This document shows, in pieces, positions 1-64,000 of a stretch of DNA of 64,000 bases (positions are counted from its first letter, which is position 1; the number at the start of each line of letters is the position of its first letter). A program made the position numbers and the translations under genes. Under the pieces are notes generated by a model, which saw nothing but the letters and a program-made list of their open reading frames with translations, was not told the DNA's origin and searched no databases. Origin of the DNA: Kiritimatiellia bacterium (GTDB lineage Bacteria; Verrucomicrobiota; Kiritimatiellia; PWTM01); contig JAOACR010000023.1 in the NCBI GenBank assembly GCA_026417735.1, forward strand, positions 1 to 64,000. Direction: 5' to 3'.

Positions 1-1
1 C

Positions 2-646
2 CGCGGCGTGCCCGGCCGCAATGGCCAGCTCCCGAACCCGGACCTCGACCCGGAGTCCGGCCTCGGCGCGGACGCAGGCCTGCACTTCGTCTACCCGAAA
101 GGCTACCTCGCCACCCTGCGCGCCTTCGCGAACGTGGTGGACGACGCGATCGTGGAGACCGTCGTCAGCGAGACGCCGTCCCAGTCGCAATCGGTGAACG
201 CCGGCCGCACCACCGCCTGGGGCATCGAGCTGGATCTGCGGCGCCCGCTCACCGAATGGCTCGGCGCGTTCGCAAACTACACATACACTCAAACCGACAT
301 CGAAAACGACGAGGACCCGGACCAGGACGGTGCGGACGTGCCGTTTGTGCCCGCCCACATGGGCAATCTCGGTATCACGCTCGCGCTGCCGGCGGACATT
401 ACGGTCGCCGCCTATCTGCACCTTGCGGGCTCGATCTACGACAGCACCTCGAAGTCGAATCGCCGCAAGTTCGACGCCTACGAGGTCGTGAACGTGGACG
501 TGCGCAAAGGGCTGTGGCGGTCCGGCGCTCGCAGCGTGGATCTCTACGTTGAGCTCTACAACGTTACGAACAATGAGTTCGAGATGCCGTGGCAGTTCCA
601 GGACCCCGGCTTCTCGGCGATGGTCGGCGTTCAGGCGTCGTTCTGA
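2..646 (+). CDS. TonB-dependent outer-membrane receptor, C-terminal part
   Basis: This is the last roughly 215 residues of an outer-membrane beta-barrel; the gene starts before the window. The translation shows alternating aromatic/polar barrel strands (for example GAFANYTYTQTDIENDED, VPFVPAHMGNLGITLALP, VDLYVELYNVTNNEFEM) and ends with VGVQASF, a terminal Phe as expected for BamA-dependent insertion. The motif NVTNNEFE before the last strand is typical of the TonB-receptor family. It is followed at once by a periplasmic binding protein, a FecCD-type permease and an ATPase, so it probably imports the same ligand (cobalamin or an iron-siderophore) across the outer membrane. Plug domain and TonB box lie outside the window. 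The family call is solid; the ligand is inferred from the neighbours. Confidence 0.85.
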   Translation, partial: RGVPGRNGQLPNPDLDPESGLGADAGLHFVYPKGYLATLRAFANVVDDAIVETVVSETPSQSQSVNAGRTTAWGIELDLRRPLTEWLGAFANYTYTQTDIENDEDPDQDGADVPFVPAHMGNLGITLALPADITVAAYLHLAGSIYDSTSKSNRRKFDAYEVVNVDVRKGLWRSGARSVDLYVELYNVTNNEFEMPWQFQDPGFSAMVGVQASF

Positions 647-1601
647 GGCCCGGACGGGACGAACCGCCGCCGCGACGCTCGCGGTCGCGGCGGCGGTGTT
701 CTTGTTGCCGTCTCCGGCCCGACCGGAGGCGCCCGCCCGCCGCGTGGTCTGCTTGCTCGAAAGCGCGCTGAGCACGCTCTACATGTTGGGAGCGGACGGC
801 GCACTCGTCGGGGTGCCCGCGGACGCAACGCGAGGGGAAGCGGGACGGCGTTACGCGGCGTTGGATCCGCGGCTCGCGCGCGGAGAGCTCGCCACGCCGG
901 GCAACTGGGACTTCGTCAGCATCGAACGCGTGCTTGCGCTGCGCCCGGATCTGGTGGTGCTCTGGGCCGCACAGCGCGAAGCGATCGACGCGCTCGAACG
1001 CCACGGTCTGCGCGTGCACGGGGTGGATGTGCGCAGTTTTGCGGACGTGCACCGCGAGGTGATCGAGCTGGGCCGGCGGACGGGCCGCGAGGCACGCGCG
1101 CGCGAGCTGGTCACTTGGGCACAGTGCCAGACCGCCGCGATGCGCGCCGCCGCCGCACCGGGTCCAGCGCCGCGCGCCTACTTCATGTGGCCACAGAGCC
1201 CGCTCGACACCGCAGGCCGTGCGAGCGCCGCACACGAACTGCTCGAACTGGCCGGCGCGGTGAACGTCTGCAGCGCCGCGACTGAACACGTCGTGGTCCG
1301 CATCGAGGACGTACTCGGCTGGCGGCCGGAGCTGATCGTGATGTGGCCCTCCGCGCTGTCGCCCGCCGCGCTGGGAGAGCTCCCCGGTTGGCGCGCGGTA
1401 CCCGCCGTTCGGCAGGGCCGTGTCCATGTGCTGCCCTCCCCCTTCTGGTGCGACCTCTGGACGTTGAAGTACATCTATGCGGCGAAGGTCGTCGCCGCGT
1501 GGTGCCGCCCCGACCCCATGCGGCCGGCGCCGGAAGCAACGGAGCTACGTCCGATCATGGTCTTCCTCTACGGTCCGCGCGCGGAGGCGTGGTTCCGGTG
1601 A
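549..1601 (+). CDS. Periplasmic cobalamin/siderophore-binding protein (BtuF/FecB-like)
   Basis: This is the substrate-binding lipocalin-free, two-lobed binding protein (PF01497 type) of an ABC importer. Family hallmarks are VVCLLESALSTLYMLGADG at the mature N-terminus and NWDFVSIERVLALRPDLVV, the conserved E-x5-PDLV segment. A hydrophobic signal-like stretch (AATLAVAAAVFLLPSP) lies just after the receptor stop codon. The start is uncertain: the only in-frame ATG (549) lies inside the receptor gene and would give a long, basic leader, while no ATG or GTG with a good ribosome site occurs between 600 and 690. Translation may be coupled to the receptor from a non-ATG codon. The stop codon overlaps the GTG of the permease, consistent with one operon. 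BtuF versus FecB cannot be separated from sequence alone. Confidence 0.85.
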   Translation: MSSTTLRTMSSRCRGSSRTPASRRWSAFRRRSEARTGRTAAATLAVAAAVFLLPSPARPEAPARRVVCLLESALSTLYMLGADGALVGVPADATRGEAGRRYAALDPRLARGELATPGNWDFVSIERVLALRPDLVVLWAAQREAIDALERHGLRVHGVDVRSFADVHREVIELGRRTGREARARELVTWAQCQTAAMRAAAAPGPAPRAYFMWPQSPLDTAGRASAAHELLELAGAVNVCSAATEHVVVRIEDVLGWRPELIVMWPSALSPAALGELPGWRAVPAVRQGRVHVLPSPFWCDLWTLKYIYAAKVVAAWCRPDPMRPAPEATELRPIMVFLYGPRAEAWFR

Positions 1602-2608
1602 GCGATCGCGCCCGATGGTGGATGATGGTCGGTGCTGCGGCGGCCGTGATCGCGGCTTCGCTCGTGATCGGGCCAACCTCCGCACTGACGATTCACGACT
1701 GGCTGCGGTGGCCCCTCGCCGCCTCGATCGGCGCACCGGCGCCCGATCCAGAACGGATGGAGCTGGTGCGGCAGATCCTGCTGGAGGTGCGGTTGCCGCG
1801 GATCCTGCTGGCATTTCTGGTCGGCGCGGCGCTCTCCGGCGCCGGTGCGGCGATGCAGTCGGCGTTTCGAAATCCACTGGTGGATCCGTACGTGCTGGGC
1901 ATCTCCTCGGGTGCTGCGTTCGCGGCCGCGCTGGCGCTGGCCGCCGGGGTGCGGTGGGTTGCACCGGCCGCCTTCGCGGGCGGGCTGGGCGCGGTAGGCC
2001 TCACGCATGTGGCGGCGCGGGGCGGCCCCCGCACGGCGGTCCTCTCGCTGGTGCTGGCCGGAATCGTGATCGGGGGGCTCTTCACCGCGGGGCTCACACT
2101 CGTCCAGTTCTGGACCGATCCCTTCCGACTGCAGACGATCGTGCACTGGACGATGGGCCGGCTCCACCATGCTGGCTGGCCCGCGGTGCGGCTGGCCGCC
2201 CCGTGGATCGTGCCGTCCCTGGCGCTGCTGCTCGCGCAAGCATGGCGGCTGGACGCGCTGGCGCTCGGCGACGACGAGGCTCGCGCCGCCGGCCTCGATC
2301 CAGTCCGGGCGCGGCTTTGGGCGCTGGCGCCGGCGGTGCTGGCCGCGTCCGCGGCGGTCGCCGCCGGCGGCGTGATCGGGTTCTACGGTCTGGTGCTGCC
2401 GCACGCCGCACGGCTGCTCACCGGCGCGGCCCACCGCCACCTGCTGCCCGCGGCAATGCTGGGCGGCGGCGCGGCGCTCGTCGCGGTGGACACGCTGTCG
2501 CGCACGGTGTTCAGCTTCGAGCTGCCGGTGGGCGTATTCACCACCGCGCTCGGCGCGCCGACGTTTCTCTGGTTGCTGCGGCGCTCACGCATCCCGTGGG
2601 AGGCCTGA
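1598..2608 (+). CDS. FecCD/BtuC-family ABC transporter permease
   Basis: Integral inner-membrane subunit of the importer, 336 residues, close to the usual family length. GTG at 1598 is chosen because it overlaps the stop of the binding protein (GTGA) and puts a hydrophobic helix (MMVGAAAAVIAASLVIG) right at the N-terminus. Family signatures are RLPRILLAFLVGAALSGAGA, NPLVDPYVLGISSGAAFAA, the ALALGDDEARAAGLDP coupling-helix region that contacts the ATPase, and GVIGFYGLVLPHAARLL. About ten hydrophobic helices are visible. Neighbours upstream (binding protein) and downstream (ATPase, 4 bases away) form a complete importer with the TonB receptor. Substrate is most likely cobalamin or an Fe-siderophore; no riboswitch is inside the window to decide. 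Confidence 0.92.
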   Translation: MSDRARWWMMVGAAAAVIAASLVIGPTSALTIHDWLRWPLAASIGAPAPDPERMELVRQILLEVRLPRILLAFLVGAALSGAGAAMQSAFRNPLVDPYVLGISSGAAFAAALALAAGVRWVAPAAFAGGLGAVGLTHVAARGGPRTAVLSLVLAGIVIGGLFTAGLTLVQFWTDPFRLQTIVHWTMGRLHHAGWPAVRLAAPWIVPSLALLLAQAWRLDALALGDDEARAAGLDPVRARLWALAPAVLAASAAVAAGGVIGFYGLVLPHAARLLTGAAHRHLLPAAMLGGGAALVAVDTLSRTVFSFELPVGVFTTALGAPTFLWLLRRSRIPWEA

Positions 2609-2612
2609 AGGC

Positions 2613-3434
2613 GTGAACCGCGTGCCGACCGTGTCGATCGAAGTCCGCCAGCTCCGCGCGGCCTACCGCACACACGACGTGCTGCGCGACCTGACGCTCG
2701 AAATTCGCGCCGGTCGGCTCACCGCGGTGCTGGGGCCCAACGGGGGCGGAAAAACCACGCTGCTGCGTGTGCTCGCCGGTCTTCATCCACCCGCCAGCGG
2801 TGTTGTACGGCTCGGTGGTCGCGACCTGCGCGAGTTGCCGACGCGTGAACGCGCGCGCCTGGTCGGCTACCTGCCGCAGCAGCACCGCGCGGTGTTTCCA
2901 CTGACCGTTCGTGACGTTGTGCTCAGCGGGCGCGTCGGACTGGGCGGATGGCGGCCGTCGCCCGCCGATGAACACGCCGCCGACGAGGCGATCGCGGAGC
3001 TCGGCCTCACCGAGCTGTCCGCCCGCCCGTACACCGCGCTCTCTGGAGGCGAACAGCAGCGCGTGATGATCGCCAGACTGCTCGCGCAGCGGCCGCCGGT
3101 GCTGTTGCTGGACGAACCGACCGCGCACCTCGACCTGCACCGGCAGACCGAACTGATGCGCCGGATGCGCGCCTGGCGGGACGCCGGCCACACGGTCGTG
3201 GCGGTGCTGCACGATCCGAACCTCGCGTTCGCATGGGCCGACGATCTCGTCGCGCTGCGCGACGGCACCCTCCTCGTCTGCTCCGACCCGCCGCTCTGGA
3301 CCGCCGCACGGCTCCGTGAACTCTTTCCCGCGCCGCTCGACGTGGTGCGGGTCGGCGAACGGGGTGCTGTTCTGCCCTCGGTTGCCGTCGCGCCGTGGGG
3401 CCGCCCTTCGGTGCCGGCCGAGCCGTCGATATGA
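2613..3434 (+). CDS. ABC transporter ATP-binding protein (BtuD/FecE-like)
   Basis: Cytoplasmic ATPase that powers the importer, 273 residues. Walker A is LGPNGGGKTTLLR (about residues 41-53), the Q-loop is GYLPQQHRA, the ABC signature is LSGGEQQRVMIARLLA, Walker B is VLLLDEPTAHLDL, and the switch histidine sits in VVAVLHDPNLAFAWADD. The gene starts with GTG four bases after the permease stop. The C-terminal tail past residue 250 is short and variable, as in FecE/BtuD. The stop overlaps the next gene (ATGA), so the operon continues. Confidence 0.93.
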   Translation: MNRVPTVSIEVRQLRAAYRTHDVLRDLTLEIRAGRLTAVLGPNGGGKTTLLRVLAGLHPPASGVVRLGGRDLRELPTRERARLVGYLPQQHRAVFPLTVRDVVLSGRVGLGGWRPSPADEHAADEAIAELGLTELSARPYTALSGGEQQRVMIARLLAQRPPVLLLDEPTAHLDLHRQTELMRRMRAWRDAGHTVVAVLHDPNLAFAWADDLVALRDGTLLVCSDPPLWTAARLRELFPAPLDVVRVGERGAVLPSVAVAPWGRPSVPAEPSI

Positions 3435-3904
3435 CCACCCGCGCGCCACAGTCGCTCCGGATCCGGTTGGAGCTGTTTGTGCTGCCACCGTGTTGGGATG
3501 GAAATCTCCGCGCCCGTCGGCTTCTCGTGCCGCTGGACGGTCCTCCCGACCTGGTCGCCCGCCGTGCGCTGGGCCGGCGCCGCCCGCTCTGGGTGCACTC
3601 GACCAGCTGGCGCTGCACGCCCACCGGTATCGTGCTGACCTATCTCGCACTGCTCGCCCGGGCCCCTGCGGACATTGGCACGGCCATCGAGATTTCCACC
3701 GCGGACCTTCATTCGCAGGGGCAGCAAGACCCGAGGAATCCCTGCACCGCGCGCTGCCGGCCCGCCGACGTGCTGCGGCATGGACTGCGCCACCTCGCCT
3801 CGCTCTGCCGGCGCCCGAAAGAGACGCCCTGTCTCGCCCGTCTGCCCATGGCGCTGCGCGAGCGGCTCGCGAAATTGGATCAGCCCGTTCACCCCCCCCG
3901 GTGA
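3431..3904 (+). CDS. Hypothetical protein coupled to the ABC importer
   Basis: A 157-residue protein that I do not recognise. Its ATG overlaps the TGA of the ATPase gene (ATGA), so it is probably translationally coupled and belongs to the importer operon. The sequence is Arg-rich, without a signal peptide or membrane helix. It has six Cys, two of them in a short NPCTARCRP stretch near residue 115, and the C-terminal third is predicted helical (ADVLRHGLRHLASLCRR, LPMALRERLAKLDQ). It could be a small accessory or metal/cofactor-handling protein; no function can be assigned. Codon third positions are GC-rich like its neighbours, which supports a real gene. Confidence 0.6.
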   Translation: MTTRAPQSLRIRLELFVLPPCWDGNLRARRLLVPLDGPPDLVARRALGRRRPLWVHSTSWRCTPTGIVLTYLALLARAPADIGTAIEISTADLHSQGQQDPRNPCTARCRPADVLRHGLRHLASLCRRPKETPCLARLPMALRERLAKLDQPVHPPR

Positions 3905-3987
3905 TCGTCGGCGGCCCTGAGCCGTCGGGGTTGCGCAGCGCGCCCGTGAACCATAGAGTGCCGCGTCGTTCCAAGGAGGACCAGCCG

Positions 3988-5472
3988 ATGCGACAGCGAT
4001 CTGCACTCCTCGCCGTTTGTGCGGCGGCCGCATGGACATCCTTCTCCGCACCGCCGGATCCTGCGGGCTGGTGCGGGTTCAACCTGCTGGAAAAATTCAC
4101 TGCCCGTAACCAGCGGCCATTTGTCGAAGACGACTTCCGCTGGATTGCGGAACTGGGGTTCAACTTCGTTCGGCTGCCCATGGACTACCGCTGCTACGCA
4201 CCGGACCACCTCTCGACCAACTTCAACGAGTCGGTGCTGCGCGAGATTGACCAGGCGGTCGAATTCGGGCGGCGATATCGCATTCACGTCTGCATCAACC
4301 TTCATCGCGCACCCGGCTTCTGCATCAATCCGCCACCGGAACCGGCGGACCTGTGGACCGACGAGGCGACGCAGCAATCGTTCGTGCGCCACTGGGAAAT
4401 GTTCGCGCGCCGCTACCGCGGCGTGCCCGCCGGCGAGCTGAGCTTCAACCTGCTGAACGAACCCGCCCGCACCACGCGCGAACGGCATGTCGCAGTACAT
4501 GCCCGTGCGATTGAAGCGATTCACGCGATTGACCCGGAGCGGCCAGTGATCGTGGATGGCTACGAGGTGGGCCGCACGCCGTGCGAGGAGTTTCTGGTGT
4601 ACTCGAACGTGATCCAGGCCACCCGCGGCTATCATCCGGCCACGATCTCGCACTACCGCGCCAGCTGGGTGCGGGGGTCCGATCGATGGCCCGTGCCAAC
4701 ATGGCCGGAACTCAAACTTAACGGTTACCTCTATGGCCCCGTGAAGCCGGACTACCGCTCCTCGTTGGTGCTCACCGGCGCGGTCCCGGCCGGTACCACG
4801 GTGGAGCTGGATCTTGTGCAGATCAGCGGTTCCCTGGAGGTCGCCGTCTGCACGAACGGAGTGCTAGCGACACGCTCAACCATCGCGCCGGCCGCCAGTC
4901 CGCGCTGGGAACGCGATCCCGACGAGCCTCGCTGGCCCATCTTCCGCGCTCGAACCGCGGAGGTACTCCGCATAGAGCTGGCGGCGCCGTGCTCCCGCCT
5001 CGAGGTTCGCGCCGACAAGGGCGACTGGCTTCTCTTCCGGGAGCTGCGCATTCAAATGCCCGGCCGGCCTTCGGTGGCAGTCGGGGCGGTTCCGCGCTGG
5101 GGAGAAACGCAACAGACCTGGGCGGTCGCGGCGACCGGCGCTCTGCTGCCCCCGCCGGGCGTGATGCGCGACCAGCCGCTGCGGGAGTACCTGGCGCCAT
5201 GGCTTGCGATCAGAGCCCAAGGCGAGGAGGTCTTCGTGGGCGAGTTCGGTTGCTTCAACAAGACGCCCCATGCTGTCGCGCTCGCGTGGCTCGAAGATTG
5301 GCTGCGGCTCTGGCAAGAGGCCCGCATCGGCTGGGCAATGTGGAACTTCCGCGGTTCCTTCGGTCCGCTCGACAGCGGCCGGGCGGACGTGCAGTACGAG
5401 GAGTGGCACGGTCACAAGCTTGACCGCGCGATGCTCGATCTGTTGCGGAACTACCGGCCGCGCGTCCGCTGA
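3988..5472 (+). CDS. Secreted GH5-family glycoside hydrolase
   Basis: Retaining endo-glycosidase of the (beta/alpha)8 GH5/cellulase type, 494 residues. ATG at 3988 follows a strong AAGGAGG site by about eight bases and begins a signal peptide (MRQRSALLAVCAAAAWTSFSA). The catalytic acid/base is the Glu in SFNLLNEPA (about residue 157) and the nucleophile is the Glu in VFVGEFGCFNK (about residue 416). Other GH5 landmarks are GFNFVRLPMDYRCY, HVCINLHRAPGF, and the C-terminal GWAMWNFRGSFGPLDSGR. Between the two catalytic Glu residues is an insertion of about 130 residues that reads as a beta-sandwich (PDYRSSLVLTGAVPAGTTVE), unusual for the family and possibly an inserted carbohydrate-binding domain. 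Exact substrate is not decidable. Confidence 0.88.
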   Translation: MRQRSALLAVCAAAAWTSFSAPPDPAGWCGFNLLEKFTARNQRPFVEDDFRWIAELGFNFVRLPMDYRCYAPDHLSTNFNESVLREIDQAVEFGRRYRIHVCINLHRAPGFCINPPPEPADLWTDEATQQSFVRHWEMFARRYRGVPAGELSFNLLNEPARTTRERHVAVHARAIEAIHAIDPERPVIVDGYEVGRTPCEEFLVYSNVIQATRGYHPATISHYRASWVRGSDRWPVPTWPELKLNGYLYGPVKPDYRSSLVLTGAVPAGTTVELDLVQISGSLEVAVCTNGVLATRSTIAPAASPRWERDPDEPRWPIFRARTAEVLRIELAAPCSRLEVRADKGDWLLFRELRIQMPGRPSVAVGAVPRWGETQQTWAVAATGALLPPPGVMRDQPLREYLAPWLAIRAQGEEVFVGEFGCFNKTPHAVALAWLEDWLRLWQEARIGWAMWNFRGSFGPLDSGRADVQYEEWHGHKLDRAMLDLLRNYRPRVR

Positions 5473-5485
5473 CCACCACTGGGCA

Positions 5486-6241
5486 TCATGGTGTCGCCGC
5501 CGCCCGCAGCACGTGGGTGACCTCGCGGTTTTGCACGCGCACGATTCGCTCTTCTTCGCGCTCGCTCCGGTCCTCGCGAATCCGGATCCGTACGCCGACC
5601 TCCCATGCGGCACCACTGCGGCGCACGCCCCGCCAGGCGATCGGCTCAATCCGCCGCGCCGGCGTTTCAAACAGCCGCAGGTGATGCTCAACCAGCGGCA
5701 CGGAACCGTCCGGCCGAACTTGCGGCGGCGGGTTCTCGTCCGGCGCAATGCCCAACCACGACAGCAACCGCTCCCACCACGAAAGCTCTGCGCGCGCGGC
5801 GCGCCACACGCGCTGGCTGCCAGTCTCCCGACTGCCGCTCCCGAAGCACGTGCCGCACGGCAAGCGACCACGCCCCTCACAGACCGGACAGGTGGTCCGC
5901 GCGGCGGTGGTCTTTCCCGTACCGCGACAGGCCGGACAGGGCGACTCCGCAGAGCCGAGCGCACGGTCCGGTCGCGCTCGCCGCAACAGCGAACCGGTGA
6001 CGACCCGTCCCTTTCCCTTGCAGGTGGGGCAAGAGGTTTCCACGCCGGTCGTCGAGCCTGACCCGCCACAGGCGGAACAGACCACCTGACCCCTACCCTG
6101 ACACATCTCGCACGGCGAGGTGGTCACCACCGGCTGCGAGCGCTCTACGGTCACGATCGGCTGGGTGCGCCCGAACAGATACAGCGCACCCACCGCCGCG
6201 GCACACACCAACCCCAACGCAATGATCCCGCCGCCTCTCAA
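5486..6241 (-). CDS. Membrane-anchored DnaJ-type zinc-ribbon protein
   Basis: 251 residues: an N-terminal membrane anchor (GIIALGLVCAAAVGALYLFG), then a Cys-rich region with repeated CxxCxGxG units (CEMCQGRGQVVCSACGGSGS, CPTCKGKGR, CPACRGTGK, CPVCEGRGRLPCGTCFGSGS) as in the zinc-binding domain of DnaJ. There is no J domain and no C-terminal chaperone domain; the last 90 residues are a mixed alpha/beta tail (VPLVEHHLRLFETP, WEVGVRIRIREDRSE). It is the last gene of the five- or six-gene operon running down from 11.9 kb and its start overlaps the previous stop (ATGA). Its role may be to hold client proteins or redox-active zinc at the membrane for the upstream prenyl-enzyme cluster; this is inference. 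Confidence 0.75.
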   Translation of the reverse strand: MRGGGIIALGLVCAAAVGALYLFGRTQPIVTVERSQPVVTTSPCEMCQGRGQVVCSACGGSGSTTGVETSCPTCKGKGRVVTGSLLRRARPDRALGSAESPCPACRGTGKTTAARTTCPVCEGRGRLPCGTCFGSGSRETGSQRVWRAARAELSWWERLLSWLGIAPDENPPPQVRPDGSVPLVEHHLRLFETPARRIEPIAWRGVRRSGAAWEVGVRIRIREDRSEREEERIVRVQNREVTHVLRAAATP

Positions 6242-7098
6242 GCGTCCGAGTCTCCGATCCGGTTCGTCGCCGCGCCAAGCGCAAGCAACGCATACCAGGT
6301 CGACTCCACATCCGAAATGCCACCGCCGGGCCGCTGTGCGAAGCCGCCATCCGCGCAGCGGTGCGCGAGCACAAACTGGCGATCGCGCTGACGGCGCTCC
6401 GGCGGGCGGTGGCCCGCATAGTCCAGCGCGAACACTGCGGCTGCGGTCGCCAGCAGATCAGCGTCCGGCAGGGCTGCCGCCACCCTCCAGCCACCTGCCG
6501 AATGTCGCAATTCAAGCAGTCGCGCCGCGAGCTCGTCCACCACCTCTACATTGCCCGTTCGGACGGCGACCGCGATGGCGGCCGCCAGCGTTGTCGCGAG
6601 CATGGGCCGTACTGTGGAGGCCACCAAATCCGATCGCGCTCGCTGCGACGCAAGTCCGGAGAGAGCGTCCGACCCGATCAGGTCCGCCGCGAACAGCGTC
6701 AGAAACTGCTCGTACGGGGCTGGTATCCCTGCCGCCAGCCTCTCCGCGATCGCCGGCGTCGCGACCGGCTGGCACCCCAGGGCGCGCCGGCACCGCAACA
6801 ACGAGATCGCGGCAATGCCGTCGGCACCCACCGCCGAACTCGTCTCGATATAGGCAATGTCCACCGGCCGCGGGGACAGGAGGAACACCTCGGCCAGTTC
6901 AAATCCAAACGCCGAGAAGTACAGGTCCCCGCGGCCGTCAAGTCCCTGGAATCCCCCCTCCGGCGCGCGCAGCTCGATGAGGCGGCGGTACAACTTCGCG
7001 CGATGCTCGTGGCTCAGCTGCGCCGCGCCGTCTTTGAGCCGCATCCGGCAACGGTCCAAGAGTGAAAGCGTGCCGACGCCGCAGCGCTCCGACCTCAT
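6238..7098 (-). CDS. Prenyltransferase/squalene-cyclase-repeat (alpha/alpha toroid) protein
   Basis: 286 residues with the helical repeats of the prenyltransferase beta-subunit/terpene-cyclase superfamily: YRRLIELRAPEGGFQGLDGRGD near the start, and FVLAHRCADGGFAQRPGGGISDVESTWYALLAL near the end, the latter with the GGF...D.E.T..AL.AL signature. The internal repeats (LLELRHSAGGWRVAAALPDADLLATAAAVFAL) fit a six-hairpin toroid. The start is set at 7098 because it overlaps the stop of the DUF116-polyprenyl synthetase gene. Enzymes of this fold bind prenyl chains, which agrees with the synthase made by the preceding gene. No DCTAE or DXDD motif of protein geranylgeranyltransferase or hopene cyclase is visible, so whether it is catalytic or a prenyl-lipid binder is open. 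Confidence 0.75.
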   Translation of the reverse strand: MRSERCGVGTLSLLDRCRMRLKDGAAQLSHEHRAKLYRRLIELRAPEGGFQGLDGRGDLYFSAFGFELAEVFLLSPRPVDIAYIETSSAVGADGIAAISLLRCRRALGCQPVATPAIAERLAAGIPAPYEQFLTLFAADLIGSDALSGLASQRARSDLVASTVRPMLATTLAAAIAVAVRTGNVEVVDELAARLLELRHSAGGWRVAAALPDADLLATAAAVFALDYAGHRPPERRQRDRQFVLAHRCADGGFAQRPGGGISDVESTWYALLALGAATNRIGDSDA

Positions 7099-8723
7099 GG
7101 CCTCGGCAGCATCCGGCCAACGATCCGTCGCAGCAGGCTTTTTAGATGAACGTTGTGCAGCTGCTCGAGCGAGCGAATCGCGGCGTTCCGGTGATGTTCC
7201 AACAGCAAGCGGGCCCGTTCCACCACTCCCGCCTGGCGAATGAACGCTGCCAACCGTGCGGCCGCACCGGCGCTGGGGCGGCACCAGTCATTGGCCACGC
7301 GTTGCTTCTGCGGTCCGGCGGCGGTTTCCCATGCGAGCGCCGACAGGATCGATAGCCGCGGTACCAAATCCCCGTCGGCCGGCGGTTCATCCAGATCGTC
7401 CAGGTCGTCCCGGATCTGATACGCGACGCCGATCGCGGCGCTGTACTCGCGAACGGCGGCCTCCACTGCGGCGGAGCGGTCCCCCGCCGCAAGCGTCCCG
7501 AGCCGCAGCGCAACCTCGAACGCCGGCGCGGTCTTGAGCCGGAAGATGTCCAACACCTGCCGCGGTTCGAGCGGCCGGGGCTCGCGCAGCCAGGCGAGCT
7601 CCTCGCCCTGCCCCTCGCACAACGCACGGTGCCCTTCCGTCGCGGCCGCCAACAACGAGGCGATCCGCTCCGCCGGCGCGCCGCACTCGGCGATGCGCCG
7701 GTACCCCTCGCCGACCAGCGCATCCCCCACGTTGATCGCAATCGGCACGCCATGCTCGACGTGAACGGCAGGCCGGCCGTAGCGAATCGGATCCCCGTCC
7801 TCGATGTCGTCGTGAATCAGAGAGGCCTTGTGGAAGCACTCCACCGCAAGCGCGAGCGATCGCACGGGCGGCGGAACCTGCTGACCGTTCTCCTGCAGCG
7901 CCCGCCAGGCCGCGGCCACCAGAAACGGCCGCCACCGTTTGCCGCCGCGCGCAAGCCATTCGCGCGCGATCCGCTCCGCGGAGCCCGCGGGTGCGCCAAA
8001 CCACCGCCGCAGTTCCTCCTCTCGAAACCAGCCCATCACCTCCTCGTGCAGCCGCTCCAGGTCGCTGCGGCCAAACCACTCCGCCGACGACCGCAGCTCG
8101 ATCGCCTCCCGCGCCCAGTCCAGATCCATCAAAGTGTCCCGACAGCCCTCGCGCAATAGCGGAATTGCAATGCCGGGAATCGCCTCCGCCGATAACCGCG
8201 GAAACGCGCGCTCCAGCACCGACAGACAACTCACGCCAATCACCGCGTCCACCTGCCCGCTCTCGATGAGCCGGCTGACGACCGTCGCCCCCTCCGCGAC
8301 CAACGTCAGATACCCCAGCCGCTCCGCAAGCTCTTGGATCTCACCGATCGGGCAGCGGCCGCACGCCTGGCATAGCACGCCGAGCGCGTCGGTCTTCGCC
8401 GGACAGTCCCGCGCGGGGCGCAGACACTGCGGCAGCAACAGCAGTCGTCGATCGAAGGGTGTCGCCGCGACGATGTCGCGCCAGAGCGCGTTGTTCAGCA
8501 ACACCGCGACGAACTCCAACCACTCCGGCGCCCCGCCCTCGCGCACGAGCAGGCGCCGCGCATGCATCCGCAGATCGTCCGCGGTCAGCGGCGGCGTCAA
8601 CTCGTGCTGCCGCGCATACCGATCCGCCGCGGCGCGAAGTCGCTCGCGATCCGCCCGGTCCGCGGGCACGGCGTTGTCACGGTCCGCCGCCGGTGGCGCC
8701 GAGAACGGGTTCGTCTCAACCAT
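7095..8723 (-). CDS. DUF116 / polyprenyl synthetase fusion protein
   Basis: 542 residues in two parts. Residues about 60-220 are a DUF116 domain: LLLLPQCLRPARDCPAK, then CQACGRCPIGEIQELAERLGY and VIGVSCLSVLERAF, with conserved Cys likely to hold a metal or Fe-S centre. Residues about 240-540 are an all-helical isoprenyl diphosphate synthase with the first Asp-rich motif in SLIHDDIEDGDP and the second in YQIRDDLDDLDEP, so condensation of allylic diphosphate with IPP is expected. The fusion and the neighbouring radical SAM and ferredoxin genes point to a pathway that builds and then modifies an isoprenoid. Overlaps of 8 and 4 bases with the flanking genes show tight coupling. Chain length and final product cannot be predicted from the sequence. 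Confidence 0.88.
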   Translation of the reverse strand: MVETNPFSAPPAADRDNAVPADRADRERLRAAADRYARQHELTPPLTADDLRMHARRLLVREGGAPEWLEFVAVLLNNALWRDIVAATPFDRRLLLLPQCLRPARDCPAKTDALGVLCQACGRCPIGEIQELAERLGYLTLVAEGATVVSRLIESGQVDAVIGVSCLSVLERAFPRLSAEAIPGIAIPLLREGCRDTLMDLDWAREAIELRSSAEWFGRSDLERLHEEVMGWFREEELRRWFGAPAGSAERIAREWLARGGKRWRPFLVAAAWRALQENGQQVPPPVRSLALAVECFHKASLIHDDIEDGDPIRYGRPAVHVEHGVPIAINVGDALVGEGYRRIAECGAPAERIASLLAAATEGHRALCEGQGEELAWLREPRPLEPRQVLDIFRLKTAPAFEVALRLGTLAAGDRSAAVEAAVREYSAAIGVAYQIRDDLDDLDEPPADGDLVPRLSILSALAWETAAGPQKQRVANDWCRPSAGAAARLAAFIRQAGVVERARLLLEHHRNAAIRSLEQLHNVHLKSLLRRIVGRMLPRP

Positions 8724-9912
8724 ATGCGCTCATCCCGAAAAACAGAGTTCGTTTCAAGCGGCGGTACATCGCCACCCTTTCCGCAACCGGCGGCGCAAGC
8801 CGATGATCCGACCGCGGCCGCATCCGCGCCAGTTCCGCGCGCGCGGTACCGCGCCCGCTGGTGTCGCGCGCGCCGACCCGGTCAAGGCACTCGGCAAGAC
8901 CCGCCGGATCGCTCAGCACCATACACCCTCCGCCCGCCTCCGCCAGCCGCGCGCGGACTGTCGCCAAGAACGGCGAGGCGGCGATCCGTTCGCGGACGCG
9001 ACGGCCATCCCCCACCGACTCCGCGGCGAACTGGATCACCGGGCAAGGCTCGATGTCGCCGCCGGGGCCGACATGATGGCTCAGTCCGATTGCCGCCGGA
9101 CAGATCGCGCGCCCCTCTTCGTCCCAGTAGGAATCCACCAGCAGCAACGGCCACCGGCCCCTCGCTGCAACCAGAAACTCCCGCACCTCTCGAATCTGCT
9201 GTTCGTCCAGCGCCAGCTCCGGCGCGGGCCGGGGACCCACGGGCCGGTAGAGGTAGTACCAGACGTAGTGCACCCCCCGCTGGACGCACTCGCGCAGAAA
9301 CACCTCGCTCGTCATGTCCGCCAAGTTACTTCGGCACAGACTCGTGGCGACACCAGTGATCAGGCCGTGACGACGACACGCCGCAACCGCCGCCCATGCC
9401 CGATCCGCCGCGCCCCGTGCGCCACGCCGCTCGTCCGCCGCCCCGCCAGTTCCCTCAATGCTGATCAACGGCGACACGTTGCGCAGTTGTCGAAACCGGC
9501 GCGCGACCGCCTCGTCCAACCGCCATCCGTTGGTAAACACCTGAAAGTACGCATCGGGGTGCCGGCCGATCACCTCCAACAGCGCCGGATACAACAGCGG
9601 CTCGCCGCCGAGCAGCCCGATCAGTGGCGCACCACCGTCGGCGATCCATCCGGCGATCAGACGATCCAGCGTGGCCGGTTCAATCGCGCGCGGCGGGCGT
9701 GACGGCGTCACCCAGCACCCAAGACAAGCGAGGTTGCACTCGTCCGTTATTGAAATGAACAGAAACGGTGGCGCGGCTGGCCGCCCCGAGCTGAGCGCAT
9801 GCCGCCACCTGCGCACCGCCCGTCCCGACCGGAACGCCGCTCGGGCAAACCTCGCCAGCAGCATCGGCGAGCTGCCCGTTGCCCATCGCCACAGCAGCCG
9901 CGCGGCGATCAT
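8716..9912 (-). CDS. Radical SAM protein
   Basis: 398 residues. The radical SAM cluster-binding motif is CNLACLGC (Cys59, Cys63, Cys66), followed by the GGEP SAM-contact motif in LIGLLGGEPLLYPALLEVI and by PLISIEGTGG. A later Cys-bearing segment (GGDIEPCPVIQFAAESVGD) resembles the start of a SPASM-like region but has few Cys, so at most one extra cluster is likely. ATG at 9912 overlaps the stop of the upstream ferredoxin gene (ATGA), which suggests that the ferredoxin supplies electrons. Such enzymes carry out methylation, ring formation or C-C bond chemistry; the DUF116-prenyl synthase next door suggests an isoprenoid or lipid substrate, but this is inference. Confidence 0.88.
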   Translation of the reverse strand: MIAARLLWRWATGSSPMLLARFARAAFRSGRAVRRWRHALSSGRPAAPPFLFISITDECNLACLGCWVTPSRPPRAIEPATLDRLIAGWIADGGAPLIGLLGGEPLLYPALLEVIGRHPDAYFQVFTNGWRLDEAVARRFRQLRNVSPLISIEGTGGAADERRGARGAADRAWAAVAACRRHGLITGVATSLCRSNLADMTSEVFLRECVQRGVHYVWYYLYRPVGPRPAPELALDEQQIREVREFLVAARGRWPLLLVDSYWDEEGRAICPAAIGLSHHVGPGGDIEPCPVIQFAAESVGDGRRVRERIAASPFLATVRARLAEAGGGCMVLSDPAGLAECLDRVGARDTSGRGTARAELARMRPRSDHRLAPPVAERVAMYRRLKRTLFFGMSAYG

Positions 9913-10703
9913 GCCGATGGCCCCGAGCCGCGCCCGCCGCTCGCCCGTTCTGCGGTCGCGCGGGCCGCCAGGGCACGGCGCCGGCGCGCCTCCAGCGCGT
10001 CGCGCAACTCACCGCCACCGAGCATCTCCAGCCGCTCGCGCACCGCGCGCGCTCTCTCCGACGCCTCGTCAGTGACCTCGGACCCATCCATCGGCGGCTC
10101 GTCATACTTCGGAAACACGATCGCGATCTCCGGACAGATCCGTGAGCAGGCGGGACACCGCGGCCGACAGTTCGCCGGCCTCGCCACACGGACACGGCCC
10201 TCCTTCAGCTCGTACACACCAAAAAGGCAGAACTCGACGCACAGGCCGCAGGCGGTGCAGCGGGCCGGATCAATCACCGGGAACCAGGGCAACCATCCTT
10301 CTGCTGCGGATCGCAGCTCGCGTGACGGCGCGGCACACACCGCCGACGCCGTACCGACACGACGCACCGCCTCCGTCGCGTCCGCAGCCACGAGGTCCAC
10401 ACACCGGACCGCCGGCAATGCACCGCCAAGCGTGTGCGCCATCAGCGCGCGGACCGCACGCGGCCGGCAAGCGCAAATGACACCCGGCGACGGCTCCCGC
10501 AACCATTCGAGCCACCAACTCGCAGCGACCGCGGCGGCCTCGCAGAGATCGTCCACCGTACGGACCGTCCACCCCGCAGCCGCCAGCGCGGCTGCGACCG
10601 CGTCCGCCGCCGACGGCTCCACGCGCCGGCTCCACACACAACGGCACACCACCGCGCGTGTCGCCGGCGCCGCTTCGCCCCTCGGATCCATCGGACCGGC
10701 CAT
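9909..10703 (-). CDS. 4Fe-4S ferredoxin-like protein with N-terminal domain
   Basis: 264 residues. A ferredoxin cluster motif is at about residues 143-155 (CTACGLCVEFC) with a second set of Cys in CRPRCPACSRICP, enough for one 4Fe-4S cluster and a possible second of irregular spacing. The N-terminal 140 residues form an unknown domain with several Cys and His (VVCRCVWSRRV, GVICACRPRAVRALMAH) that recalls heterodisulfide-reductase/CoxF-type sulfur-relay modules. The C-terminus is a basic helical tail (EARRRRALAARATAERA). The start at 10703 is the first ATG after the upstream propeller gene; ATG at 10691 is an alternative. It overlaps the radical SAM gene by four bases and is its likely electron donor. 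Confidence 0.75.
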   Translation of the reverse strand: MAGPMDPRGEAAPATRAVVCRCVWSRRVEPSAADAVAAALAAAGWTVRTVDDLCEAAAVAASWWLEWLREPSPGVICACRPRAVRALMAHTLGGALPAVRCVDLVAADATEAVRRVGTASAVCAAPSRELRSAAEGWLPWFPVIDPARCTACGLCVEFCLFGVYELKEGRVRVARPANCRPRCPACSRICPEIAIVFPKYDEPPMDGSEVTDEASERARAVRERLEMLGGGELRDALEARRRRALAARATAERASGGRGSGPSA

Positions 10704-10707
10704 CCAC

Positions 10708-11922
10708 TCAGCGCGACACCCGCAGGCTCGTGATGGTGCCGCGATCGCTTCGCATGAACAGCCGCCCGCCGCTCCACACTGGCGCGGTCCAGATTTTGCC
10801 ATCCGTGACCACACGCTCCCGGCGCGCAAGCGGGCGGTAGCCGGCCGGCGAAGCCTCCACAACAGTGATATCGCCCTTCTCGTTGAAATGCACGAGGCAA
10901 CGGTTGATCAGGATGACCGAACCGAAACCCATTTTCTGCCGCCAAACCTCCTGGCCGTCGGCCGCACGCACGCAGACCAGATCACCCCGCCCCGTGTTCC
11001 CATCGCAGCCGTAGATGTGGCCCTCCAGCAGCACCACGCTGCTGAAGTGGCTCGCGATCGTCTTGTTCCGCCATACCTCCCGCGGCCTCGGGCCGGACAC
11101 GTCCAGCAGTGCGCAGCCCTTGTCGTAGCCGGACGAAATGAACCACCGGTTCTCCGCCACAGGCTCGGGATCCGCCGCGTTCACATCCCACGAGGTCTCC
11201 CACGGATGTTCCATGACAACCTTCCCGTTCGACGCATCCACAATCAAGAACGCTTTGGCACCAAACAGCGCCAAATGCAGCCGCCCCCGCCGCTGAAACG
11301 GCACGGGCGTTGAATAGCCGGTGGTGCCGCCACCGCCGTTCCAGAGCATTCGCCCAGTGGCCTTGTCCAGCGCACAGCCCGAACGGCCAACGTTGAGATA
11401 AACGACTTCGCCGACGATCACCGGCGAGCCGGCCAGCCCCCAACGGCCGACATCCGCGCCGATCTCCTTCGCTACGTTGCGCGACCACACCAGCCTGCCG
11501 GTCTTCAGATCGAGACAGGCGGCGTCCCCCCAGTACCCCAACGTGTAGACGCGATCCGACTCAATCCACGGCGACGCGCGCGGTCCGGGATAACTGCCCG
11601 GTTTCGCGGGGTAACTGTGCCGCCAAATCTCACGTCCTGTCGCAATATCCAGCGCGACGACGTGGTCTCTCTCCCCGTCGTTGCCGAGCGTGACGCCGGT
11701 GCCGCCAACCACCGACAGCGCCGAGTATCCCTTGCCGACCGTCACAGTCCATTCGATCTGGCCCGTTTCAACCCCCTTCGGGTCAAACGTCTTGTCCTCG
11801 ACGATGCCGTTCCCGTTAGGGCCGCGGAATCGCGGCCACTCAGCACGGGTGCCGCTCTGGAACAATATGGGCAATCCGAGCGCAACCACGATCATCGGAC
11901 AGCGGGCCCAGGCCGGTTTCAT
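10708..11922 (-). CDS. Secreted PQQ-like beta-propeller protein
   Basis: 404 residues with a signal peptide (MKPAWARCPMIVVALGLPILFQSGTRAEW) and seven or eight WD/PQQ-type blades: WPRFRGPNGNGI at the mature N-terminus is the classical opening of the planctomycete/verrucomicrobial propellers, followed by ALDIATGREIWRHSYP, CLDLKTGRLVWSRN, ALDKATGRMLWNGGG, DASNGKVVMEHPWETSW and CVRAADGQEVWRQKMGF. A ribosome site AAGGAGAG lies eight bases before ATG. These proteins bind sugars or quinone-like ligands or act as scaffolds; no dehydrogenase residues are evident. It ends only four bases before the ferredoxin gene and may head that operon, although its function looks unrelated. Confidence 0.85.
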   Translation of the reverse strand: MKPAWARCPMIVVALGLPILFQSGTRAEWPRFRGPNGNGIVEDKTFDPKGVETGQIEWTVTVGKGYSALSVVGGTGVTLGNDGERDHVVALDIATGREIWRHSYPAKPGSYPGPRASPWIESDRVYTLGYWGDAACLDLKTGRLVWSRNVAKEIGADVGRWGLAGSPVIVGEVVYLNVGRSGCALDKATGRMLWNGGGGTTGYSTPVPFQRRGRLHLALFGAKAFLIVDASNGKVVMEHPWETSWDVNAADPEPVAENRWFISSGYDKGCALLDVSGPRPREVWRNKTIASHFSSVVLLEGHIYGCDGNTGRGDLVCVRAADGQEVWRQKMGFGSVILINRCLVHFNEKGDITVVEASPAGYRPLARRERVVTDGKIWTAPVWSGGRLFMRSDRGTITSLRVSR

Positions 11923-12188
11923 CGCGTCTCTCCTTTCCGTGATGGCGAGCGATTTGGAATCCCGTCAATTCGGCGCTTGCGCGAGGCAGCGTAGCCGGAC
12001 CACTGAGCTCTGGCAAGAAGCCGGAAGAAACTAGGCGCGGTAAGAGCCGCGTCGTCTGTCCGATGCGAACGGACATGAGGCAGACAGCTTCCCACCCCGC
12101 CGCGATGCCCTCCGCCGAGGTTCATCGCACCGCCGGGCCAATGAACCGCATCGCCGCCATGCCGCTTAGCGAACCCGCGGTCGCGGAA

Positions 12189-14120
12189 CTATTTCACGGG
12201 CGTCAGACGCACGCTCCGCAAATTGATCGCCCGCCATGTTGCCGCATCCAGCGGGCGCACTCTCACCTCATACACGCCGGCAGTCTCGACACGAAGCCGG
12301 CCCGCCTCAAAGGTACGAAACACATCCCAGGCGCGTGTCGGCGGTATGTTTGCTCGCAGCGTCTGGCCGGCCGCCTCGATCGCCCAGCCGCTGCCCTCAT
12401 GTACCGTCGCCGCCTCGACAACCACTCGCCAGACGCCCGCGGTCGGCACCCGGATCCGCCACACCGCAAACTCATCGGCGCGATCCCAGTATCCAATGTT
12501 CGCATGTGAACCGTAGGACTCCACGCGCAGACGCTCGCCGTGCAGGTCGGCGTCATCGGGATCCAGCCGAAATGCTCCATTCCGATCCGGTGCAACGATC
12601 GTCGGCTCCACCGGCACGGGAGCCGGCCGGAGGTTCACACCGCGAATGCGTAACGCACAGGTCCACGGGTTCAGCGGCGTTGTGGGCACGTCGACTTCCA
12701 GCGCACTCTCGGTCTGGCGCCAAGCGGGCGGCGCAGCCCCACCCAACAACTCCACCTGGTGAATCTCTCCCGCCGCGCGCGCGAGCGAACGAACGACCAT
12801 CAAACCGTTCGTCGGCCAGCCCAGTGCAATGGCGTACAGCGTCTGCCCCTTCGTCGTGAACCGGACGTCCGCCGGACCAAACGCAAAGTCCTCCTTGAAC
12901 CCGCCGCCCCGTACACGCGTCGGCCCCTCTCCATACACCGCCCAGGGGCGCGTCCCGTAAATCGCCTCGCCGTGCACATCAAACCACTGCGCAAGATCCT
13001 CGAGTTGCTGCTCCACCTCGGGGTCCAGCGATCCATCCGGTCGCTGCACAACGTTCAGGAGGAGATTGCCATTCTTGCTGACGATATCCACCAGCAGATG
13101 AATCACCCACCTCACCGGTCGGTATTTCCAATCGCGGTTGTAGTACCAGTCGCCGATCGAGGTGTCCGTCTGCCATGGGTGGGGAAGAATCGTTGGCATG
13201 ACGCCGCGTTCGATATCTTCCACCCATCGCCCCTCCGCACCGCGCTGTTTGCAGGTGTAGACCACCTGCGGAACACCCCCGTGCCGCGCAGCGCTGCTGT
13301 TGTAGAAATGGGCAATCATGCTGAGGCCGGCCGCATCGCGACCGGGCCCGAACGGCACTCCGCCGTCGGTGTACAACAGATCCGGCTGGTAGCGGTCCAC
13401 CAACTCGCGAATCACCGCATACCAGCGCCGGTGCCACCGCGGATCACGGCTGTACCAGCCGGTGTCGTCCGGGTCCGCCGGCCAGTGGTACAGGTCCTGA
13501 AACTCCGGATGGGCACCATCGTATCGCACGCCGGCCAACGGGCCGGAGGTGTCCATGCCGTGAGCAACCTGGAACCAGGTGAAACTGGCGCCCAGATGCT
13601 CCGAGACCCCAAACTTCATGCCGTGCCGGCGTGCCGCCGCCTGCCACTCCCCAACCACGTCGCGCTGTGGCCCCACCCGGACCGACGTCCACCGGTGCAA
13701 CGCAGAGTCCCAAAGAAAAAAGTTGTCGTGATGCGACGCCATGCTCACGAAGTACCGCGCGCCCGCCCGCCGATAGAGCGCCATCAGCCGATCGGGGTCC
13801 CACCGTTCAGCCCGCCACAGCGGCAGCAGATCCTTGTAGCCATGCTTCGATGGATGCCCCCACCGCTCCAGGTGATCCCGGTAGACCGGCGTCCCCTCCT
13901 GATACATTTTGCGCGCGTACCAGTCACCCCGTTCCGGAACCGCTTGCGGTCCCCAGTGGGACCAGATGCCAAATTTCGCATCGCGAAACCAGTCCGGACA
14001 TCGGTACGCGGCCAGCGAGGCGAGGTCCGGGCGAAATGGCCCCTCCGCATAAGGAAATTCCGACGTCGAGCCCCACGCCGCGCAAGCGATTCCCACTGCG
14101 ACACACCACCACCGTTTCAT
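12189..14120 (-). CDS. Secreted alpha-L-fucosidase (GH29)
   Basis: 643 residues with a signal peptide (MKRWWCVAVGIACAAWGSTS); ATG at 14120 follows AAGGAGAG by about seven bases, so the longer upstream reading is not used. GH29 hallmarks are PDWFRDAKFGIWSHWGPQAVP, the substrate-lining ARYFVSMASHHDNFFLWDS (HHD), and the nucleophile Asp in PDLLYTDGGVPFG. A conserved WYYNRDWKYRPVRWVIHLLVDIVSKNGNLLLNV block follows. The last 230 residues are beta-sandwich modules (VWRIRVPTAGVWRVVVEAATV) that fit a carbohydrate-binding role. It would release alpha-L-fucose from fucosylated or sulfated polysaccharides outside the cell. The divergent rhaM gene suggests a deoxy-sugar catabolic locus. Confidence 0.92.
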   Translation of the reverse strand: MKRWWCVAVGIACAAWGSTSEFPYAEGPFRPDLASLAAYRCPDWFRDAKFGIWSHWGPQAVPERGDWYARKMYQEGTPVYRDHLERWGHPSKHGYKDLLPLWRAERWDPDRLMALYRRAGARYFVSMASHHDNFFLWDSALHRWTSVRVGPQRDVVGEWQAAARRHGMKFGVSEHLGASFTWFQVAHGMDTSGPLAGVRYDGAHPEFQDLYHWPADPDDTGWYSRDPRWHRRWYAVIRELVDRYQPDLLYTDGGVPFGPGRDAAGLSMIAHFYNSSAARHGGVPQVVYTCKQRGAEGRWVEDIERGVMPTILPHPWQTDTSIGDWYYNRDWKYRPVRWVIHLLVDIVSKNGNLLLNVVQRPDGSLDPEVEQQLEDLAQWFDVHGEAIYGTRPWAVYGEGPTRVRGGGFKEDFAFGPADVRFTTKGQTLYAIALGWPTNGLMVVRSLARAAGEIHQVELLGGAAPPAWRQTESALEVDVPTTPLNPWTCALRIRGVNLRPAPVPVEPTIVAPDRNGAFRLDPDDADLHGERLRVESYGSHANIGYWDRADEFAVWRIRVPTAGVWRVVVEAATVHEGSGWAIEAAGQTLRANIPPTRAWDVFRTFEAGRLRVETAGVYEVRVRPLDAATWRAINLRSVRLTPVK

Positions 14121-14479
14121 CGTGGCTCTCCTTGGGCTTGCGCCGATACTGTAACAAGGCTGACGGCAAAACGGGAGCCCCCATGTTGAGCGCGCATCGC
14201 GCCCGGCGGCGCCGTTGATTCGGCGCTTCCCCCCCCGCATGCCCCGCAAAGCCGACCTGAGAGCAACAACCCTCACCCTCCATCCCGCCCGCACCCTTGC
14301 GCGCTGCGACTGCTGCCCGCCGTCGGCCGGAGAAGCGGCTGGCCCGCTCCACACCGGCCCTGGCCACACACCGGCGGCCGACGGCGCGCACCCGGGGCGT
14401 GGCTGGCGGAACCCCTCGCCACTCTTGACGCTGGTTCCACGACCTGACCATCCTGTAACTGCAACCTGGGAGTACCGCC
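14121..14479. promoter_or_regulatory. Divergent intergenic region between GH29 and rhaM
   Basis: These 359 bases separate two genes transcribed away from each other and must hold both promoters. I see no convincing reading frame, RNA gene or inverted repeat. The only clear short signals are the AAGGAGAG ribosome site next to the fucosidase start and a weak GGGAG near 14470 before rhaM. No confident -35/-10 pair or operator can be named in this GC-rich background. Confidence 0.5.
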
Positions 14480-14818
14480 ATGAAACGCTACGGGTGGGTG
14501 ATTGGCCTACGCGCGGAAAAAATGGAGGAGTACAAACGCCTGCACGCGGCAGTCTGGCCCGGCGTGTTGAACATGATCAAGGCGTGCAACATCCGGAACT
14601 ACTCGATCTTTCTGCGCCGCTTGCCGGACGGAAACTACTACCTCTTCAGCTACCTTGAATACACCGGCAATGACTTCGCCGCCGACATGGCGAAGATGGC
14701 GGCCGATCCCGAAACGCAGCGCTGGTGGGCCGTTTGCAATCCCTGCCAGCAGCCGCTGCCCGATCGCAAACCCAACGAATGGTGGGCGGAAATGGAAGAA
14801 GTTTTCCACCTGGACTAG
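14480..14818 (+). CDS. rhaM: L-rhamnose mutarotase
   Basis: 112 residues, the usual size of the RhaM/RhaU ferredoxin-like-fold family. Family residues are visible: RYGWVIGLRAEKMEEYKRLHAAVWPGVL with the catalytic His in the H-x3-WP segment, NIRNYSIFLRRLPDGNYYLFSYLEY with the catalytic Tyr, and the C-terminal WWAEMEEVFHLD. It interconverts the alpha and beta anomers of L-rhamnose (and in some cases L-fucose) in the cytoplasm before isomerase action. Neighbours are a GH29 fucosidase and a UroD-family protein; a GH106-type rhamnosidase lies at 47.8 kb. No rhamnose isomerase, kinase or aldolase is in the window. Confidence 0.93.
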   Translation: MKRYGWVIGLRAEKMEEYKRLHAAVWPGVLNMIKACNIRNYSIFLRRLPDGNYYLFSYLEYTGNDFAADMAKMAADPETQRWWAVCNPCQQPLPDRKPNEWWAEMEEVFHLD

Positions 14819-14822
14819 CGCG

Positions 14823-15866
14823 ATGACCTCACGCGAACGAGTGCTGGCCGCTTTCGCGCACGTCGAACCGGATGTTGTGCCACGCTGGTGCGGCGCTTCG
14901 CCGGAGTTTCTCGCCAAAGCCCGCCGAGAGCTGAACCTTCCCGATGACGAAAGTTTTTTCGTGCGGATTGGCGACGACTTTCGCCGCGTGTTTGCCCGCT
15001 ACGCGGGCCCCGAGTTTCCGCTGTCGCCCGGCGCAGTCTCACGCACCATCTTCGGTGTGGAACGAGCCGGCTACGGATACGGACAGCCCCTCAACCATCC
15101 ACTCGCCCACGCGACGCTCCGCGAGGTGCACGAATATCCATGGCCGGATCCAAACTGGCAGGATGTCTCGCACATTCGCGCGGACGCGCTCAAATGGAAG
15201 CGCCAGTATGCCATCCTCGGAGGAGACTGGTCGCCCTTTTGGCACGACCTCATCGACCTGCTCGGCATGGAGAACCTGTACTTCAAAATGTTCGACGAGC
15301 CGGAGATCGTGGATGCGGTCCTTCAGCATGTGGTGGACTACTACGCCGGCGTGAGCCGGCGCATCTTTGATGCCGCCGCTGACGTGATCGATGTGTTTTT
15401 CATCGGCAACGATTTTGGAAGTCAGACCGGCCCCTTGCTCGGCCCCGCGGAATTTGAGCGGTTTATTTTGCCGCATCTGAAGCGCCTCATTGACCTCGGC
15501 CACGCGTACAATCTGAAGGTCCAGCTCCACTGCTGTGGCGGGTTCGAACCGCTGATCCCAGCGATGATTGCAGCCGGCCTCGACGGTCTACACGCCGTCC
15601 AACCAAGTTGCGTGGGCATGGATCTGCGCACACTGAAGTCGCGCTACGGCTCGAAGATTCTCTTCAACGGCGCAATTGATTCGCATCACGTGCTCATCAA
15701 CGGCACACCGGACTTCGTCCGCCAGCGTACGCGCGAAGTGCTCGACATCATGGCCCCCGGCGGCGGCTACGTCGCCGGCGCCAGCCACGACTACATCCTC
15801 GAGGAAACGCCGGTCGAGAACATCGTCGCGATGTTCGATACCGTTGCCGAATGGCGGTACCCGTGA
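14823..15866 (+). CDS. Uroporphyrinogen-decarboxylase-family protein (MtaA/CmuA-like)
   Basis: 347 residues of the UroD (PF01208) TIM-barrel family, starting four bases after rhaM. Landmarks are MTSRERVLAAFAHVEPDVVP at the start, DVFFIGNDFGSQTGPLLGPAEFERFILPHLKRLI, and a metal-site pair in VQLHCCGGFEPLIPAMIAAGLDGLHAVQPSC. True haem-pathway UroD has other N-terminal residues; this branch is the catabolic/corrinoid methyltransferase-like group that is abundant in PVC bacteria. The HCCG segment resembles the zinc site of methylcobamide:CoM methyltransferases. Its exact reaction is not known. Coupling to rhaM suggests a role in deoxy-sugar or methylated-sugar breakdown, which is inference. Confidence 0.82.
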   Translation: MTSRERVLAAFAHVEPDVVPRWCGASPEFLAKARRELNLPDDESFFVRIGDDFRRVFARYAGPEFPLSPGAVSRTIFGVERAGYGYGQPLNHPLAHATLREVHEYPWPDPNWQDVSHIRADALKWKRQYAILGGDWSPFWHDLIDLLGMENLYFKMFDEPEIVDAVLQHVVDYYAGVSRRIFDAAADVIDVFFIGNDFGSQTGPLLGPAEFERFILPHLKRLIDLGHAYNLKVQLHCCGGFEPLIPAMIAAGLDGLHAVQPSCVGMDLRTLKSRYGSKILFNGAIDSHHVLINGTPDFVRQRTREVLDIMAPGGGYVAGASHDYILEETPVENIVAMFDTVAEWRYP

Positions 15867-16496
15867 GGCCAGCTGCGTAGGCAGCCGCGGAAAAACCCGA
15901 GGGCCCCCCAGCACTCAGCAGCCAACGGACGGCGGCGCTCTCTCGCCGGGACCGTACCCGAAGGTGCGATAAATTCAAGGGCTCGAACACGACCAAAAAC
16001 CGCACCACGTATCGCGCAGCCACGGTCGAAGCATGGCAACCTCCACTGACCACCGCGCCCAGCAAGCCGCATGACGTCGTGATCGGATGGGGCACTCCTC
16101 GCGGAGGCTGTTAAGAACGACGTCTGGATCGGTGGGGAACGACACAGTTCTGGTGAGCTTGCGACCGTAACGCGACGTTCCTGCGCACGGAAGAAACCTG
16201 GCCTCAAACCGGCCCTCGGTCTTCTCCATTGTCCTGCTGGGGATTGGCCGGTTCGGCGACTTCGCCGGTAAGGCACAGCTTCTTGGCCTTCGTCGCGCTC
16301 ACAGCGGCCTGCACTCCGAGATTCTGGAGGCCGGGATTCGGGCGGTAGCGATGATTGGGACCACCGGAGAGGCGGGGACGTCGTTTCCTTGCTTGACGGA
16401 GCCGGGCGAAACGTCCATGACTAGCTTTCGCGGTGCGGGGTCACACAACGCAGCCTCCGCCAGAGCATTGACGACGAGCAAAGGGTCGAGGGAACG
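15867..16496. other. Intergenic region without recognisable gene
   Basis: 630 bases between the UroD-like gene and the Tat-exported hydrolase. None of the six frames gives a protein that looks real: the open stretches are short, Arg/Ser-rich and lack a ribosome site. A minus-strand segment near 16210-16290 has a plausible 30-residue frame (KKLCLTGEVAEPANPQQDNG) that could be the remnant of a lost gene, but it has no start. No terminator hairpin with a T run was found. A GAGGGAACG site at the right end serves the next gene. Confidence 0.4.
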
Positions 16497-18740
16497 ATGA
16501 CCAGCCGCTTCACGATGAACCGCCGTGGATTTCTCGAATTGTTGTCCCTCGCGGGTATCTCCGTGGCGGCGCCACGTTCGTTCTCTGCGGACAGCCGGGT
16601 GACGAACACGCGCCCCTTCACGGTCGAGGGATGGGCCGAGCGCCCGATGCGGTGGGCCAATCTGACGTTTGTGGAAACGGATCCGCCCAAGGTGGATCTC
16701 CAGTGGTGGTTCGACCTTTACCGGCGGGCGCACTTTGACGCGGTGGTGCTCAGCGCGGGCGGCGCGGTCGCCTACTACCCCACGAAGGTGCCGCTGCATC
16801 ACCGGAGCCGTTGGCTGGGCGAGCGGGATTTGTTCGGCGAGGCGGTGGATGGATGCCGCAAGCTCGGAATGGTCGTGGTCGCCCGAGTGGACCCCCATGC
16901 AGTGCACCAGGACTTCGCCGACGCCCACCCGGACTATCTCGCGGTGGATGCCAATGGCAACAAGCGACGCCACTTTCACTCACCAGACTACTGGCTGACG
17001 TGCGCGTTGGGGCCGATGAACTTCGAATACATGCCGAAGATCATCGAGGAAATTGTCGCCACGTACCGCGTGGATGGGGTGTTTGCGAACCGGTGGCCCG
17101 GCTCCGGCATGTGCTACTGCGAACATTGCGAACGGCTCTTCCGCGAGGCGACGGGTCACGCCGCACTGCCGCGCATGCCAAAGGAAGCGGGGCCGCGCCC
17201 GCCAATGGACTGGGAGATCAACCCACGTGATCCGGTCTGGCGGGACTACGCCAAGTGGCGTGAGGAACGGCTGTTTGCGCTTTGGGACCTGTGGGACAGC
17301 GTTGTTCGCCGGCACAACCCACACGCGCGCTTCATTCCCAACATGGGACCCGACATGCGCCGCGTACTGGACATGGTGCGTTTTGCCAACCGAGCCGTCT
17401 ATTTGACCGCCGATCGCCAGGGGCGGCGCACCAACGAGCCGGTATGGGTCATTGGTATCGCGGCGAAAGAATTCCGCGCCGTGCTCGGTCGCAAACCGCT
17501 CGGCGCGGGCTTCGCCTTTGGTCCGCAATCACAGTACCGCTGGATTGATTCGACGCACGGACCCGCCGAGATCACGGCCTGGTTCGTCGATGCGGTGGCC
17601 AACGGCATTCGGCCATCCATCGGCAAGACAGGAGCGACGGTAGCGGACACACGCTGGGTCCCCACGGTGGAAAAGCTCTTTGGGTGGCACCACGCCAATG
17701 AGCCATATCTGCGCAACGAGACTCCGCTGGCGCGCGTGGGTATGGTGTTCTCCCAGAAATCCCATGTGCTGGACGGGCAGTGGTACACCGATTCTCAGCT
17801 GGGGATGTATCAGGCCCTGCTGGAAGCGCGTATCCCCTTCGAGTTTGTCCACGACGGCCTGCTCGAACCCGAACGCCTGCAGCCGTTCAAGCTGCTGGTG
17901 CTGCCGAACATCACCTGTCTTTCGGACCGGCAATGCGCCCAGTTGCGCGAGTTTGTCCGACGTGGCGGCAGTCTGCTGGCGACCTACCAGACCTCGCTGT
18001 TTGACGAAGATGGGCGCCCGCGCAAAGACTTCGGCCTCGCTGACCTATTCGGTGTGAAGATGTCCGCGCGTTCGTCCGGTCCGATGAACAATTCGTTCAT
18101 GCGCCTGGTCCGAGGCCCAGCAGGCACTCCCCTTCATCCCCTCTTGCAGGGCTTCGAGGGTACGGAGCGCATCGTGAACACGGTCCATCGCGTGGTCGTC
18201 GTGCCGACCGCACCATTGGACTCGGTTCCCCTCACCTTTATCCCCCCCTTCCCGAGCCTCCCCATGGAGGAACTCTATCCGCGCGTTGAACGCACGGATA
18301 CGCCGCTGGTGTTCCTGCGCCAGTTCGGTAACGGCCGAGTGGTGTACTTTCCGGGCGATATTGACCGCACATTCTGGGAATTGCTCATCGAAGATCATGC
18401 CCGCCTTTTGCGCAACGCGTTTCACTGGGCGCTCAACGAACCGCCTGTGGTCACCGTCACCGGGCCGGGATTGATGGACGTGACGCTCTGGCGACAAGCG
18501 AACTCCATCACCGTGCATATGGTCAACCTCGGCACCGCCATGACCATGCGCGGGTACCTGCGAGAGTTCATCCCACTGCCGCCGCAAACGGTGCATCTGC
18601 GTTTGCCCCGGGGTACAACCGCCAAACGGGTAAAGTTGCTCGTTGCCGGCCAAACGCTACCGGTGCAGGAGGACAACGGAGTGCTGACCGTCACCGTCCC
18701 GAAAATTGACGCCCACGAAGTCGTCGCGGTGGATCTTTGA
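16497..18740 (+). CDS. Tat-exported glycoside hydrolase-like protein (GHL6 / GH42 type)
   Basis: 747 residues with a twin-arginine signal (MNRRGFLELLSLAGISVAAP). The N-terminal 350 residues form a TIM-barrel like the hypothetical glycosyl hydrolase 6/alpha-L-fucosidase-like clan: HFDAVVLSAGGAVAYYPTKVP, GMVVVARVDPHAVHQDF, YRVDGVFANRWPGSGMCYCEHCERLF and FIPNMGPDMRRVL. Residues about 400-600 fit a GH42-type trimerisation/flavodoxin-like domain (RVGMVFSQKSHVLDG, LLVLPNITCLSDRQCAQLREFVRRGGSLLATYQTS). A C-terminal beta domain follows. ATG at 16497 follows GAGGGAACG. The substrate is unknown. It ends four bases before the GH2 gene, so both are likely co-transcribed. Confidence 0.8.
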   Translation: MTSRFTMNRRGFLELLSLAGISVAAPRSFSADSRVTNTRPFTVEGWAERPMRWANLTFVETDPPKVDLQWWFDLYRRAHFDAVVLSAGGAVAYYPTKVPLHHRSRWLGERDLFGEAVDGCRKLGMVVVARVDPHAVHQDFADAHPDYLAVDANGNKRRHFHSPDYWLTCALGPMNFEYMPKIIEEIVATYRVDGVFANRWPGSGMCYCEHCERLFREATGHAALPRMPKEAGPRPPMDWEINPRDPVWRDYAKWREERLFALWDLWDSVVRRHNPHARFIPNMGPDMRRVLDMVRFANRAVYLTADRQGRRTNEPVWVIGIAAKEFRAVLGRKPLGAGFAFGPQSQYRWIDSTHGPAEITAWFVDAVANGIRPSIGKTGATVADTRWVPTVEKLFGWHHANEPYLRNETPLARVGMVFSQKSHVLDGQWYTDSQLGMYQALLEARIPFEFVHDGLLEPERLQPFKLLVLPNITCLSDRQCAQLREFVRRGGSLLATYQTSLFDEDGRPRKDFGLADLFGVKMSARSSGPMNNSFMRLVRGPAGTPLHPLLQGFEGTERIVNTVHRVVVVPTAPLDSVPLTFIPPFPSLPMEELYPRVERTDTPLVFLRQFGNGRVVYFPGDIDRTFWELLIEDHARLLRNAFHWALNEPPVVTVTGPGLMDVTLWRQANSITVHMVNLGTAMTMRGYLREFIPLPPQTVHLRLPRGTTAKRVKLLVAGQTLPVQEDNGVLTVTVPKIDAHEVVAVDL

Positions 18741-18744
18741 ACCG

Positions 18745-20781
18745 ATGATCAGCTCCTGCCGTATCCTGACCATAACACTGCCGCTCGCCGTTCTTCTGCT
18801 CCGCGGAGCGGGCGAACTAAAGGCGGCGCCGCCGCCGCTGCGTGAGCAGATTTCCCTTGCAGGCGAATGGCCAACTGGCGGTCATGTGCCCGTCTATGGC
18901 GGCCACCGCAACCCGATACCCAAAATCACTTGCGCCCGGACGGTCGTCGTGCCCGACCAGTTCCGAGGAAAACAACTCCTCATCGAATTCGCCGCGGTCA
19001 ACTTTGCCTGCGACGTCTTCATCAACGACCGGCATGTCGCCTCACACGTGGGCGCGTGGATCCCATTCGCGGTGGATGTCACTCGGCTTGTGGAGCCAGG
19101 CTCCGCATTTCAACTGCGCGTTGAAATCGAGGGCATGCGAGGCCCCCGGACCCTCGGAGCGGATGGTTGGGAACGGTGGCCTGTGGGCAGCCAGAAACTC
19201 GACGACCGCTGGACCGGCATCGCAGACGACGTCTGGCTGCGCGCATATGGGCCCGTCAGCATTCGCGACGCGTTCCCGCAGCCGAGTGTGCGGGAGCGGC
19301 GTCTGAGGGTTGAGTACACGCTCCACAACGCGACCGCAGAGCCTCAGACCGTCGAAGTTCATCCGGCTGCTCACCGCTGGTCGGCCCTCCACAGCCAGGA
19401 GCTTGGCCCCGCGGAAAAAAGCTGGCCGCCCCTCACGGCCCGCCTGGCCCCTGGTGAAACGAGAAGTTTCATCGCCGACCTCCCGTGGAGCGATCCGCAG
19501 TTGTGGACACCTGACACTCCGCACCTTTACGTGCTGGCTAGCCGGGTTGTGCAAAATGGCCGCACTCTCGACTGGGAACACCGAAGGTTTGGCTTCCGGG
19601 AGTTTGTGGTGGCCGGTGACCGGTTTGCGCTCAACGGTATCCCCACCACACTCCGCGGTGATTACATCGGGTACGGCGGATACATCCCCCCCGAGATGCA
19701 GACTCCTGCGGGGCTGCCGGAAACCTATCGCATTCTCAAGCAGGACCTTGGCATGAACGCACTCCGGTGGCACATGCATCCGGCACCCGGCTACTGTTAT
19801 GAACTGGCGGATGAAGTCGGCCTCTTCATCGTCTGTGAGAGCGCTGTCTATGGCCGCCCCGACCCTCGCGCTCCGATGCCAGAACGCGCCAAAGCCGAAT
19901 ATCTTGCAAACGTCCACCAGTGGATCTCGCGGTGGATCCGAGCCCGGCGTCATCATCCCAGCATCGTCCAATGGAGCGTTGTGAACGAGATGGGGCCGAA
20001 ATACAAAAACCATCAAGGACTGTCCGTCGACGAGCTCAAGGCCATCGGCGCCGTCGCCCGCGCGCACGACCCCACTCGACCGATCGTCTATCACGGGAAC
20101 AGCGAAGTGCGGGACGAGGACATCATTTCCTACCACTACCCCGGCCTTGCTCCGGACAACCCTCGAGCCAGTTTGTACGCGTGGCGGCGGCTGTTGGTGC
20201 CGGGCAAACCGGTGGCGGTGGGCGAGTACTTCCAGACCTCGGTCACCGCTCCCGGCATGGGCGACACTCCGGCGGCCCGGCAGGCGCGCGCGGAAAACAC
20301 CAAAGATTGGTTCGGCCTTTGGAATCGTGGACTTCGATACCTGGGTGTCGCTGACTTCCGCCCGAAAACATTGTTTTGGACCCGCACCGAGCCGCCCGGC
20401 TCCTGGCGCGTCGAAATCGTGAAAAACTCGAATCTCCCCGTCGCGCTGTTCGACCGCGACTATGACGAACTCGGCATCGCACCCTTGCGCCCGGGCGGTC
20501 CATTGCCCGTGTTGGCCGCCGGCTCAACGGTTCAGCGTCGGCTCGTACTGTTCAACGAAGAGTGGAACGGCGACCTGCTCGACTGGGAGCTGGAAGTCCG
20601 GCGAGAGGGCAAAACGCTGGCGCGCAAGGCCGGCCGACTCACTGTCGCCCCGGGGCACCGCTACGAATGGGTTGTCCCGTTCGACGTGCCGGAAACACCC
20701 GGCCCTTTCACGGTTGTACGTCGGGTCATCAAGAACGGCCAGCTCAGGTTCACCGAGACGCGCTCGTTCCTTGCCGAGTAA
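18745..20781 (+). CDS. Secreted GH2-family glycoside hydrolase
   Basis: 678 residues with a signal peptide (ISSCRILTITLPLAVLLLRG). Domain order: jelly-roll sugar-binding domain (VFINDRHVASHVGAWIPFAVDVT), Ig-like domain (RRLRVEYTLHNATAEPQTVEV) and TIM barrel. The acid/base is the Glu in IVQWSVVNEMGPK, and the nucleophile is probably the Glu in PVAVGEYFQTSV. The motif RRFGFREFVVAGDRFALNGIPTTLRGDYI is the GH2 barrel entry. The start at 18745 follows the previous stop by four bases. Beta-glucuronidase, galactosidase or mannosidase activity cannot be told apart here; beta-galactosidase-type metal-site residues are not obvious. Confidence 0.87.
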   Translation: MISSCRILTITLPLAVLLLRGAGELKAAPPPLREQISLAGEWPTGGHVPVYGGHRNPIPKITCARTVVVPDQFRGKQLLIEFAAVNFACDVFINDRHVASHVGAWIPFAVDVTRLVEPGSAFQLRVEIEGMRGPRTLGADGWERWPVGSQKLDDRWTGIADDVWLRAYGPVSIRDAFPQPSVRERRLRVEYTLHNATAEPQTVEVHPAAHRWSALHSQELGPAEKSWPPLTARLAPGETRSFIADLPWSDPQLWTPDTPHLYVLASRVVQNGRTLDWEHRRFGFREFVVAGDRFALNGIPTTLRGDYIGYGGYIPPEMQTPAGLPETYRILKQDLGMNALRWHMHPAPGYCYELADEVGLFIVCESAVYGRPDPRAPMPERAKAEYLANVHQWISRWIRARRHHPSIVQWSVVNEMGPKYKNHQGLSVDELKAIGAVARAHDPTRPIVYHGNSEVRDEDIISYHYPGLAPDNPRASLYAWRRLLVPGKPVAVGEYFQTSVTAPGMGDTPAARQARAENTKDWFGLWNRGLRYLGVADFRPKTLFWTRTEPPGSWRVEIVKNSNLPVALFDRDYDELGIAPLRPGGPLPVLAAGSTVQRRLVLFNEEWNGDLLDWELEVRREGKTLARKAGRLTVAPGHRYEWVVPFDVPETPGPFTVVRRVIKNGQLRFTETRSFLAE

Positions 20782-21194
20782 GTAACCCCACCACAACAGT
20801 CCCGGACGATCGTGGGAACAAAGACACCTCACGATCGGCACAGGGGGGCCGGAACTCCGCGAGACGAGCCATGCGTGCCGGATACGTCGACTGTGATCCG
20901 TGGCGAGGATGGTTGACGTCGCCGGTTGTTGCACCAACTGGCCCAATCCCGCGAGCGCAGGTTCGATGCGCCGTTGCCGCGCTCGCCTACCCCAGGGTAC
21001 ACTTCGCCCACCACGGACATGTCCCCCCGCACTTTTTGACCACACACTCAAATACCCGAGGAACTTTTGATGTCGCCAAAGGTGGATCCTGAAGGCCGCA
21101 CCGCGCGAGGAAAAACCCACACGAACGCAGGCCTGAAGGAAATCCCGACGCTCGCGCTCCCGACCAGATTCAGCTCGCGCTAATAGCGCGTCCC
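20782..21194. other. Convergent intergenic region, edge of the defence island
   Basis: 413 bases between the plus-strand GH2 gene and the minus-strand protease gene. No gene is supported. A short inverted repeat lies at 21176-21190 (six-base stem CGCGCT/AGCGCG with an AAT loop), directly after the protease stop on the minus strand; it lacks a T run, so it is only a weak terminator candidate. The region marks the change from the sugar-catabolic genes to the long minus-strand island. Confidence 0.4.
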
Positions 21195-22583
21195 TTATAA
21201 TTCCAACCTGCATTCACGGTAATATTGCTGCGCCGCCCGCACGACTCCCTCCTCAAACAGCGCCGGCTGTGTTGACCAACCCGAGTACCGCTGCCATACG
21301 ACCCATGCAGCTTCGAGCGCAAAAAACATCGAGTCGTTCGCGTTCTTAAAGTCGGTGCGGACATGATCGAGGGCCGCATCAATTTCCGACGGAGAACCGC
21401 GACGCCCTGCCCCAACGCTCTCGATCGCCCTTTGAAGATAGCCGTGCGTATGCCGCCAGTGCTCGAGCGCTTTCTGCAGCTGCGGGTCGGTCGCCCTCCT
21501 CGCCGCCAGAACACTCTCCAGAAGCCATTGAAGCCACTCGAACTCCCTCATCTTGATGCTGACATCCGGCGGGGCGACCAACACGCTCTCGCTGACGGTC
21601 GTGTAACGCTGGCCACCCACGCCGATGACCTCCCGCCGAACATCCTTGGAGCGCGTGATGGTTTGCGCCCGGCCCATAGCGCTCCGAATATCCCGCAAAA
21701 TGGGGTCGGTGATTGCGCAGGTCGCAAGCAGCACGTTGGCCAGGAACGCATCATTCGCCATCGAGCCGAGCCGGCTCATCGGCGTGGGGCGCAGCGGCGC
21801 GGAAAGCAGACGAATCACCTCGCTGCTGTGAACACCCCGAATCTTGGGCGGACTCCACGAAAGCTGCCATTGGCCGTTGCGCCCAAGAAGTTGCTGCGGC
21901 TGCCATTTGGAATGCACCGCATGAACCCGGCCGGCCGCGTCAAAAACCGGTGCACCTGAGCTGCCCGGCCCGGTCCCGCTCAGCGAAGACGCGGGAGCCT
22001 CGACGGTTACCACTGGATGGAACATCATCGGCGCGACCGAAGCTGGAATCTGACGCGCCGGCGACACCGCATACTGCAAAAGGCGGACTCCAAATTCTTC
22101 GACGATCGCCTGCACCTTCACGCTCGTTCGACTCCATCCCGCCCCGTCTGGAGCCCCGAGAAGAGTCAGATCCATGCCAACGGCCGTCTCGCGCGGATCG
22201 GCAACCGCAAGCCACTTGGTGTTCGAACAGCCGGTCGCCAGCACCGCAAGGTCGCCGCGCGGCCACACGTTGATCACATTCAACACCGCGTGCTGGCGTC
22301 CGTCACGGGTCCGAATCCACCCGTTGTATCCCCCTTCGATGACGTGGTACGCGGTCACAAACCAGCCGTTAGAGTTCACAAAGAACCCACTGCCCTGTTT
22401 GATCTCACGCCCTTCGGCATCACGGACCGCGACGATCGCACAAGCGTCGTCCGCCAACGCTGCTTGATCCTGCACACACGAATCCACTCGTACAGCTTCG
22501 TCGGCCGAGTGCGCGCGCCCGATCAGCCAAGAACAAACAAGAGGTACCGCGAACACTCGCGAGAACAGGTATTCATCCTTCAT
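21195..22583 (-). CDS. Exported trypsin-like (S1) serine protease
   Basis: 462 residues. ATG at 22583 follows GGAGGG and begins a signal peptide (MKDEYLFSRVFAVPLVCSWL...AHSA), so the protein acts outside the cytoplasm. The catalytic triad is visible: His in GWFVTAYHVIEGG (about 78), Asp in WPRGDLAVLATG (about 109) and Ser in LSGTGPGSSGAPVFDAAG (about 208). The remaining 220 residues form a helical C-terminal domain with no PDZ signature (VLLATCAITDPILRDIRS, WLLESVLAARRATDPQLQKALEHWRH), which I do not recognise. It is the last gene of the operon that contains the RecQ-like helicase and the vWA protein. It could be a stress protease unrelated to defence, or the effector of that system. Confidence 0.82.
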   Translation of the reverse strand: MKDEYLFSRVFAVPLVCSWLIGRAHSADEAVRVDSCVQDQAALADDACAIVAVRDAEGREIKQGSGFFVNSNGWFVTAYHVIEGGYNGWIRTRDGRQHAVLNVINVWPRGDLAVLATGCSNTKWLAVADPRETAVGMDLTLLGAPDGAGWSRTSVKVQAIVEEFGVRLLQYAVSPARQIPASVAPMMFHPVVTVEAPASSLSGTGPGSSGAPVFDAAGRVHAVHSKWQPQQLLGRNGQWQLSWSPPKIRGVHSSEVIRLLSAPLRPTPMSRLGSMANDAFLANVLLATCAITDPILRDIRSAMGRAQTITRSKDVRREVIGVGGQRYTTVSESVLVAPPDVSIKMREFEWLQWLLESVLAARRATDPQLQKALEHWRHTHGYLQRAIESVGAGRRGSPSEIDAALDHVRTDFKNANDSMFFALEAAWVVWQRYSGWSTQPALFEEGVVRAAQQYYRECRLEL

Positions 22584-22810
22584 TCTTTTTCCCTCCGAGC
22601 TGAATGGCACGGCGGCCAACTTACCGGCTGCACAAAGAGTTGAACGATCGGCGGCCACATTCACTCGTTGCGCCTACGGAAGAGTCTTCAAGATGTTTGC
22701 ACTTCCTCCTTTGTGTTCACGGGCAACACCGGTGTCACGCGTCGCGCCCCGGAGTCTCTCGTCGGAATGCGGTGCCGTCTTTTCCTACCCTCTGAATCGC
22801 AGCCTCGACT

Positions 22811-23158
22811 TAGGCTTCCGCCGCCGCTCCCTCCGCGATGTACGCCTCATCCTGAGCTTTTATCTCTGCCTTCTCCGCCGCCTTCTCAGCCAGATACGCC
22901 TCAAACTCGGCTTCCATCGCGGGGCTTCCGCAAGGTGCGTTTCAAGCTCGTCTCTTTGCGCCACCAGCCCCGCTTCGCGGGCATTCACCGCTTTGAATGC
23001 AGCCGCGCAGTCACCGCGCCGGCTGGCGCGGCGAGCCATGTTCCCCCGCGAGCTCCGATGCGGTTTCCCGGCTCTCGAGCGTTGGCCTCCGTCACGGCTT
23101 TGTTCGCTTCGTCATCCTGCTTTTTTACTGATTCCTGTTCCCCCTTCCTTCCGGACAT
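22811..23158 (-). pseudogene. Decayed small coiled-coil gene
   Basis: After ATG at 23158 the sequence reads MSGRKGEQESVKKQDDEANK, then KAVTEANARE, then needs changes of frame to stay coding: RETASELAGEHG, then DCAAAFKAVNAREAGLVAQRDELETHLAE in another frame, and finally MEAEFEAYLAEKAAEKAEIKAQDEAYIAEG to a stop at 22811. Together these give about 115 residues of charged coiled coil rich in Ala, Glu and Lys. At least two frameshifts break it. It lies directly after the membrane-anchored coiled-coil gene and before the protease gene, so it was probably the sixth member of that operon. Confidence 0.5.
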
Positions 23159-23175
23159 CGGCTCGCCCGCCCCCG

Positions 23176-23694
23176 TCACTTCAACGCAGCGATCCAACTG
23201 AGCAAAGCTAGCAGCGTGGCCGCTCCGCTCACAATGATCGCAATCTTGACGCGCTGTCCAAGCTTATGAGCAAGCGCCGTGCCATGTTGTCGCAGATTTT
23301 CGATGCTGCTGCTCAGACCTTGAATACCGCTGTCGATCTGCTGTTGAAGTGCCTGAACCTCACCGGGAAGATTCGTCAACACCGCCAACGGCTCGATGAC
23401 ATTCCGCGTCTCGCTCATCGCCGCCGCATGGGTCTTCAACGTCTTCTGAATATTACTGGTCAGAACCGCTCGCTCTTCAGCAATCTTCGAAGCTAACTCG
23501 TTCAATCCTTGGACGGCCGCATGAAGGTGCTGGAGCAGTTGGTGGGTCCCCGCGACGATTTTTGCGCCCGTATCTACGACCTTCTCCGCCGTCTGTCGGC
23601 TGCCCTCTAGCAGCGCCGCGGCGGACTTCAGGCGGTTCAGCTCTTCAATCACCTGCGCGATGGTTTGTTCGGCTTGTTCAAAGTAGTCGGTCAT
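23176..23694 (-). CDS. Coiled-coil protein with C-terminal membrane anchor
   Basis: 172 residues. ATG at 23694 follows GACGGAGA by about eight bases. Residues 1-145 are almost wholly helical with heptad spacing (AEQTIAQVIEELNRLKSAAALLEGSR, LHAAVQGLNELASKIAEERAV, VQALQQQIDSGIQGLSSSIENL). Residues about 150-170 form a single transmembrane helix (VKIAIIVSGAATLLALLSWI) at the very end, so the coil faces the cytoplasm (tail anchor). It starts 15 bases after the helicase gene. A role as sensor or membrane docking partner for the helicase/vWA proteins is possible; there is no known family to name. Confidence 0.75.
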   Translation of the reverse strand: MTDYFEQAEQTIAQVIEELNRLKSAAALLEGSRQTAEKVVDTGAKIVAGTHQLLQHLHAAVQGLNELASKIAEERAVLTSNIQKTLKTHAAAMSETRNVIEPLAVLTNLPGEVQALQQQIDSGIQGLSSSIENLRQHGTALAHKLGQRVKIAIIVSGAATLLALLSWIAALK

Positions 23695-23708
23695 ATTGTG
23701 TTCTCCGT

Positions 23709-26700
23709 CTAATTTGTCCCCGCCGTTCGCCAGAATCCGCATGCCAGTACTGGCTTCAAAATCGCCGCGGCGAGCAGACCAAGCGCAAACTTACGGACCG
23801 GCCCCTGTGCACCGACGGGTGTTGCGAGCAAGAGGCCGGCAAGCCAGCGATCGCCGGTTGTTCGGAGCAGCCGCTCCGCCGTCGCAGTTGCGGCCTGTGG
23901 CCGGTGCTCAACAAGATGATTGAACACAAACATCCACGCCTTCGCCGCAGCTCTCCGGGAGATCTGTCCCTCCTGCTGCATGTGGCCGAATAGCAGCATT
24001 GCTTCTTCGAGGATCCCCTCGTCAGTCTCCGTTGGGCAGATGGCGCGCGCACAAACCGAGATCAATCGCAATGCAAGATTGTCCGGCTCCTCGTCTAGCA
24101 ACCGCCGCACCGTTCCAAGCATCCGCTTGATCTGATCAAGAGTCTGCGCGCTCTGCAACATCTCCGTCACCTCCCGCAAACCAATCTCCGCGAAGGGGCG
24201 TCGCAACCATTTCTTGAGCGGCTCGGTGAACTCCGACTCTTGCAAGTATGCGAGGATCGCCTCTCGGAATTCGGCGTCACTACGAAAATTGCGGCACAGC
24301 TCGCCCATCGTGCGCAGGGCCTGCTTCCGTCTCTCGACAATCTCATCATAAATGAAATCCACCAGCACCCGCGCGGCGGTTTCAATCGCCGCGGATAGCG
24401 GCCCACTTGGAACGTTCGCCAGCAACGTCTCCACGTGCTGCGGAAACTTGTATTTGCCAATGTACTGCGCCAGATGCTGGCGCACAGTTTCCACGCCAGC
24501 ATGTCGGACACTGACTTCGAAGATCTGCTGCGGCCAGTCCACCGTGTAATCCTCCACCGCGCCAAGCAGCACCAATCGGAAAATCGCCTTCTCGGTCGCG
24601 TCCCGGCTTCCCATCGCCCCAAACGGAACGCGAGCCAAGTTGATCGCCCCCACGGGTAGGCCCGCGACGGAAGCATGAAGGAATCTCCACATCTGAACGG
24701 CATTCGCTGTTTCTTGTTCACGTCCTTTGTAGGAATTAAGGAGCAGCCAGAGCTGGACCATGAGGTCGCCGCGGTAGTCCCAATCGACTGTTTCCAGCCG
24801 AAAATTGGCCTTCGTGTGATCGCGCTCGCTTAGAATCTGCACACCGGTTTCCCAGTTGTCGTCGCTGTACAGAACGATGCACCGCGCATATCCATGTTGT
24901 CCGTTGCGCCCGGCGCGGCCTGCTTCCTGATAGAACCCCTCCACCGACTGCGGCATTGCATAGTGGATCGTGTAGCGGATGTTTGGCTTGTCAATACCCA
25001 TACCGAACGACTTCGTCGCCACCAGCTCCTGAATCCGGTTGTGCTTGAACGCGTGCTGCACCGCGAGTTTGTGCCGGTTCCAGGTTGCGATGTCCCCGAC
25101 AAAGCCGCGGGGCATCTCGCCCGCAAAAATCGCTGTATGCCCGAGCCGTTGAGCCACCTCCTTGACGCCCAAAGGGCCGTTGACGTGCGGACAAAACACG
25201 ATGCCGCTGTTGGTCTGCCTCCCACGAAGCTCAAAAAAGGTCTCTGGGCTTTCTCCGAGTGTCTGGGGCAAAGCCCTCCGGACCTGGAGAAGTGCCTGCA
25301 ATTTGTCCCGCCGGCGAACCTTCTTCACCTCGAACACCAGCTCTTTCCGATCGAACGACCGGGGCACCACCACCGCCCGCTCGTCGGTGATCCCCAGTTC
25401 CGCCTGCACGTCGGTCAAGACCGCAAAGGACGCCGTGCCGGTCAGCCCCACGAGCGTCGGCGGCCGATTGTCTGGTCCGGCGCAAAACCGCTGCACGTTG
25501 AGCGGCATGTGCAGATAGGAAGGCCGGAAGTCGTGGCCCCACTCCGAAACGCAATGCGCCTCGTCAATAGTCACCAGCGAGACCGGACACCTCGTTACCG
25601 CCCTCTGGAGCTGAGCTCGGAAGTCCCGCATCTGCAGCCGCTCCGGCGCAACAAAGAGAAACATCAGACGTCCCTCTGCGAGATCGCTCAGGCTCCGCTC
25701 CCGCTCGACTTGATCGGTTTGACTCGAGATCGAACCAATCATGTCGATTGCAAAGCTTTGCAGATTCTCCAGCTGGTCGTTGATCAACGCGACCAACGGG
25801 TCCACCACCAGCGTCATTCCAGGGAGCAGCAGTCCACTGAACTGATAGGTCAACGATTTTCCACCGCCGGTGGGGAGCAGTACAACCGTGTGTTTCCGCT
25901 GCAACAGGCGGGATATCACACGCAGCTGGCCGTCCCAAAAATCTCGTTTTCGAAATAGCTGACGCAGGAAATACCGGAGTGCCGAGGTTTTCTTCGTGGT
26001 TACCTCATCGAGCGAGGGATTGTCGGACGTCGCTGCCGACTCAACATCCTCGAGCTCATATCGCAAGGGATCGGCAACCCGCAAGGCACGCGCCTCGCGG
26101 GACCCGACTGCCCGCCGCAGACGCGCTCTCTGGCCGGTTGGGGACAGTTGCGCAGCACGCTCGGTCTCGCTTGCCCAACCGGTCGCCAGCCGGAAACTGT
26201 GTGAAAGCACGAGGTCATAGGTTCCCGTCGGCGCGGGAACTTGGCGCAGCTTGATCGCATCGGGCAAACTCAGACTGAACATCGAACCGATCAGATCCAC
26301 CTCCAGGCTCGGCGGTGGCGGCGTAGACGGTGCCAGTTCGTGCAGATGCGACCACATCACCCACAACTGTCGCAACGCCTCAACCGCAGCAGGAACATCC
26401 TCCTCAATGAGCAGCACCCGCTGCGGCCGGCCGGGAACGATCAGCCCCTCCAGCAACATGGCGATCCAGCCCCGCAAACAACGATGCACCGCCTGGGGAA
26501 TCACAACCGAAAGATAGGCGGCCACATGCATCCCCGAACCAGCAGCGGCTTCGCTGATGGTCGGCCATTGCAGCTGCGGTTGCGCAGTCCATTCGCGCCG
26601 TCGTTCCGCCAACCACTCTGCCAAACCTGCGCGGATCGACTCCCGGGGGAGCTGGAACACGTTCCATCCCTCCCCCTTCAGCACGGCGTCAGCCGCACCG

Positions 26701-27371
26701 TCCTCCGGTGATGCGCGCCCCAAACGGATCGCCCACTTCACCTTGCCACGATGCACTGCAAGCTGTACCTGTTGTTGCCGCGCGACCGCAGTCTGCGGGC
26801 TCTGACGCCGCTCACCCACCAGATCGCCAACTTGAACATTGGTCCAGAGGTGCTCGGGGCCCGCCCCAACGTGATGCCGCAGAAGTTTAACCAAATGGGA
26901 CAGTGTCTCTTCGCAAGCACCGTCCCCGTCCCCTCCCTCCAACACCACCGCATGCGGTCCAGCCTCCGGAGCCGCGAGAGGCAGCTGGCTAAGCTCTGCG
27001 GCAGCATGAATAAGATGGCCCCAGTGTGCGGCGAAGGCCTTGCCAGTGATCCGCCGCTCAATTGTCAGGGGAGTTTCAGGGTCCGCGACCGTTAAAAGCT
27101 TACTCTTTGCGAGACTGACAAGTAGCCCGCTCTCAAACTCAAAGTCCACCAGCGTCGGATGCCCACGGATCACTACCTTGTCCAACACCGCCGCCAATGC
27201 AGTCACATCAGCATCTTGCCGACTCCCTGACGGCGCATCCGCCTCCAACGTCGCGTGACCGTGCTCTCGCAGAAACGCGTCCAACAGCTCCGCGAACTCG
27301 GTGTCATGCTCCAAGACTGCCGACCACGCGGACAGGCGCGCCGATGCGGTGTATCGGAGCACGCTCTTCAT
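23709..27371 (-). CDS. Large RecQ-like superfamily 2 DNA helicase
   Basis: 1220 residues, far longer than RecQ (about 610). Residues 1-470 are an unknown N-terminal region; within it, about 130-260 contain a segment that weakly recalls a restriction-endonuclease-like fold (VQLAVHRGKVKWAIRLGR, KGEGWNVFQLP) without the acidic residues. The helicase core runs from about 480 to 850: Walker A LLPTGGGKSLTYQ (about 497-506), motif Ia VVDPLVALINDQ, motif II with the RecQ aromatic loop IDEAHCVSEWGHDFRPSY (about 602), GLTGTAS, and motifs V-VI FGMGIDKPNIRYTIHYA and YQEAGRAGRNG (about 815). No four-Cys zinc module follows; instead there is a winged-helix-like segment (AIFRLVLLGAVEDYTVDW) and a helical tail. 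ATG overlaps the upstream stop (ATGA). A defence or repair role is inferred from the island. Confidence 0.88.
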   Translation of the reverse strand: MKSVLRYTASARLSAWSAVLEHDTEFAELLDAFLREHGHATLEADAPSGSRQDADVTALAAVLDKVVIRGHPTLVDFEFESGLLVSLAKSKLLTVADPETPLTIERRITGKAFAAHWGHLIHAAAELSQLPLAAPEAGPHAVVLEGGDGDGACEETLSHLVKLLRHHVGAGPEHLWTNVQVGDLVGERRQSPQTAVARQQQVQLAVHRGKVKWAIRLGRASPEDGAADAVLKGEGWNVFQLPRESIRAGLAEWLAERRREWTAQPQLQWPTISEAAAGSGMHVAAYLSVVIPQAVHRCLRGWIAMLLEGLIVPGRPQRVLLIEEDVPAAVEALRQLWVMWSHLHELAPSTPPPPSLEVDLIGSMFSLSLPDAIKLRQVPAPTGTYDLVLSHSFRLATGWASETERAAQLSPTGQRARLRRAVGSREARALRVADPLRYELEDVESAATSDNPSLDEVTTKKTSALRYFLRQLFRKRDFWDGQLRVISRLLQRKHTVVLLPTGGGKSLTYQFSGLLLPGMTLVVDPLVALINDQLENLQSFAIDMIGSISSQTDQVERERSLSDLAEGRLMFLFVAPERLQMRDFRAQLQRAVTRCPVSLVTIDEAHCVSEWGHDFRPSYLHMPLNVQRFCAGPDNRPPTLVGLTGTASFAVLTDVQAELGITDERAVVVPRSFDRKELVFEVKKVRRRDKLQALLQVRRALPQTLGESPETFFELRGRQTNSGIVFCPHVNGPLGVKEVAQRLGHTAIFAGEMPRGFVGDIATWNRHKLAVQHAFKHNRIQELVATKSFGMGIDKPNIRYTIHYAMPQSVEGFYQEAGRAGRNGQHGYARCIVLYSDDNWETGVQILSERDHTKANFRLETVDWDYRGDLMVQLWLLLNSYKGREQETANAVQMWRFLHASVAGLPVGAINLARVPFGAMGSRDATEKAIFRLVLLGAVEDYTVDWPQQIFEVSVRHAGVETVRQHLAQYIGKYKFPQHVETLLANVPSGPLSAAIETAARVLVDFIYDEIVERRKQALRTMGELCRNFRSDAEFREAILAYLQESEFTEPLKKWLRRPFAEIGLREVTEMLQSAQTLDQIKRMLGTVRRLLDEEPDNLALRLISVCARAICPTETDEGILEEAMLLFGHMQQEGQISRRAAAKAWMFVFNHLVEHRPQAATATAERLLRTTGDRWLAGLLLATPVGAQGPVRKFALGLLAAAILKPVLACGFWRTAGTN

Positions 27372-27775
27372 TTACCAGCTTCTGTCCCCGCCGGAAGTTC
27401 GTGCCTCAACAGCCGCTCGACCACCAGCCCCGTGAGCCACTCTTTGCACCGAAGACGAGGAAGCATCTGACCACCCCGCCGTGCCACCACAGGCTCGATG
27501 ACGAGCATCAGACTGTTGAGGTCGCCTGGCTTCAGCCCTCTCTGCTCCGCCTCGCGTGCGGCCTCATTCGCCGAGGTGGCGGACCAGCTCACTACGAGCT
27601 CCAACGGGTAATCTCCCACTGCAAGCGGCCCGGAGACCTCCAGAACCCAAGGCCGATATCGCCCGGCCGGAACACTGAGGGGCAAAAACACCTCGCTAAC
27701 TCTGAAACGCCCGGCCAGGATCAGTCGGCCGGAGCCCGCGAACAGAAGAACACAGGGATACGGGCCCAGGCTCAT
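27368..27775 (-). CDS. Single copy of an unrecognised domain shared with the 28.5-29.3 kb protein
   Basis: 135 residues, no known family. Its order of features matches the repeat unit of the protein at 28481-29308: an LAGRFRVSEV strand, a beta-rich stretch ending in LEVSGPLAVGDYPLELVVS, an acidic/Ala helix (ANEAAREAEQRGLKPGDLN), a hydrophobic strand (SLMLVIEPV), and an RCKEWLTGLVVERLL helix that parallels RCSRWFAGEMAKAFVDNL. It overlaps both the vWA gene and the helicase gene by four bases each, so all three are made together. No enzyme residues stand out; a binding or assembly domain is more likely. Confidence 0.65.
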   Translation of the reverse strand: MSLGPYPCVLLFAGSGRLILAGRFRVSEVFLPLSVPAGRYRPWVLEVSGPLAVGDYPLELVVSWSATSANEAAREAEQRGLKPGDLNSLMLVIEPVVARRGGQMLPRLRCKEWLTGLVVERLLRHELPAGTEAGK

Positions 27776-28421
27776 TGGCCAGCTGCTCCTCCGAAAGAAG
27801 GCAGGGCATTAACATCGAACTTTGTCTTGCGCCCAGACCGGTAGGCGGATGTATTTTCCGAAAACCAGTTCCACGTCTTCATGCTCCCCTGTGCGTCTTT
27901 CTTAAACAAGAAGAGCTTGCCCGCTTGGAATCCAACGGCCCCGGCGTCCTCGATCGCCTCAAGGTCCGCGCTCAGAAACACCAGCTGCCAGCCGTCTTTC
28001 GCCGACCGCGCCTGAATCATTGCGAGGATCTGTTCCTCGCGAAACTCGCGGCTGGCGTTTTCTTTTCCGTGAGTCACGACAACAAAGATCACCTTGGCTG
28101 GCCGATCCGACTCCGGTAGACCGAGCAGATTCTGCCGAAAATCTTGAATGTCTCGGCCAATCGCATCCAGCAGCGGTGTGTTCACGCGTGGAACGTCGGT
28201 GGCATTTGTCAGCTCCGGCATCTCGGTGATGGGCCAGAAACAGCGAATCACCTCATAGGGTCTTGGCTATCGAACCGGAACAGGGTAAGTTTCCCGGTGC
28301 CAGTCTCGGCCTTCTGACGATTCAGAAACGCATTGAACCCTTGGATCGTTTCCTCCCCGATGCCCCAAATTGAACCCGTACGATCCAGGATGGCCGTGAT
28401 GTGTGCGGAGTCCGCTCTCAT
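27772..28421 (-). pseudogene. von Willebrand factor A (vWA) protein, split by one frameshift
   Basis: ATG at 28421 (after a GGGGGG-rich site) reads HITAILDRTGSIWGIGEETIQ and then LTLFRFDSQD; the frame breaks at about 28258-28262 in a CCC run. One extra C would restore DPYEVIRCFWPITEMPEL and lead straight into the second open part, which has the MIDAS Thr in NTPLLDAIGRDI, the core strand PAKVIFVVVTHGKENAS and LVFLSADLEAIEDAGAVG. The joined protein would be about 216 residues, a single vWA domain of a widespread small family. DxSxS is here DRTGS (Thr for Ser), and the usual TDG of the third MIDAS loop is THG, so metal binding may be altered. Stop overlaps the next gene (ATGA). The frameshift may be real or a sequence error. 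Confidence 0.78.
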
Positions 28422-28480
28422 GGTCCCCCCTTCGATCGGGCTGGGCAGTCGCCGCCTGTTTTCCTCCCTTGTCAACCTCC

Positions 28481-29308
28481 TCACCATTCGCCTCTGCTTG
28501 CCTTTCCCGACTCAGCCTCCTCCTTGTTGCGATTGTCGAGAACAGCCTTCAAGTTGTCCACAAAAGCTTTTGCCATTTCTCCCGCAAACCACCGTGAGCA
28601 TCGGAGGCGGTTGGACTGAGCACACATCTCCAGCGCGATCAAATTCTTGCCACCTAACACAACCCCCTTGGCGGCGCAGAATCGGATCGCCTCATCCACC
28701 GGCTCCGGGTTGCATTCAACGAAGAGCCGCACTTGGTCGCCGACGAGCACTGGAAACTCCAGTGGCGCTGCCCACCTTGGACACGTATAGCCAGTCGGTT
28801 GCACTTTCCCGACGCGAGCATAGCCGGCGACGACCAAACTCTCGCCAGAGAGCGCAATCACATCTAGAGCTGGGAGCCGCTTCGCTATATTGGCAGCCCC
28901 AGCAGCGAGCGAGTCATTCACATCGCACTCCTCTCCTGCTCTCATTTCACTGCCGTTGCATGGTCCGCTTTCGGATTCCCCGCCGAGCAGCACAGCTTGC
29001 ATATTTTGGAGGAACGCGCTCGCCATCGCATTCACGTACCAACGGTCAAAATATAGACGGTTGAACGAAGCACTAAGTTCGAGCACAAAGAAGTTGTCTG
29101 ACCCTGGAACGAATCCCAGCGACGCGGCAAGGAGGGCCGAGTCCGAATCGCTGAAAAGTTTCAACTGGAGAGGCTCTCCGGTAAAGGCAGGAAAATCGAT
29201 AGCCATCGCCTCCCCTGCACTCGAGCTCCCACATGAACGAAGAGCACTCGCAGAGATTCGCCCAGCCAGCGTCACACAGCGATCGGAGAGCGTAACCGCT
29301 TGGAGCAT
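28481..29308 (-). CDS. Unrecognised protein with two tandem copies of a novel domain
   Basis: 275 residues of no family known to me. It contains an internal duplication: copy one has FPAFTGEPLQLKLFSDSDSA, then NFFVLELSASFNRLYFDRWY and MASAFLQNMQAVL; copy two has FPVLVGDQVRLFVECNPEPV, then NLIALEMCAQSNRLRCSRWF and MAKAFVDNLKAVL. Each copy begins with an xxLAGRxx or VVAGYARV strand. The N-R-L-x3-RW pair is the most conserved element. No signal peptide or membrane helix. Its ATG is one base after the stop of the NE0113-family CRISPR gene, so it is transcribed with the type III locus, and its end lies close to the vWA gene. A similar single domain is made by 27368-27775. Confidence 0.7.
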   Translation of the reverse strand: MLQAVTLSDRCVTLAGRISASALRSCGSSSAGEAMAIDFPAFTGEPLQLKLFSDSDSALLAASLGFVPGSDNFFVLELSASFNRLYFDRWYVNAMASAFLQNMQAVLLGGESESGPCNGSEMRAGEECDVNDSLAAGAANIAKRLPALDVIALSGESLVVAGYARVGKVQPTGYTCPRWAAPLEFPVLVGDQVRLFVECNPEPVDEAIRFCAAKGVVLGGKNLIALEMCAQSNRLRCSRWFAGEMAKAFVDNLKAVLDNRNKEEAESGKASRGEW

Positions 29309-29309
29309 G

Positions 29310-30362
29310 TCAGTGGTTCCCCCGCGCGATGACCAGCTTGAACGGCGGCAACACCAGCGCCTCGGTACGCTGTCCCGGCCCCCAGTTGATCGAGTGCTGA
29401 GCGAGGACGCGCCGGATATGATGGAGCTCGCGTCGGATGTCTTGACTCATGTCCAGGTTGGGAAACGCTGCGCTCCAGCCGTGGCGGTCTAGGAAGCTTC
29501 GAAATTCTTCCTCAGGGACATTGATCGCCCGAGGCCGAACCCCCCTCTCGGCGAGATCCACGCAAAAGCGGAGAACCGCATAGGCACGGGGCCGCAGGGT
29601 GATCCACGGGGAGACGTCCACCCGGAAACGGCGCCCCATGTCGTCCATCAGAAGCTTGACCGGCTCACGGCGATCTTGCACCAGCGTTTGCGCGTACCGG
29701 CGCACAAGCATCGAGAAACTGCCGGGCATGCTGCCGAGATCCTGAAAGCGGTTTCGCAACGGCACAAACGGAATATCGGCCAGCACGATTTGGCGTGCCT
29801 CTTGTGACGATGCGGGGAAGTAGAATCGCGGTTCTCTCCGGCGTTCCAAATTCTCCGACACCAATACATGAGTGACGCGGTCCGTCTCACGTCCAATCAG
29901 CGTCATCGCCGCGTAAATCAGCGCACCCATCGTCTTGCGGCCGCCTGCGATCGAAGCGACGACATGCACGTCCGGGTTCTCCACGAACGCGCGGAGATGC
30001 TCGAGAATGAAGTCCGCCGCAGCGGTGTTGTCCTCGGGCGTTCGTAGATCCTCCAGTTCGTGTCCCCGACGGGTGAACACTCGCAGGTGATCGCCCGTGT
30101 CACCGAACACGAACTCGTCGTCGCCGGCCTTCAGTGTTCGCCGCAGCCGCTCCCACACGCCAGATTCGAGCAGTTCGCGCCGGATGGACGCCGCGCTCTG
30201 CGTGGTGCAGAACGCGATCACCCGGCGTACTCGCGTCGCAGGCCGCTCGTGCGCCAGCGCCCACACCGTCTCGGTGAGAATCGCCGGCGACATGCCCGTG
30301 ACCGCCACCAGCACGGTCTCCCGCTCGTCCGCCCGTGTCGTTGCCATGGATCGCCTCATCAT
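29310..30362 (-). CDS. CRISPR-associated CARF protein, Cas_NE0113 / ring-nuclease family
   Basis: 350 residues of the Cas_NE0113 family (PF09623, TIGR02584). ATG at 30362 follows GGAG by about eight bases. Signature VLVAVTGMSPAILTETVWAL opens the CARF Rossmann fold (about residues 15-35), VIAFCTTQSAASIRREL follows, and SIAGGRKTMGALIYAAMTLIG is the ligand-binding loop (about 140-160). The C-terminal half is helical with a winged-helix-like segment (LRPRAYAVLRFCVDLAERG). No convincing HEPN R-x4-6-H in a suitable context. In this family the CARF domain binds cyclic oligoadenylate and some members degrade it, so it probably limits the signal made by Cmr2. It lies downstream of three CARF nucleases. 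Confidence 0.88.
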   Translation of the reverse strand: MMRRSMATTRADERETVLVAVTGMSPAILTETVWALAHERPATRVRRVIAFCTTQSAASIRRELLESGVWERLRRTLKAGDDEFVFGDTGDHLRVFTRRGHELEDLRTPEDNTAAADFILEHLRAFVENPDVHVVASIAGGRKTMGALIYAAMTLIGRETDRVTHVLVSENLERRREPRFYFPASSQEARQIVLADIPFVPLRNRFQDLGSMPGSFSMLVRRYAQTLVQDRREPVKLLMDDMGRRFRVDVSPWITLRPRAYAVLRFCVDLAERGVRPRAINVPEEEFRSFLDRHGWSAAFPNLDMSQDIRRELHHIRRVLAQHSINWGPGQRTEALVLPPFKLVIARGNH

Positions 30363-30477
30363 ATCTTTCTCCGCGAAGATAGTTTCACCCGCCAATGCGC
30401 GCAGTCTAAGCGTACATCGCCGATGCAGCAATGAAACAAGACGTTGCGGGACGTCGCGCGGGCGTGGCCTCGCGCCT

Positions 30478-31635
30478 TTACAACTTCAACAACTTTTCAA
30501 GCTGCTCCCACAGTTCTGCTTTGCGGACGAGAGTCACGCCATGGCTCTGGGCAAACTGCCCAAGATCCTCCGTTGGCTGCGCCCGCCGCACACACACCAC
30601 CCGCCCCATCTTCCCTCCGATCTCCGCGGCATGTAGAAGGTCCTCCTTCAGCACCTTTTGCTGACTGCTCTCCAGCTCCCCTGCAAGGCGGCCAAGGTCT
30701 CTTCGCCACGCCTCCTCGTACCCTTCTCGGGGCCCCCCATGACGACGGAGATTCTCAAGCAAAACATTCGATGGCTCGCGATCCTTGCAATCCACCAGCC
30801 ACAGCCGCCCTCGATGAACAAACACGGTGTCAAACTCCGCCACGCTCGAGGGATCACGCTCGCCAATCTTGCCCACCGGTCGAATCTGAATGCCCTTCCT
30901 GGCCTTCAACACCCCGAGACTCAGGACTACAAAGGCAACGGCGTACTCCAAATGTTCACCCTGTTGTCGGTGACCAGGCCGTCGTCCTCGGATCGAGAGC
31001 CACTGGCTCAGATCCTCCTCACCCCTGGCAGTGGATCCGGTTCCGATCGCCTGCGAATATAACTTCCTTCGTTCCCCGAGCGGCAGCGATCGGCATCGTT
31101 TGGAGAGCTCCAGCAGTTCACCTTCGGCGGCCAGCTCGCTTTCGACGAGCTGACAACGAACCAGCTCCAGTGGGTCGTAGCCGTCAGCCAGTGTGGGGTC
31201 CAACCGCTCGGCGCGGGACACCATCCGGCCGCCCCGCAGCTCGATACGGTACAGCTCGTGGTTCTGCTCGATGTACAGCGCCGGCACCCCACGCCGCGTC
31301 GCCCAGTCTAAGAGTGCAACCGCCATCAGCTTATTGCCACCGGTAATGTGAACCTCGACCTCGCCGCAGTCACCGATGATCTGTTCGAGCCGTTCCTGCA
31401 ATGCGGCGACGTCATTGTGAGGCACGCAAGCCCGCTCGATCTGATCCGATTGAAGAGCTCCGACAGCCTGGAAAAATGCGGCCAGCTGTTCCGCCGGCCG
31501 TTGGGACTCCACCACGTGATCGCTGTGGAGGATTAGCAGCCGCGACGGCCGCCGATTCAATACGGCCAGGATCTGCGGCCATACCTGCCGGCTGGCCAGA
31601 GTGACTAGGGTTTGCTCCTGCGTTCGTAGTCCCAT
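30478..31635 (-). CDS. Card1/Can2-like CARF nuclease (intact)
   Basis: 385 residues. The N-terminal CARF domain has TLVTLASRQVWPQILAVLN, LLILHSDHVVESQRP and the binding-loop motif VEVHITGGNKLMAVALLDWA (GGNK for GGTK). The C-terminal third is a PD-(D/E)XK nuclease of the DUF1887/Card1 type: the helix Glu in GEHLEYAVAFVVLSLG, then VAEFDTVFVHRGRLWLVDCKDRE with the D...D-x-K core (Asp, Asp, Lys). The last 60 residues are a helical/Rossmann cap (KMGRVVCVRRAQPTEDLG). Members cut DNA and/or RNA when cyclic tetra-adenylate binds. ATG at 31635 follows GGGTGG, and the gene sits 21 bases after the dsRNA-binding nuclease. Nuclease residues appear complete, so it should be active. Confidence 0.87.
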   Translation of the reverse strand: MGLRTQEQTLVTLASRQVWPQILAVLNRRPSRLLILHSDHVVESQRPAEQLAAFFQAVGALQSDQIERACVPHNDVAALQERLEQIIGDCGEVEVHITGGNKLMAVALLDWATRRGVPALYIEQNHELYRIELRGGRMVSRAERLDPTLADGYDPLELVRCQLVESELAAEGELLELSKRCRSLPLGERRKLYSQAIGTGSTARGEEDLSQWLSIRGRRPGHRQQGEHLEYAVAFVVLSLGVLKARKGIQIRPVGKIGERDPSSVAEFDTVFVHRGRLWLVDCKDREPSNVLLENLRRHGGPREGYEEAWRRDLGRLAGELESSQQKVLKEDLLHAAEIGGKMGRVVCVRRAQPTEDLGQFAQSHGVTLVRKAELWEQLEKLLKL

Positions 31636-31656
31636 ATTTGCCACCCTGTCGAAGCA

Positions 31657-33450
31657 CTAAACCGTCTTGGAAACACCCTCATCAAGCCGCTGCAAAGCAT
31701 CCTCCGCGGCTGCCCGTTTCGCAGGCTGCTTTCTCTTTCCCTTCCCTTCACCCCTCACTTTTCCACCAATGGTCACCTTTGCGGTAAACAGCGGCTCATG
31801 CGCCGGCCCCTCCTGCTCCACCATGTAAGACGGCTCACCCAGTTGGAGTGCTTTACATGCGGCATCGAGTCTGCCGATGGCATCCCTTTGCTGTAGAGCG
31901 CCCTCCGAGAAAGAGGAAAAACACTCTGCTCCGTGTTTCGTCTTTCCTTGGCCATCAAGTGAGGGGCCCGAGCTTGGTGTCGCCGATCTACTGCAACTCC
32001 TCGTTCGCCTCAGAGCGTCTTCCGCCGCCGCTCTTTTCGCGTCCGCCTTTCGCTTTCCTCTTCCCTCGCCCCACTGCCGTCCTGAGACAGTAACCCGAGC
32101 AATGAATTGCGGCTCATGCTCGGGTCCTGTCTTATTCACTTCATACGTGGGGGCCGCAAGCCCCTTCTCGCGACACCACCGCGCAAAAGCTTCGATCTCA
32201 GAATTCTGAGTGCCGCTGTCTCGTTTCGGAACGGGCCCAACCTTGCGCACAAGCCGTTCCATGCGGCCGTCGCGTAGCGGCACGTCAGCGGGCAGCGCGC
32301 GGCCCATAATGTGTGGCTCTTCGCTCACCCATTCCCGCAAACGTTCCTCAAGCATCAGAATCTCCGGACCACTGACCATCCGCACCCCTAAGTGAGAGGC
32401 CATCGCCTGCGCGGCCGGCGACTGCATTGCTGCAGTGACCAAAATCGGCTGACCCAATGGCCCAAACAAAAACTGCGTGTAGCACCGGAGGGCAATCATC
32501 GCTCGCGGAAATTCCGGCTTTCCCGACTTACACTCAACCACGAACATTTGATTGCCCCGTCGAGCTAAAATATCGTATTCACGCTGATACGACAGTGAGG
32601 AATCTCCGGATCCGTTGAGCTGGAATTTCACCTCCACCTGCGCGAATACCTCATCAAACAAACTGCTGTTTGTCATTACGCTCCAACAGTATTCTTCGAA
32701 CCACATGCCATTAAGGTAGCTTTTGATCGCCTCTGCCGCATCAGGATTACCACTTTTTCTCTCCAGGCCAAGCGTCCGTGCCACCTTTTTCCAAAAGCCA
32801 GCACCACAGGCAGCGACGTTGTGGCCGTTGGCGCTGTATGCGGCCAACTCTTTTGCCAGGTCTAGCCGCGCCAGCACCTGCTGCCCTGCTGGATTGTCCT
32901 CCGAGAGATACCCCTCCCGCAAAACTCCGCCGCGCAGCCGTAGCCAGATGTGAAGCGGTAGTGCTCGCTCAACCTCACGAACGTAAATGTGGGCCGGCGC
33001 ACCGCGGTCAAACTCGCATGTGGTCAGCGTGCCACCCGAACGACTCATCCAAGCCGCTCGGGCGTAGTACCCCCACGGAGGTGCAGTCGCTGCGACCAAG
33101 TGATACAGACATTCATGCGCGGCCGGACCTTCGCAGAGCAAAACCACCTCTTGGATCACCTGCCAATCCGCAATACGTCGGCAGGTCCACTCGCCGCATT
33201 TGTCCAAGTGGGTATATACATGAATTGCAACGTCTTCACACCCTAACCCCTTTAAGACCTCACGGACCGCTCGAAGAAGTAGCTCAGCCGAAGGCCGGCC
33301 CAACAGCACCACATACCTCGGAGATTCGGCCAACGCAGCCTGAACTACAGTTTGCGGATGTTGGTCGACCTCGGCCACCAGTACCTTCGCTTCTCGATTA
33401 GGGAAACTGCTAATGTGGGGCAGAGCCGCTGATGCGGTCGGTGTATCCAT
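31657..33450 (-). CDS. CARF-like / PD-(D/E)XK nuclease fused to two dsRNA-binding domains
   Basis: 597 residues in four parts. (1) Residues about 1-170: Rossmann-like domain in the CARF position (AKVLVAEVDQHPQTVVQAAL, YVVLLGRPSAELLLRAV), but the GGTK ligand loop is replaced by VVLLCEGPAAHECLYHLVA. (2) About 225-390: Card1/DUF1887-type nuclease, with the helix Glu in LNGMWFEEYCWSVM and the core QREYDILARRGNQMFVVECKSG (Asp, Glu, Lys). (3) About 418-482: dsRNA-binding domain (YEVNKTGPEHEPQFIARVTV, GEGRGKRKADAKRAAAEDAL). (4) About 525-592: a second copy (YMVEQEGPAHEPLFTAKVTI, GEGKGKRKQPAKRAAAEDAL). Both keep the GPxHxxxF and GxGxxKxxAKxxAA signatures. ATG at 33450 is chosen over 33543 because it sits after GGGCGGG and fits the decayed Nudix end. 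No frameshift. The architecture is new to me. Confidence 0.88.
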   Translation of the reverse strand: MDTPTASAALPHISSFPNREAKVLVAEVDQHPQTVVQAALAESPRYVVLLGRPSAELLLRAVREVLKGLGCEDVAIHVYTHLDKCGEWTCRRIADWQVIQEVVLLCEGPAAHECLYHLVAATAPPWGYYARAAWMSRSGGTLTTCEFDRGAPAHIYVREVERALPLHIWLRLRGGVLREGYLSEDNPAGQQVLARLDLAKELAAYSANGHNVAACGAGFWKKVARTLGLERKSGNPDAAEAIKSYLNGMWFEEYCWSVMTNSSLFDEVFAQVEVKFQLNGSGDSSLSYQREYDILARRGNQMFVVECKSGKPEFPRAMIALRCYTQFLFGPLGQPILVTAAMQSPAAQAMASHLGVRMVSGPEILMLEERLREWVSEEPHIMGRALPADVPLRDGRMERLVRKVGPVPKRDSGTQNSEIEAFARWCREKGLAAPTYEVNKTGPEHEPQFIARVTVSGRQWGEGRGKRKADAKRAAAEDALRRTRSCSRSATPSSGPSLDGQGKTKHGAECFSSFSEGALQQRDAIGRLDAACKALQLGEPSYMVEQEGPAHEPLFTAKVTIGGKVRGEGKGKRKQPAKRAAAEDALQRLDEGVSKTV

Positions 33451-33926
33451 GTTTCTGCACCCGCCCTGTGTCGCCTTCAAATTGTATCGGGCAGGCCACT
33501 TGTAGCGCAAGCCTCGACCACAGCTCAAGCTTCTCGCCCACATTACTCACCGAGGACCCCGCGGAGATTCAGCGGAGGTCGCAAAGTTCCGCCTCGGTCA
33601 GGCGCGGGCGGCCCCGCACACGACAACAACAGGCCGGGCCGACGTGGACTCGCCCCACCTCAGACCGTCGCTCGTGAATTACGCCCAGAAATTGAGGGGC
33701 CGTGTGGCCATCGAGAGAAAGCTCCTCGCGCAGTTCTCGAGTCAATGCCCGACGCAGCGTGCGTACCCAATCCAGACGCCGATCGCCCCCGCAGACCATG
33801 TCGCCAGGGTTGATGTGGCCACCAACACCCATGGAATAGAGATTTCTCAGGCGCGCTTCTGAACCCGAGCGGCAATAGATCGCTAATTCCCCAGAGTCTT
33901 TCTAGATTATCACATGTGGAATCCAT
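33410..33926 (-). pseudogene. Broken Nudix hydrolase
   Basis: The reading begins at ATG 33926 (MDSTCDNLERLW), which directly follows the Cad1 stop. A one-base change in the G4 run near 33890 is needed to continue ELAIYCRSGSEARLRNLYSMGVGGHINPGDM, then the Nudix box ALTRELREELSLDG (REx2EE kept) and IHERRSEVGRVHVGP. An in-frame TGA at 33569-33571 interrupts LTEAELCDLR; beyond it the same frame continues GEKLELWSRLALQ, as at the C-terminus of this Nudix group, to a TAG at 33410 inside the next gene. Thus one frameshift plus one nonsense codon. A Nudix next to a CARF-adenosine deaminase could hydrolyse inosine nucleotides; this is inference. Length would be about 172 residues. Confidence 0.75.
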
Positions 33927-35937
33927 TAAAGGTATTCTTCATCCGTTTCCGCCCGCTCTCGCAGTAGCCAGAACGGCGTGACGGCGGTCATCTGGCGCGC
34001 AAAGCCTGCCTCGTTGAGCACCGCCAGCACTTCGAGCTCGCGCCAAGCCGCAGCGAGCTCAGCAGCCCGACACGCGAGAACCTGCTCCCTGTCATTGGAT
34101 CCCAGAATCTGCTCACATCGCTGCAACAAGGAACTACGTTCGTCGAACGAAACAAACGCCATCTGAAGAGCGTTTCTCGCCAGCCACAAAAGGTCAATCC
34201 GCCGGAGAGAGCAACAGCCGTGCTGCGATGAGAAGGTTGTCGCTTAAACCCGCGCCGGAAATGCCAATGTTGTCGGTGTTCACAGCTCCGCAATCCCGTT
34301 TTCGAGATACTCCTTTAGCGGATAGCGAACAGTCCCTTCGCGAAAACCGGGCACCGCATATTGACGGATTTGCAGGTTTCCGTAGGGACACATCTCAACG
34401 CCGATCTCACGATCTGCAACCGAGCGCATGAGAGCAGGAAACTCATGGAGATGTAGGGCGTGCCCCAGCAGACGCGCGTTCAACTCAAACACTGCACGCC
34501 AAATCGCCTCCGATTCGTCTTTTTCTCCCGCATGCGTGGTGACCGCCACACCACAACGATGTGTTGCTACAAACTCTTCCCGAAAGTAATGAGCCCGAGC
34601 GCTTGGATTTTTCATAACCTGCAAGGTCAACGCCAACCACACGACAGGCGTCAGCGGCACCCCACTGTTCGGCCGCTGTTACGGCCAGGGCCATATGGCG
34701 CGCCATCGCCGCACGGAAGTCACCTCCTTGCGGCGGGTCGCGATAATCAGCAGATTCGCATGGCAGAACCGCAGAGGGTCGGCCTGACAAGCGCGCTCCA
34801 TCTCCTCTTGGAACGTATCGCGGATGTCCACAAGTACCGCCCATGCCGACCGCCCCTCCCCAGCGTAATTGGCACGAGAACAGCATATCTCCACATACAC
34901 TGCTCTCTCCTCCCATCAAGTGGCGATACAACAGTCTGCAGTGAGCCTTCAGGCAGCCGAGATCATAAAGGAGTGATGTGCCTGTGTGTTCTCCGAGCGA
35001 AAGGTACTGGTCCAATGAGACGCTCTCTCTCGGCACCGGCATCCCTTGGGTTTCATTATGGGTTTCACCGGAGGAAGGCGGCCGGGGTGCTGCGCCGCCC
35101 GGCGAACTGTCTCCAGCAGCGCCCCCTCCGTTGCAAATCCTCTCAGGTGACTGTGCAGCTCCACCTTTGGAAGCTGGCGAATCCAACTCTCCTTCCTCGA
35201 AGGGTCGACAGTCTTGTTCAGCCAGTCCAGCTGCGCCTCCGGCCACGTCACCAGTACGTGAAACGGAAGATCGCTGAGTCGTGACCAAGCCCCGGCCACG
35301 TTGTGACTGCGCTTGACAATCGCTCGCGAACGGCAGCGAAACGAATCATCGGGCGCCGTCAACACCACCACACCCTCCTCAGAAGTCTCATCGAACAACG
35401 GAAACTCCGCTGAGCTGGTGCGTCGAAATTGGGGCCAGCCGCTCTCCCGACCAAGCCGAATCGATTGCAACCGACCTTCCTCTCGCGCCCGGTAAATCTC
35501 CTCGATCGTCTTCGGCTCGTCGGGAGAACCTTTTACGCCGTTTTTCGAGGGCTCCACCAACACATGAAAAACCTCGGCCGCTCCGAGCACGGCCGCCGCC
35601 TTATGCATCGCCGCGGACATTGTCTTATACCGGCCAGTGAGGCAGACATAACGCTGATCGGCAGGCAAACCAGTACGAAGTACCCATCGATACAGCACCT
35701 CTTCGAAGATGAAATGGTCCTCTCCCGTCTTCAGCTCGGAAAAATCTTTGGTTCTACTGATCGTGAGGTGGACATGAGGCGCTTCTCGCCGAAAAAATCC
35801 CAGATCAGGTCCACCCGTCCCCTCCCGCTTGTGAGCACATGGATCGAGCGAAAAGCGACACCGGGCAGCCAAAAGGCCTCGGGCACGACGGCCGCGGACA
35901 TGCCGCAGTTAATTCGAAGGTCCGCATCTTGCGACAT
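33926..35937 (-). pseudogene. CARF-adenosine deaminase (Cad1-like), about seven frameshifts
   Basis: A type III effector in which a CARF sensor controls an adenosine deaminase that turns ATP into ITP. ATG at 35937 follows GGGGGGAGGGACCG and reads MSQDADLRINCGMSAAVV. CARF: VHLTISRTKDFSELKTG and YVCLTGRYKTMSAAMHKA. Deaminase: LPKVELHSHLRG (metal HxH), VYVEICCSRANYAG, CRVVGVDLAGYE, GVAVTTHAGEKDESEAIW (HAGE), LLGHALHLHEF, MCPYGNLQIRQYA, VNTDNIGISGAGLSDNLL (NTD) and LLWLARNALQMAFVSF. To read through, frame must change near 35795 (A6), 35050, 34905, 34725, 34610 (T5), 34284 and 34198. All catalytic motifs survive and no nonsense codon is needed inside any frame. Full length would be about 670 residues. 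Either a recent pseudogene or a patch of indel errors. Confidence 0.85.
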
Positions 35938-35999
35938 CGGTCCCTCCCCCCGCCGGCCTCAGATCGCGAGGGGGAGCGGTCCTGTGCATGTTTTTGGGG

Positions 36000-37141
36000 C
36001 TAGATCAGCGGCCGTACCGCCCGAATTTGTTGGGTAACCATCTCGTGCAGCCGATACAGATCCTCTCGCCACACAAGCGCTCCCCCAAGCGAACGGGCAC
36101 GTGCTTCCTGGCTGCTGATGTTCTCCCCAGCGGTATGACGCCACTGATGGATGTAAAGAACCCACCCGCCAACGGCCCGGCCTACCTTGCGCACGACGGC
36201 AGACTGCTCTTCCGCCAAGTCGGCGACGCGCTCGTCGTTCCTGATTCCACTCTTGCACTCGACCACCATCAGCCGGGCATCGCGCTCCACCACCACATCG
36301 AGCTCCATCAGCTCTCCCCGCTGACCCGGATTCAGCTGCACGTGCCACGCTACCTGGTCGAAGCCGCCGCGCCTCAGCTGCGACCAAACAAACACCTCGA
36401 TATAGCCGGACCGGAAAAACTCGGCGTTCGACTCCTGAGGCGAGCGCAGGTAAAAGAGGCGCGTAAACCATTCTGAGGGCTCGACCACATAACCCGCACT
36501 GCCGACGGGGCGAATCAGGCGAGCATCCTGAAGAATCTGTAGCGTCGACTCGGACACATTGTCGAGACGATACGGAATCGATGTTGCGGTGGCCAGCCGC
36601 GAAAGATCGTCAAGCTCACGCCCCCCCATTCATGATTGCTTCGGCAGCGCGGACCAGCTCCGGAGCGGGGGTGTGACGCTGAACAAACTCACTCGAGCGC
36701 TCCACTCCTTCCACCAAGTGGCCGGCAGCCAGCAAATGAGTCAGTGCATCAACGCCAAGGGCCCGCGGGGAAAATCGGATGTCGGCCCGTCAACGGTTCG
36801 CCCGCTCCCTCCACGATGACTTCCAGCCCTTGAGTGTTCACGTACAAGCTTCGCCATCCTTGCTCCTCTGCAACCCGCCGGGCCGCGCAGCTCATCATTT
36901 TCGTGCCACCGGTCCAGTTCACGCACACTTCGCCGCCGGCCTCGGCTGTAATGCTTCGGATCAGCGAGGCACAGTGCCGCCCATCGAAGGGTTCCACTTC
37001 CCGCGCCGGCTCAATGACTGAACGGCAAGTTGCCGCTGAGAGCGCCCGCCGCAACGGTTCAACCTGCGCACGCGACTGGTCGGTAACAATCGACACCGCA
37101 CGGTCGGGTTTGTCCAACAAAATGCCGATCACGTTCGGCAT
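36000..37141 (-). pseudogene. Second Card1/Can2-like CARF nuclease, two frameshifts
   Basis: ATG at 37141 (after GGTGAGG) opens a CARF domain (MPNVIGILLDKPDRAVSIVT, GEVCVNWTGGTKMMSCAARR with a perfect GGTK). The frame then breaks at about 36745-36785, continues as ALGVDALTHLLAAGHLVEGVE and APELVRAAEAIMNG, and breaks again at a C7/G7 run (36621-36627) before RELDDLSRLATATSIPYRL. The last part has the nuclease domain: SGYIEVFVWSQLRRGGFDQV and MELDVVVERDARLMVVECKSG with D...E-x-K. Repaired length is about 380 residues, the normal size of Card1. It lies 53 bases after cmr1 and 62 bases before cad1. Nuclease motifs remain, so decay is recent or apparent only. Confidence 0.82.
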
Positions 37142-37194
37142 CACCTCACCACTCATCAGGCAAATTTGTGTCCTGGTTGCCATACAGAACTTGT

Positions 37195-38397
37195 TTACCG
37201 AAAGTCGCTAAGTTTTGGATCCTGTTTCATCTTTTCATACAGGTCGAGCCGCACGCGCCGCGTTTCGCTGTGCAGCTGCACCTGGTTGTTCACTCGCCTC
37301 TGGTGGCTCAGATACACCGGCCGCTCCACCGGCCACTTGTGCGCTTCTACAAAGATGACCAGAGCGTGCCAGCGCCCCCCCGTATCTTGGTAGGGCCGAA
37401 GCAGCACTGGCGACGCAAAGCGCCCCTGCCCTCCGGGCTCCGGCCCCCAAAAAACAGTTGCGGCCTTTCCCCGTAAAGGTCCATCCTCTCCTCCCAGACT
37501 CGAGAAGTATTGTACGATCGGCAACCCGAGTGCAGGCCTGAACGTTTCTCCCCGCTGCCCATAGGGCGCTTCTCGGTCGGGATTGGGTGCCCCCGTCCCT
37601 TGGACATCGAGCCCCTCATTATGGTCACGCCGCGCCCATCTGAATCCGCATTTTCCACGGTTTTCCTGCTTTTGCTCGTCTGGCACAGGCACCCATCTCT
37701 GAGCTTGCCTGTTCCATCGCCGGTTCATTTGCCCGTGATGACGCCAGCTCCGATACCAGTTCAGGAGCTTTTCAGCCGCCTGCTGCCAGTCCGCGTACTG
37801 ACCAGCTATCTCTCGTATGACGATGCTCCCCGGATTCGCAAAATGAGCAAGCTCCTCCGAAAGGACAACCTGCGGTTGGAGAAGCCGAACCGCACCCCAA
37901 CCCCGCCGCTGACGGAACCCCAGTCCCCCGAGATTGGCCCAAACAGCGGCCAACGCGCGGATTGCTGGCCAATTCTCGCTTCCCCCCCGCCAAATCAACT
38001 GCAGGGAAAATGCTCGGTTGGCCTCGATCATGCCGCGCCTCGCGTCATCGTCCTGTGTCGGTCTCAACGGAAACAATGCGTATCCGAGGGGACTCCCCAC
38101 GCCCGCATTCAGGTCTTCAGCATTTACCTGCCGGGTGCTGTCCACTATCCAATTCAGCCGAAGACTCAGTCGGGACGCGCGACCACGGTCGCCGGCGGCG
38201 TTCCCAAAGACGTATTCCTCTTGTTCTCGAACGCTCATGCCCTTTTGATGGAGAGCCTGAAACCCACCCAATGTGCGGAGCCACCAACGAAGCTGGCCCC
38301 GGATCGATGGCACACGAAGCTCAGCTCGCTTCTTGGGATCCGCGCCCCCGCAGAAACACGGCGTGATCAACTCCAGCTGATACGTCTCGGTCTTCAT
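37195..38397 (-). CDS. cmr1: Type III-B RAMP protein Cmr1 (copy 1)
   Basis: 400 residues. The Cmr1 signature is at the N-terminus: YQLELITPCFCGGADPKKRAEL and RVPSIRGQLRWWLRTLGGF. Further features are EYVFGNAAGDRGRASRLSLRLN and a Gly-rich NLGGLGFRQRRGWGAVRLLQP, the RAMP loop. Cmr1 caps the 3'-proximal end of the crRNA-bound filament and helps recognise target RNA. The start overlaps the stop of the second Cmr1-like gene (ATGA). It is longer than that copy and keeps an extra C-terminal block (PALGLPIVQYFSSLG, GRFASPVLLRPYQDTGGRWHALVIF). Both are ordered as parts of one operon with cmr6. Confidence 0.88.
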   Translation of the reverse strand: MKTETYQLELITPCFCGGADPKKRAELRVPSIRGQLRWWLRTLGGFQALHQKGMSVREQEEYVFGNAAGDRGRASRLSLRLNWIVDSTRQVNAEDLNAGVGSPLGYALFPLRPTQDDDARRGMIEANRAFSLQLIWRGGSENWPAIRALAAVWANLGGLGFRQRRGWGAVRLLQPQVVLSEELAHFANPGSIVIREIAGQYADWQQAAEKLLNWYRSWRHHGQMNRRWNRQAQRWVPVPDEQKQENRGKCGFRWARRDHNEGLDVQGTGAPNPDREAPYGQRGETFRPALGLPIVQYFSSLGGEDGPLRGKAATVFWGPEPGGQGRFASPVLLRPYQDTGGRWHALVIFVEAHKWPVERPVYLSHQRRVNNQVQLHSETRRVRLDLYEKMKQDPKLSDFR

Positions 38398-39254
38398 AGG
38401 AGATTTGCGCGGCGGGCCTGCTCCACAACGGAACCTCGACTGCTCTCTGCTCGAAGGGTCTCCCTACCAAGAATCCGCTGATGCGGCGCTTCAAGCAGAG
38501 CTAGGCGAAGATCTCCACCAATTCGAACCGGTCGCAGGTGCACTGCGCTGGCTTGTCGGGGACTCGCTGAGCCCAATACGTTCGCACGCGATCCCCCCCT
38601 CCCCGCATTGATCCGCAGACCATCGCGCCCCCGCAACTTTTCTTTCAGCAGCTTGTCGGCACGCTCCACCAGCTCATACCATGTCCCAAAACGATCTCGC
38701 AAGAGCTCGACCTTAAAGCCCGCCGTCTCAAGCTTTCTTTTCAAGTCCTCCCAGCGTTGCTCATCCAAGGAATACTGCCGGCTTGTGATCGCCCCAGCAG
38801 TGCGGGTGGCGCGGAATCCAAGCGCGCCAATCGAAAAGAACGCCCGAACCGCTAGCTTGGTCAGGTCGTCGACAGGCTTACGATAGATGAGTTCGACGAC
38901 CGCCTCGGCTCCCGGCGCGATCGCACCATTCCGCGTAAGTCGGTTCGTGCGATCACAGAAAAATCCCAACAGATAAACCGCGGGCGCGGCGCCTTGACGC
39001 AGCCGCTTCATCCAATCCGACTCACCATCTCTCGGTGGCGCCGCAATTCGCACGATTACCCGGCTGGCCAAGGGCGAACTCCCATGAACCCTGCCGAATA
39101 CTTCTTCTTCGCGCTTTTTGCCTCCCCCAAGGGCGCGATACCACCAGCGAAGCTGGCCGCGGATGGCGGAGGCTCGAAGCTCAGCGCGGGACGAGTCTGC
39201 ACCGGCACAAAAACACGGTGATAAAAACTGAACCTGCAAGGTTTGTCGGTTCAT
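38394..39254 (-). CDS. cmr1: Type III-B RAMP protein Cmr1 (copy 2)
   Basis: 286 residues, starting MNRQTLQVQFLSPCFCAGAD with the same Cmr1 opening as its neighbour, followed by RAELRASAIRGQLRWWYRALGGG and VFGRVHGSSPLASRVIVRIA. GALGFRATRTAGAITSRQYS is the second RAMP loop. ATG at 39254 overlaps the end of cmr6 (ATGA). It is shorter than the neighbouring copy, mainly by loss of the C-terminal part. The two are clear paralogues with different surface residues. Standard Cmr has one Cmr1 per complex, so either the copies are alternatives or both sit on one filament. Confidence 0.85.
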   Translation of the reverse strand: MNRQTLQVQFLSPCFCAGADSSRAELRASAIRGQLRWWYRALGGGKKREEEVFGRVHGSSPLASRVIVRIAAPPRDGESDWMKRLRQGAAPAVYLLGFFCDRTNRLTRNGAIAPGAEAVVELIYRKPVDDLTKLAVRAFFSIGALGFRATRTAGAITSRQYSLDEQRWEDLKRKLETAGFKVELLRDRFGTWYELVERADKLLKEKLRGRDGLRINAGRGGSRANVLGSASPRQASAVHLRPVRIGGDLRLALLEAPHQRILGRETLRAESSRGSVVEQARRANLL

Positions 39255-40507
39255 CGGGCCGGAGGCTGCGGCGGCAGCCACTCCTGAGGAAACCACTGCT
39301 TGTTGCGAAGCCACTGACGAGCGTTGCGCCCATCCGCAGAGCATAGATAGCGCTGCAATTGGTCCAGCCACTTCTGATTCTCAGGTTTTCTTAAAGTCTC
39401 GATCTCCCCCTGAAGTTGTGCCAGCTCACCCAACTTTTGGAGGCGGCGCAAAACACGGTTGCCGAATGTCTGCTCGTTGTAGTCACTGGTTGCATCGCCG
39501 CTTCTCTCTGTGGTCTGCTGGTGGTCAGCCGTCTGCACTTGGAACCAGCCGTAGCCTGCGGCCGTCTTTGCGCCGATGCCGAACGTTTCAAGCCCGCTTT
39601 GGAGCCACCGCCGGGCACAATCGAGCAAAAATGCATCGCTGCCGCGCGAGGTAACCAGCGCAAATACAAACTCGTGGCCGGGTGCCACCGCGGGGAAGAC
39701 CACCGGATTGGGCTCCTCGTCATCGGTGGCGACATCCTTTTCCCGCTTGTAATAGTTGCGATGGTGGCAGGTCACGACGTCTAGCTCGAGGTCCGTTGTA
39801 GGAGAACGAATTGGATAGGCCGGCAGAAAACTCACGCTGCCCGCGTAGTTGCGCAATCTCGTGCGAGCTTGCTGCCATGAGCCGCTGTCGTTTGTCTCTC
39901 CCTGCCGGCGAAGTAAAGCGAAAACTACCGCGTTCAGAATCTCATCCCGTCGGCCGCCGACGTCGGTCGCCCACACGTAATCGGATTTGTACTCGCCATC
40001 CTTTTTCTCCTCGCTCCACTCCAGCTCCGTCCATCCGAACACGAGAGCGACATTCTCCAGCATGCGCTGCTGCGTTTCGAAATCCTCGCAGCATCGGGCA
40101 AGTGGGTGGTCCCCGGCCGGCTTCTGACCGGTCTCGCACCACTCGCGCAATGCCGCCAGCGCAGCTCGCCTCGCGCAGCCCTTTACCGCGCTGCCAGGGA
40201 TGTACGGAACACCAAACCGGTCAATACACAGGCCGGCATTTTCCATCACGCCGCCTGCCATGTTGACCATCATCCTCGACTGCAATTTGACTTCGAGCTT
40301 GAAGGCATTGGCCTGACTGAGAAACTCAGCCCAACTCTTTGCTTTCTGCTTACACGGTTTTTTGCCCATCGCAAATAGGAGGGCCGCTTTGCGATCGTCT
40401 TCCTTTGCTCGCGGATCACAGAACCGGTCGAACATAAGCGACCGGCTTTCGCACTCTTGACCATCGGCCAAAAGCTTCTTGATCTCATCTGTCGAGAGAA
40501 AAGGCAT
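39251..40507 (-). CDS. cmr6: Type III-B RAMP protein Cmr6
   Basis: 418 residues. The RAMP core is VKLQSRMMVNMAGGVMENAG, then FGVPYIPGSAVKGCARRAAL, the typical Cmr6 Gly-Ser loop, and later CARRWLQSGLETFGIGAKTAAGYGWFQV with the G-rich loop. ATG at 40507 (MPFLSTDEIKK) is preceded by AGAAGAAAG; an upstream ATG at 40537 that overlaps cmr5 is an alternative. Cmr6 binds next to Cmr1 and Cmr4 near the 3' end of the crRNA. About 100 residues in the C-terminal third (TTERSGDATSDYN, LGELAQLQGEIETLRKPEN) look like an added helical tail. Confidence 0.9.
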   Translation of the reverse strand: MPFLSTDEIKKLLADGQECESRSLMFDRFCDPRAKEDDRKAALLFAMGKKPCKQKAKSWAEFLSQANAFKLEVKLQSRMMVNMAGGVMENAGLCIDRFGVPYIPGSAVKGCARRAALAALREWCETGQKPAGDHPLARCCEDFETQQRMLENVALVFGWTELEWSEEKKDGEYKSDYVWATDVGGRRDEILNAVVFALLRRQGETNDSGSWQQARTRLRNYAGSVSFLPAYPIRSPTTDLELDVVTCHHRNYYKREKDVATDDEEPNPVVFPAVAPGHEFVFALVTSRGSDAFLLDCARRWLQSGLETFGIGAKTAAGYGWFQVQTADHQQTTERSGDATSDYNEQTFGNRVLRRLQKLGELAQLQGEIETLRKPENQKWLDQLQRYLCSADGRNARQWLRNKQWFPQEWLPPQPPAR

Positions 40508-40529
40508 TTTTCTTTCTTCTGGTCCGGGT

Positions 40530-40940
40530 CTATTCATCGGAGTGAGCCCCCGATTTTGGGGCAAATCGCTTCAAGTAGCCGAGGTAAAGGAGCGCCTCGT
40601 CCGTTGCGACGCGCAATCGCTCAGAACTTCCCTTGCTGCTCACAAGGCGAATGTAATCATCCAGGCCCGGTTTATCGCCCTGCGCCGGAGTAGGCGGAGG
40701 CAGAATTCCGACGTCTTTCGCAGAGAGATGCCGAAAGACCGCGAGGAGAAGCTCTTCGTGTCCACCGCCTTTGGAATGCGCGAATGCCGCGGTGGCAAGA
40801 AGCCCGTTCGACTGAATCAACGACGGCAGCTTGCTCACCACATCACCGGAGTTTACACCTCGTGCGGAGGACGGCTGTTTTCCAAAGCGGTCCCAAAATT
40901 CGATCGCGTGCTGCGCTCTTATCTGTTCGCGATTGTTCAT
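40530..40940 (-). CDS. cmr5: Type III-B small subunit Cmr5
   Basis: 136 residues, all helical, the usual size of Cmr5. The opening MNNREQIRAQHAIEFWDRF is typical (R-x2-AxxA), followed by VVSKLPSLIQSNGLLATAAF and the C-terminal LRVATDEALLYLGYLKRFA that matches the Cmr5 motif AL.WL.~L.RFA. ATG at 40940 is placed eight bases after AAGGAGG; an ATG two bases after that site is too close. Multiple Cmr5 copies line the inner face of the Cmr complex along the target RNA. Gap to cmr4 is 13 bases. Confidence 0.9.
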   Translation of the reverse strand: MNNREQIRAQHAIEFWDRFGKQPSSARGVNSGDVVSKLPSLIQSNGLLATAAFAHSKGGGHEELLLAVFRHLSAKDVGILPPPTPAQGDKPGLDDYIRLVSSKGSSERLRVATDEALLYLGYLKRFAPKSGAHSDE

Positions 40941-40953
40941 CGTCATGACCTCC

Positions 40954-41847
40954 TTAGACAAGTTTCACTGTGCACCAGCCGAGGCCGGTGGACGCGTCGG
41001 CTCCGAACTGGAACGCCTTGCCGATCTTTTTGCCAAACTCAGTTACGGCGTCACTGGCTGTTTTGCTGCCGCTGTACCTGCCACGTCCATCCACGAAGTG
41101 AAGCACCGCGTAGAACATCGTTTCGCTCGGCACATTTTCCTGATTGAACAGCCCGCCCTGTGAGGCCGTGCCGGTCTCATCGTCAATCCGGACGTGCTGT
41201 GCAATCTCGCAGGCATGCTCCGCGAAGTAGCTCATTATCCCGTCCGAAACCACGACGAGTCGCTTGGCGACCTCGGACCACACCGCATCGTTGTCCAGGA
41301 TTTTCTGAAAAGCCTCGCCCATGCCGACAGGCAGCTCGCCCGCATGTTGGAAAACGTACTCCTCCAGCACGAGCTGATTATTGATCGCGAGTGCCCCCTT
41401 TGCGGGGAAGAAGGCTTTGGAGTCCGCATCTTCCGTCTGACCCTGCGGGCCCGGCCGGAAGGACGGAATTTGAAGGTCCGCTGGCAGTGCACCATCACGC
41501 TTGGCTCGTTGCAGAATGAGCGGGCAGGTGATCCACGCGAAACTGCCTTTCGCCGAGCGCACCGGAAACGCCAGTAAACGTGCCTCACCGAACAGGATCG
41601 CTCCCGCACAGGCGTTGTTCGCGTCCGTCTCACCGAACAGCCATTTTCCGTCCTCCGATCGTTCGAGTTTGCCGTTGTTGGAGCAGTTCCACTCGTCTGC
41701 AAACGTCCCCTTCAGGCTCGTCGCCGGAATGATCGGGAAGCGCGTCGGGCGCTCGCGGATAATCGGCAGGTCAATTGCGCCGACCGAGCTGCCTGCACCC
41801 ACATGCAGCGGCGTGCGCGTGAAAATGTAGAGAATCCTCTTTTCCAT
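40954..41847 (-). CDS. cmr4: Type III-B RAMP backbone protein Cmr4
   Basis: 297 residues. The RAMP N-terminus ILYIFTRTPLHVGAGSSVGAIDLPIIRERPTRFP is split by the conserved HVGAG loop and by IIPATSLKGTFADEW, which includes the Asp used by Cmr4 for target RNA cleavage (inferred). FGEARLLAFPVRSAKGSFAW and the C-terminal FGADASTGLGWCTVKLV complete the family pattern. ATG follows AAGGAGAAG. Several Cmr4 subunits form the crRNA-binding backbone, each cleaving target RNA at six-base spacing. The gene is complete. Confidence 0.92.
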   Translation of the reverse strand: MEKRILYIFTRTPLHVGAGSSVGAIDLPIIRERPTRFPIIPATSLKGTFADEWNCSNNGKLERSEDGKWLFGETDANNACAGAILFGEARLLAFPVRSAKGSFAWITCPLILQRAKRDGALPADLQIPSFRPGPQGQTEDADSKAFFPAKGALAINNQLVLEEYVFQHAGELPVGMGEAFQKILDNDAVWSEVAKRLVVVSDGIMSYFAEHACEIAQHVRIDDETGTASQGGLFNQENVPSETMFYAVLHFVDGRGRYSGSKTASDAVTEFGKKIGKAFQFGADASTGLGWCTVKLV

Positions 41848-41924
41848 CGCTCGCTTCTCCTTCCTGATTGCTGGCTACCCTCAACTGCCTTGACGCCCCC
41901 ACTCTAGCCGGGTTCCACCCCACT

Positions 41925-43334
41925 TCAACATGCGGAGACGTCCTCAGACGTCACTGGTCGCCATGTCCCGCAGACGCCTAAACCGAATCCCTTCTCGCCC
42001 AACAGCGTGCTGCGACGGTTGACCACCTGATCTCCGTTTCCTGTTCCATGCCAGTTTAAAACTGCGGCCAACTTTTTCGCGTCGTCGGCTGAGTCCGCCT
42101 CGAAGTAGTAAACCGCGCCGGCCGGCACCGCCAACGACAGCGGACGAGCTCCATGTGCCGCTTTCCCGTCCTTGGTCCAGTCGGACTCATGTGGCACCAG
42201 GTGGATCCGCTCCGTCCAGCCCGATATTGCGATGGCCTTCGGGACAACCGCCGCCACCAGGTATGCGTTGATGTCACTCTCGTTCTCCGCCCGCCGAACG
42301 AACCGCCTCTTTTGCGGATCCCACTCCCGGCGCCGCTTTCCGGTTCGGTACTTGAGGAGAACGGCTCCACTCTTCTCGTCCACCCAGTTGGGCAGCCATC
42401 CCCCACGATGCTCCCCCTCCGGAGTCTTCAGCCGTGGCCAGATCGAGGGCGACAGCAATACCCATTTCACAAGGAATTTGCCCCCATGCTGATTAAACTC
42501 GTTGGTCTGCATCCGGGGGAGCGGTAGTTCTCGACTCTCTTTACTGGACACGCACACCACGCGTTGCTGGCCCCCCAGAATCAGTTCTTTTGTCTTTTCA
42601 AAAAGATGGCCGAGACATTCACGCCGGTCCTGCGGATTGCCGTTTTGCTTCATTGGCATCGAGGCCAGCGCTCCCATGCTCACACCAGGTCTCAATCGCA
42701 AATACTCTGCCGCGTAGATGTGCTCTCGGTCCTGGGCTCCGGTCACCGCAGAGATGCCGATTCCGGTCATCGATTCCGAAGCGTACAAATCGTCCGGAGT
42801 CGCCGTCTCACACTCCTTCAACGTCCCCCCGCCACTTAGCCTGCCTTCCAGATAACTGCTCCATGCCTTTGCGCTCCACCAGGCTGGCGTCTCGGCATGC
42901 TTCAGCGGGGGCACCGGACTGACAACGGGGTACCTCAGCGGTTTCGGTAGGTTCGACTTCACACCCTCGGGCAGGCCGGTGTTTGTGCGCACCTGCAGCG
43001 CGTACAACTTGTTCCCGTGAGCAAGCACATCCGCCGGCGCCGGGAACAACCACTGCTCGGCACCATCCCACAATCGAACGGGGAAGGGCCCCGCGGTCAC
43101 AAGGGAACCAAACCGTTGCGTGTCCCCTGCGCGGGGGCGGTTGCTGCTCCGCCCATAGTCGTGACGGTGTTCCCAGGACTGAACTGTCGGGAACGCGCGC
43201 CACAGCGCCGCGTGGATCGCATCGAACACAACCGATGGCTGGGGCCACCGAGCGCCATGTCCGCCGCTGGTCTCAAAGGGGCGGCCATCCCTGAAAAACA
43301 GCACATCCGTCGGCTGAAATAGCAGCACGTTCAT
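41925..43334 (-). CDS. cmr3: Type III-B RAMP protein Cmr3
   Basis: 469 residues. The start LLFQPTDVLFFRDGRPFET is the classical Cmr3 opening and WPQPSVVFDAIHAALWRAF follows. The Gly-rich RAMP loop is in LGEKGFGLGVCGTWRPVTS at the end. Cmr3 holds the 5' tag of the crRNA and pairs with Cmr2. It overlaps the end of cmr2 by four bases. A 77-base gap to cmr4 is the largest in the cmr run and holds no visible gene. Confidence 0.92.
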   Translation of the reverse strand: MNVLLFQPTDVLFFRDGRPFETSGGHGARWPQPSVVFDAIHAALWRAFPTVQSWEHRHDYGRSSNRPRAGDTQRFGSLVTAGPFPVRLWDGAEQWLFPAPADVLAHGNKLYALQVRTNTGLPEGVKSNLPKPLRYPVVSPVPPLKHAETPAWWSAKAWSSYLEGRLSGGGTLKECETATPDDLYASESMTGIGISAVTGAQDREHIYAAEYLRLRPGVSMGALASMPMKQNGNPQDRRECLGHLFEKTKELILGGQQRVVCVSSKESRELPLPRMQTNEFNQHGGKFLVKWVLLSPSIWPRLKTPEGEHRGGWLPNWVDEKSGAVLLKYRTGKRRREWDPQKRRFVRRAENESDINAYLVAAVVPKAIAISGWTERIHLVPHESDWTKDGKAAHGARPLSLAVPAGAVYYFEADSADDAKKLAAVLNWHGTGNGDQVVNRRSTLLGEKGFGLGVCGTWRPVTSEDVSAC

Positions 43335-46303
43335 GTTCGCTCCTCTGCCTGTCGGCCAATAAACGCCTCGACGAGGAACAGCCCCACGAATTCTTTTAGC
43401 GGTCTGGACCGGCGCCCACCCCCGCTGTTGGCGACGCCCTGCTGCGCTTCCTCGTCCGCCCCGGTCCTCACGCTGGCGAAGTTCGCCAGCTCTTTGAGAT
43501 AGCTCTCGCAGAGCTGCTGGAGTTCACGGCGGCAGAACTTGTTCTGCGACGCCGTTTCGTCAGAGAGCGTCTGCCGTTCGATCACATGCGCCACTTCTTT
43601 CTTCGCGATCTCCAGCATTTTGTCGGCGTCAAGATTGACATCGCCATACCGGCTCAGCAGCTCGGCCAGACGATAGGGGAACCGGTTGCCGATCGGCATC
43701 CGCCGCTTCGGCTCGCCCCACGGCGTGCGGTAGTGCCGCCAGAGATACTCCAGCAACGGCCATGCCGCGCTTCTCCCCCCATCCCGTTGCGCCTCACCAG
43801 CCGTGTAACTTGCGCTGAATTTGGTTCCCCAATAAAGGGTCTCCCCGCTGCGCTTGAACAGCGTTACGGAGACTGCGTCCCGGCCCCACCCCCCCTTCTC
43901 GGGTGGCCCCTTCGCACGATGCCCCGCCGCCTGCGCGGCACGAACCATCTCTTGGAGCGGCTCACTGTAGTGCCCGATCGCGATACCCACCGACACCGTC
44001 GCCCGCGGTCCTGGCACCAGAAGAGGCCATCCCGGCTCGTTCGAACATTCCCTGCCGCCTTTGGGTTTCATGAGCCAGATGAATCCTTCCGGCGCTTTGC
44101 GGAACAGCTCTCTGCACCTCTCCGACATGTCCTCCCAGCGCCCCTGCCAGGCCGCACGCAAATCGCATGCGCACGAGAGCGCTTCACCGGCCGGCAACAT
44201 CGCCAGCACGTCATCGCCGCCACTGTAGATGAGCTGCCCGTAGTGCACCTCTTCTACGATCCGGCGTACCGCATAAAGACCAAAATTCGCCAGCGATTCG
44301 CTGAACTGAAGATGCCACGAGGGACTCACCGGGCGGGGCGACTTCAGCCACTTTGCGACCAACTCCTGATCAACCAAATTCTCCTCAAAGTACTGGCGGG
44401 CGCGTTCGGCGAGGAGCTCTCGCACTGGCAGTGTCTTGTCACCGCTGAGCCATTTGCCCATTTCGTCCCCATCCAGCGCGAGCACCGCGTAGTACTTGAA
44501 CGGGCTCGCGCTCGCTGCCTTCTGCAGCTCCCTCAGGCACTTCTGTGCAGCGCGCAACCGCTTCACCGCCTCGGGCTTCTCGGACCCAACCTTCGCAATC
44601 GCCTCATCCCACTGCTCGAGGTGGAAAATGCTGTAATCGGTCCGTGCAAGCCATGCTTCCTCAGTCACATTTTCAAACTTGGCGATGGCGTCCGGATAAT
44701 CACCCCTCGCCTCTGACGCCGCACGAAGAAACTCGAGCCACTTTTCCCGCAGAGGCCCTTCGGAAGCAACTTGAGAAAACAGCTGCGCAACGAAATCCGC
44801 CGCTGCGATGGCGGGCACGGAGTCAAAGGATTCCTTCGCGCGGCTCAGGTTGCGGCGCGAACCGTCCACCTCAGCAAGCCTCGCCAGATAGGCGGCGTGC
44901 CACACGCGCTTGATGAGGTTGGCCGCCCCCAGAGGCTCTGCATGCCGAAACAGGGGCTGAAGCTCCGCGTTCCGAAACTCTTTGATCGCGTCTTCTTCGA
45001 GGACTGCTTCCTCACGGCCGCCATAGGCGTCGCACAACGCGCGCTTGCGCTGGGGTTCCGTCGGCAGCCCATCAAACTCGCGCACGTTCCGGCGGCCATC
45101 GAGCGCGTGCTGGCAAAGCTGGTAGTGCGCGCTCCATGCCCAGCCGGGTGAGAGCTCGCCGTTGGGGTCGCGGTAACAGCGCTCATCGCGATGTTGCGCG
45201 GGAATCGCCTTTGCAACTCTCTCCGCCAAGTGCAGAGGGCTGCAGTTGCCCCGCGGAATTTCTTTCAGCTGGGTCAGCGCAGCCGGCACGCTCTGCCACG
45301 GCCAGAGCTGCCAGGCGATGTGCCAATGCCGCCGTACCTGGTCGTCGTATCGCTGCTTGTGCTCCTCATCGAAGGGCGCTCCGCGGTCTCGCAGCCACTT
45401 CAAGCATGCGTCGGCAATTCGCTCCCATTCATCTTGGAACGCTTTCTCGACCTTATTGCCGTCGAAATCGGCTCGCACGAGCGCGAGAAAGCGATTGGGA
45501 ACGCCGGGCACCAGAACATCGTTTTCGTGCGGCTTCCAGCCCGTGCGCGGCTCCAGAAAATCGTACAGCGGCTGGCGGGCCAAGCTCGGGAAGATGACCG
45601 AGTCGGGGCCAAACTGGTCGGCGACCGCTTTGATCGCTTGCATCATCAGCCACGAGAGCAGATAGGAGCCGCTCCACAGATCGCGCGTGGACCGCGCCTG
45701 CGCAATAAATTCCTGAACAGGACTCACTTGAAAGAGGAAAAACGCCGGCCTGAGGAGCGCATCCGGCTCATCGCCTTCGCGCGTGGCTTCCAGCGCACTG
45801 ACGATCGCATTGTGATGCCAAATCGTGGAATCCGGAATCCGGGTGTCCGCGGGCAGATACGGCAAGAGACAAGCGCCCCACAACTGCCCAGCCGCATGCT
45901 CTGCCGCATATGGCAGCCACTGACGCCACACGCGCAAGAACGTCGTCCACGGATCGTCGGCTTTCCACTCGGGACGGATGTCGGAGATCGCACGTTGGGC
46001 CTCGGCGGCGTCCGGAAACCTCAGTTCGGCAGTGGGAAGTTTTGCTCCGCCAGCCGGATGTCTGTACTCCACAGATTCGGCGCCCAGGTTCTTGCCGAGC
46101 TTTGTGCCGTCGGGAAAGACAAACCGGTCCGCTGCCGCGGCATTCCAGTCCGGGCTGTGGATCAGACGCCTCCAAACTTGCGCGACATCTAGGCTCTCCG
46201 CATAGATCCGTGCGCGCTCCACATGCCCCGGCCCATAATCGTAGGCCTTCTCCGGCGGATCATGCAGGTACGCGGCCAGTTTACGACGCCATAGATCGCT
46301 CAT
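43331..46303 (-). CDS. cmr2: Type III-B Cas10 subunit Cmr2
   Basis: 990 residues. The HD nuclease motif is at the very start (SDLWRRKLAAYLHDPPEKAYDYG; His14-Asp15), and the cyclase palm has the GGDD motif in HYGQLIYSGGDDVLAMLP (about 695-698). A second palm-like domain lies before it (YYAVLALDGDEMGKWLSGDK). All core residues needed for cyclic-oligoadenylate synthesis are intact, so the CARF effectors in this island should be activated. ATG at 46303 follows GAGGAGGTG. It lies just after the TIGR02710 gene. There is no frameshift over nearly 3 kb, in contrast to the broken effector genes downstream. Confidence 0.95.
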   Translation of the reverse strand: MSDLWRRKLAAYLHDPPEKAYDYGPGHVERARIYAESLDVAQVWRRLIHSPDWNAAAADRFVFPDGTKLGKNLGAESVEYRHPAGGAKLPTAELRFPDAAEAQRAISDIRPEWKADDPWTTFLRVWRQWLPYAAEHAAGQLWGACLLPYLPADTRIPDSTIWHHNAIVSALEATREGDEPDALLRPAFFLFQVSPVQEFIAQARSTRDLWSGSYLLSWLMMQAIKAVADQFGPDSVIFPSLARQPLYDFLEPRTGWKPHENDVLVPGVPNRFLALVRADFDGNKVEKAFQDEWERIADACLKWLRDRGAPFDEEHKQRYDDQVRRHWHIAWQLWPWQSVPAALTQLKEIPRGNCSPLHLAERVAKAIPAQHRDERCYRDPNGELSPGWAWSAHYQLCQHALDGRRNVREFDGLPTEPQRKRALCDAYGGREEAVLEEDAIKEFRNAELQPLFRHAEPLGAANLIKRVWHAAYLARLAEVDGSRRNLSRAKESFDSVPAIAAADFVAQLFSQVASEGPLREKWLEFLRAASEARGDYPDAIAKFENVTEEAWLARTDYSIFHLEQWDEAIAKVGSEKPEAVKRLRAAQKCLRELQKAASASPFKYYAVLALDGDEMGKWLSGDKTLPVRELLAERARQYFEENLVDQELVAKWLKSPRPVSPSWHLQFSESLANFGLYAVRRIVEEVHYGQLIYSGGDDVLAMLPAGEALSCACDLRAAWQGRWEDMSERCRELFRKAPEGFIWLMKPKGGRECSNEPGWPLLVPGPRATVSVGIAIGHYSEPLQEMVRAAQAAGHRAKGPPEKGGWGRDAVSVTLFKRSGETLYWGTKFSASYTAGEAQRDGGRSAAWPLLEYLWRHYRTPWGEPKRRMPIGNRFPYRLAELLSRYGDVNLDADKMLEIAKKEVAHVIERQTLSDETASQNKFCRRELQQLCESYLKELANFASVRTGADEEAQQGVANSGGGRRSRPLKEFVGLFLVEAFIGRQAEERT

Positions 46304-46435
46304 CCGCACCTCCTCGTGAAATCCCAGCGCCACGCATGCGGCGGCGTTACGCTGCGCCCAAAGCTGATGCCCAAACCTTGTCCTCCCAAACGCATCGCGT
46401 CCAGAGTAGACCTCTCGGGCTTACCTCACAAGATC

Positions 46436-46457
46436 AGAGACGTCGCAGAGACGTCGC
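46436..46457. repeat. Perfect 11-base tandem repeat upstream of cmr2
   Basis: AGAGACGTCGC occurs twice without a gap or mismatch in the short gap between the TIGR02710 gene and cmr2. Each copy has the palindrome GACGTC at its centre. The region must carry the cmr promoter or its leader, so an operator is conceivable, but two copies of a short motif may be chance. Confidence 0.5.
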
Positions 46458-46472
46458 TCGGTTTGCTGCCCC

Positions 46473-47747
46473 TCATCGCGCCGCTTCTCCTGGCATCAGC
46501 CAACGAACGTCAAAGGGCGGAATTGGATGTGCCTCCACGTCCAGATCAAATTCGAACAGCTCTTTCGCCAGCTTCTTCATCTGCTCGAATCCCTCCTCAC
46601 CGATCGCCGTCACCCCATGGGCAAGAATACTGGAGTTTCGTTTCTCGGTCGCCCGGCGCAAGCAGCTGTCCGCTCCCTTTGCGATGTCCTCCGCCAAACG
46701 TTGCGCCGCCTTACACCCTAGATCCGCCGCTGCCCGGATCGCACTCTCCAGCGAAAAGCGGGCCTTGCCCCCTTCAACTCTCACATAGGGCCGTCCCCGA
46801 AGTTGTTCCGGCAGATGCTTCTCTTCCACTTGTCCCCGTCGAATCACACCCCCACTGCTCTGCTCCAACCACAGGTGTGCGCGCATCTCCATTGCGCGGT
46901 ACAACCGCGCCGCGGCATCCTCCCAGCGGCGCTCGCGCGCGGTTCGAATCGCATTATCCAGAATCTCACGCAGCAATTCCTCACCCGACGCCTGCCGTAA
47001 CTTTTCGATGTAACAATGGGCTGACTTCACAAACCGGAGCAGCACATCGATCTCAGGGCGTGACTCTTCGCCATCACACAAATTCGGCAGGTCTCTTTGC
47101 AGCCGATCGAGATGGTTTTTCGCGGCACGAAAATCAAGACGATGCCGCGCTCCCATCGCGGAGGCGAGATCTGCCAACGCCTCAAATCGGCGTCGCGGCC
47201 CTCTCAATCGGGCCGCAGCCTCCCGCAGCACCCTCGCCGCCTCCTCAAACGCAAGGTGATCCCAAAGATCCCGGGCCCGTTCGACGTCTCGTACGGCCAG
47301 TTGTTCCCACGGATTCGGTTGCCGAACGTCCCGTTCCTTCCCACTGATCACCACCCCTAGCCCATCGCGGTTGCGCCGAGAACCGCCCACGTAGTTGAAA
47401 TGATGAAAGCGCTCGACCGCGGCGAGCACCAGCGCGGCGCTCATCGTCTTTGTGCCGCCCGTGTAATCCACCAGCACCTTGTCCGGTGAGACGTTCAAGA
47501 GCCGTACACGCTCGTCCAGATGACGTCGGATCGCCGCGTAGCAGGGGCCAAGATCTTCCGGCCGATCCAGCGTGAGGTACGAGGGGTGCGGGCGAATACC
47601 CTCGGAACGGAGAATCGAAAGGATCTTGTCGGCTTCGGAACGGCTCTCCTCAGAGCACACAAACAGCACGTGCTCGGGCCGGTACGCGCGAAGCACGTGG
47701 AGAATCGGATCCGGGGATCCCCCGACGGTGACAACGACCAGCGACAT
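46473..47747 (-). CDS. CARF-HEPN ribonuclease, Csx1/Csm6-like (TIGR02710 family)
   Basis: 424 residues. N-terminal CARF: LVVVTVGGSPDPILHVLRAY, HVLFVCSEESRSEADKIL and VLVDYTGGTKTMSAALVLAA, a canonical GGTK cyclic-oligoadenylate loop. The C-terminal helical HEPN domain has R-x6-H in RNSSILAHG (Arg370, His377), the catalytic pair of Csm6/Csx1 RNases. The middle is helical (RVLREAAARLRGPRRRFEALADL). ATG at 47747 removes an unlikely 12-residue extension. It is the first gene of the type III locus, 170 bases before cmr2. It should cleave RNA when cyclic oligoadenylate binds. Confidence 0.88.
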   Translation of the reverse strand: MSLVVVTVGGSPDPILHVLRAYRPEHVLFVCSEESRSEADKILSILRSEGIRPHPSYLTLDRPEDLGPCYAAIRRHLDERVRLLNVSPDKVLVDYTGGTKTMSAALVLAAVERFHHFNYVGGSRRNRDGLGVVISGKERDVRQPNPWEQLAVRDVERARDLWDHLAFEEAARVLREAAARLRGPRRRFEALADLASAMGARHRLDFRAAKNHLDRLQRDLPNLCDGEESRPEIDVLLRFVKSAHCYIEKLRQASGEELLREILDNAIRTARERRWEDAAARLYRAMEMRAHLWLEQSSGGVIRRGQVEEKHLPEQLRGRPYVRVEGGKARFSLESAIRAAADLGCKAAQRLAEDIAKGADSCLRRATEKRNSSILAHGVTAIGEEGFEQMKKLAKELFEFDLDVEAHPIPPFDVRWLMPGEAAR

Positions 47748-47833
47748 CTGTTCCGCCGTCGTCTGCGCCCCGCTCTCCGTCACCCGTCACCTCCGGCATC
47801 CGGGAGGGGATTCTACGGACTCTTCATCGTTCG

Positions 47834-50800
47834 TCAATCTGCGGATCCGTGCGCAGCGGTGTCCGCCGGCGGTGCCAGCTCGCACACAAGACCACGCCAA
47901 ATCCGAACCGGCCCCAGAAGACCGGACGGTATCAGCGGATCGTTCCGGGTCCAGTGTCTCCACGTCGTGAATGCGATTCGGCCGCTCGGCCGCGGAAGTC
48001 TCTTCACGAACCATTCCGGCAGTTGCTTCAGCGGTCCGTGCACGGGCCAGTCGCAATCCTCCGGCAGATGCTCGTCGCCAATCAGGCGGTTTGGCCAGAG
48101 GTTGGTCACACGCACCTCGAGCTGGTTTTCACCCTTACGGAGCGCCTCGGTGATATCCGCGCGGAACGGCGCGCGCCAGAGAACGCCGAGTGGCCGCCCA
48201 TTCAGAACCGGCTCCGCAATCACCCGCACATCGCCCAAGTCTAGGAGGGCCCGCCGCCCGCCGCGCGGAATTTCGTCCCTCCAATGAAACACCGTCGCAT
48301 ACATCGCGGATCCAGAAAAGAACCGGACGCCGGGCTCGGGATGATCCGTCCACGAAATCAGCTCCTTCAGCTCGATTTGCGCCGGCGCCCCGCGATGAGG
48401 CGGGAATTTGACCGTCCACGGGCCGTCGACAGGTACGGGGGGCGGAGGCACGAGCCTCGCACTTCCTGAGCGCCCGTTCCCCGCCACCCATTCCACTCGT
48501 GCTGTTTCCCAACTGCTCAGCTGCACGCCCTGCGCGGTCGCTTCCAGAACCGGTGGGGGTAGCGAGGCCGGCACCACCGTCTGTTGGGGCGGCGGCAGTT
48601 CCAGCCAGGAGTTCTCGGCGACCGTGACCGACCCGGTCCGATCGCCGCTCACAAAGTCGACGATCAGCACCTTTGGAGTGAACGGAGCGGGGTCACCGCC
48701 GAGGGTGTTGTCCACGCGCACCACGAGGCGGTTCCGCTGGATCCGTTCGTTGAGCCGCCCCGCGAGATCGCGACTACGACGGTGGTCGTCCGGATCGGTG
48801 TACAACGCTCTCAGCACCCGCAGCGGTCCCACCTCACGTTCGGCGGCTTCCACCCACCCTCGCCCGTTGATTCGCACCTCGCGCAAGGGCGGCGACGTCG
48901 CGGGCGAGCGAAACACGACAAACACCGAATCGTCGACGCCGAGGTCCAACGTGACCACCGTCCGGCCATTCTCCATCCGCCACAGCGGCGCCAGCGCGAT
49001 ACGGCCACGTTCCGCGTCCCACAGCTCGGGCTGCCGTCCACTCACCCGAAACGAAACGGGCAGAATCATATGCCGGCCGGACTGGTTGGAGACCAGGTAC
49101 CACTCCCCACTGCGGTTGCGCCGGTGAATCCAGGCGACACGCGGCCGTGCGCCGGGGACCTCGGAGGGAAACAGGACGTCCGGCTCAATCTGATAGGCCG
49201 CGAGCACCTCGGAGAGCGGCCGAGCCCAGATTTTTCGCTGCGATTGATCCGGCGGCTCGCCACTCCAGTGCGCCCGCACCAGCTTGCGAAGCTCGGCGTC
49301 GGCCTCCGCCCCCTCCGCGAGCGAAGGCGAACGCTCTGGCGCCGGCCCGCAGATTCGCGCACCCGCCGCCACAAGCTCCGTCAAGCGCCGGGCGGTCGCC
49401 AGCGTCATCACCGGCTGGCGCGGTAGCACGAGTACGCGCCAACGGCTACCATGCGGCGCCACCAAGTCTCCCCCCTCGACTTGAAGCCTCTGTATAACCG
49501 TCGCCGTGTCTGCCGCATCCCAGTCATATCCCGGAGGCAGATCGGCAGGGGCCGAGGCCGCGGCCGGCGCCGACTCGCCGCTCCACGCCAGCACGTCCGC
49601 CACATGCAGACCCTCCTGCAACATCCACTGGCCGCGTGCCAAATACCGAAGCCACTCCGCCCCTGGTTCCCACCACGTCACCGTCCGCTCGAAGTGAAAC
49701 CCCCAGGGTCCCATCGTCATTCCCGGCGCCACGTCCAGCCACGGTTGGTGTGCGTAGCGGTGGAAAATGAACCGGTTGACACCCTGGCACCAGATCAGAT
49801 CGCCCAGTGCCTTCAGCTGGGCCGGATGGTTGAGCCACCGGCCATCTTCCCAGCGCGCGGTGAACGATTCCGCGCCGACGTAGCGCCGGCCGTACACGTG
49901 CGCGATCGATGCCGCCAGTTTCGCGGAAGAGGACGCGCCACCGTGCACCCAGAACTCGCCCATCGGAATCTCTGCGTGCGAGCCGGCGGCCACTTCATCG
50001 AAGATCCCGTTGCCATACGGCTCGATCGACAGCTGCAGGTTGTGCCGCCGGCAAAGTTCGGCGAAGTATCCGAAATAGTTCTCATGAAACAGATCGGCAA
50101 TCGTGCGCCGCAGATCCCAGAGAAACCGCTCCGAGGTGGCCAAGTCGTCCACGATGCGGCCGGTCATCGCAGGCAGAAACGGCAGCAGGTCGTAACCGCG
50201 CCGAGCGCGAAATTCCTCGCGAAACCGCGGGGTCCAGTTCTGTGACCCGACCTCATAGCTGTCGATCAACAGATGCCTCCACGACCGGCCCACCAGACCA
50301 CCGGCCGCTTCCACAAGGGGGCGTAGGCCTCCCTCCCAGAATGCGTCAGCGGCCTGACGGCTCATCTTGTCCACCTCAGGTCCAGTCCCCTCCGCCGGCG
50401 CGGGGTGGTTGTTCTTGCCGGTTGGCGTAAACCCGTAGCGCGCGAGAATCCACTCTGGATCGTCCGCGGGGGCGGTCCATTCGAGAAATCCGTCCGGCTT
50501 CATCCGGTCACTGAGGTCCACGATTCGAGCACGAGAAATCGTGACGCCCTCTTCCTTCGGCCCTTCGGCGGGCACCGCCGCGCCTCCTCGTAGGAATCCC
50601 GCCTTCTGAACCCAGTTTTCAATCATCCTGCCGCCGGACAGGCGCACCTCACCTAGATCGATCGTCGCCGGTGTCCGCTCGGCCGGCGGCGTCCGGAACA
50701 ACAGCCGGAACACTCGCGCGGTGACCGTGGGGATCCCCACTGCATGCGGTGTCGGTCGCCGCAGTTGGGGCGGCACAGTGAACTCACTCACGCGCCGCAA

Positions 50801-51574
50801 CGCGTTCGTGGCATCCCCGGCGAGCAGCTCCACCCGTTCCGCGCGACGACCGGTGTTCATCGCCAGTTCCACCGTCCGCACGACGAACGGGCGTTGCAGT
50901 GCGATCGTCAACTCGGTGGCACCCTCCTTTGCCGGCCGCGGAAGTTGCACCGCCGTGTCGGGATCGCCGTCCAGCACCCTTGCCCCCTGAACGTTGGGCG
51001 CCACAGCGACCACCGTTGCACCGGCCTCTTCAAATCGGTCGCGTTCTGCGGCAGGAAGGGGAAACGCGAGGACCGCGATGTCACGATAGGTGTCCCACGT
51101 CGCGCGCGGACGGGGCAGCCGACCTCGGAATGTGTCCCCACCTCGCACGCGCGTTTCCGACCAGGTCAGCACCTGCATGGCGTGTTCGGGTTTCACCCAC
51201 GGCCCGCCGCTGCTCGACCAGCCGGCGCAGTTGTGCACACAAATCTCGAGGCCGAGCCGCTCCGCCTCCTCAAGCGCGTGGCGAAAGAGTCCCAGCCATT
51301 CGGGCGACATAAACTTCACCGGCCCCGGCGGAATCCCGCAGTCCACATTGAAGATCTGAGCGCCGCCGACGCCCACTGCTGCCATCGCCTGGAGGTCCGC
51401 GGTGATGCCCTCCCGGCTGATGTGGCCATTCATCCAGTGCCACCACGTGTGAGGCCGCGCCGACGCTGGCGGCTGCGCAAAACCCGCTTGCAAATCGTTA
51501 TCTGCGCGGATCGTTCCCCCCGTCAGCACTCCCGCCGCCCACCCGACCGCCAAGCCCACCCAAGGCACTCGCAT
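47834..51574 (-). CDS. Secreted alpha-L-rhamnosidase-like glycoside hydrolase (GH106 type)
   Basis: 1246 residues with a signal peptide (MRVPWVGLAVGWAAGVLTGG). ATG at 51574 lies after AAGGAGG. GH106-type features: ARPHTWWHWMNGHISREGI, MAAVGVGGAQIFNVDCG, EICVHNCAGWSSSGGPWVKP, then RDIAVLAFPLP; in the central barrel RSWRHLLIDSYEVGSQNW and HNLQLSIEPYGNG with acidic residues suited for catalysis. The last 350 residues are beta-sandwich domains (RVEWVAGNGRSGSARLVPPP, GENQLEVRVTNLWPNRLIGD). It would release alpha-L-rhamnose from plant or algal polysaccharides. Together with rhaM at 14.5 kb it supports L-rhamnose use. Longer than many GH106 members because of C-terminal modules. Confidence 0.87.
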   Translation of the reverse strand: MRVPWVGLAVGWAAGVLTGGTIRADNDLQAGFAQPPASARPHTWWHWMNGHISREGITADLQAMAAVGVGGAQIFNVDCGIPPGPVKFMSPEWLGLFRHALEEAERLGLEICVHNCAGWSSSGGPWVKPEHAMQVLTWSETRVRGGDTFRGRLPRPRATWDTYRDIAVLAFPLPAAERDRFEEAGATVVAVAPNVQGARVLDGDPDTAVQLPRPAKEGATELTIALQRPFVVRTVELAMNTGRRAERVELLAGDATNALRRVSEFTVPPQLRRPTPHAVGIPTVTARVFRLLFRTPPAERTPATIDLGEVRLSGGRMIENWVQKAGFLRGGAAVPAEGPKEEGVTISRARIVDLSDRMKPDGFLEWTAPADDPEWILARYGFTPTGKNNHPAPAEGTGPEVDKMSRQAADAFWEGGLRPLVEAAGGLVGRSWRHLLIDSYEVGSQNWTPRFREEFRARRGYDLLPFLPAMTGRIVDDLATSERFLWDLRRTIADLFHENYFGYFAELCRRHNLQLSIEPYGNGIFDEVAAGSHAEIPMGEFWVHGGASSSAKLAASIAHVYGRRYVGAESFTARWEDGRWLNHPAQLKALGDLIWCQGVNRFIFHRYAHQPWLDVAPGMTMGPWGFHFERTVTWWEPGAEWLRYLARGQWMLQEGLHVADVLAWSGESAPAAASAPADLPPGYDWDAADTATVIQRLQVEGGDLVAPHGSRWRVLVLPRQPVMTLATARRLTELVAAGARICGPAPERSPSLAEGAEADAELRKLVRAHWSGEPPDQSQRKIWARPLSEVLAAYQIEPDVLFPSEVPGARPRVAWIHRRNRSGEWYLVSNQSGRHMILPVSFRVSGRQPELWDAERGRIALAPLWRMENGRTVVTLDLGVDDSVFVVFRSPATSPPLREVRINGRGWVEAAEREVGPLRVLRALYTDPDDHRRSRDLAGRLNERIQRNRLVVRVDNTLGGDPAPFTPKVLIVDFVSGDRTGSVTVAENSWLELPPPQQTVVPASLPPPVLEATAQGVQLSSWETARVEWVAGNGRSGSARLVPPPPVPVDGPWTVKFPPHRGAPAQIELKELISWTDHPEPGVRFFSGSAMYATVFHWRDEIPRGGRRALLDLGDVRVIAEPVLNGRPLGVLWRAPFRADITEALRKGENQLEVRVTNLWPNRLIGDEHLPEDCDWPVHGPLKQLPEWFVKRLPRPSGRIAFTTWRHWTRNDPLIPSGLLGPVRIWRGLVCELAPPADTAAHGSAD

Positions 51575-51767
51575 CGCGATACCTCCTTGCCACGTTTGCG
51601 AAGCCGATCCTAAACAGTCGTCGTGCCGCCGACAATCATTGCACTGCGGAGCACCCGCCACCTTTTGTGCAGCCAGTTCGTCCAAGGATGGGAAAGGAAC
51701 TGGGGGCTTTGCTCCAAAGGTTGGACACGGCCGTTGTCGCCCGCAGTACCGAACGCGCGCCGGGCCA

Positions 51768-52388
51768 TTAGACCAGCGGCGGATCGCCCCCCGCGCGAGA
51801 GCCCCTGGCCCGCGCGAAACCAGATGCCACGCCCAGCGCCGCTAGCGCGCCCGCCGGGTCCCGCGCCAGCCACTCGAGTTCGTGCTCGAAGTTGGGCGTA
51901 AACACACCGCGGCCGCGCGCACGAGCGATCTCGTCTGCAGTCCAGAACCGCCCCTCCGCAAGCTCCGCGGGATCCAGACGAAAGGGCCCCTCATGCTGGG
52001 CCACATAGCTACGCACGTACTCCGTCTCCACCGGCGAACGCCACACATACGCATGGGAAAATCTCAGCGGTGCCTCGACGCCCAGCTCCTCCATCATCTC
52101 CCGCTTCGCGCCCGCCTCGGGCGCCTCACCCGGACGTAGGTGGCCACCCACCGATGTGTCCCAACGTCCGGGCTGGATGTCTTTCGTTAGCGAGCGCCGC
52201 TGCAGAAACAACCGCCCTCGGGAATCAAATACGAACACGTGTACCGCCGGGTGAATCAGCGCGGGATTTCCGTGACATTCACGCCGGGGAGCGCGGCCGA
52301 CCGGCCGGCCCGCCTCGTCCACGACGTCGAACCACTCCTCCGGCGCGATGCCGCCGGCCTGGGCTCCAGTGGCGGACTTCATTTCCAT
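51768..52388 (-). CDS. Nudix hydrolase (YfcD/IPP-isomerase-like group)
   Basis: 206 residues. The opening WFDVVDEAGRPVGRAPRRECHGNPALIHPAVHVF and the Nudix box GGHLRPGEAPEAGAKREMMEEL (GX5EX7REUXEEXGU kept) place it in the YfcD/IDI-like subgroup. This group hydrolyses nucleotide-like diphosphates or has unknown substrates; true IDI Cys/Glu residues are not certain. ATG at 52388 overlaps the stop of the sulfatase gene. The C-terminal tail (FARARGSRAGGDPPL) is low complexity. It is unlike the broken Nudix in the CRISPR region. Confidence 0.85.
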   Translation of the reverse strand: MEMKSATGAQAGGIAPEEWFDVVDEAGRPVGRAPRRECHGNPALIHPAVHVFVFDSRGRLFLQRRSLTKDIQPGRWDTSVGGHLRPGEAPEAGAKREMMEELGVEAPLRFSHAYVWRSPVETEYVRSYVAQHEGPFRLDPAELAEGRFWTADEIARARGRGVFTPNFEHELEWLARDPAGALAALGVASGFARARGSRAGGDPPLV

Positions 52389-53836
52389 GCAGGCGCCACC
52401 ATCCCGCGGTCGCACCGGCTCCATGCGGCCACCAGTCGCTCCAACACCTCAGGATGCTCCGCGCACAGATCCCTGGATTCGGTCGGATCGTCACGGAGAT
52501 GATACAGCCGCCAGCGGCCATCCCGTTCACGGAGCGCCTTCCAGTCACCCTCGCGCCAGCCAGCGAGCTCACCCATGCGCCAGTACAGATTCGTCCGGAA
52601 CGGCGCCGGGTTCCCGTCCAACCCAGCGCACACGTCGAGGCCATCGAGCGGACCCGTGAATCGCGCGCCAGCGACTGCCAGCGCCGTCGCGGTCGCATCC
52701 ATCGCACTGATCATCCGGCGCTCGACCCGGCCGCCGGCCCACCGGGCGGGCCATCGCCAGATCATTGGCACCCGGATGCCACCCTCGTACAGCTGTCCTT
52801 TCTCCCCCCGCCATGGTCCGTTGTTCGCCGCCAGCTCGCGTGTCGCTCCGCCGTTGTCGCTCAGAAACACCACCAGCGTGTTGGAGGCCACTCCGCAAGC
52901 GGCGATCTCGTCCAACACCCTTCCGATCGCCGCGTCCAGATGAGCCACCATCGCCGCGTAGAGCCGACGGTGTGGATCGCCGATGTGCGCGAAGCGCCCC
53001 ACCCACTCGCACGGCGCTTGCATCGGGCTGTGAACCGCATTGAACGCAAGGTACAGAAACCACGGTGCCTCCCGACGGCGGCGGATAAAGCTGATCGCTT
53101 CCCGCGCAAACGCGTCGGTCAGATTTTCCCTCTCCTCCACCGGCTGACCGCCGCGAAGAATCGGATTGTCCGCATCGTAGGGTGGCTCGTCCTGCGCCAT
53201 GTGGGTGGTCCAGATCAGGGTCTCGTCTGCCGAGATCCATCGGCCTTGGCTGCCGTCCGGCAGCGCGCGTCGCCGCAGCCAGCTGACGTGTCCGGCCCAT
53301 GGAGCCGGTACGTAAAAATGCCCCTCGTGCAGAAACCCGAAAAACTCGTCGAAACCGCGGCGCAGCGGGTGATACGGGGGTGTGCCTCCCAGGTGCCATT
53401 TACCGATCGCAGCGGTCGCATAGCCAACAGCGCGCAGCGCCTCTGCCAGTGTGGGCTCAGATCGCGGCAGACCGATCGCCGGATCGCAATTCTGCGTGCC
53501 GGTCGGATTGAACTCGAATCCATAGCGGGTCGGGTACCGGCCAGTGAGCAGAGCGGCGCGGGAGGGCGCACAGTACGGCGCGGTCACGTATGCCGCCTCA
53601 AACCGGATGCCTTCCGCCGCCAGCCGGTCCAGGTTCGGCGTCGCAATGTCCCGCGCTCCATAGACGCCGAGGTCTCCCCATCCGAGATCATCCGCGATCA
53701 AAAACGCAATGTTCGGGCGGGCCGGCCTCGGCGCTTCGACCGCAACCGCCGCGCTCGTCCATAGCGCGCACAGCCACAGCCGGAGGGTCCGACCGCGTCG
53801 CTGTGCACCAGCGCTATATCGGATCAGGAATCTCAT
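52379..53836 (-). CDS. Secreted sulfatase (arylsulfatase-type)
   Basis: 485 residues with a signal peptide (LRLWLCALWTSAAVAVEA). The formylglycine motif is Cys in YCAPSRAALLTGRYPTRYG (CxPSR), preceded by the metal-binding RPNIAFLIADDLGWGDLGVYG (DD) and followed by IGKWHLGG and VVFLSDNGG. It removes sulfate esters from polysaccharides such as fucoidan or ulvan. A formylglycine-generating enzyme is not in the window. Adjacent to GH106, Gfo/Idh/MocA and a PL14-like gene, it fits a sulfated-polysaccharide locus. Start overlaps the end of the oxidoreductase gene. Confidence 0.92.
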   Translation of the reverse strand: MRFLIRYSAGAQRRGRTLRLWLCALWTSAAVAVEAPRPARPNIAFLIADDLGWGDLGVYGARDIATPNLDRLAAEGIRFEAAYVTAPYCAPSRAALLTGRYPTRYGFEFNPTGTQNCDPAIGLPRSEPTLAEALRAVGYATAAIGKWHLGGTPPYHPLRRGFDEFFGFLHEGHFYVPAPWAGHVSWLRRRALPDGSQGRWISADETLIWTTHMAQDEPPYDADNPILRGGQPVEERENLTDAFAREAISFIRRRREAPWFLYLAFNAVHSPMQAPCEWVGRFAHIGDPHRRLYAAMVAHLDAAIGRVLDEIAACGVASNTLVVFLSDNGGATRELAANNGPWRGEKGQLYEGGIRVPMIWRWPARWAGGRVERRMISAMDATATALAVAGARFTGPLDGLDVCAGLDGNPAPFRTNLYWRMGELAGWREGDWKALRERDGRWRLYHLRDDPTESRDLCAEHPEVLERLVAAWSRCDRGMVAPAWK

Positions 53837-55172
53837 AGCCTCGACGGTACGGCGGGCGGATCAGCGCGTTCGCACGCTCGTCGTCGAACCGGCCGGTCTC
53901 ACGGTCATAGCGGAGCGCGACATTGCCGATGCGATGAGCGATGTTTGCCATGTGCGCCATCACGTTGCTCGCGTGCGCGATCGCGATGTCCGCGGTGGGC
54001 CGCTCGCGACGTTTGAGGCACTCGAGAAAGTTCCGGTAGTGCTCGAAATCCCCAGCCTCGCCGAGCACCTTTTCGACGACCTGTGAATGCGCCTTTTCTA
54101 CGACGAACCCCCCTCCATGCCGGCCGACGATCATCAGCAGCTCACTGCCGTAAATCTCGATCCTCGTCGCGTTCTGCTTCCAGTCGGAAACGATCCCCTT
54201 GCGCCGGAGCGCGTCCGTGCTCTTCTCCATATATTTCGGATAGCCGGTCAGCTCAAACGTCATCACGAAGTCGTCGAACTCCCAGTTCGTGACCAGCACG
54301 TCCGGCACCTCGGCGTCGTCGCCACGGTGTACGATCCGTCCACCCAGCGTCCGCACGCTCTTCGGCAGACCGGGATCGCCCAGCAGCATCAGCGCCAGAT
54401 CAATTTGGTGGATGCCATCGTCGCAGACATCACCACCACAGAAATCCCAGAACGCGTGCCAGCCGCCACCAAACGGGATCTTCTGGTGGTAGGGACGAAA
54501 CGGCGCGGGCCCAAGCCACTTGTCCCAATCGAAGCCGGGGGGCGGCGTGCCGGCCTCCCCGAGCCGAAACGGTCCGCCCGACTTCAGATTGTACACCTTG
54601 ACCAGTCCGATGCGCCCGAGCTGGCCGCTGCGGACGAACTCGCGCGCTCGCAGGTTGTAGTCCTTCGAGCGGTTCTGGGTGCCCACCTGCACGATCCGGC
54701 GGTATTTTTGCGCCGCCTCGACCATGCGCCCGCTTTCCCAGATGTTGTGCGAGTGGGGTTTTTCAACGTACACGTCCTTCCCGGCTTGACATGCCAGGAT
54801 CGTCATCGGCGCGTGCCAGCGATCGGGCGTGGCGACGATGACGGCGTCAATGCTCGGGTCGTCGAGAACGCGCCGGAAGTCCTTCTCGAGCCGCGGCACG
54901 TCGGGCTGCGCGTTGGCCTCCGCGAGAAACCGCGCCGCCTCGGCGAGCCGCTCGTCGCTCAAATCGCAGAGCACTCCACAGTGCGCACCGCACTCGGCGA
55001 CCATCACGCGGACGATGAACCGCCCCCGCCCACCGCAGCCGATCAGAGCAACGTTAGGTCGTTCGCTAGGGGGTGGCACACTCTGCGCCTTCACGAGACG
55101 CACCGAACCGGCGATCGCGCCCGCCCCCATCGCAGCTTCCTCCAAGAACTGCCGACGTGTGATCATGCTCAT
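53814..55172 (-). CDS. Gfo/Idh/MocA-family oxidoreductase, Tat-exported
   Basis: 452 residues. A twin-arginine signal opens the protein (MITRRQFLEEAAMGAGAIAG). The NAD-binding fold is VALIGCGGRGRFIVRVMV; the catalytic-lysine motif is in KDVYVEKPHSHNIWE (EKP). HWAPM-like and a C-terminal beta-sheet domain (FDDFVMTFELTGYPKYMEKST) follow. Such Tat-exported members are abundant in PVC bacteria and oxidise or reduce sugar derivatives, probably with bound cofactor. ATG at 55172 follows AGAGGAAG. It overlaps the sulfatase gene by 23 bases. Confidence 0.9.
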   Translation of the reverse strand: MSMITRRQFLEEAAMGAGAIAGSVRLVKAQSVPPPSERPNVALIGCGGRGRFIVRVMVAECGAHCGVLCDLSDERLAEAARFLAEANAQPDVPRLEKDFRRVLDDPSIDAVIVATPDRWHAPMTILACQAGKDVYVEKPHSHNIWESGRMVEAAQKYRRIVQVGTQNRSKDYNLRAREFVRSGQLGRIGLVKVYNLKSGGPFRLGEAGTPPPGFDWDKWLGPAPFRPYHQKIPFGGGWHAFWDFCGGDVCDDGIHQIDLALMLLGDPGLPKSVRTLGGRIVHRGDDAEVPDVLVTNWEFDDFVMTFELTGYPKYMEKSTDALRRKGIVSDWKQNATRIEIYGSELLMIVGRHGGGFVVEKAHSQVVEKVLGEAGDFEHYRNFLECLKRRERPTADIAIAHASNVMAHMANIAHRIGNVALRYDRETGRFDDERANALIRPPYRRGYEIPDPI

Positions 55173-55275
55173 CGCTGGCGCTTCCTCTGGCCACCCGCAC
55201 GAGGACAGACCCGCTCGGCCTTATACCTCCACACTTCGACCGGAGCAACGATGGCGGCCGGCCGCTCGCGCCGGC

Positions 55276-56385
55276 TCAGCGGTACGTTTCCGCGCGCACG
55301 CGGAAGAAGCGCGTGGTCCAGGCGCCGGCGGGGACGACGATGGTGACGTTCGTGTCCGCGGCCAGCAGGTTCGTTGCACTCCCCCACGGCGTCCAGACCG
55401 CGCCGGGCCCGACCAGTCCGGCCGACTCGAGAGTTGCGCGCACATTTCGCGGCACAAACCACGACAGCCGCCACGCGGGGCCGGAGGTGGGCGCGAGCAC
55501 CAACACCGGTACCGGCGCCCGCACTGGCGCCGCGTTTGAACCCGATGCCCACGACAGCCACGCGCCGTTCCCCGGCACACCCCAGCGCAGCTGTCCCACC
55601 GCGCCGGCGACCGAATCGGTCACCGCACTGCCGGTCCCCTCCTCGAACCGGAACCAGGCCGCCAGGCCTCCCCTTTCTGCCGGCGGTAGCACCCGCACCA
55701 TCACGTTGCTGATCTCCCCGCCGGTCAGCGCGCGCGACCAGATGCGAAACTCGTCGAGGTCTCCGCGAAAGGACGGATACGCCGGCCCGGCATCATGTTT
55801 CTCCGCACCCAACACCAGAAAAGGGTCCGAGTCCGGCCAGGCGGTGGAACGACCGACCCGGTAGGCCAGATTCCCTGGCGGGCCGGCACCCGACGCGTCC
55901 AGCGCGCCATCTACGTGAATGCGCATCGCGCCGTTCGACTGCCGGACCAGGGCGACGTGATGCCACGCGCCATCGCCGACGTTCCGCGTGCCGACGATCG
56001 TATGCCCCCAGCTGCCGTTGTGCGCGCCGAACGCGAGCACACAGGTGGCGCCCACCCGCCCGATCGCCGCGCCAAAATCGCCGTAATCCCCTCCGCCGTA
56101 CACGTCCCGGTCCACGATGATGTTGCCGGTGATCCAACCGTCTCCGTTCGCGCCGCTCTGCACCGTCCCGGCGTTGTTGGACCAGGCCGCCCGCATCCAG
56201 AACTCAATCGTGAAATCGCCGCCGACGTTCACCGCGGGAACCGCCGCAAGAGAGATCTTCACCCGGTCGGCCTGCCCGGTGCCGAGGCCGTGAAAACGGA
56301 TCGCAAAACGAGAGCCCTGCGCGTCGGCAGAGAGCGCGGCCCCCACGACGATGGCCACCACAAGGTGCTTGAGGCGCCGCACCAT
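55276..56385 (-). CDS. Secreted LamG/concanavalin-like lectin domain protein
   Basis: 369 residues with a signal peptide (RLKHLVVAIVVGAALSADA). A LamG jelly-roll covers about residues 40-230: VNVGGDFTIEFWMRAAW, WHHVALVRQSNGAMRIHVDGAL and FRGDLDEFRIWSRALTGGEISNVM. The remaining part (TSGPAWRLSWFVPRNVRATLES) resembles an Ig-like/fibronectin module with a VPAGAWTTRFFRVRAE ending common to PVC cell-surface proteins. It is likely a carbohydrate or surface-binding protein. ATG at 56385 is preferred over an upstream start at 56400. Next gene is divergent. Confidence 0.8.
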   Translation of the reverse strand: MVRRLKHLVVAIVVGAALSADAQGSRFAIRFHGLGTGQADRVKISLAAVPAVNVGGDFTIEFWMRAAWSNNAGTVQSGANGDGWITGNIIVDRDVYGGGDYGDFGAAIGRVGATCVLAFGAHNGSWGHTIVGTRNVGDGAWHHVALVRQSNGAMRIHVDGALDASGAGPPGNLAYRVGRSTAWPDSDPFLVLGAEKHDAGPAYPSFRGDLDEFRIWSRALTGGEISNVMVRVLPPAERGGLAAWFRFEEGTGSAVTDSVAGAVGQLRWGVPGNGAWLSWASGSNAAPVRAPVPVLVLAPTSGPAWRLSWFVPRNVRATLESAGLVGPGAVWTPWGSATNLLAADTNVTIVVPAGAWTTRFFRVRAETYR

Positions 56386-56535
56386 GATCGCCGAGCCCAT
56401 GCACAAACATTGCCCGGACCCGCCGGTTTTCAACCCCGGCAACCGCGCCGGCTCGACGTACCGCGGTGATCCCGGCAGGATTCCAGGGTCGCGGCGCCGC
56501 CGCACCGGTGCGGTCCGCAGGAGAGACATCATCCG

Positions 56536-57411
56536 ATGATCAGGACACGCTTGGATCCCCGGACGAAGAGCATCGTCACATTGTGGTTGGCGACATTGGT
56601 CACCGTCGCTGCGGAAGAGTTCGGACCGTTGTTCCCCCGCACGGAGGGCCCCCGCTACACGGTGGAGGACTGGCGCCGCGACTGGCCGGGCTGCGAATAC
56701 GAGGATGGCGTTGCAGCGGGACGGGTCTCCGTGGTGTCAATGGCCGGGGTGCGATGGTGGAAGGTGACGTTCGCGCCCGGCCGGATCGGCCCCGCGGACG
56801 GGGGAGCCGGCTGGCGCTGGCCGTTCACCACCCACGCGTGGCCGGCTGCAGAACTGGAGTATCGCCTGTTCTTCGAACCGCGCTTCCAGTTCGTGAAGGG
56901 CGGAAAACTCCCCGGCCTGTGCGGCGGACCTCGCAACGTGACCGGCGGCCGTGAATGCACGGGCTACGAGGGCTGGTCGGTCCGGCTGATGTGGCGGCGA
57001 GAGGGCCGAGGAGAAGCCTACGTCTATCACGCCGCAAAGGCCGGCGAGTACGGGGATTCATTGCCGTTTCCGGACGACTTTCGATTCCCCTGTGGCCTGC
57101 CGGTGGACGTCCGGCTATCGGTGGAGATGAACTCACCGGGCCAGACCAACGGCCGCGTGAGAGTGTGGGCGACGGACACCGCCGGCCAGCTGCGTCTGCT
57201 CGTGGATCGCGGTGACCTACTGTTCACAAAGGACCCCGCCATCGGCGTGGACAGCATTCTGTTTGAAACCTTCCACGGCGGCGCAGACGAAAGCTGGGCA
57301 CCGACCGAGGCCTGCTCGCTCGCTCTGACCAGTTTTCGCGTCCGTTCTGCGCGCACTCCTCGTCCGCCCGGTGCTGAACCGGGGGGATTGCCGGCGCTCC
57401 GACGCCGCTGA
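56536..57411 (+). CDS. Secreted polysaccharide lyase 14-like protein
   Basis: 291 residues with a signal-like N-terminus (IVTLWLATLVTVAA). The segments AELEYRLFFEPRFQFVKGGKL, LPGLCGGPRNVTGGRECTGY, EGWSVRLMWRREGRGEAYVY and VEMNSPGQTNGRVRVWA match the jelly-roll of PL14 alginate/glucuronan lyase-like proteins (KLPGL-GG and W-x-R-x-MWR motifs). It would cleave uronate chains. Family assignment rests on motif resemblance only. The gene is alone on the plus strand, divergent from the LamG gene, and convergent with the PEBP gene. Confidence 0.65.
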   Translation: MIRTRLDPRTKSIVTLWLATLVTVAAEEFGPLFPRTEGPRYTVEDWRRDWPGCEYEDGVAAGRVSVVSMAGVRWWKVTFAPGRIGPADGGAGWRWPFTTHAWPAAELEYRLFFEPRFQFVKGGKLPGLCGGPRNVTGGRECTGYEGWSVRLMWRREGRGEAYVYHAAKAGEYGDSLPFPDDFRFPCGLPVDVRLSVEMNSPGQTNGRVRVWATDTAGQLRLLVDRGDLLFTKDPAIGVDSILFETFHGGADESWAPTEACSLALTSFRVRSARTPRPPGAEPGGLPALRRR

Positions 57412-57513
57412 CCGAGCGCGGACTCAACGGGACGTGATTGACAATTCGCGGTGATGCCCCTCCCGCGCGGATCGGCCATCGGGGCAACGCGCACGCAGCA
57501 ACAGCTGGTCGGC

Positions 57514-58125
57514 CTACTGGCGAAGGTACGTGCCCACCAGCTCCGCGGTGGCCAGGACGTGCCCTTTCATTGCCGCCTCCAGCTGCTGGCGGTTTGCGCG
57601 CGGCGGCAACTCCAGCATCGTGTCCAGCGCATACAGGCGAAAGTGGTAGTGATGCACCCCGCTGCCGCGAGGCGGCATCGGTCCGTTATAGCCGAGACGC
57701 GGCCAGCTGTTCATGCCCTGGCGCGCACCGCCAAGTGCCGAAACCGTCTCCTCTTTCGCGACTCCCTCGGGCAGCGCCGAAACGGTCGGTGGAATGTTCC
57801 AGATGAGCCAGTGATCCCAAACCCGACCGGCAACACGCACCGCATCCGGATCGTCGCAGATCAGTGCAAACGATCGCACGCCCGCCGGTGCGCCGGTCCA
57901 CGTCAGCGGGGGCGAGACGTCCGCCCCCTCACCCGTGTACTTCGACGGAATCGGCTGATGCGGTCCGAAGGCCGTACTGCTCAGCTTCATCACGCCCTCC
58001 CCGGCACTCACCATGCCCAGCACTCCCGCCGCTGCCGCGGCGGCCAACCACAACCCCAGTCGACGATATCTCACGGCGGGATCAGCATACCAGCGCGCGA
58101 GCAGTCGGGCGAGCCGGCGCGGCAT
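57514..58125 (-). CDS. YbhB/YbcL-type PEBP family protein, membrane anchored
   Basis: 203 residues. A membrane helix (LGLWLAAAAAAGVLGMVS) precedes a phosphatidylethanolamine-binding-protein fold: FGPHQPIPSKYTGEGADVSPPLTW, SFALICDDPDAVR, WDHWLIWNIPP, and HHYHFRLYALDTMLELPP (the DPDA and HxH motifs). Bacterial members are small cytoplasmic or periplasmic proteins of unclear function, sometimes kinase inhibitors. The start at 58125 keeps the membrane helix; an internal start would remove it. Neighbours are small Cys-rich secreted proteins. Confidence 0.85.
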   Translation of the reverse strand: MPRRLARLLARWYADPAVRYRRLGLWLAAAAAAGVLGMVSAGEGVMKLSSTAFGPHQPIPSKYTGEGADVSPPLTWTGAPAGVRSFALICDDPDAVRVAGRVWDHWLIWNIPPTVSALPEGVAKEETVSALGGARQGMNSWPRLGYNGPMPPRGSGVHHYHFRLYALDTMLELPPRANRQQLEAAMKGHVLATAELVGTYLRQ

Positions 58126-58180
58126 GCGCGAGCGAGCGGATCAGCATTGCACCCCCGCAGAACGGCTATATATTGGAAAT

Positions 58181-58546
58181 GTGGAAGAGCGTTTGCCACG
58201 CTTGCCCTCTTGCCGGTGGATCGCGATGGTCGCAGCCATCGCGTTGACAGCGGCGGGAAATTTGGCGACCTCCACCCCCGTGCTGGTGCCGTCGGCGGCG
58301 GGGTGTGGATGCGGTTCGAATGCCCACTCGGCGGTGGGGGGGGAGGGTGGCTGCGAGTGCCCCTGTGAACCGGTATGCCCCTGTGAAGCCTCGTCACCAT
58401 CCCCACTGCCGCTGATCGCGGTCCCGTCCGACGGCACTGCTCTCGAATCCCCAGCCCGACCGGAGATCTTGCGCGTTCCGACCTTTATGCGGCCGGAGAG
58501 CCGCACGGATCGACCGGCGGTGCCGCCGCCCATTGCCGAAGGTTGA
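58181..58546 (+). CDS. Small Cys-rich secreted protein
   Basis: 121 residues when GTG 58181 is used; ATG at 58226 is the alternative, but the longer form gives a better signal peptide (RWIAMVAAIALTAAGNLATS). Mature protein has two Cys-clusters: AAGCGCGSN and GGCECPCEPVCPCEASS, then a Pro/Arg-rich tail. No family is recognised. The Cys pattern suggests metal binding, or a disulfide-stabilised surface protein. It lies 75 bases upstream of another Cys-rich gene on the same strand; the pair may share a role. Confidence 0.55.
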   Translation: MEERLPRLPSCRWIAMVAAIALTAAGNLATSTPVLVPSAAGCGCGSNAHSAVGGEGGCECPCEPVCPCEASSPSPLPLIAVPSDGTALESPARPEILRVPTFMRPESRTDRPAVPPPIAEG

Positions 58547-58621
58547 CCATCAAACGATGCCGCCCGAAGGAGGCGGTGTGGGGTGTTGTACTTTGGCTGT
58601 TCGAAGATGAGGAGTTCTCTG

Positions 58622-58870
58622 ATGAACACGTTCCATCGTCGGGTTGTGCTGCGGGCCGCAGTGCTGCTGCTGGCGCTCCCGCTCATCGCGGGCGCGGCGG
58701 AAAGTGGCGGCGAACAGAAGCCGAAGCCTTCCGGAAAGGCATGCTGCGCCTGCTGCCGATGCGAAAACTGCACGTGCAATCCGTGCAAGTGCTGCCGCTG
58801 TGAAAACTGCGGCTGTTCGGTGAAAGCCGGCGGCGCAGGTGCAGCGTGCGGCGCGTCCAAGGCGAAGTAA
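58622..58870 (+). CDS. Small secreted metallothionein-like Cys-rich protein
   Basis: 82 residues. ATG at 58622 follows AGGAG by about seven bases. A signal peptide (FHRRVVLRAAVLLLALPLIAGA) is followed by a dense Cys repeat: ACCACCRCENCTCNPCKCC and RCENCGCS, a CxxC/CxC ladder as in metallothioneins. No His. It may bind Cu, Zn or Cd in the periplasm. The repeated RCENC motif shows internal duplication. A strong terminator follows 20 bases after the stop. Confidence 0.7.
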   Translation: MNTFHRRVVLRAAVLLLALPLIAGAAESGGEQKPKPSGKACCACCRCENCTCNPCKCCRCENCGCSVKAGGAGAACGASKAK

Positions 58871-58889
58871 GTCGCCGCGGACTTCGACG

Positions 58890-58920
58890 GCCGCCCGGGG
58901 CCGGGCCCCCGGGCGGCTTT
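58890..58920 (+). terminator. Rho-independent terminator after the Cys-rich gene
   Basis: An 11-base perfect GC stem (58890-58900 pairing with 58907-58917) with a six-base loop, then TTTGT. It sits 20 bases after the metallothionein-like stop. The short T run makes it moderate, but the stem is very strong. On the other strand it may also stop recN transcripts. Confidence 0.75.
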
Positions 58921-59019
58921 GTCGTATCTCAGACGGCTCGGCAGTACATCATCGACGGCCGGATGCACCGGCGGCGGAACTTCCCGAGCTTCGGACGCTC
59001 GGCTGTGGGCCTCGGGGGC

Positions 59020-60699
59020 CTAGCGGCGCGCCGACCTGCGCTGCGCCCGTTCCAGAAGCTCCATCGCGTGCGCAAGTGCGGCGCGAGAGTCACCGCCGCC
59101 GAGCATGCGTGCCAGCTCCTCGATCCGGCCACGCTGATCGAGCGCGACCACCTCGGTATAGGTGCGGCCCTCGCGGATCACCTTGCGGACTGCCCGGTGG
59201 GCAGCGCCCCATGCGGCCACCTGCGGCAAGTGTGTGATGCAGAGCACCTGGTGGCGTTCGGCGACGCCCGCCAGCTCGCGCCCGACCGCATGACCCATTT
59301 CCCCGCCCAGATTCGCGTCGATTTCGTCGAACACAAGCACCGGGATCCGGTCGTGCTCGGCGAGCACCGCCTTCAGCGCGAGCATGAGTCGCGAGATTTC
59401 CCCGCTCGACGCGATCTGGCGCAGCGGTCGCATCGGCTCGCCGACGTTCGGCGCAAATCCAAACTCGACCCGGTCCATCCCGTCCGAGCGCGGCTCCACC
59501 GGGAAGAGGTCGACCGCGAAAGCACTGCCGGGGAATCCCAGAAACTCCAGCTCGCCGGTGACTGCTTCGGCCAGCTCCGCCGCCGCCGTGCGCCGGCGCG
59601 CGCGCAGTGCTTCCCCCCGTTGTTCCCGTTCCGCCCGAAGCCGCGCCAGCTCCTGGTCGGTTTCCGCCAGCCGCTGGCCTCGCGATCGGAGCTCCTCCAG
59701 GCGCACACGTGAGCGCGTCAGCGTCTCCAGGCACGCTGCAACCGAGCCGCCATATTTGCGCTGCACTCGCTGATACACCGCAAGCCGCCGGTCGAGCCAG
59801 TCCAGACGCGCAGGGTCCGCGTCGATGCCGCCGGCCTGGCGCGCGACCGCGAATCCCAGCTCCTGCACCGCCTCCGCGAGCCGCGCCGCCTCGTTACGCC
59901 ACTCCGCGGCCACCGGCATCAATCGCGAAAGCTCGTCGAGAGGACGCTGCGCCCGCACGAGGGCGTTGAACGCACACTCCTCCCCCTCCGTCAGCGCCGC
60001 GGCGGCGCGGCCGGCGAGTTCCAAAATCCGGTGGGCATTGCCGAGAATCTGATGCTCCTGGCGGATCTTCTCCTCCTCGCCCTCCCGAAGGTCCGCCTCC
60101 TGGAGCTCGCGGACGGCGAGCTCGAGCAGCTCGATCTCTCGCGCAAAGCGCTCGTCGTCGCCGACTAGCTCGGCGCGACGGGCCTCGAGTTCGAGGATCC
60201 GCGCGTGCACCTCCGCGTACGCGGCCCGCTCCGTTTCCACGTGCCCGAAGGCGTCCAGCATCGCCAGCTGTTCGCCGGGGTGAAAGAGGGACTGGTGATC
60301 GTGCGGCCCGTGCAGATCCACCAGCACGTCGCCAATGCGCGCGAGCGTTTGCACCGTGACCGGGCTGTCGTTCACGTATGCCTGCCCGGTGCCATTCGCG
60401 CGGACAGTGCGCCGGATCAGCAGCTGGCCCCCTTCGCAGCGCGGCAGCTCCAGCTCCGCAAGCACCGCGTCCACATCGCGCGGATCCGGCAGCTCGAACA
60501 GCCCCTCCACCCAGCAGTGATCTTCGCCGCTGCGAATCAGCGAGCGGTCTGCCCGCTCTCCGATCAGCAACCCCAGCGCGCCGACCAGGATGGACTTCCC
60601 CGCCCCTGTTTCACCGGTGATCACATTCAGCCCAGGCTCAAACCCGGCGCGGACGTCATCCGCAATCGCGAGGTGTCGGACGCGGAGCTCTTTGAGCAT
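59020..60699 (-). CDS. recN: DNA repair protein RecN
   Basis: 559 residues, the normal RecN size. Walker A is in GLNVITGETGAGKSILVGALGLLIGERAD; the coiled-coil arms cover about 150-380 (RAELVGDDERFAREIELLELAVREL); signature and Walker B lie in ASSGEISRLMLALKAVLAEHD and PVLVFDEIDANLGGEMGHAVGREL, with the D-loop following; HQVLCITHLPQVAAWGAAH completes it. RecN is an SMC-like ATPase that helps join broken DNA ends. ATG at 60699 is chosen over the ORF start at 60795 because MLKELRVRHLAI is the typical opening. Confidence 0.95.
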   Translation of the reverse strand: MLKELRVRHLAIADDVRAGFEPGLNVITGETGAGKSILVGALGLLIGERADRSLIRSGEDHCWVEGLFELPDPRDVDAVLAELELPRCEGGQLLIRRTVRANGTGQAYVNDSPVTVQTLARIGDVLVDLHGPHDHQSLFHPGEQLAMLDAFGHVETERAAYAEVHARILELEARRAELVGDDERFAREIELLELAVRELQEADLREGEEEKIRQEHQILGNAHRILELAGRAAAALTEGEECAFNALVRAQRPLDELSRLMPVAAEWRNEAARLAEAVQELGFAVARQAGGIDADPARLDWLDRRLAVYQRVQRKYGGSVAACLETLTRSRVRLEELRSRGQRLAETDQELARLRAEREQRGEALRARRRTAAAELAEAVTGELEFLGFPGSAFAVDLFPVEPRSDGMDRVEFGFAPNVGEPMRPLRQIASSGEISRLMLALKAVLAEHDRIPVLVFDEIDANLGGEMGHAVGRELAGVAERHQVLCITHLPQVAAWGAAHRAVRKVIREGRTYTEVVALDQRGRIEELARMLGGGDSRAALAHAMELLERAQRRSARR

Positions 60700-60807
60700 G
60701 CTTCGGAACCCGATCCGTGGACTGCATAACAAGTGAGCCGGGCGCCGGCAAGCCGGCGCTTCGCGTGGCTGCCCCGAACCGGACGCGGCCACCACCCGGG
60801 CGCATGC

Positions 60808-62013
60808 TCAGCCGGAGCGGCTGAGGCGTTGCGCTGGCTGTTCCGCGAAGCGCTGATGCGCCTCGCGCAGAACCTCGAGAATCCGCTCCGCAAACGGACT
60901 GCGGGCGAGCGCCACACGCAACGCAGGCACGTCCAGTTGCGCCGCGTTCCGGCCCGGGAACCAGTGCTCGGCCTGGCCCAGCAGGTTGTACCGCATCTTC
61001 GCGTAGCCGGTCATGTCGAGCGCGACGGCCAGATTCCACAGACGAAGAATTTCAAACACGTTCACTTCTCCGGGGCAGTCCGACCAGCGCGGTACGCCGT
61101 CGGCCCAGTGCGCGAACCACTCCTCGCCGAGCACGCGCCGCATCTCGTCGTCCAGCCGCGCGGCGATGTTGCGGGCGAGCACCTCCCGCTCGCCGTACCG
61201 CGCCAGCGCACCGAGGTGTTCGTCCCAATCGGAAGGTCGCGCCACTCCGATGCTGAGCGTGTGCACCTCGGCCCGCGCGAGGCAGAACAGGTCGTTGAAC
61301 TGCATCGGTGTCAGCGGCGCGCAGAGCCGGCGCAGTTTCTCGGGCGGTTCGTACAACTTCCCGCCCTTATCGTTCGGGCTGATGATCAGCACGCCCAGAT
61401 CGTGCCGCGCGGCGGTCTCCACCGCGGGCCAGGTGTGCCGCTGCACGTAGTACCAGTGAAGGTTCACGTAATCGAACTCGCCGGTCTCGATCGCGCGCAC
61501 GATCAGCTCGGTGGGTCCGTGCGTCGAGAAGCCGATGAACCGGCAGAGACCGTCCCGTTGCAACCGGCGAGCACCGTCGAGCGCGCCGCCGCGGCGCAGC
61601 GTCGCCTCGAGGAGCTCATCGTTGTTCACGCCGTGCACGGCGAGCAGGTCCACGTGGTCGAGCTGCAGCAGTTGAAGCGAGTGCCGCGCGGTCGCGACGA
61701 ACTCGTCGGCCGGTTTCGGGCCCACCTTGGTTTGCACGAGAATACGGTCGCGGGGCAGGCAGCGCAGCACGCGGCCCAGTTGTAGCTCCGAGGTGCCGTA
61801 GCCGCGGGCGGTCTCGAAGTGACGCGCCCCGATCTCGAAGGCGCGCCAAACGCAGGCCTCGAGGTTCGCCTGTCCCTCCGCGGTGATGCCGCCAGCTTCC
61901 TCGTCCTTCCATGAGTGCTGAAACCGCATGCCCCCGCAGGTGAGCACCGGCATCGCGAGCCCGCTGCGGCCAAAGCGGCGGACCGGCACGCACACTGTGG
62001 GAACGGTGCTCAT
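60808..62013 (-). CDS. Aldo/keto reductase-family protein
   Basis: 401 residues. The AKR fold begins [20 protein letters not shown]; the catalytic Tyr region is [18 protein letters not shown], with QTKVGP and [12 protein letters not shown] (active-site His), and [13 protein letters not shown] at 62013 avoids an upstream Pro/Ala-rich extension. The C-terminal 120 residues are long for an AKR and contain several Trp and one Cys ([32 protein letters not shown]), which fits the PVC-type members with a C-terminal helical cap; the usual ferredoxin-like C-terminal Cys set is missing. Substrate unknown. Confidence 0.85.
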
Positions 62014-62256
62014 CGTCGTGGGCGACGGAGCGGCCGGCACCGCCGGGTCCCGCAGCCCCGCCGCCACGCCGGCGGGTCACGAACAGTGGCCGCCGCTCCG
62101 GCGACCCGCGCACACGTTCGCCAATGCCGCACCGGCCTCCCCGTTGTTTCCCCCAGACGGTCCACGCTTGCCGCACCCCTCGCCGCAGGGCGGGGCAGGG
62201 GCCATGTCGTCCCGCAGCGCATCCGCGGCGGTGACACCGCGGGCCGGCCGAAACCT

Positions 62257-64000
62257 TCAGTGCGCACCCTCGAAGACATAGAGGAAGGTCGCCGCGGGGG
62301 GCAACCCCCGGGCGTCAGCGCCGGTGGCGGCGTCGAGCACGAACGGGGAGCGCACGATCGAGGCAGGAAGCGCAATGGTTTCAATGCGGACCTGTTCGCG
62401 GTCGAGGTTGTGCGCCGCGGGGTCGCCCGCCATGCGGAACAACCGTACTTGCCGCGCGCCCGTGAAGGGGAGCTCGAGAGCAACCGGCGTGAAACCGTCG
62501 TCGCTCTCCAGCGGGTAACCGGCCACCTTGCGTGAAAGCACGAAGACACAAAGCCGGTCACCCCGTCGCGTCGCATAGCAGGCGGCCAGCGGAACGTCCC
62601 GGGCCGCCGGCCGGCGCTGGAACTTCGGCAGGTCGATCGTCGGCACGCGGAGTGTTTCCACCTGCAACAGGTCACCGGTCGCCTCCCGATTGAACAGCGC
62701 GAGCGTCATCCAGCACGGATGGGCGAGCGGCCCCACATGCCAGGCGGTGTGCGAAACCCAGTGGGTTCCGCCGTGGTGGAAGGTGAAAAAATTCTGCAGG
62801 TCGAAGTCCTCGGTCGCGCGCGCAAGGAATGTATCGAGCGTGGCGGTCCCGCCGGCGAGGCTCTTCATCGTTTCCTCTTGGGCGCGCACCTCGGCGGCGC
62901 TCATCGGGGGCTGATTGTTGAGGCCGCTCAGCGCGTAGCCCGGCCCCGCCTCGTACGTGCCGATCGCCAGCGGTGGACGGCCCGCCGCGACGAGCGCGTC
63001 ACGCTCCGCTCTGAGCTGCGCGGCGCGGGGAAGCGCGGACTGTCCCGGCTGCATCAACACCTGGAAAAGGCCTGCGCGGTTGCTCCCGGCCGGTCCTTCA
63101 CCCTCGTCCCATCCACCGAGGTAGCCGGCAATCGTCAGGTACTGCGAGCGGGGCGAGTGCTTTGCGGCCTGCGTGCCGTAGTTCTGACCGGCCCAACCGC
63201 CGAGAACAAACACAAATTTCCGGTCGAGACCGGCGCGTTCCCACCAAGGGCTGGCGCGCAGGCACTCGATCACATGCTCCTGGAAAAGGCCGTAGACCTC
63301 GCCACGGTTGTAGGTGTGGCCGGTGGCGCCGTCCTTCATCGCCTCGAAGACCCAAGGGCTGAACAGCCAGTTCCAGGTCTCGTTGCTGATCTCAAAGTAG
63401 ATACGGTCGAAGGCGTCGGACCAAGGTGCGGCGCGGCCCTGCGCGAACCGTTTGGCCGCCCAGGGTTTCTCCGCGGGCGTGTCACGCTCCGGGTCGTAGG
63501 GCGCAGCGATGTACTCGACGAATCCGAGCCATTCCTCGGGCGACATGTGCATCTCAACCTGAAGCCACGGCCGTACTCCGGCCTTCTCCATTGCCGCCAG
63601 CGTTTGGGGCAGCGTGTTCCCCCGCTCCACGCCACAGATCACACCCGCCGGATTGGTGAACTGCTCCATGTCATAAGTTGAGGCGCGCGTCTTGATGAAA
63701 GCGTGCGTCCGGAGCGCGCTGATGGCGGAGGCCTTCAGATCGGCATATTCGTAGGGCAGAAAGTCAAGAAATGGTGCCGCATCGGCGTAGACACGATAGT
63801 TGTCGATCCAGACGGTTCCCGGCCCCTCAAACGCCATTGAGGTCTGTCCCACCCCGCCGGCCCCCGTCCACAGCTCGGGCAGGCGGAACGTGCCGCGGAA
63901 CCGCTGCCATTCGCCGCCCAGTTCAAACACCAGCGGCTTCACCGAACGGGCATAGTGCCCTTTGAGAGAAAACACCGCTCGCGGTGTTGTCATCCCATGC
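62257..64000 (-). CDS. Glycoside hydrolase-like protein, partial at the right edge
   Basis: About 580 residues are visible; the N-terminus lies beyond the window (the ATG at 63993 is inside a beta-sandwich domain). The first 70 residues finish a jelly-roll (LVFELGGEWQRFRGTFRLPE, GPGTVWIDNYRVYAD) of CBM type. The main domain is a TIM barrel like the GH5/GH39/GH51 clan: VRPWLQVEMHMSPEEWLGFV and DRIYFEISNETWNWLFSP, where the NE pair is the likely acid/base; the nucleophile may be the Glu in LAIGTYEAGPGYAL. The last 130 residues are a beta-sandwich (GDRLCVFVLSRKVAGYPLES). Function may be in plant or animal glycan breakdown. Confidence 0.72.
   Translation of the reverse strand, partial: HGMTTPRAVFSLKGHYARSVKPLVFELGGEWQRFRGTFRLPELWTGAGGVGQTSMAFEGPGTVWIDNYRVYADAAPFLDFLPYEYADLKASAISALRTHAFIKTRASTYDMEQFTNPAGVICGVERGNTLPQTLAAMEKAGVRPWLQVEMHMSPEEWLGFVEYIAAPYDPERDTPAEKPWAAKRFAQGRAAPWSDAFDRIYFEISNETWNWLFSPWVFEAMKDGATGHTYNRGEVYGLFQEHVIECLRASPWWERAGLDRKFVFVLGGWAGQNYGTQAAKHSPRSQYLTIAGYLGGWDEGEGPAGSNRAGLFQVLMQPGQSALPRAAQLRAERDALVAAGRPPLAIGTYEAGPGYALSGLNNQPPMSAAEVRAQEETMKSLAGGTATLDTFLARATEDFDLQNFFTFHHGGTHWVSHTAWHVGPLAHPCWMTLALFNREATGDLLQVETLRVPTIDLPKFQRRPAARDVPLAACYATRRGDRLCVFVLSRKVAGYPLESDDGFTPVALELPFTGARQVRLFRMAGDPAAHNLDREQVRIETIALPASIVRSPFVLDAATGADARGLPPAATFLYVFEGAH

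Follow-up and report, generated by a model that had tools for sequence, protein, structure and literature searches.

Within the effector tail of one type III-B CRISPR locus, two genes encoding proteins of 275 and 135 residues carry three homologous copies of one domain, as sequence comparison shows. The domain appears to be an orphan, previously unnamed and new as a sequence family. In our leading explanation, to which we assign a probability of about one in three, the proteins would act together with the RecQ-family helicase encoded beside them, as OB-like subunits for nucleic-acid binding or assembly within a RecQ-vWA module.

We compared the two halves of the 275-residue protein and the 135-residue protein by Smith-Waterman alignment against 2000 shuffles and also used BLASTP. 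The N-terminal half (copy 1) and the C-terminal half (copy 2) are 33% identical, with an alignment score of 143 (z 25; BLASTP E 1e-16), which bears out the earlier suggestion that this protein is a tandem duplication. The 135-residue protein, previously proposed as a third copy, qualifies as such through copy 2 (score 79, z 10, E 3e-7). Its match to the N-terminal half is marginal (score 37, z 2.6), as 43 of the 2000 shuffles scored equally well. The three copies form one family, into which the 135-residue protein ties through the C-terminal half. In a MAFFT alignment of copies 1 to 3, whose identities range from 25 to 33%, 17 columns are identical in all three, among them G74, G78, N81, R93-L94, and W99 (numbering of copy 2). 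The domain, previously put at about 125 residues, spans about 115-125. By codon usage, the 275- and 135-residue genes are each coding in their own frame, the best of the six.

The window, by which we mean the entire 64,000-nucleotide stretch that was analyzed, lies on contig C23 of genome G000 (3.09 Mb) and contains a type III-B (Cmr) CRISPR effector complex on the minus strand, with Cmr genes spanning 37195-46333. Both ORFs were confirmed at the coordinates in Table 1, on the same strand. The 275-residue gene starts 1 nt after the stop codon of the upstream Cas_NE0113 CARF gene. The start of the 135-residue gene overlaps the vWA stop and its own stop overlaps the RecQ start, each within an ATGA. 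With the 1-nt gap to the CARF gene and the ATGA overlaps downstream, the two genes are co-directional and closely packed with the cmr and CARF genes in the effector tail of the locus. The first-pass annotation described the copies as flanking the vWA gene; they do lie on both sides of it, but the 135-residue gene also overlaps the start of RecQ and the 275-residue gene adjoins a CARF gene.

Table 1. Features of the locus, with positions in the window
Feature	Position	Strand	Evidence
CARF-HEPN Csm6-type gene, preceding the effector complex	46473-47783	-	PF09670, E 3e-18
Cas10/Cmr2	43331-46333	-	
RAMP genes	37195-40564	-	
Card1-type gene divided over two ORFs (CARF part 36749-37183, endonuclease part 36000-36629)	36000-37183	-	
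CARF-adenosine deaminase, broken in two pieces	34280-35872	-	PADLOC CARF_ADA, E 1e-43 and 5e-36
Card1-like endonuclease (PF09002) with two double-stranded-RNA-binding motifs	31657-33543	-	PF00035, E 1e-28
Card1-like CARF protein	30478-31644	-	
CARF protein, Cas_NE0113/Csm6 ring-nuclease family, directly upstream of the 275-residue gene	29310-30431	-	TIGR02584, E 1e-44; PADLOC CARF5
275-residue protein, two tandem domain copies	28481-29308	-	ORF; internal duplication z 25, E 1e-16; coding in own frame
Domain copy 1, N-terminal half of the 275-residue protein	28961-29308	-	33% identical to copy 2; hmmsearch domain 1
Domain copy 2, C-terminal half of the 275-residue protein	28484-28885	-	AlphaFold2 model mce0a1ea5ebfc, OB-like topology, pLDDT 62
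vWA protein gene, flanked by the copies and broken by a one-base frameshift near 28255	27772-28421	-	Both pieces match phrog_7371 collinearly
Domain copy 3, 135-residue protein	27368-27775	-	31% identical to copy 2, z 10, E 3e-7; model m5733af0f76b0, pLDDT 56
RecQ-family helicase, 1220 aa	23709-27371	-	TIGR00614, above cut-off
188-residue coiled-coil protein with C-terminal hydrophobic (tail-anchor-like) segment	23176-23742	-	
Trypsin-like protease gene, downstream	21195-22664	-	PF13365, E 1e-16

Other features of the locus deserve mention. At least five CARF-type effector genes, some of them broken, lie in this one type III-B locus (29310-47783, minus strand); the co-occurrence of three effectors was called rare in a survey (PMC11229360). 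The fusion of a Card1-like endonuclease to double-stranded-RNA-binding motifs (31657-33543) is an unusual combination in bacteria. The breaks in the Card1, vWA, and CARF-adenosine deaminase genes suggest either assembly indels or a decaying locus.

Searches for relatives of the domain were negative. The proteins matched nothing in Pfam, NCBIfam, PADLOC, or PHROGs, and PDB sequences yielded one chance match at E 0.49. Plasmids, phages, and two scans of viral contigs gave no convincing relative, and no trusted relative emerged from about 1,430 genome searches (with overlap) covering host relatives, the host phylum and class, Planctomycetota, Chloroflexota, and genomes carrying RecQ relatives. 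Weak matches in five genomes (G076, G145, G292, G458, and G815) and to a gene at 22256-22843 of locus L009 were rejected as noise because of in-frame stops, a membrane-protein frame, or partial low scores. Across the entire source genome, a profile built from the three copies picks up these three positions and no others. The clear homology among the copies and the lack of matches in the four family collections and in PDB sequences uphold the view that this is a new domain present three times. No CARF, SAVED, or catalytic domain was recognized in it with Pfam, NCBIfam, PADLOC, or PDB sequences. The Pfam SSB profile PF00436 matched neither protein, and hhalign found nothing between the domain and three SSBs (Prob 0.4) or between the domain and vWA; the source genome encodes two ordinary SSBs elsewhere.

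For fold prediction, copy 2 was modeled with AlphaFold2 using the other two copies as the alignment, which thus held only three sequences. The resulting model is of low confidence (pLDDT 62, pTM 0.49; the five models range from 39 to 62). Its elements (E9-13, E16-25, E38-43, E52-56, H63-72, E80-88, E93-100, and H103-129) follow the predicted order of an OB-fold with a split first strand, plus a long C-terminal helix. This order, b1-b2-b3-a-b4-b5, appears in the copy 2 model at pLDDT 62 and, as a list of elements, in copy 3 at pLDDT 56. Foldseek against the PDB returned nothing at E <= 0.001 for copy 2 (best E 0.15); the list contains many OB-folds, including RMI1/RMI2, lysyl-tRNA synthetase, eIF5A, PrgE, and mitochondrial SSB. 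In a second structure comparison with the PDB most rows were also OB-folds. The top row was PrgE (89 residues, 3.8 A), with a Z of 5.5, below the 7-8 typical of this tool for models lacking a clear match. It was followed by a CST subunit (Z 5.1 over 103 residues), a phage ligase OB domain (4.9), LEF-3 (4.7), and CusF (4.2), then by RPA14/32 (Z 3.8 over 100 residues, including the C-terminal helix), Rim1 (3.6), and RecG (3.5). OB-type proteins (DnaE, DNA ligase, eIF5A, and tRNA_anti-like) recurred in a comparison with a viral library. OB is, however, a common fold.

The copy 3 model has a pLDDT of 56, with most of its first half below 50, and is too weak for a verdict on fold. It gave no OB matches in the structure comparison, the best being ERH (Z 4.6). 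Agreement in fold between copies 2 and 3 is therefore partial: the order of elements is the same, but only copy 2 is OB-like, and both models are of low confidence. In the three-copy alignment, one Gly of the first strand and another before the fourth are invariant, positions that reportedly match the OB signature described by Murzin in 1993. From the low-confidence model of copy 2 we infer a small OB-like beta-barrel that ends in a long C-terminal helix. An OB-fold is our leading hypothesis for the domain, and we place its chances just short of even.

We also examined the genes that follow copy 3. Plasmid proteins of Rhodothermus marinus match the RecQ protein along its full length at 45% identity, and proteins in contigs from Planctomycetota, Chloroflexota, Elusimicrobia, Marinimicrobia, and Kapabacteria/Chlorobiota are 37-50% identical to it. 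When contigs were scanned for the RecQ N-terminal extension, automatic patterns found nothing and a hand-made motif recovered 13 loci, eight of which held true RecQ relatives. The extension is DUF559 nuclease-like in relatives, with DUF559 matches in L008 and L023; that of the window RecQ has no DUF559 match in Pfam. A small coiled-coil gene directly follows RecQ in most relatives whose contigs extend far enough. The arrangement of a RecQ with a DUF559-like N-terminal extension, then a small and often tail-anchored coiled-coil protein, recurs in the window (23176-27371) and in L008, L017, L020, L021, and L023; RecQ and the coiled-coil protein thus form a two-gene module common to several phyla. 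None of the RecQ relatives in other phyla is accompanied by the domain, which is therefore not a constant partner of RecQ.

Some of these loci had further features. L008 has a repeated peptide frame (VVIPFSSGQVFG) at 12770-13708, immediately upstream of its Rhodothermus RecQ gene, that suggests a CRISPR array; about 4.5 kb past RecQ there is a TIGR02710 CARF gene. In L020, a trypsin-like gene precedes the RecQ relative, as one also lies near RecQ in the window. In L018, a Chlorobiota contig, RecQ is preceded by a lipoprotein-like gene that Pfam does not recognize but that has a DxSxS motif, a weak hint of a link to vWA.

The vWA gene between the copies offers a competing explanation, in which the domain serves solely as a vWA-binding or multimerising partner and RecQ is just the next gene. 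Copies lie directly on both sides of vWA, and the start of copy 3 falls within the vWA stop codon. However, copy 3 is coupled just as tightly to RecQ, and six relatives of the vWA protein, encoded on plasmids among unrelated genes, have no copy of the domain within 5 kb. The vWA protein itself is split between frames, one encoding residues 1-57 (28251-28421) and another the remainder (27772-28251). Alignment with the six relatives, all of which have DxSGS and TDG (6/6), revealed a degenerate MIDAS, with DRTGS (DxTGS) for DxSGS and with THG for TDG, the second change removing the MIDAS Asp; the motif set of a functional MIDAS (DxSxS, T, and the D of TDG) is incomplete in the window vWA. The lack of the domain beside vWA relatives, the degenerate and frameshifted vWA, and the equal coupling of copy 3 to RecQ leave the vWA-binding role proposed by the first-pass annotation with no specific support. 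Its alternative, a multimerising partner, likewise found none but is conceivable, as the long C-terminal helix of the copy 2 model is of a kind seen in RPA/Stn1-type OB subunits. We consider a dedicated partner of either kind unlikely.

Two other explanations concern the locus as a whole. The domain proteins could be an orphan accessory of the CARF/cyclic-oligoadenylate pathway (an effector, regulator, or ring-nuclease partner) that belongs with the CARF gene directly upstream rather than with vWA or RecQ. The 1-nt spacing between the Cas_NE0113 CARF stop and the 275-residue gene, and the several further CARF-type effector genes in the locus, are consistent with this role, but the domain contains no recognized CARF, SAVED, or catalytic domain, and copy 3 lies beyond the vWA gene. 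We regard such an accessory as doubtful. It is also conceivable, and in our view improbable, that the copies are duplicated remnants in a decaying island that lack a present function. The vWA, CARF-adenosine deaminase, and one Card1 gene are frameshifted in the same locus, and no relatives of the domain were found; however, the frameshifts could be assembly errors, and none of the three copies has lost its open frame or its coding-like codon usage. Because they remain open and coding-like at only 25-33% identity, long selection is probable.

For OB-like subunits acting with RecQ, the evidence consists of the homology of the copies, the element order of the copy 2 model, the OB rows in structure comparisons, the Gly positions, the matching order in copy 3, and translational coupling to RecQ. 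Set against these are the pLDDT values of 62 and 56, the Foldseek result, the Z of 5.5, the lack of OB matches for copy 3, the negative profile comparison with SSBs, and the RecQ relatives that lack the domain. Eukaryotic RPA and RMI1/RMI2 work with RecQ-family helicases, which makes a pairing of the domain with RecQ plausible by analogy, not by membership. Judging from gene order, both proteins would act with the helicase as nucleic-acid-binding or assembly subunits, for example by coating or guiding a single strand unwound by RecQ during type III immunity. The C-terminal helices could pack the three barrels together, with vWA serving as the protein-contact part and the coiled-coil protein as the membrane-contact part. 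A bolder proposal, which we think has a low probability, is that the type III CRISPR locus recruited an RPA/RMI-like three-OB single-strand-binding module together with RecQ, vWA, and a membrane-anchored coiled coil, giving cyclic-oligoadenylate immunity an effector branch that unwinds DNA and brings its own single-strand-binding proteins.

If the OB reading is true, type III CRISPR effector islands would be linked to a helicase with dedicated single-strand-binding subunits, a combination of which we found no report. If it is wrong, an orphan domain family with three copies in one defence operon would still be a candidate new effector or adaptor. The RecQ and coiled-coil pair, common to several phyla, is the firmer general lead.

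The locus resembles several known systems in part. Like the MoxR-vWA ternary conflict systems (with VMAP, iSTAND, FtsH, and beta-propeller components; PMC7159879), it combines vWA with further subunits in a conflict locus that has a trypsin-like protease nearby. Unlike those systems, its vWA protein is of the small stand-alone phrog_7371 type with a degenerate MIDAS, and no MoxR AAA+ ATPase was found among the main ORFs scanned from 21 to 47.8 kb. Like type III CRISPR ancillary effector genes (PMC11229360), the domain genes lie on the same strand as, and are tightly packed with, Cmr, Csm6/Csx1, Card1/Can2, and CARF-adenosine deaminase genes; they differ in encoding no sensor (CARF or SAVED) and no known effector domain. 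That survey does not mention vWA, helicase, or trypsin, and a check of terms in a report on nuclease-protease pairs (PMC12799240) did not find vWA, RecQ, or coiled coil. No sequence similarity was found between the domain and RPA, CST, RMI, or PrgE proteins, its model is of low confidence, and it is not a PF00436 SSB. In its predicted order of strands and helices and its C-terminal helix, it nonetheless resembles OB single-strand-binding subunits such as RPA14/RPA32, Stn1/Ten1, RMI1/RMI2, and the plasmid SSB PrgE, and the locus shares with RPA/CST/RMI-type subunits the predicted presence of several OB domains together and, by gene position, a likely association with a RecQ-class helicase.
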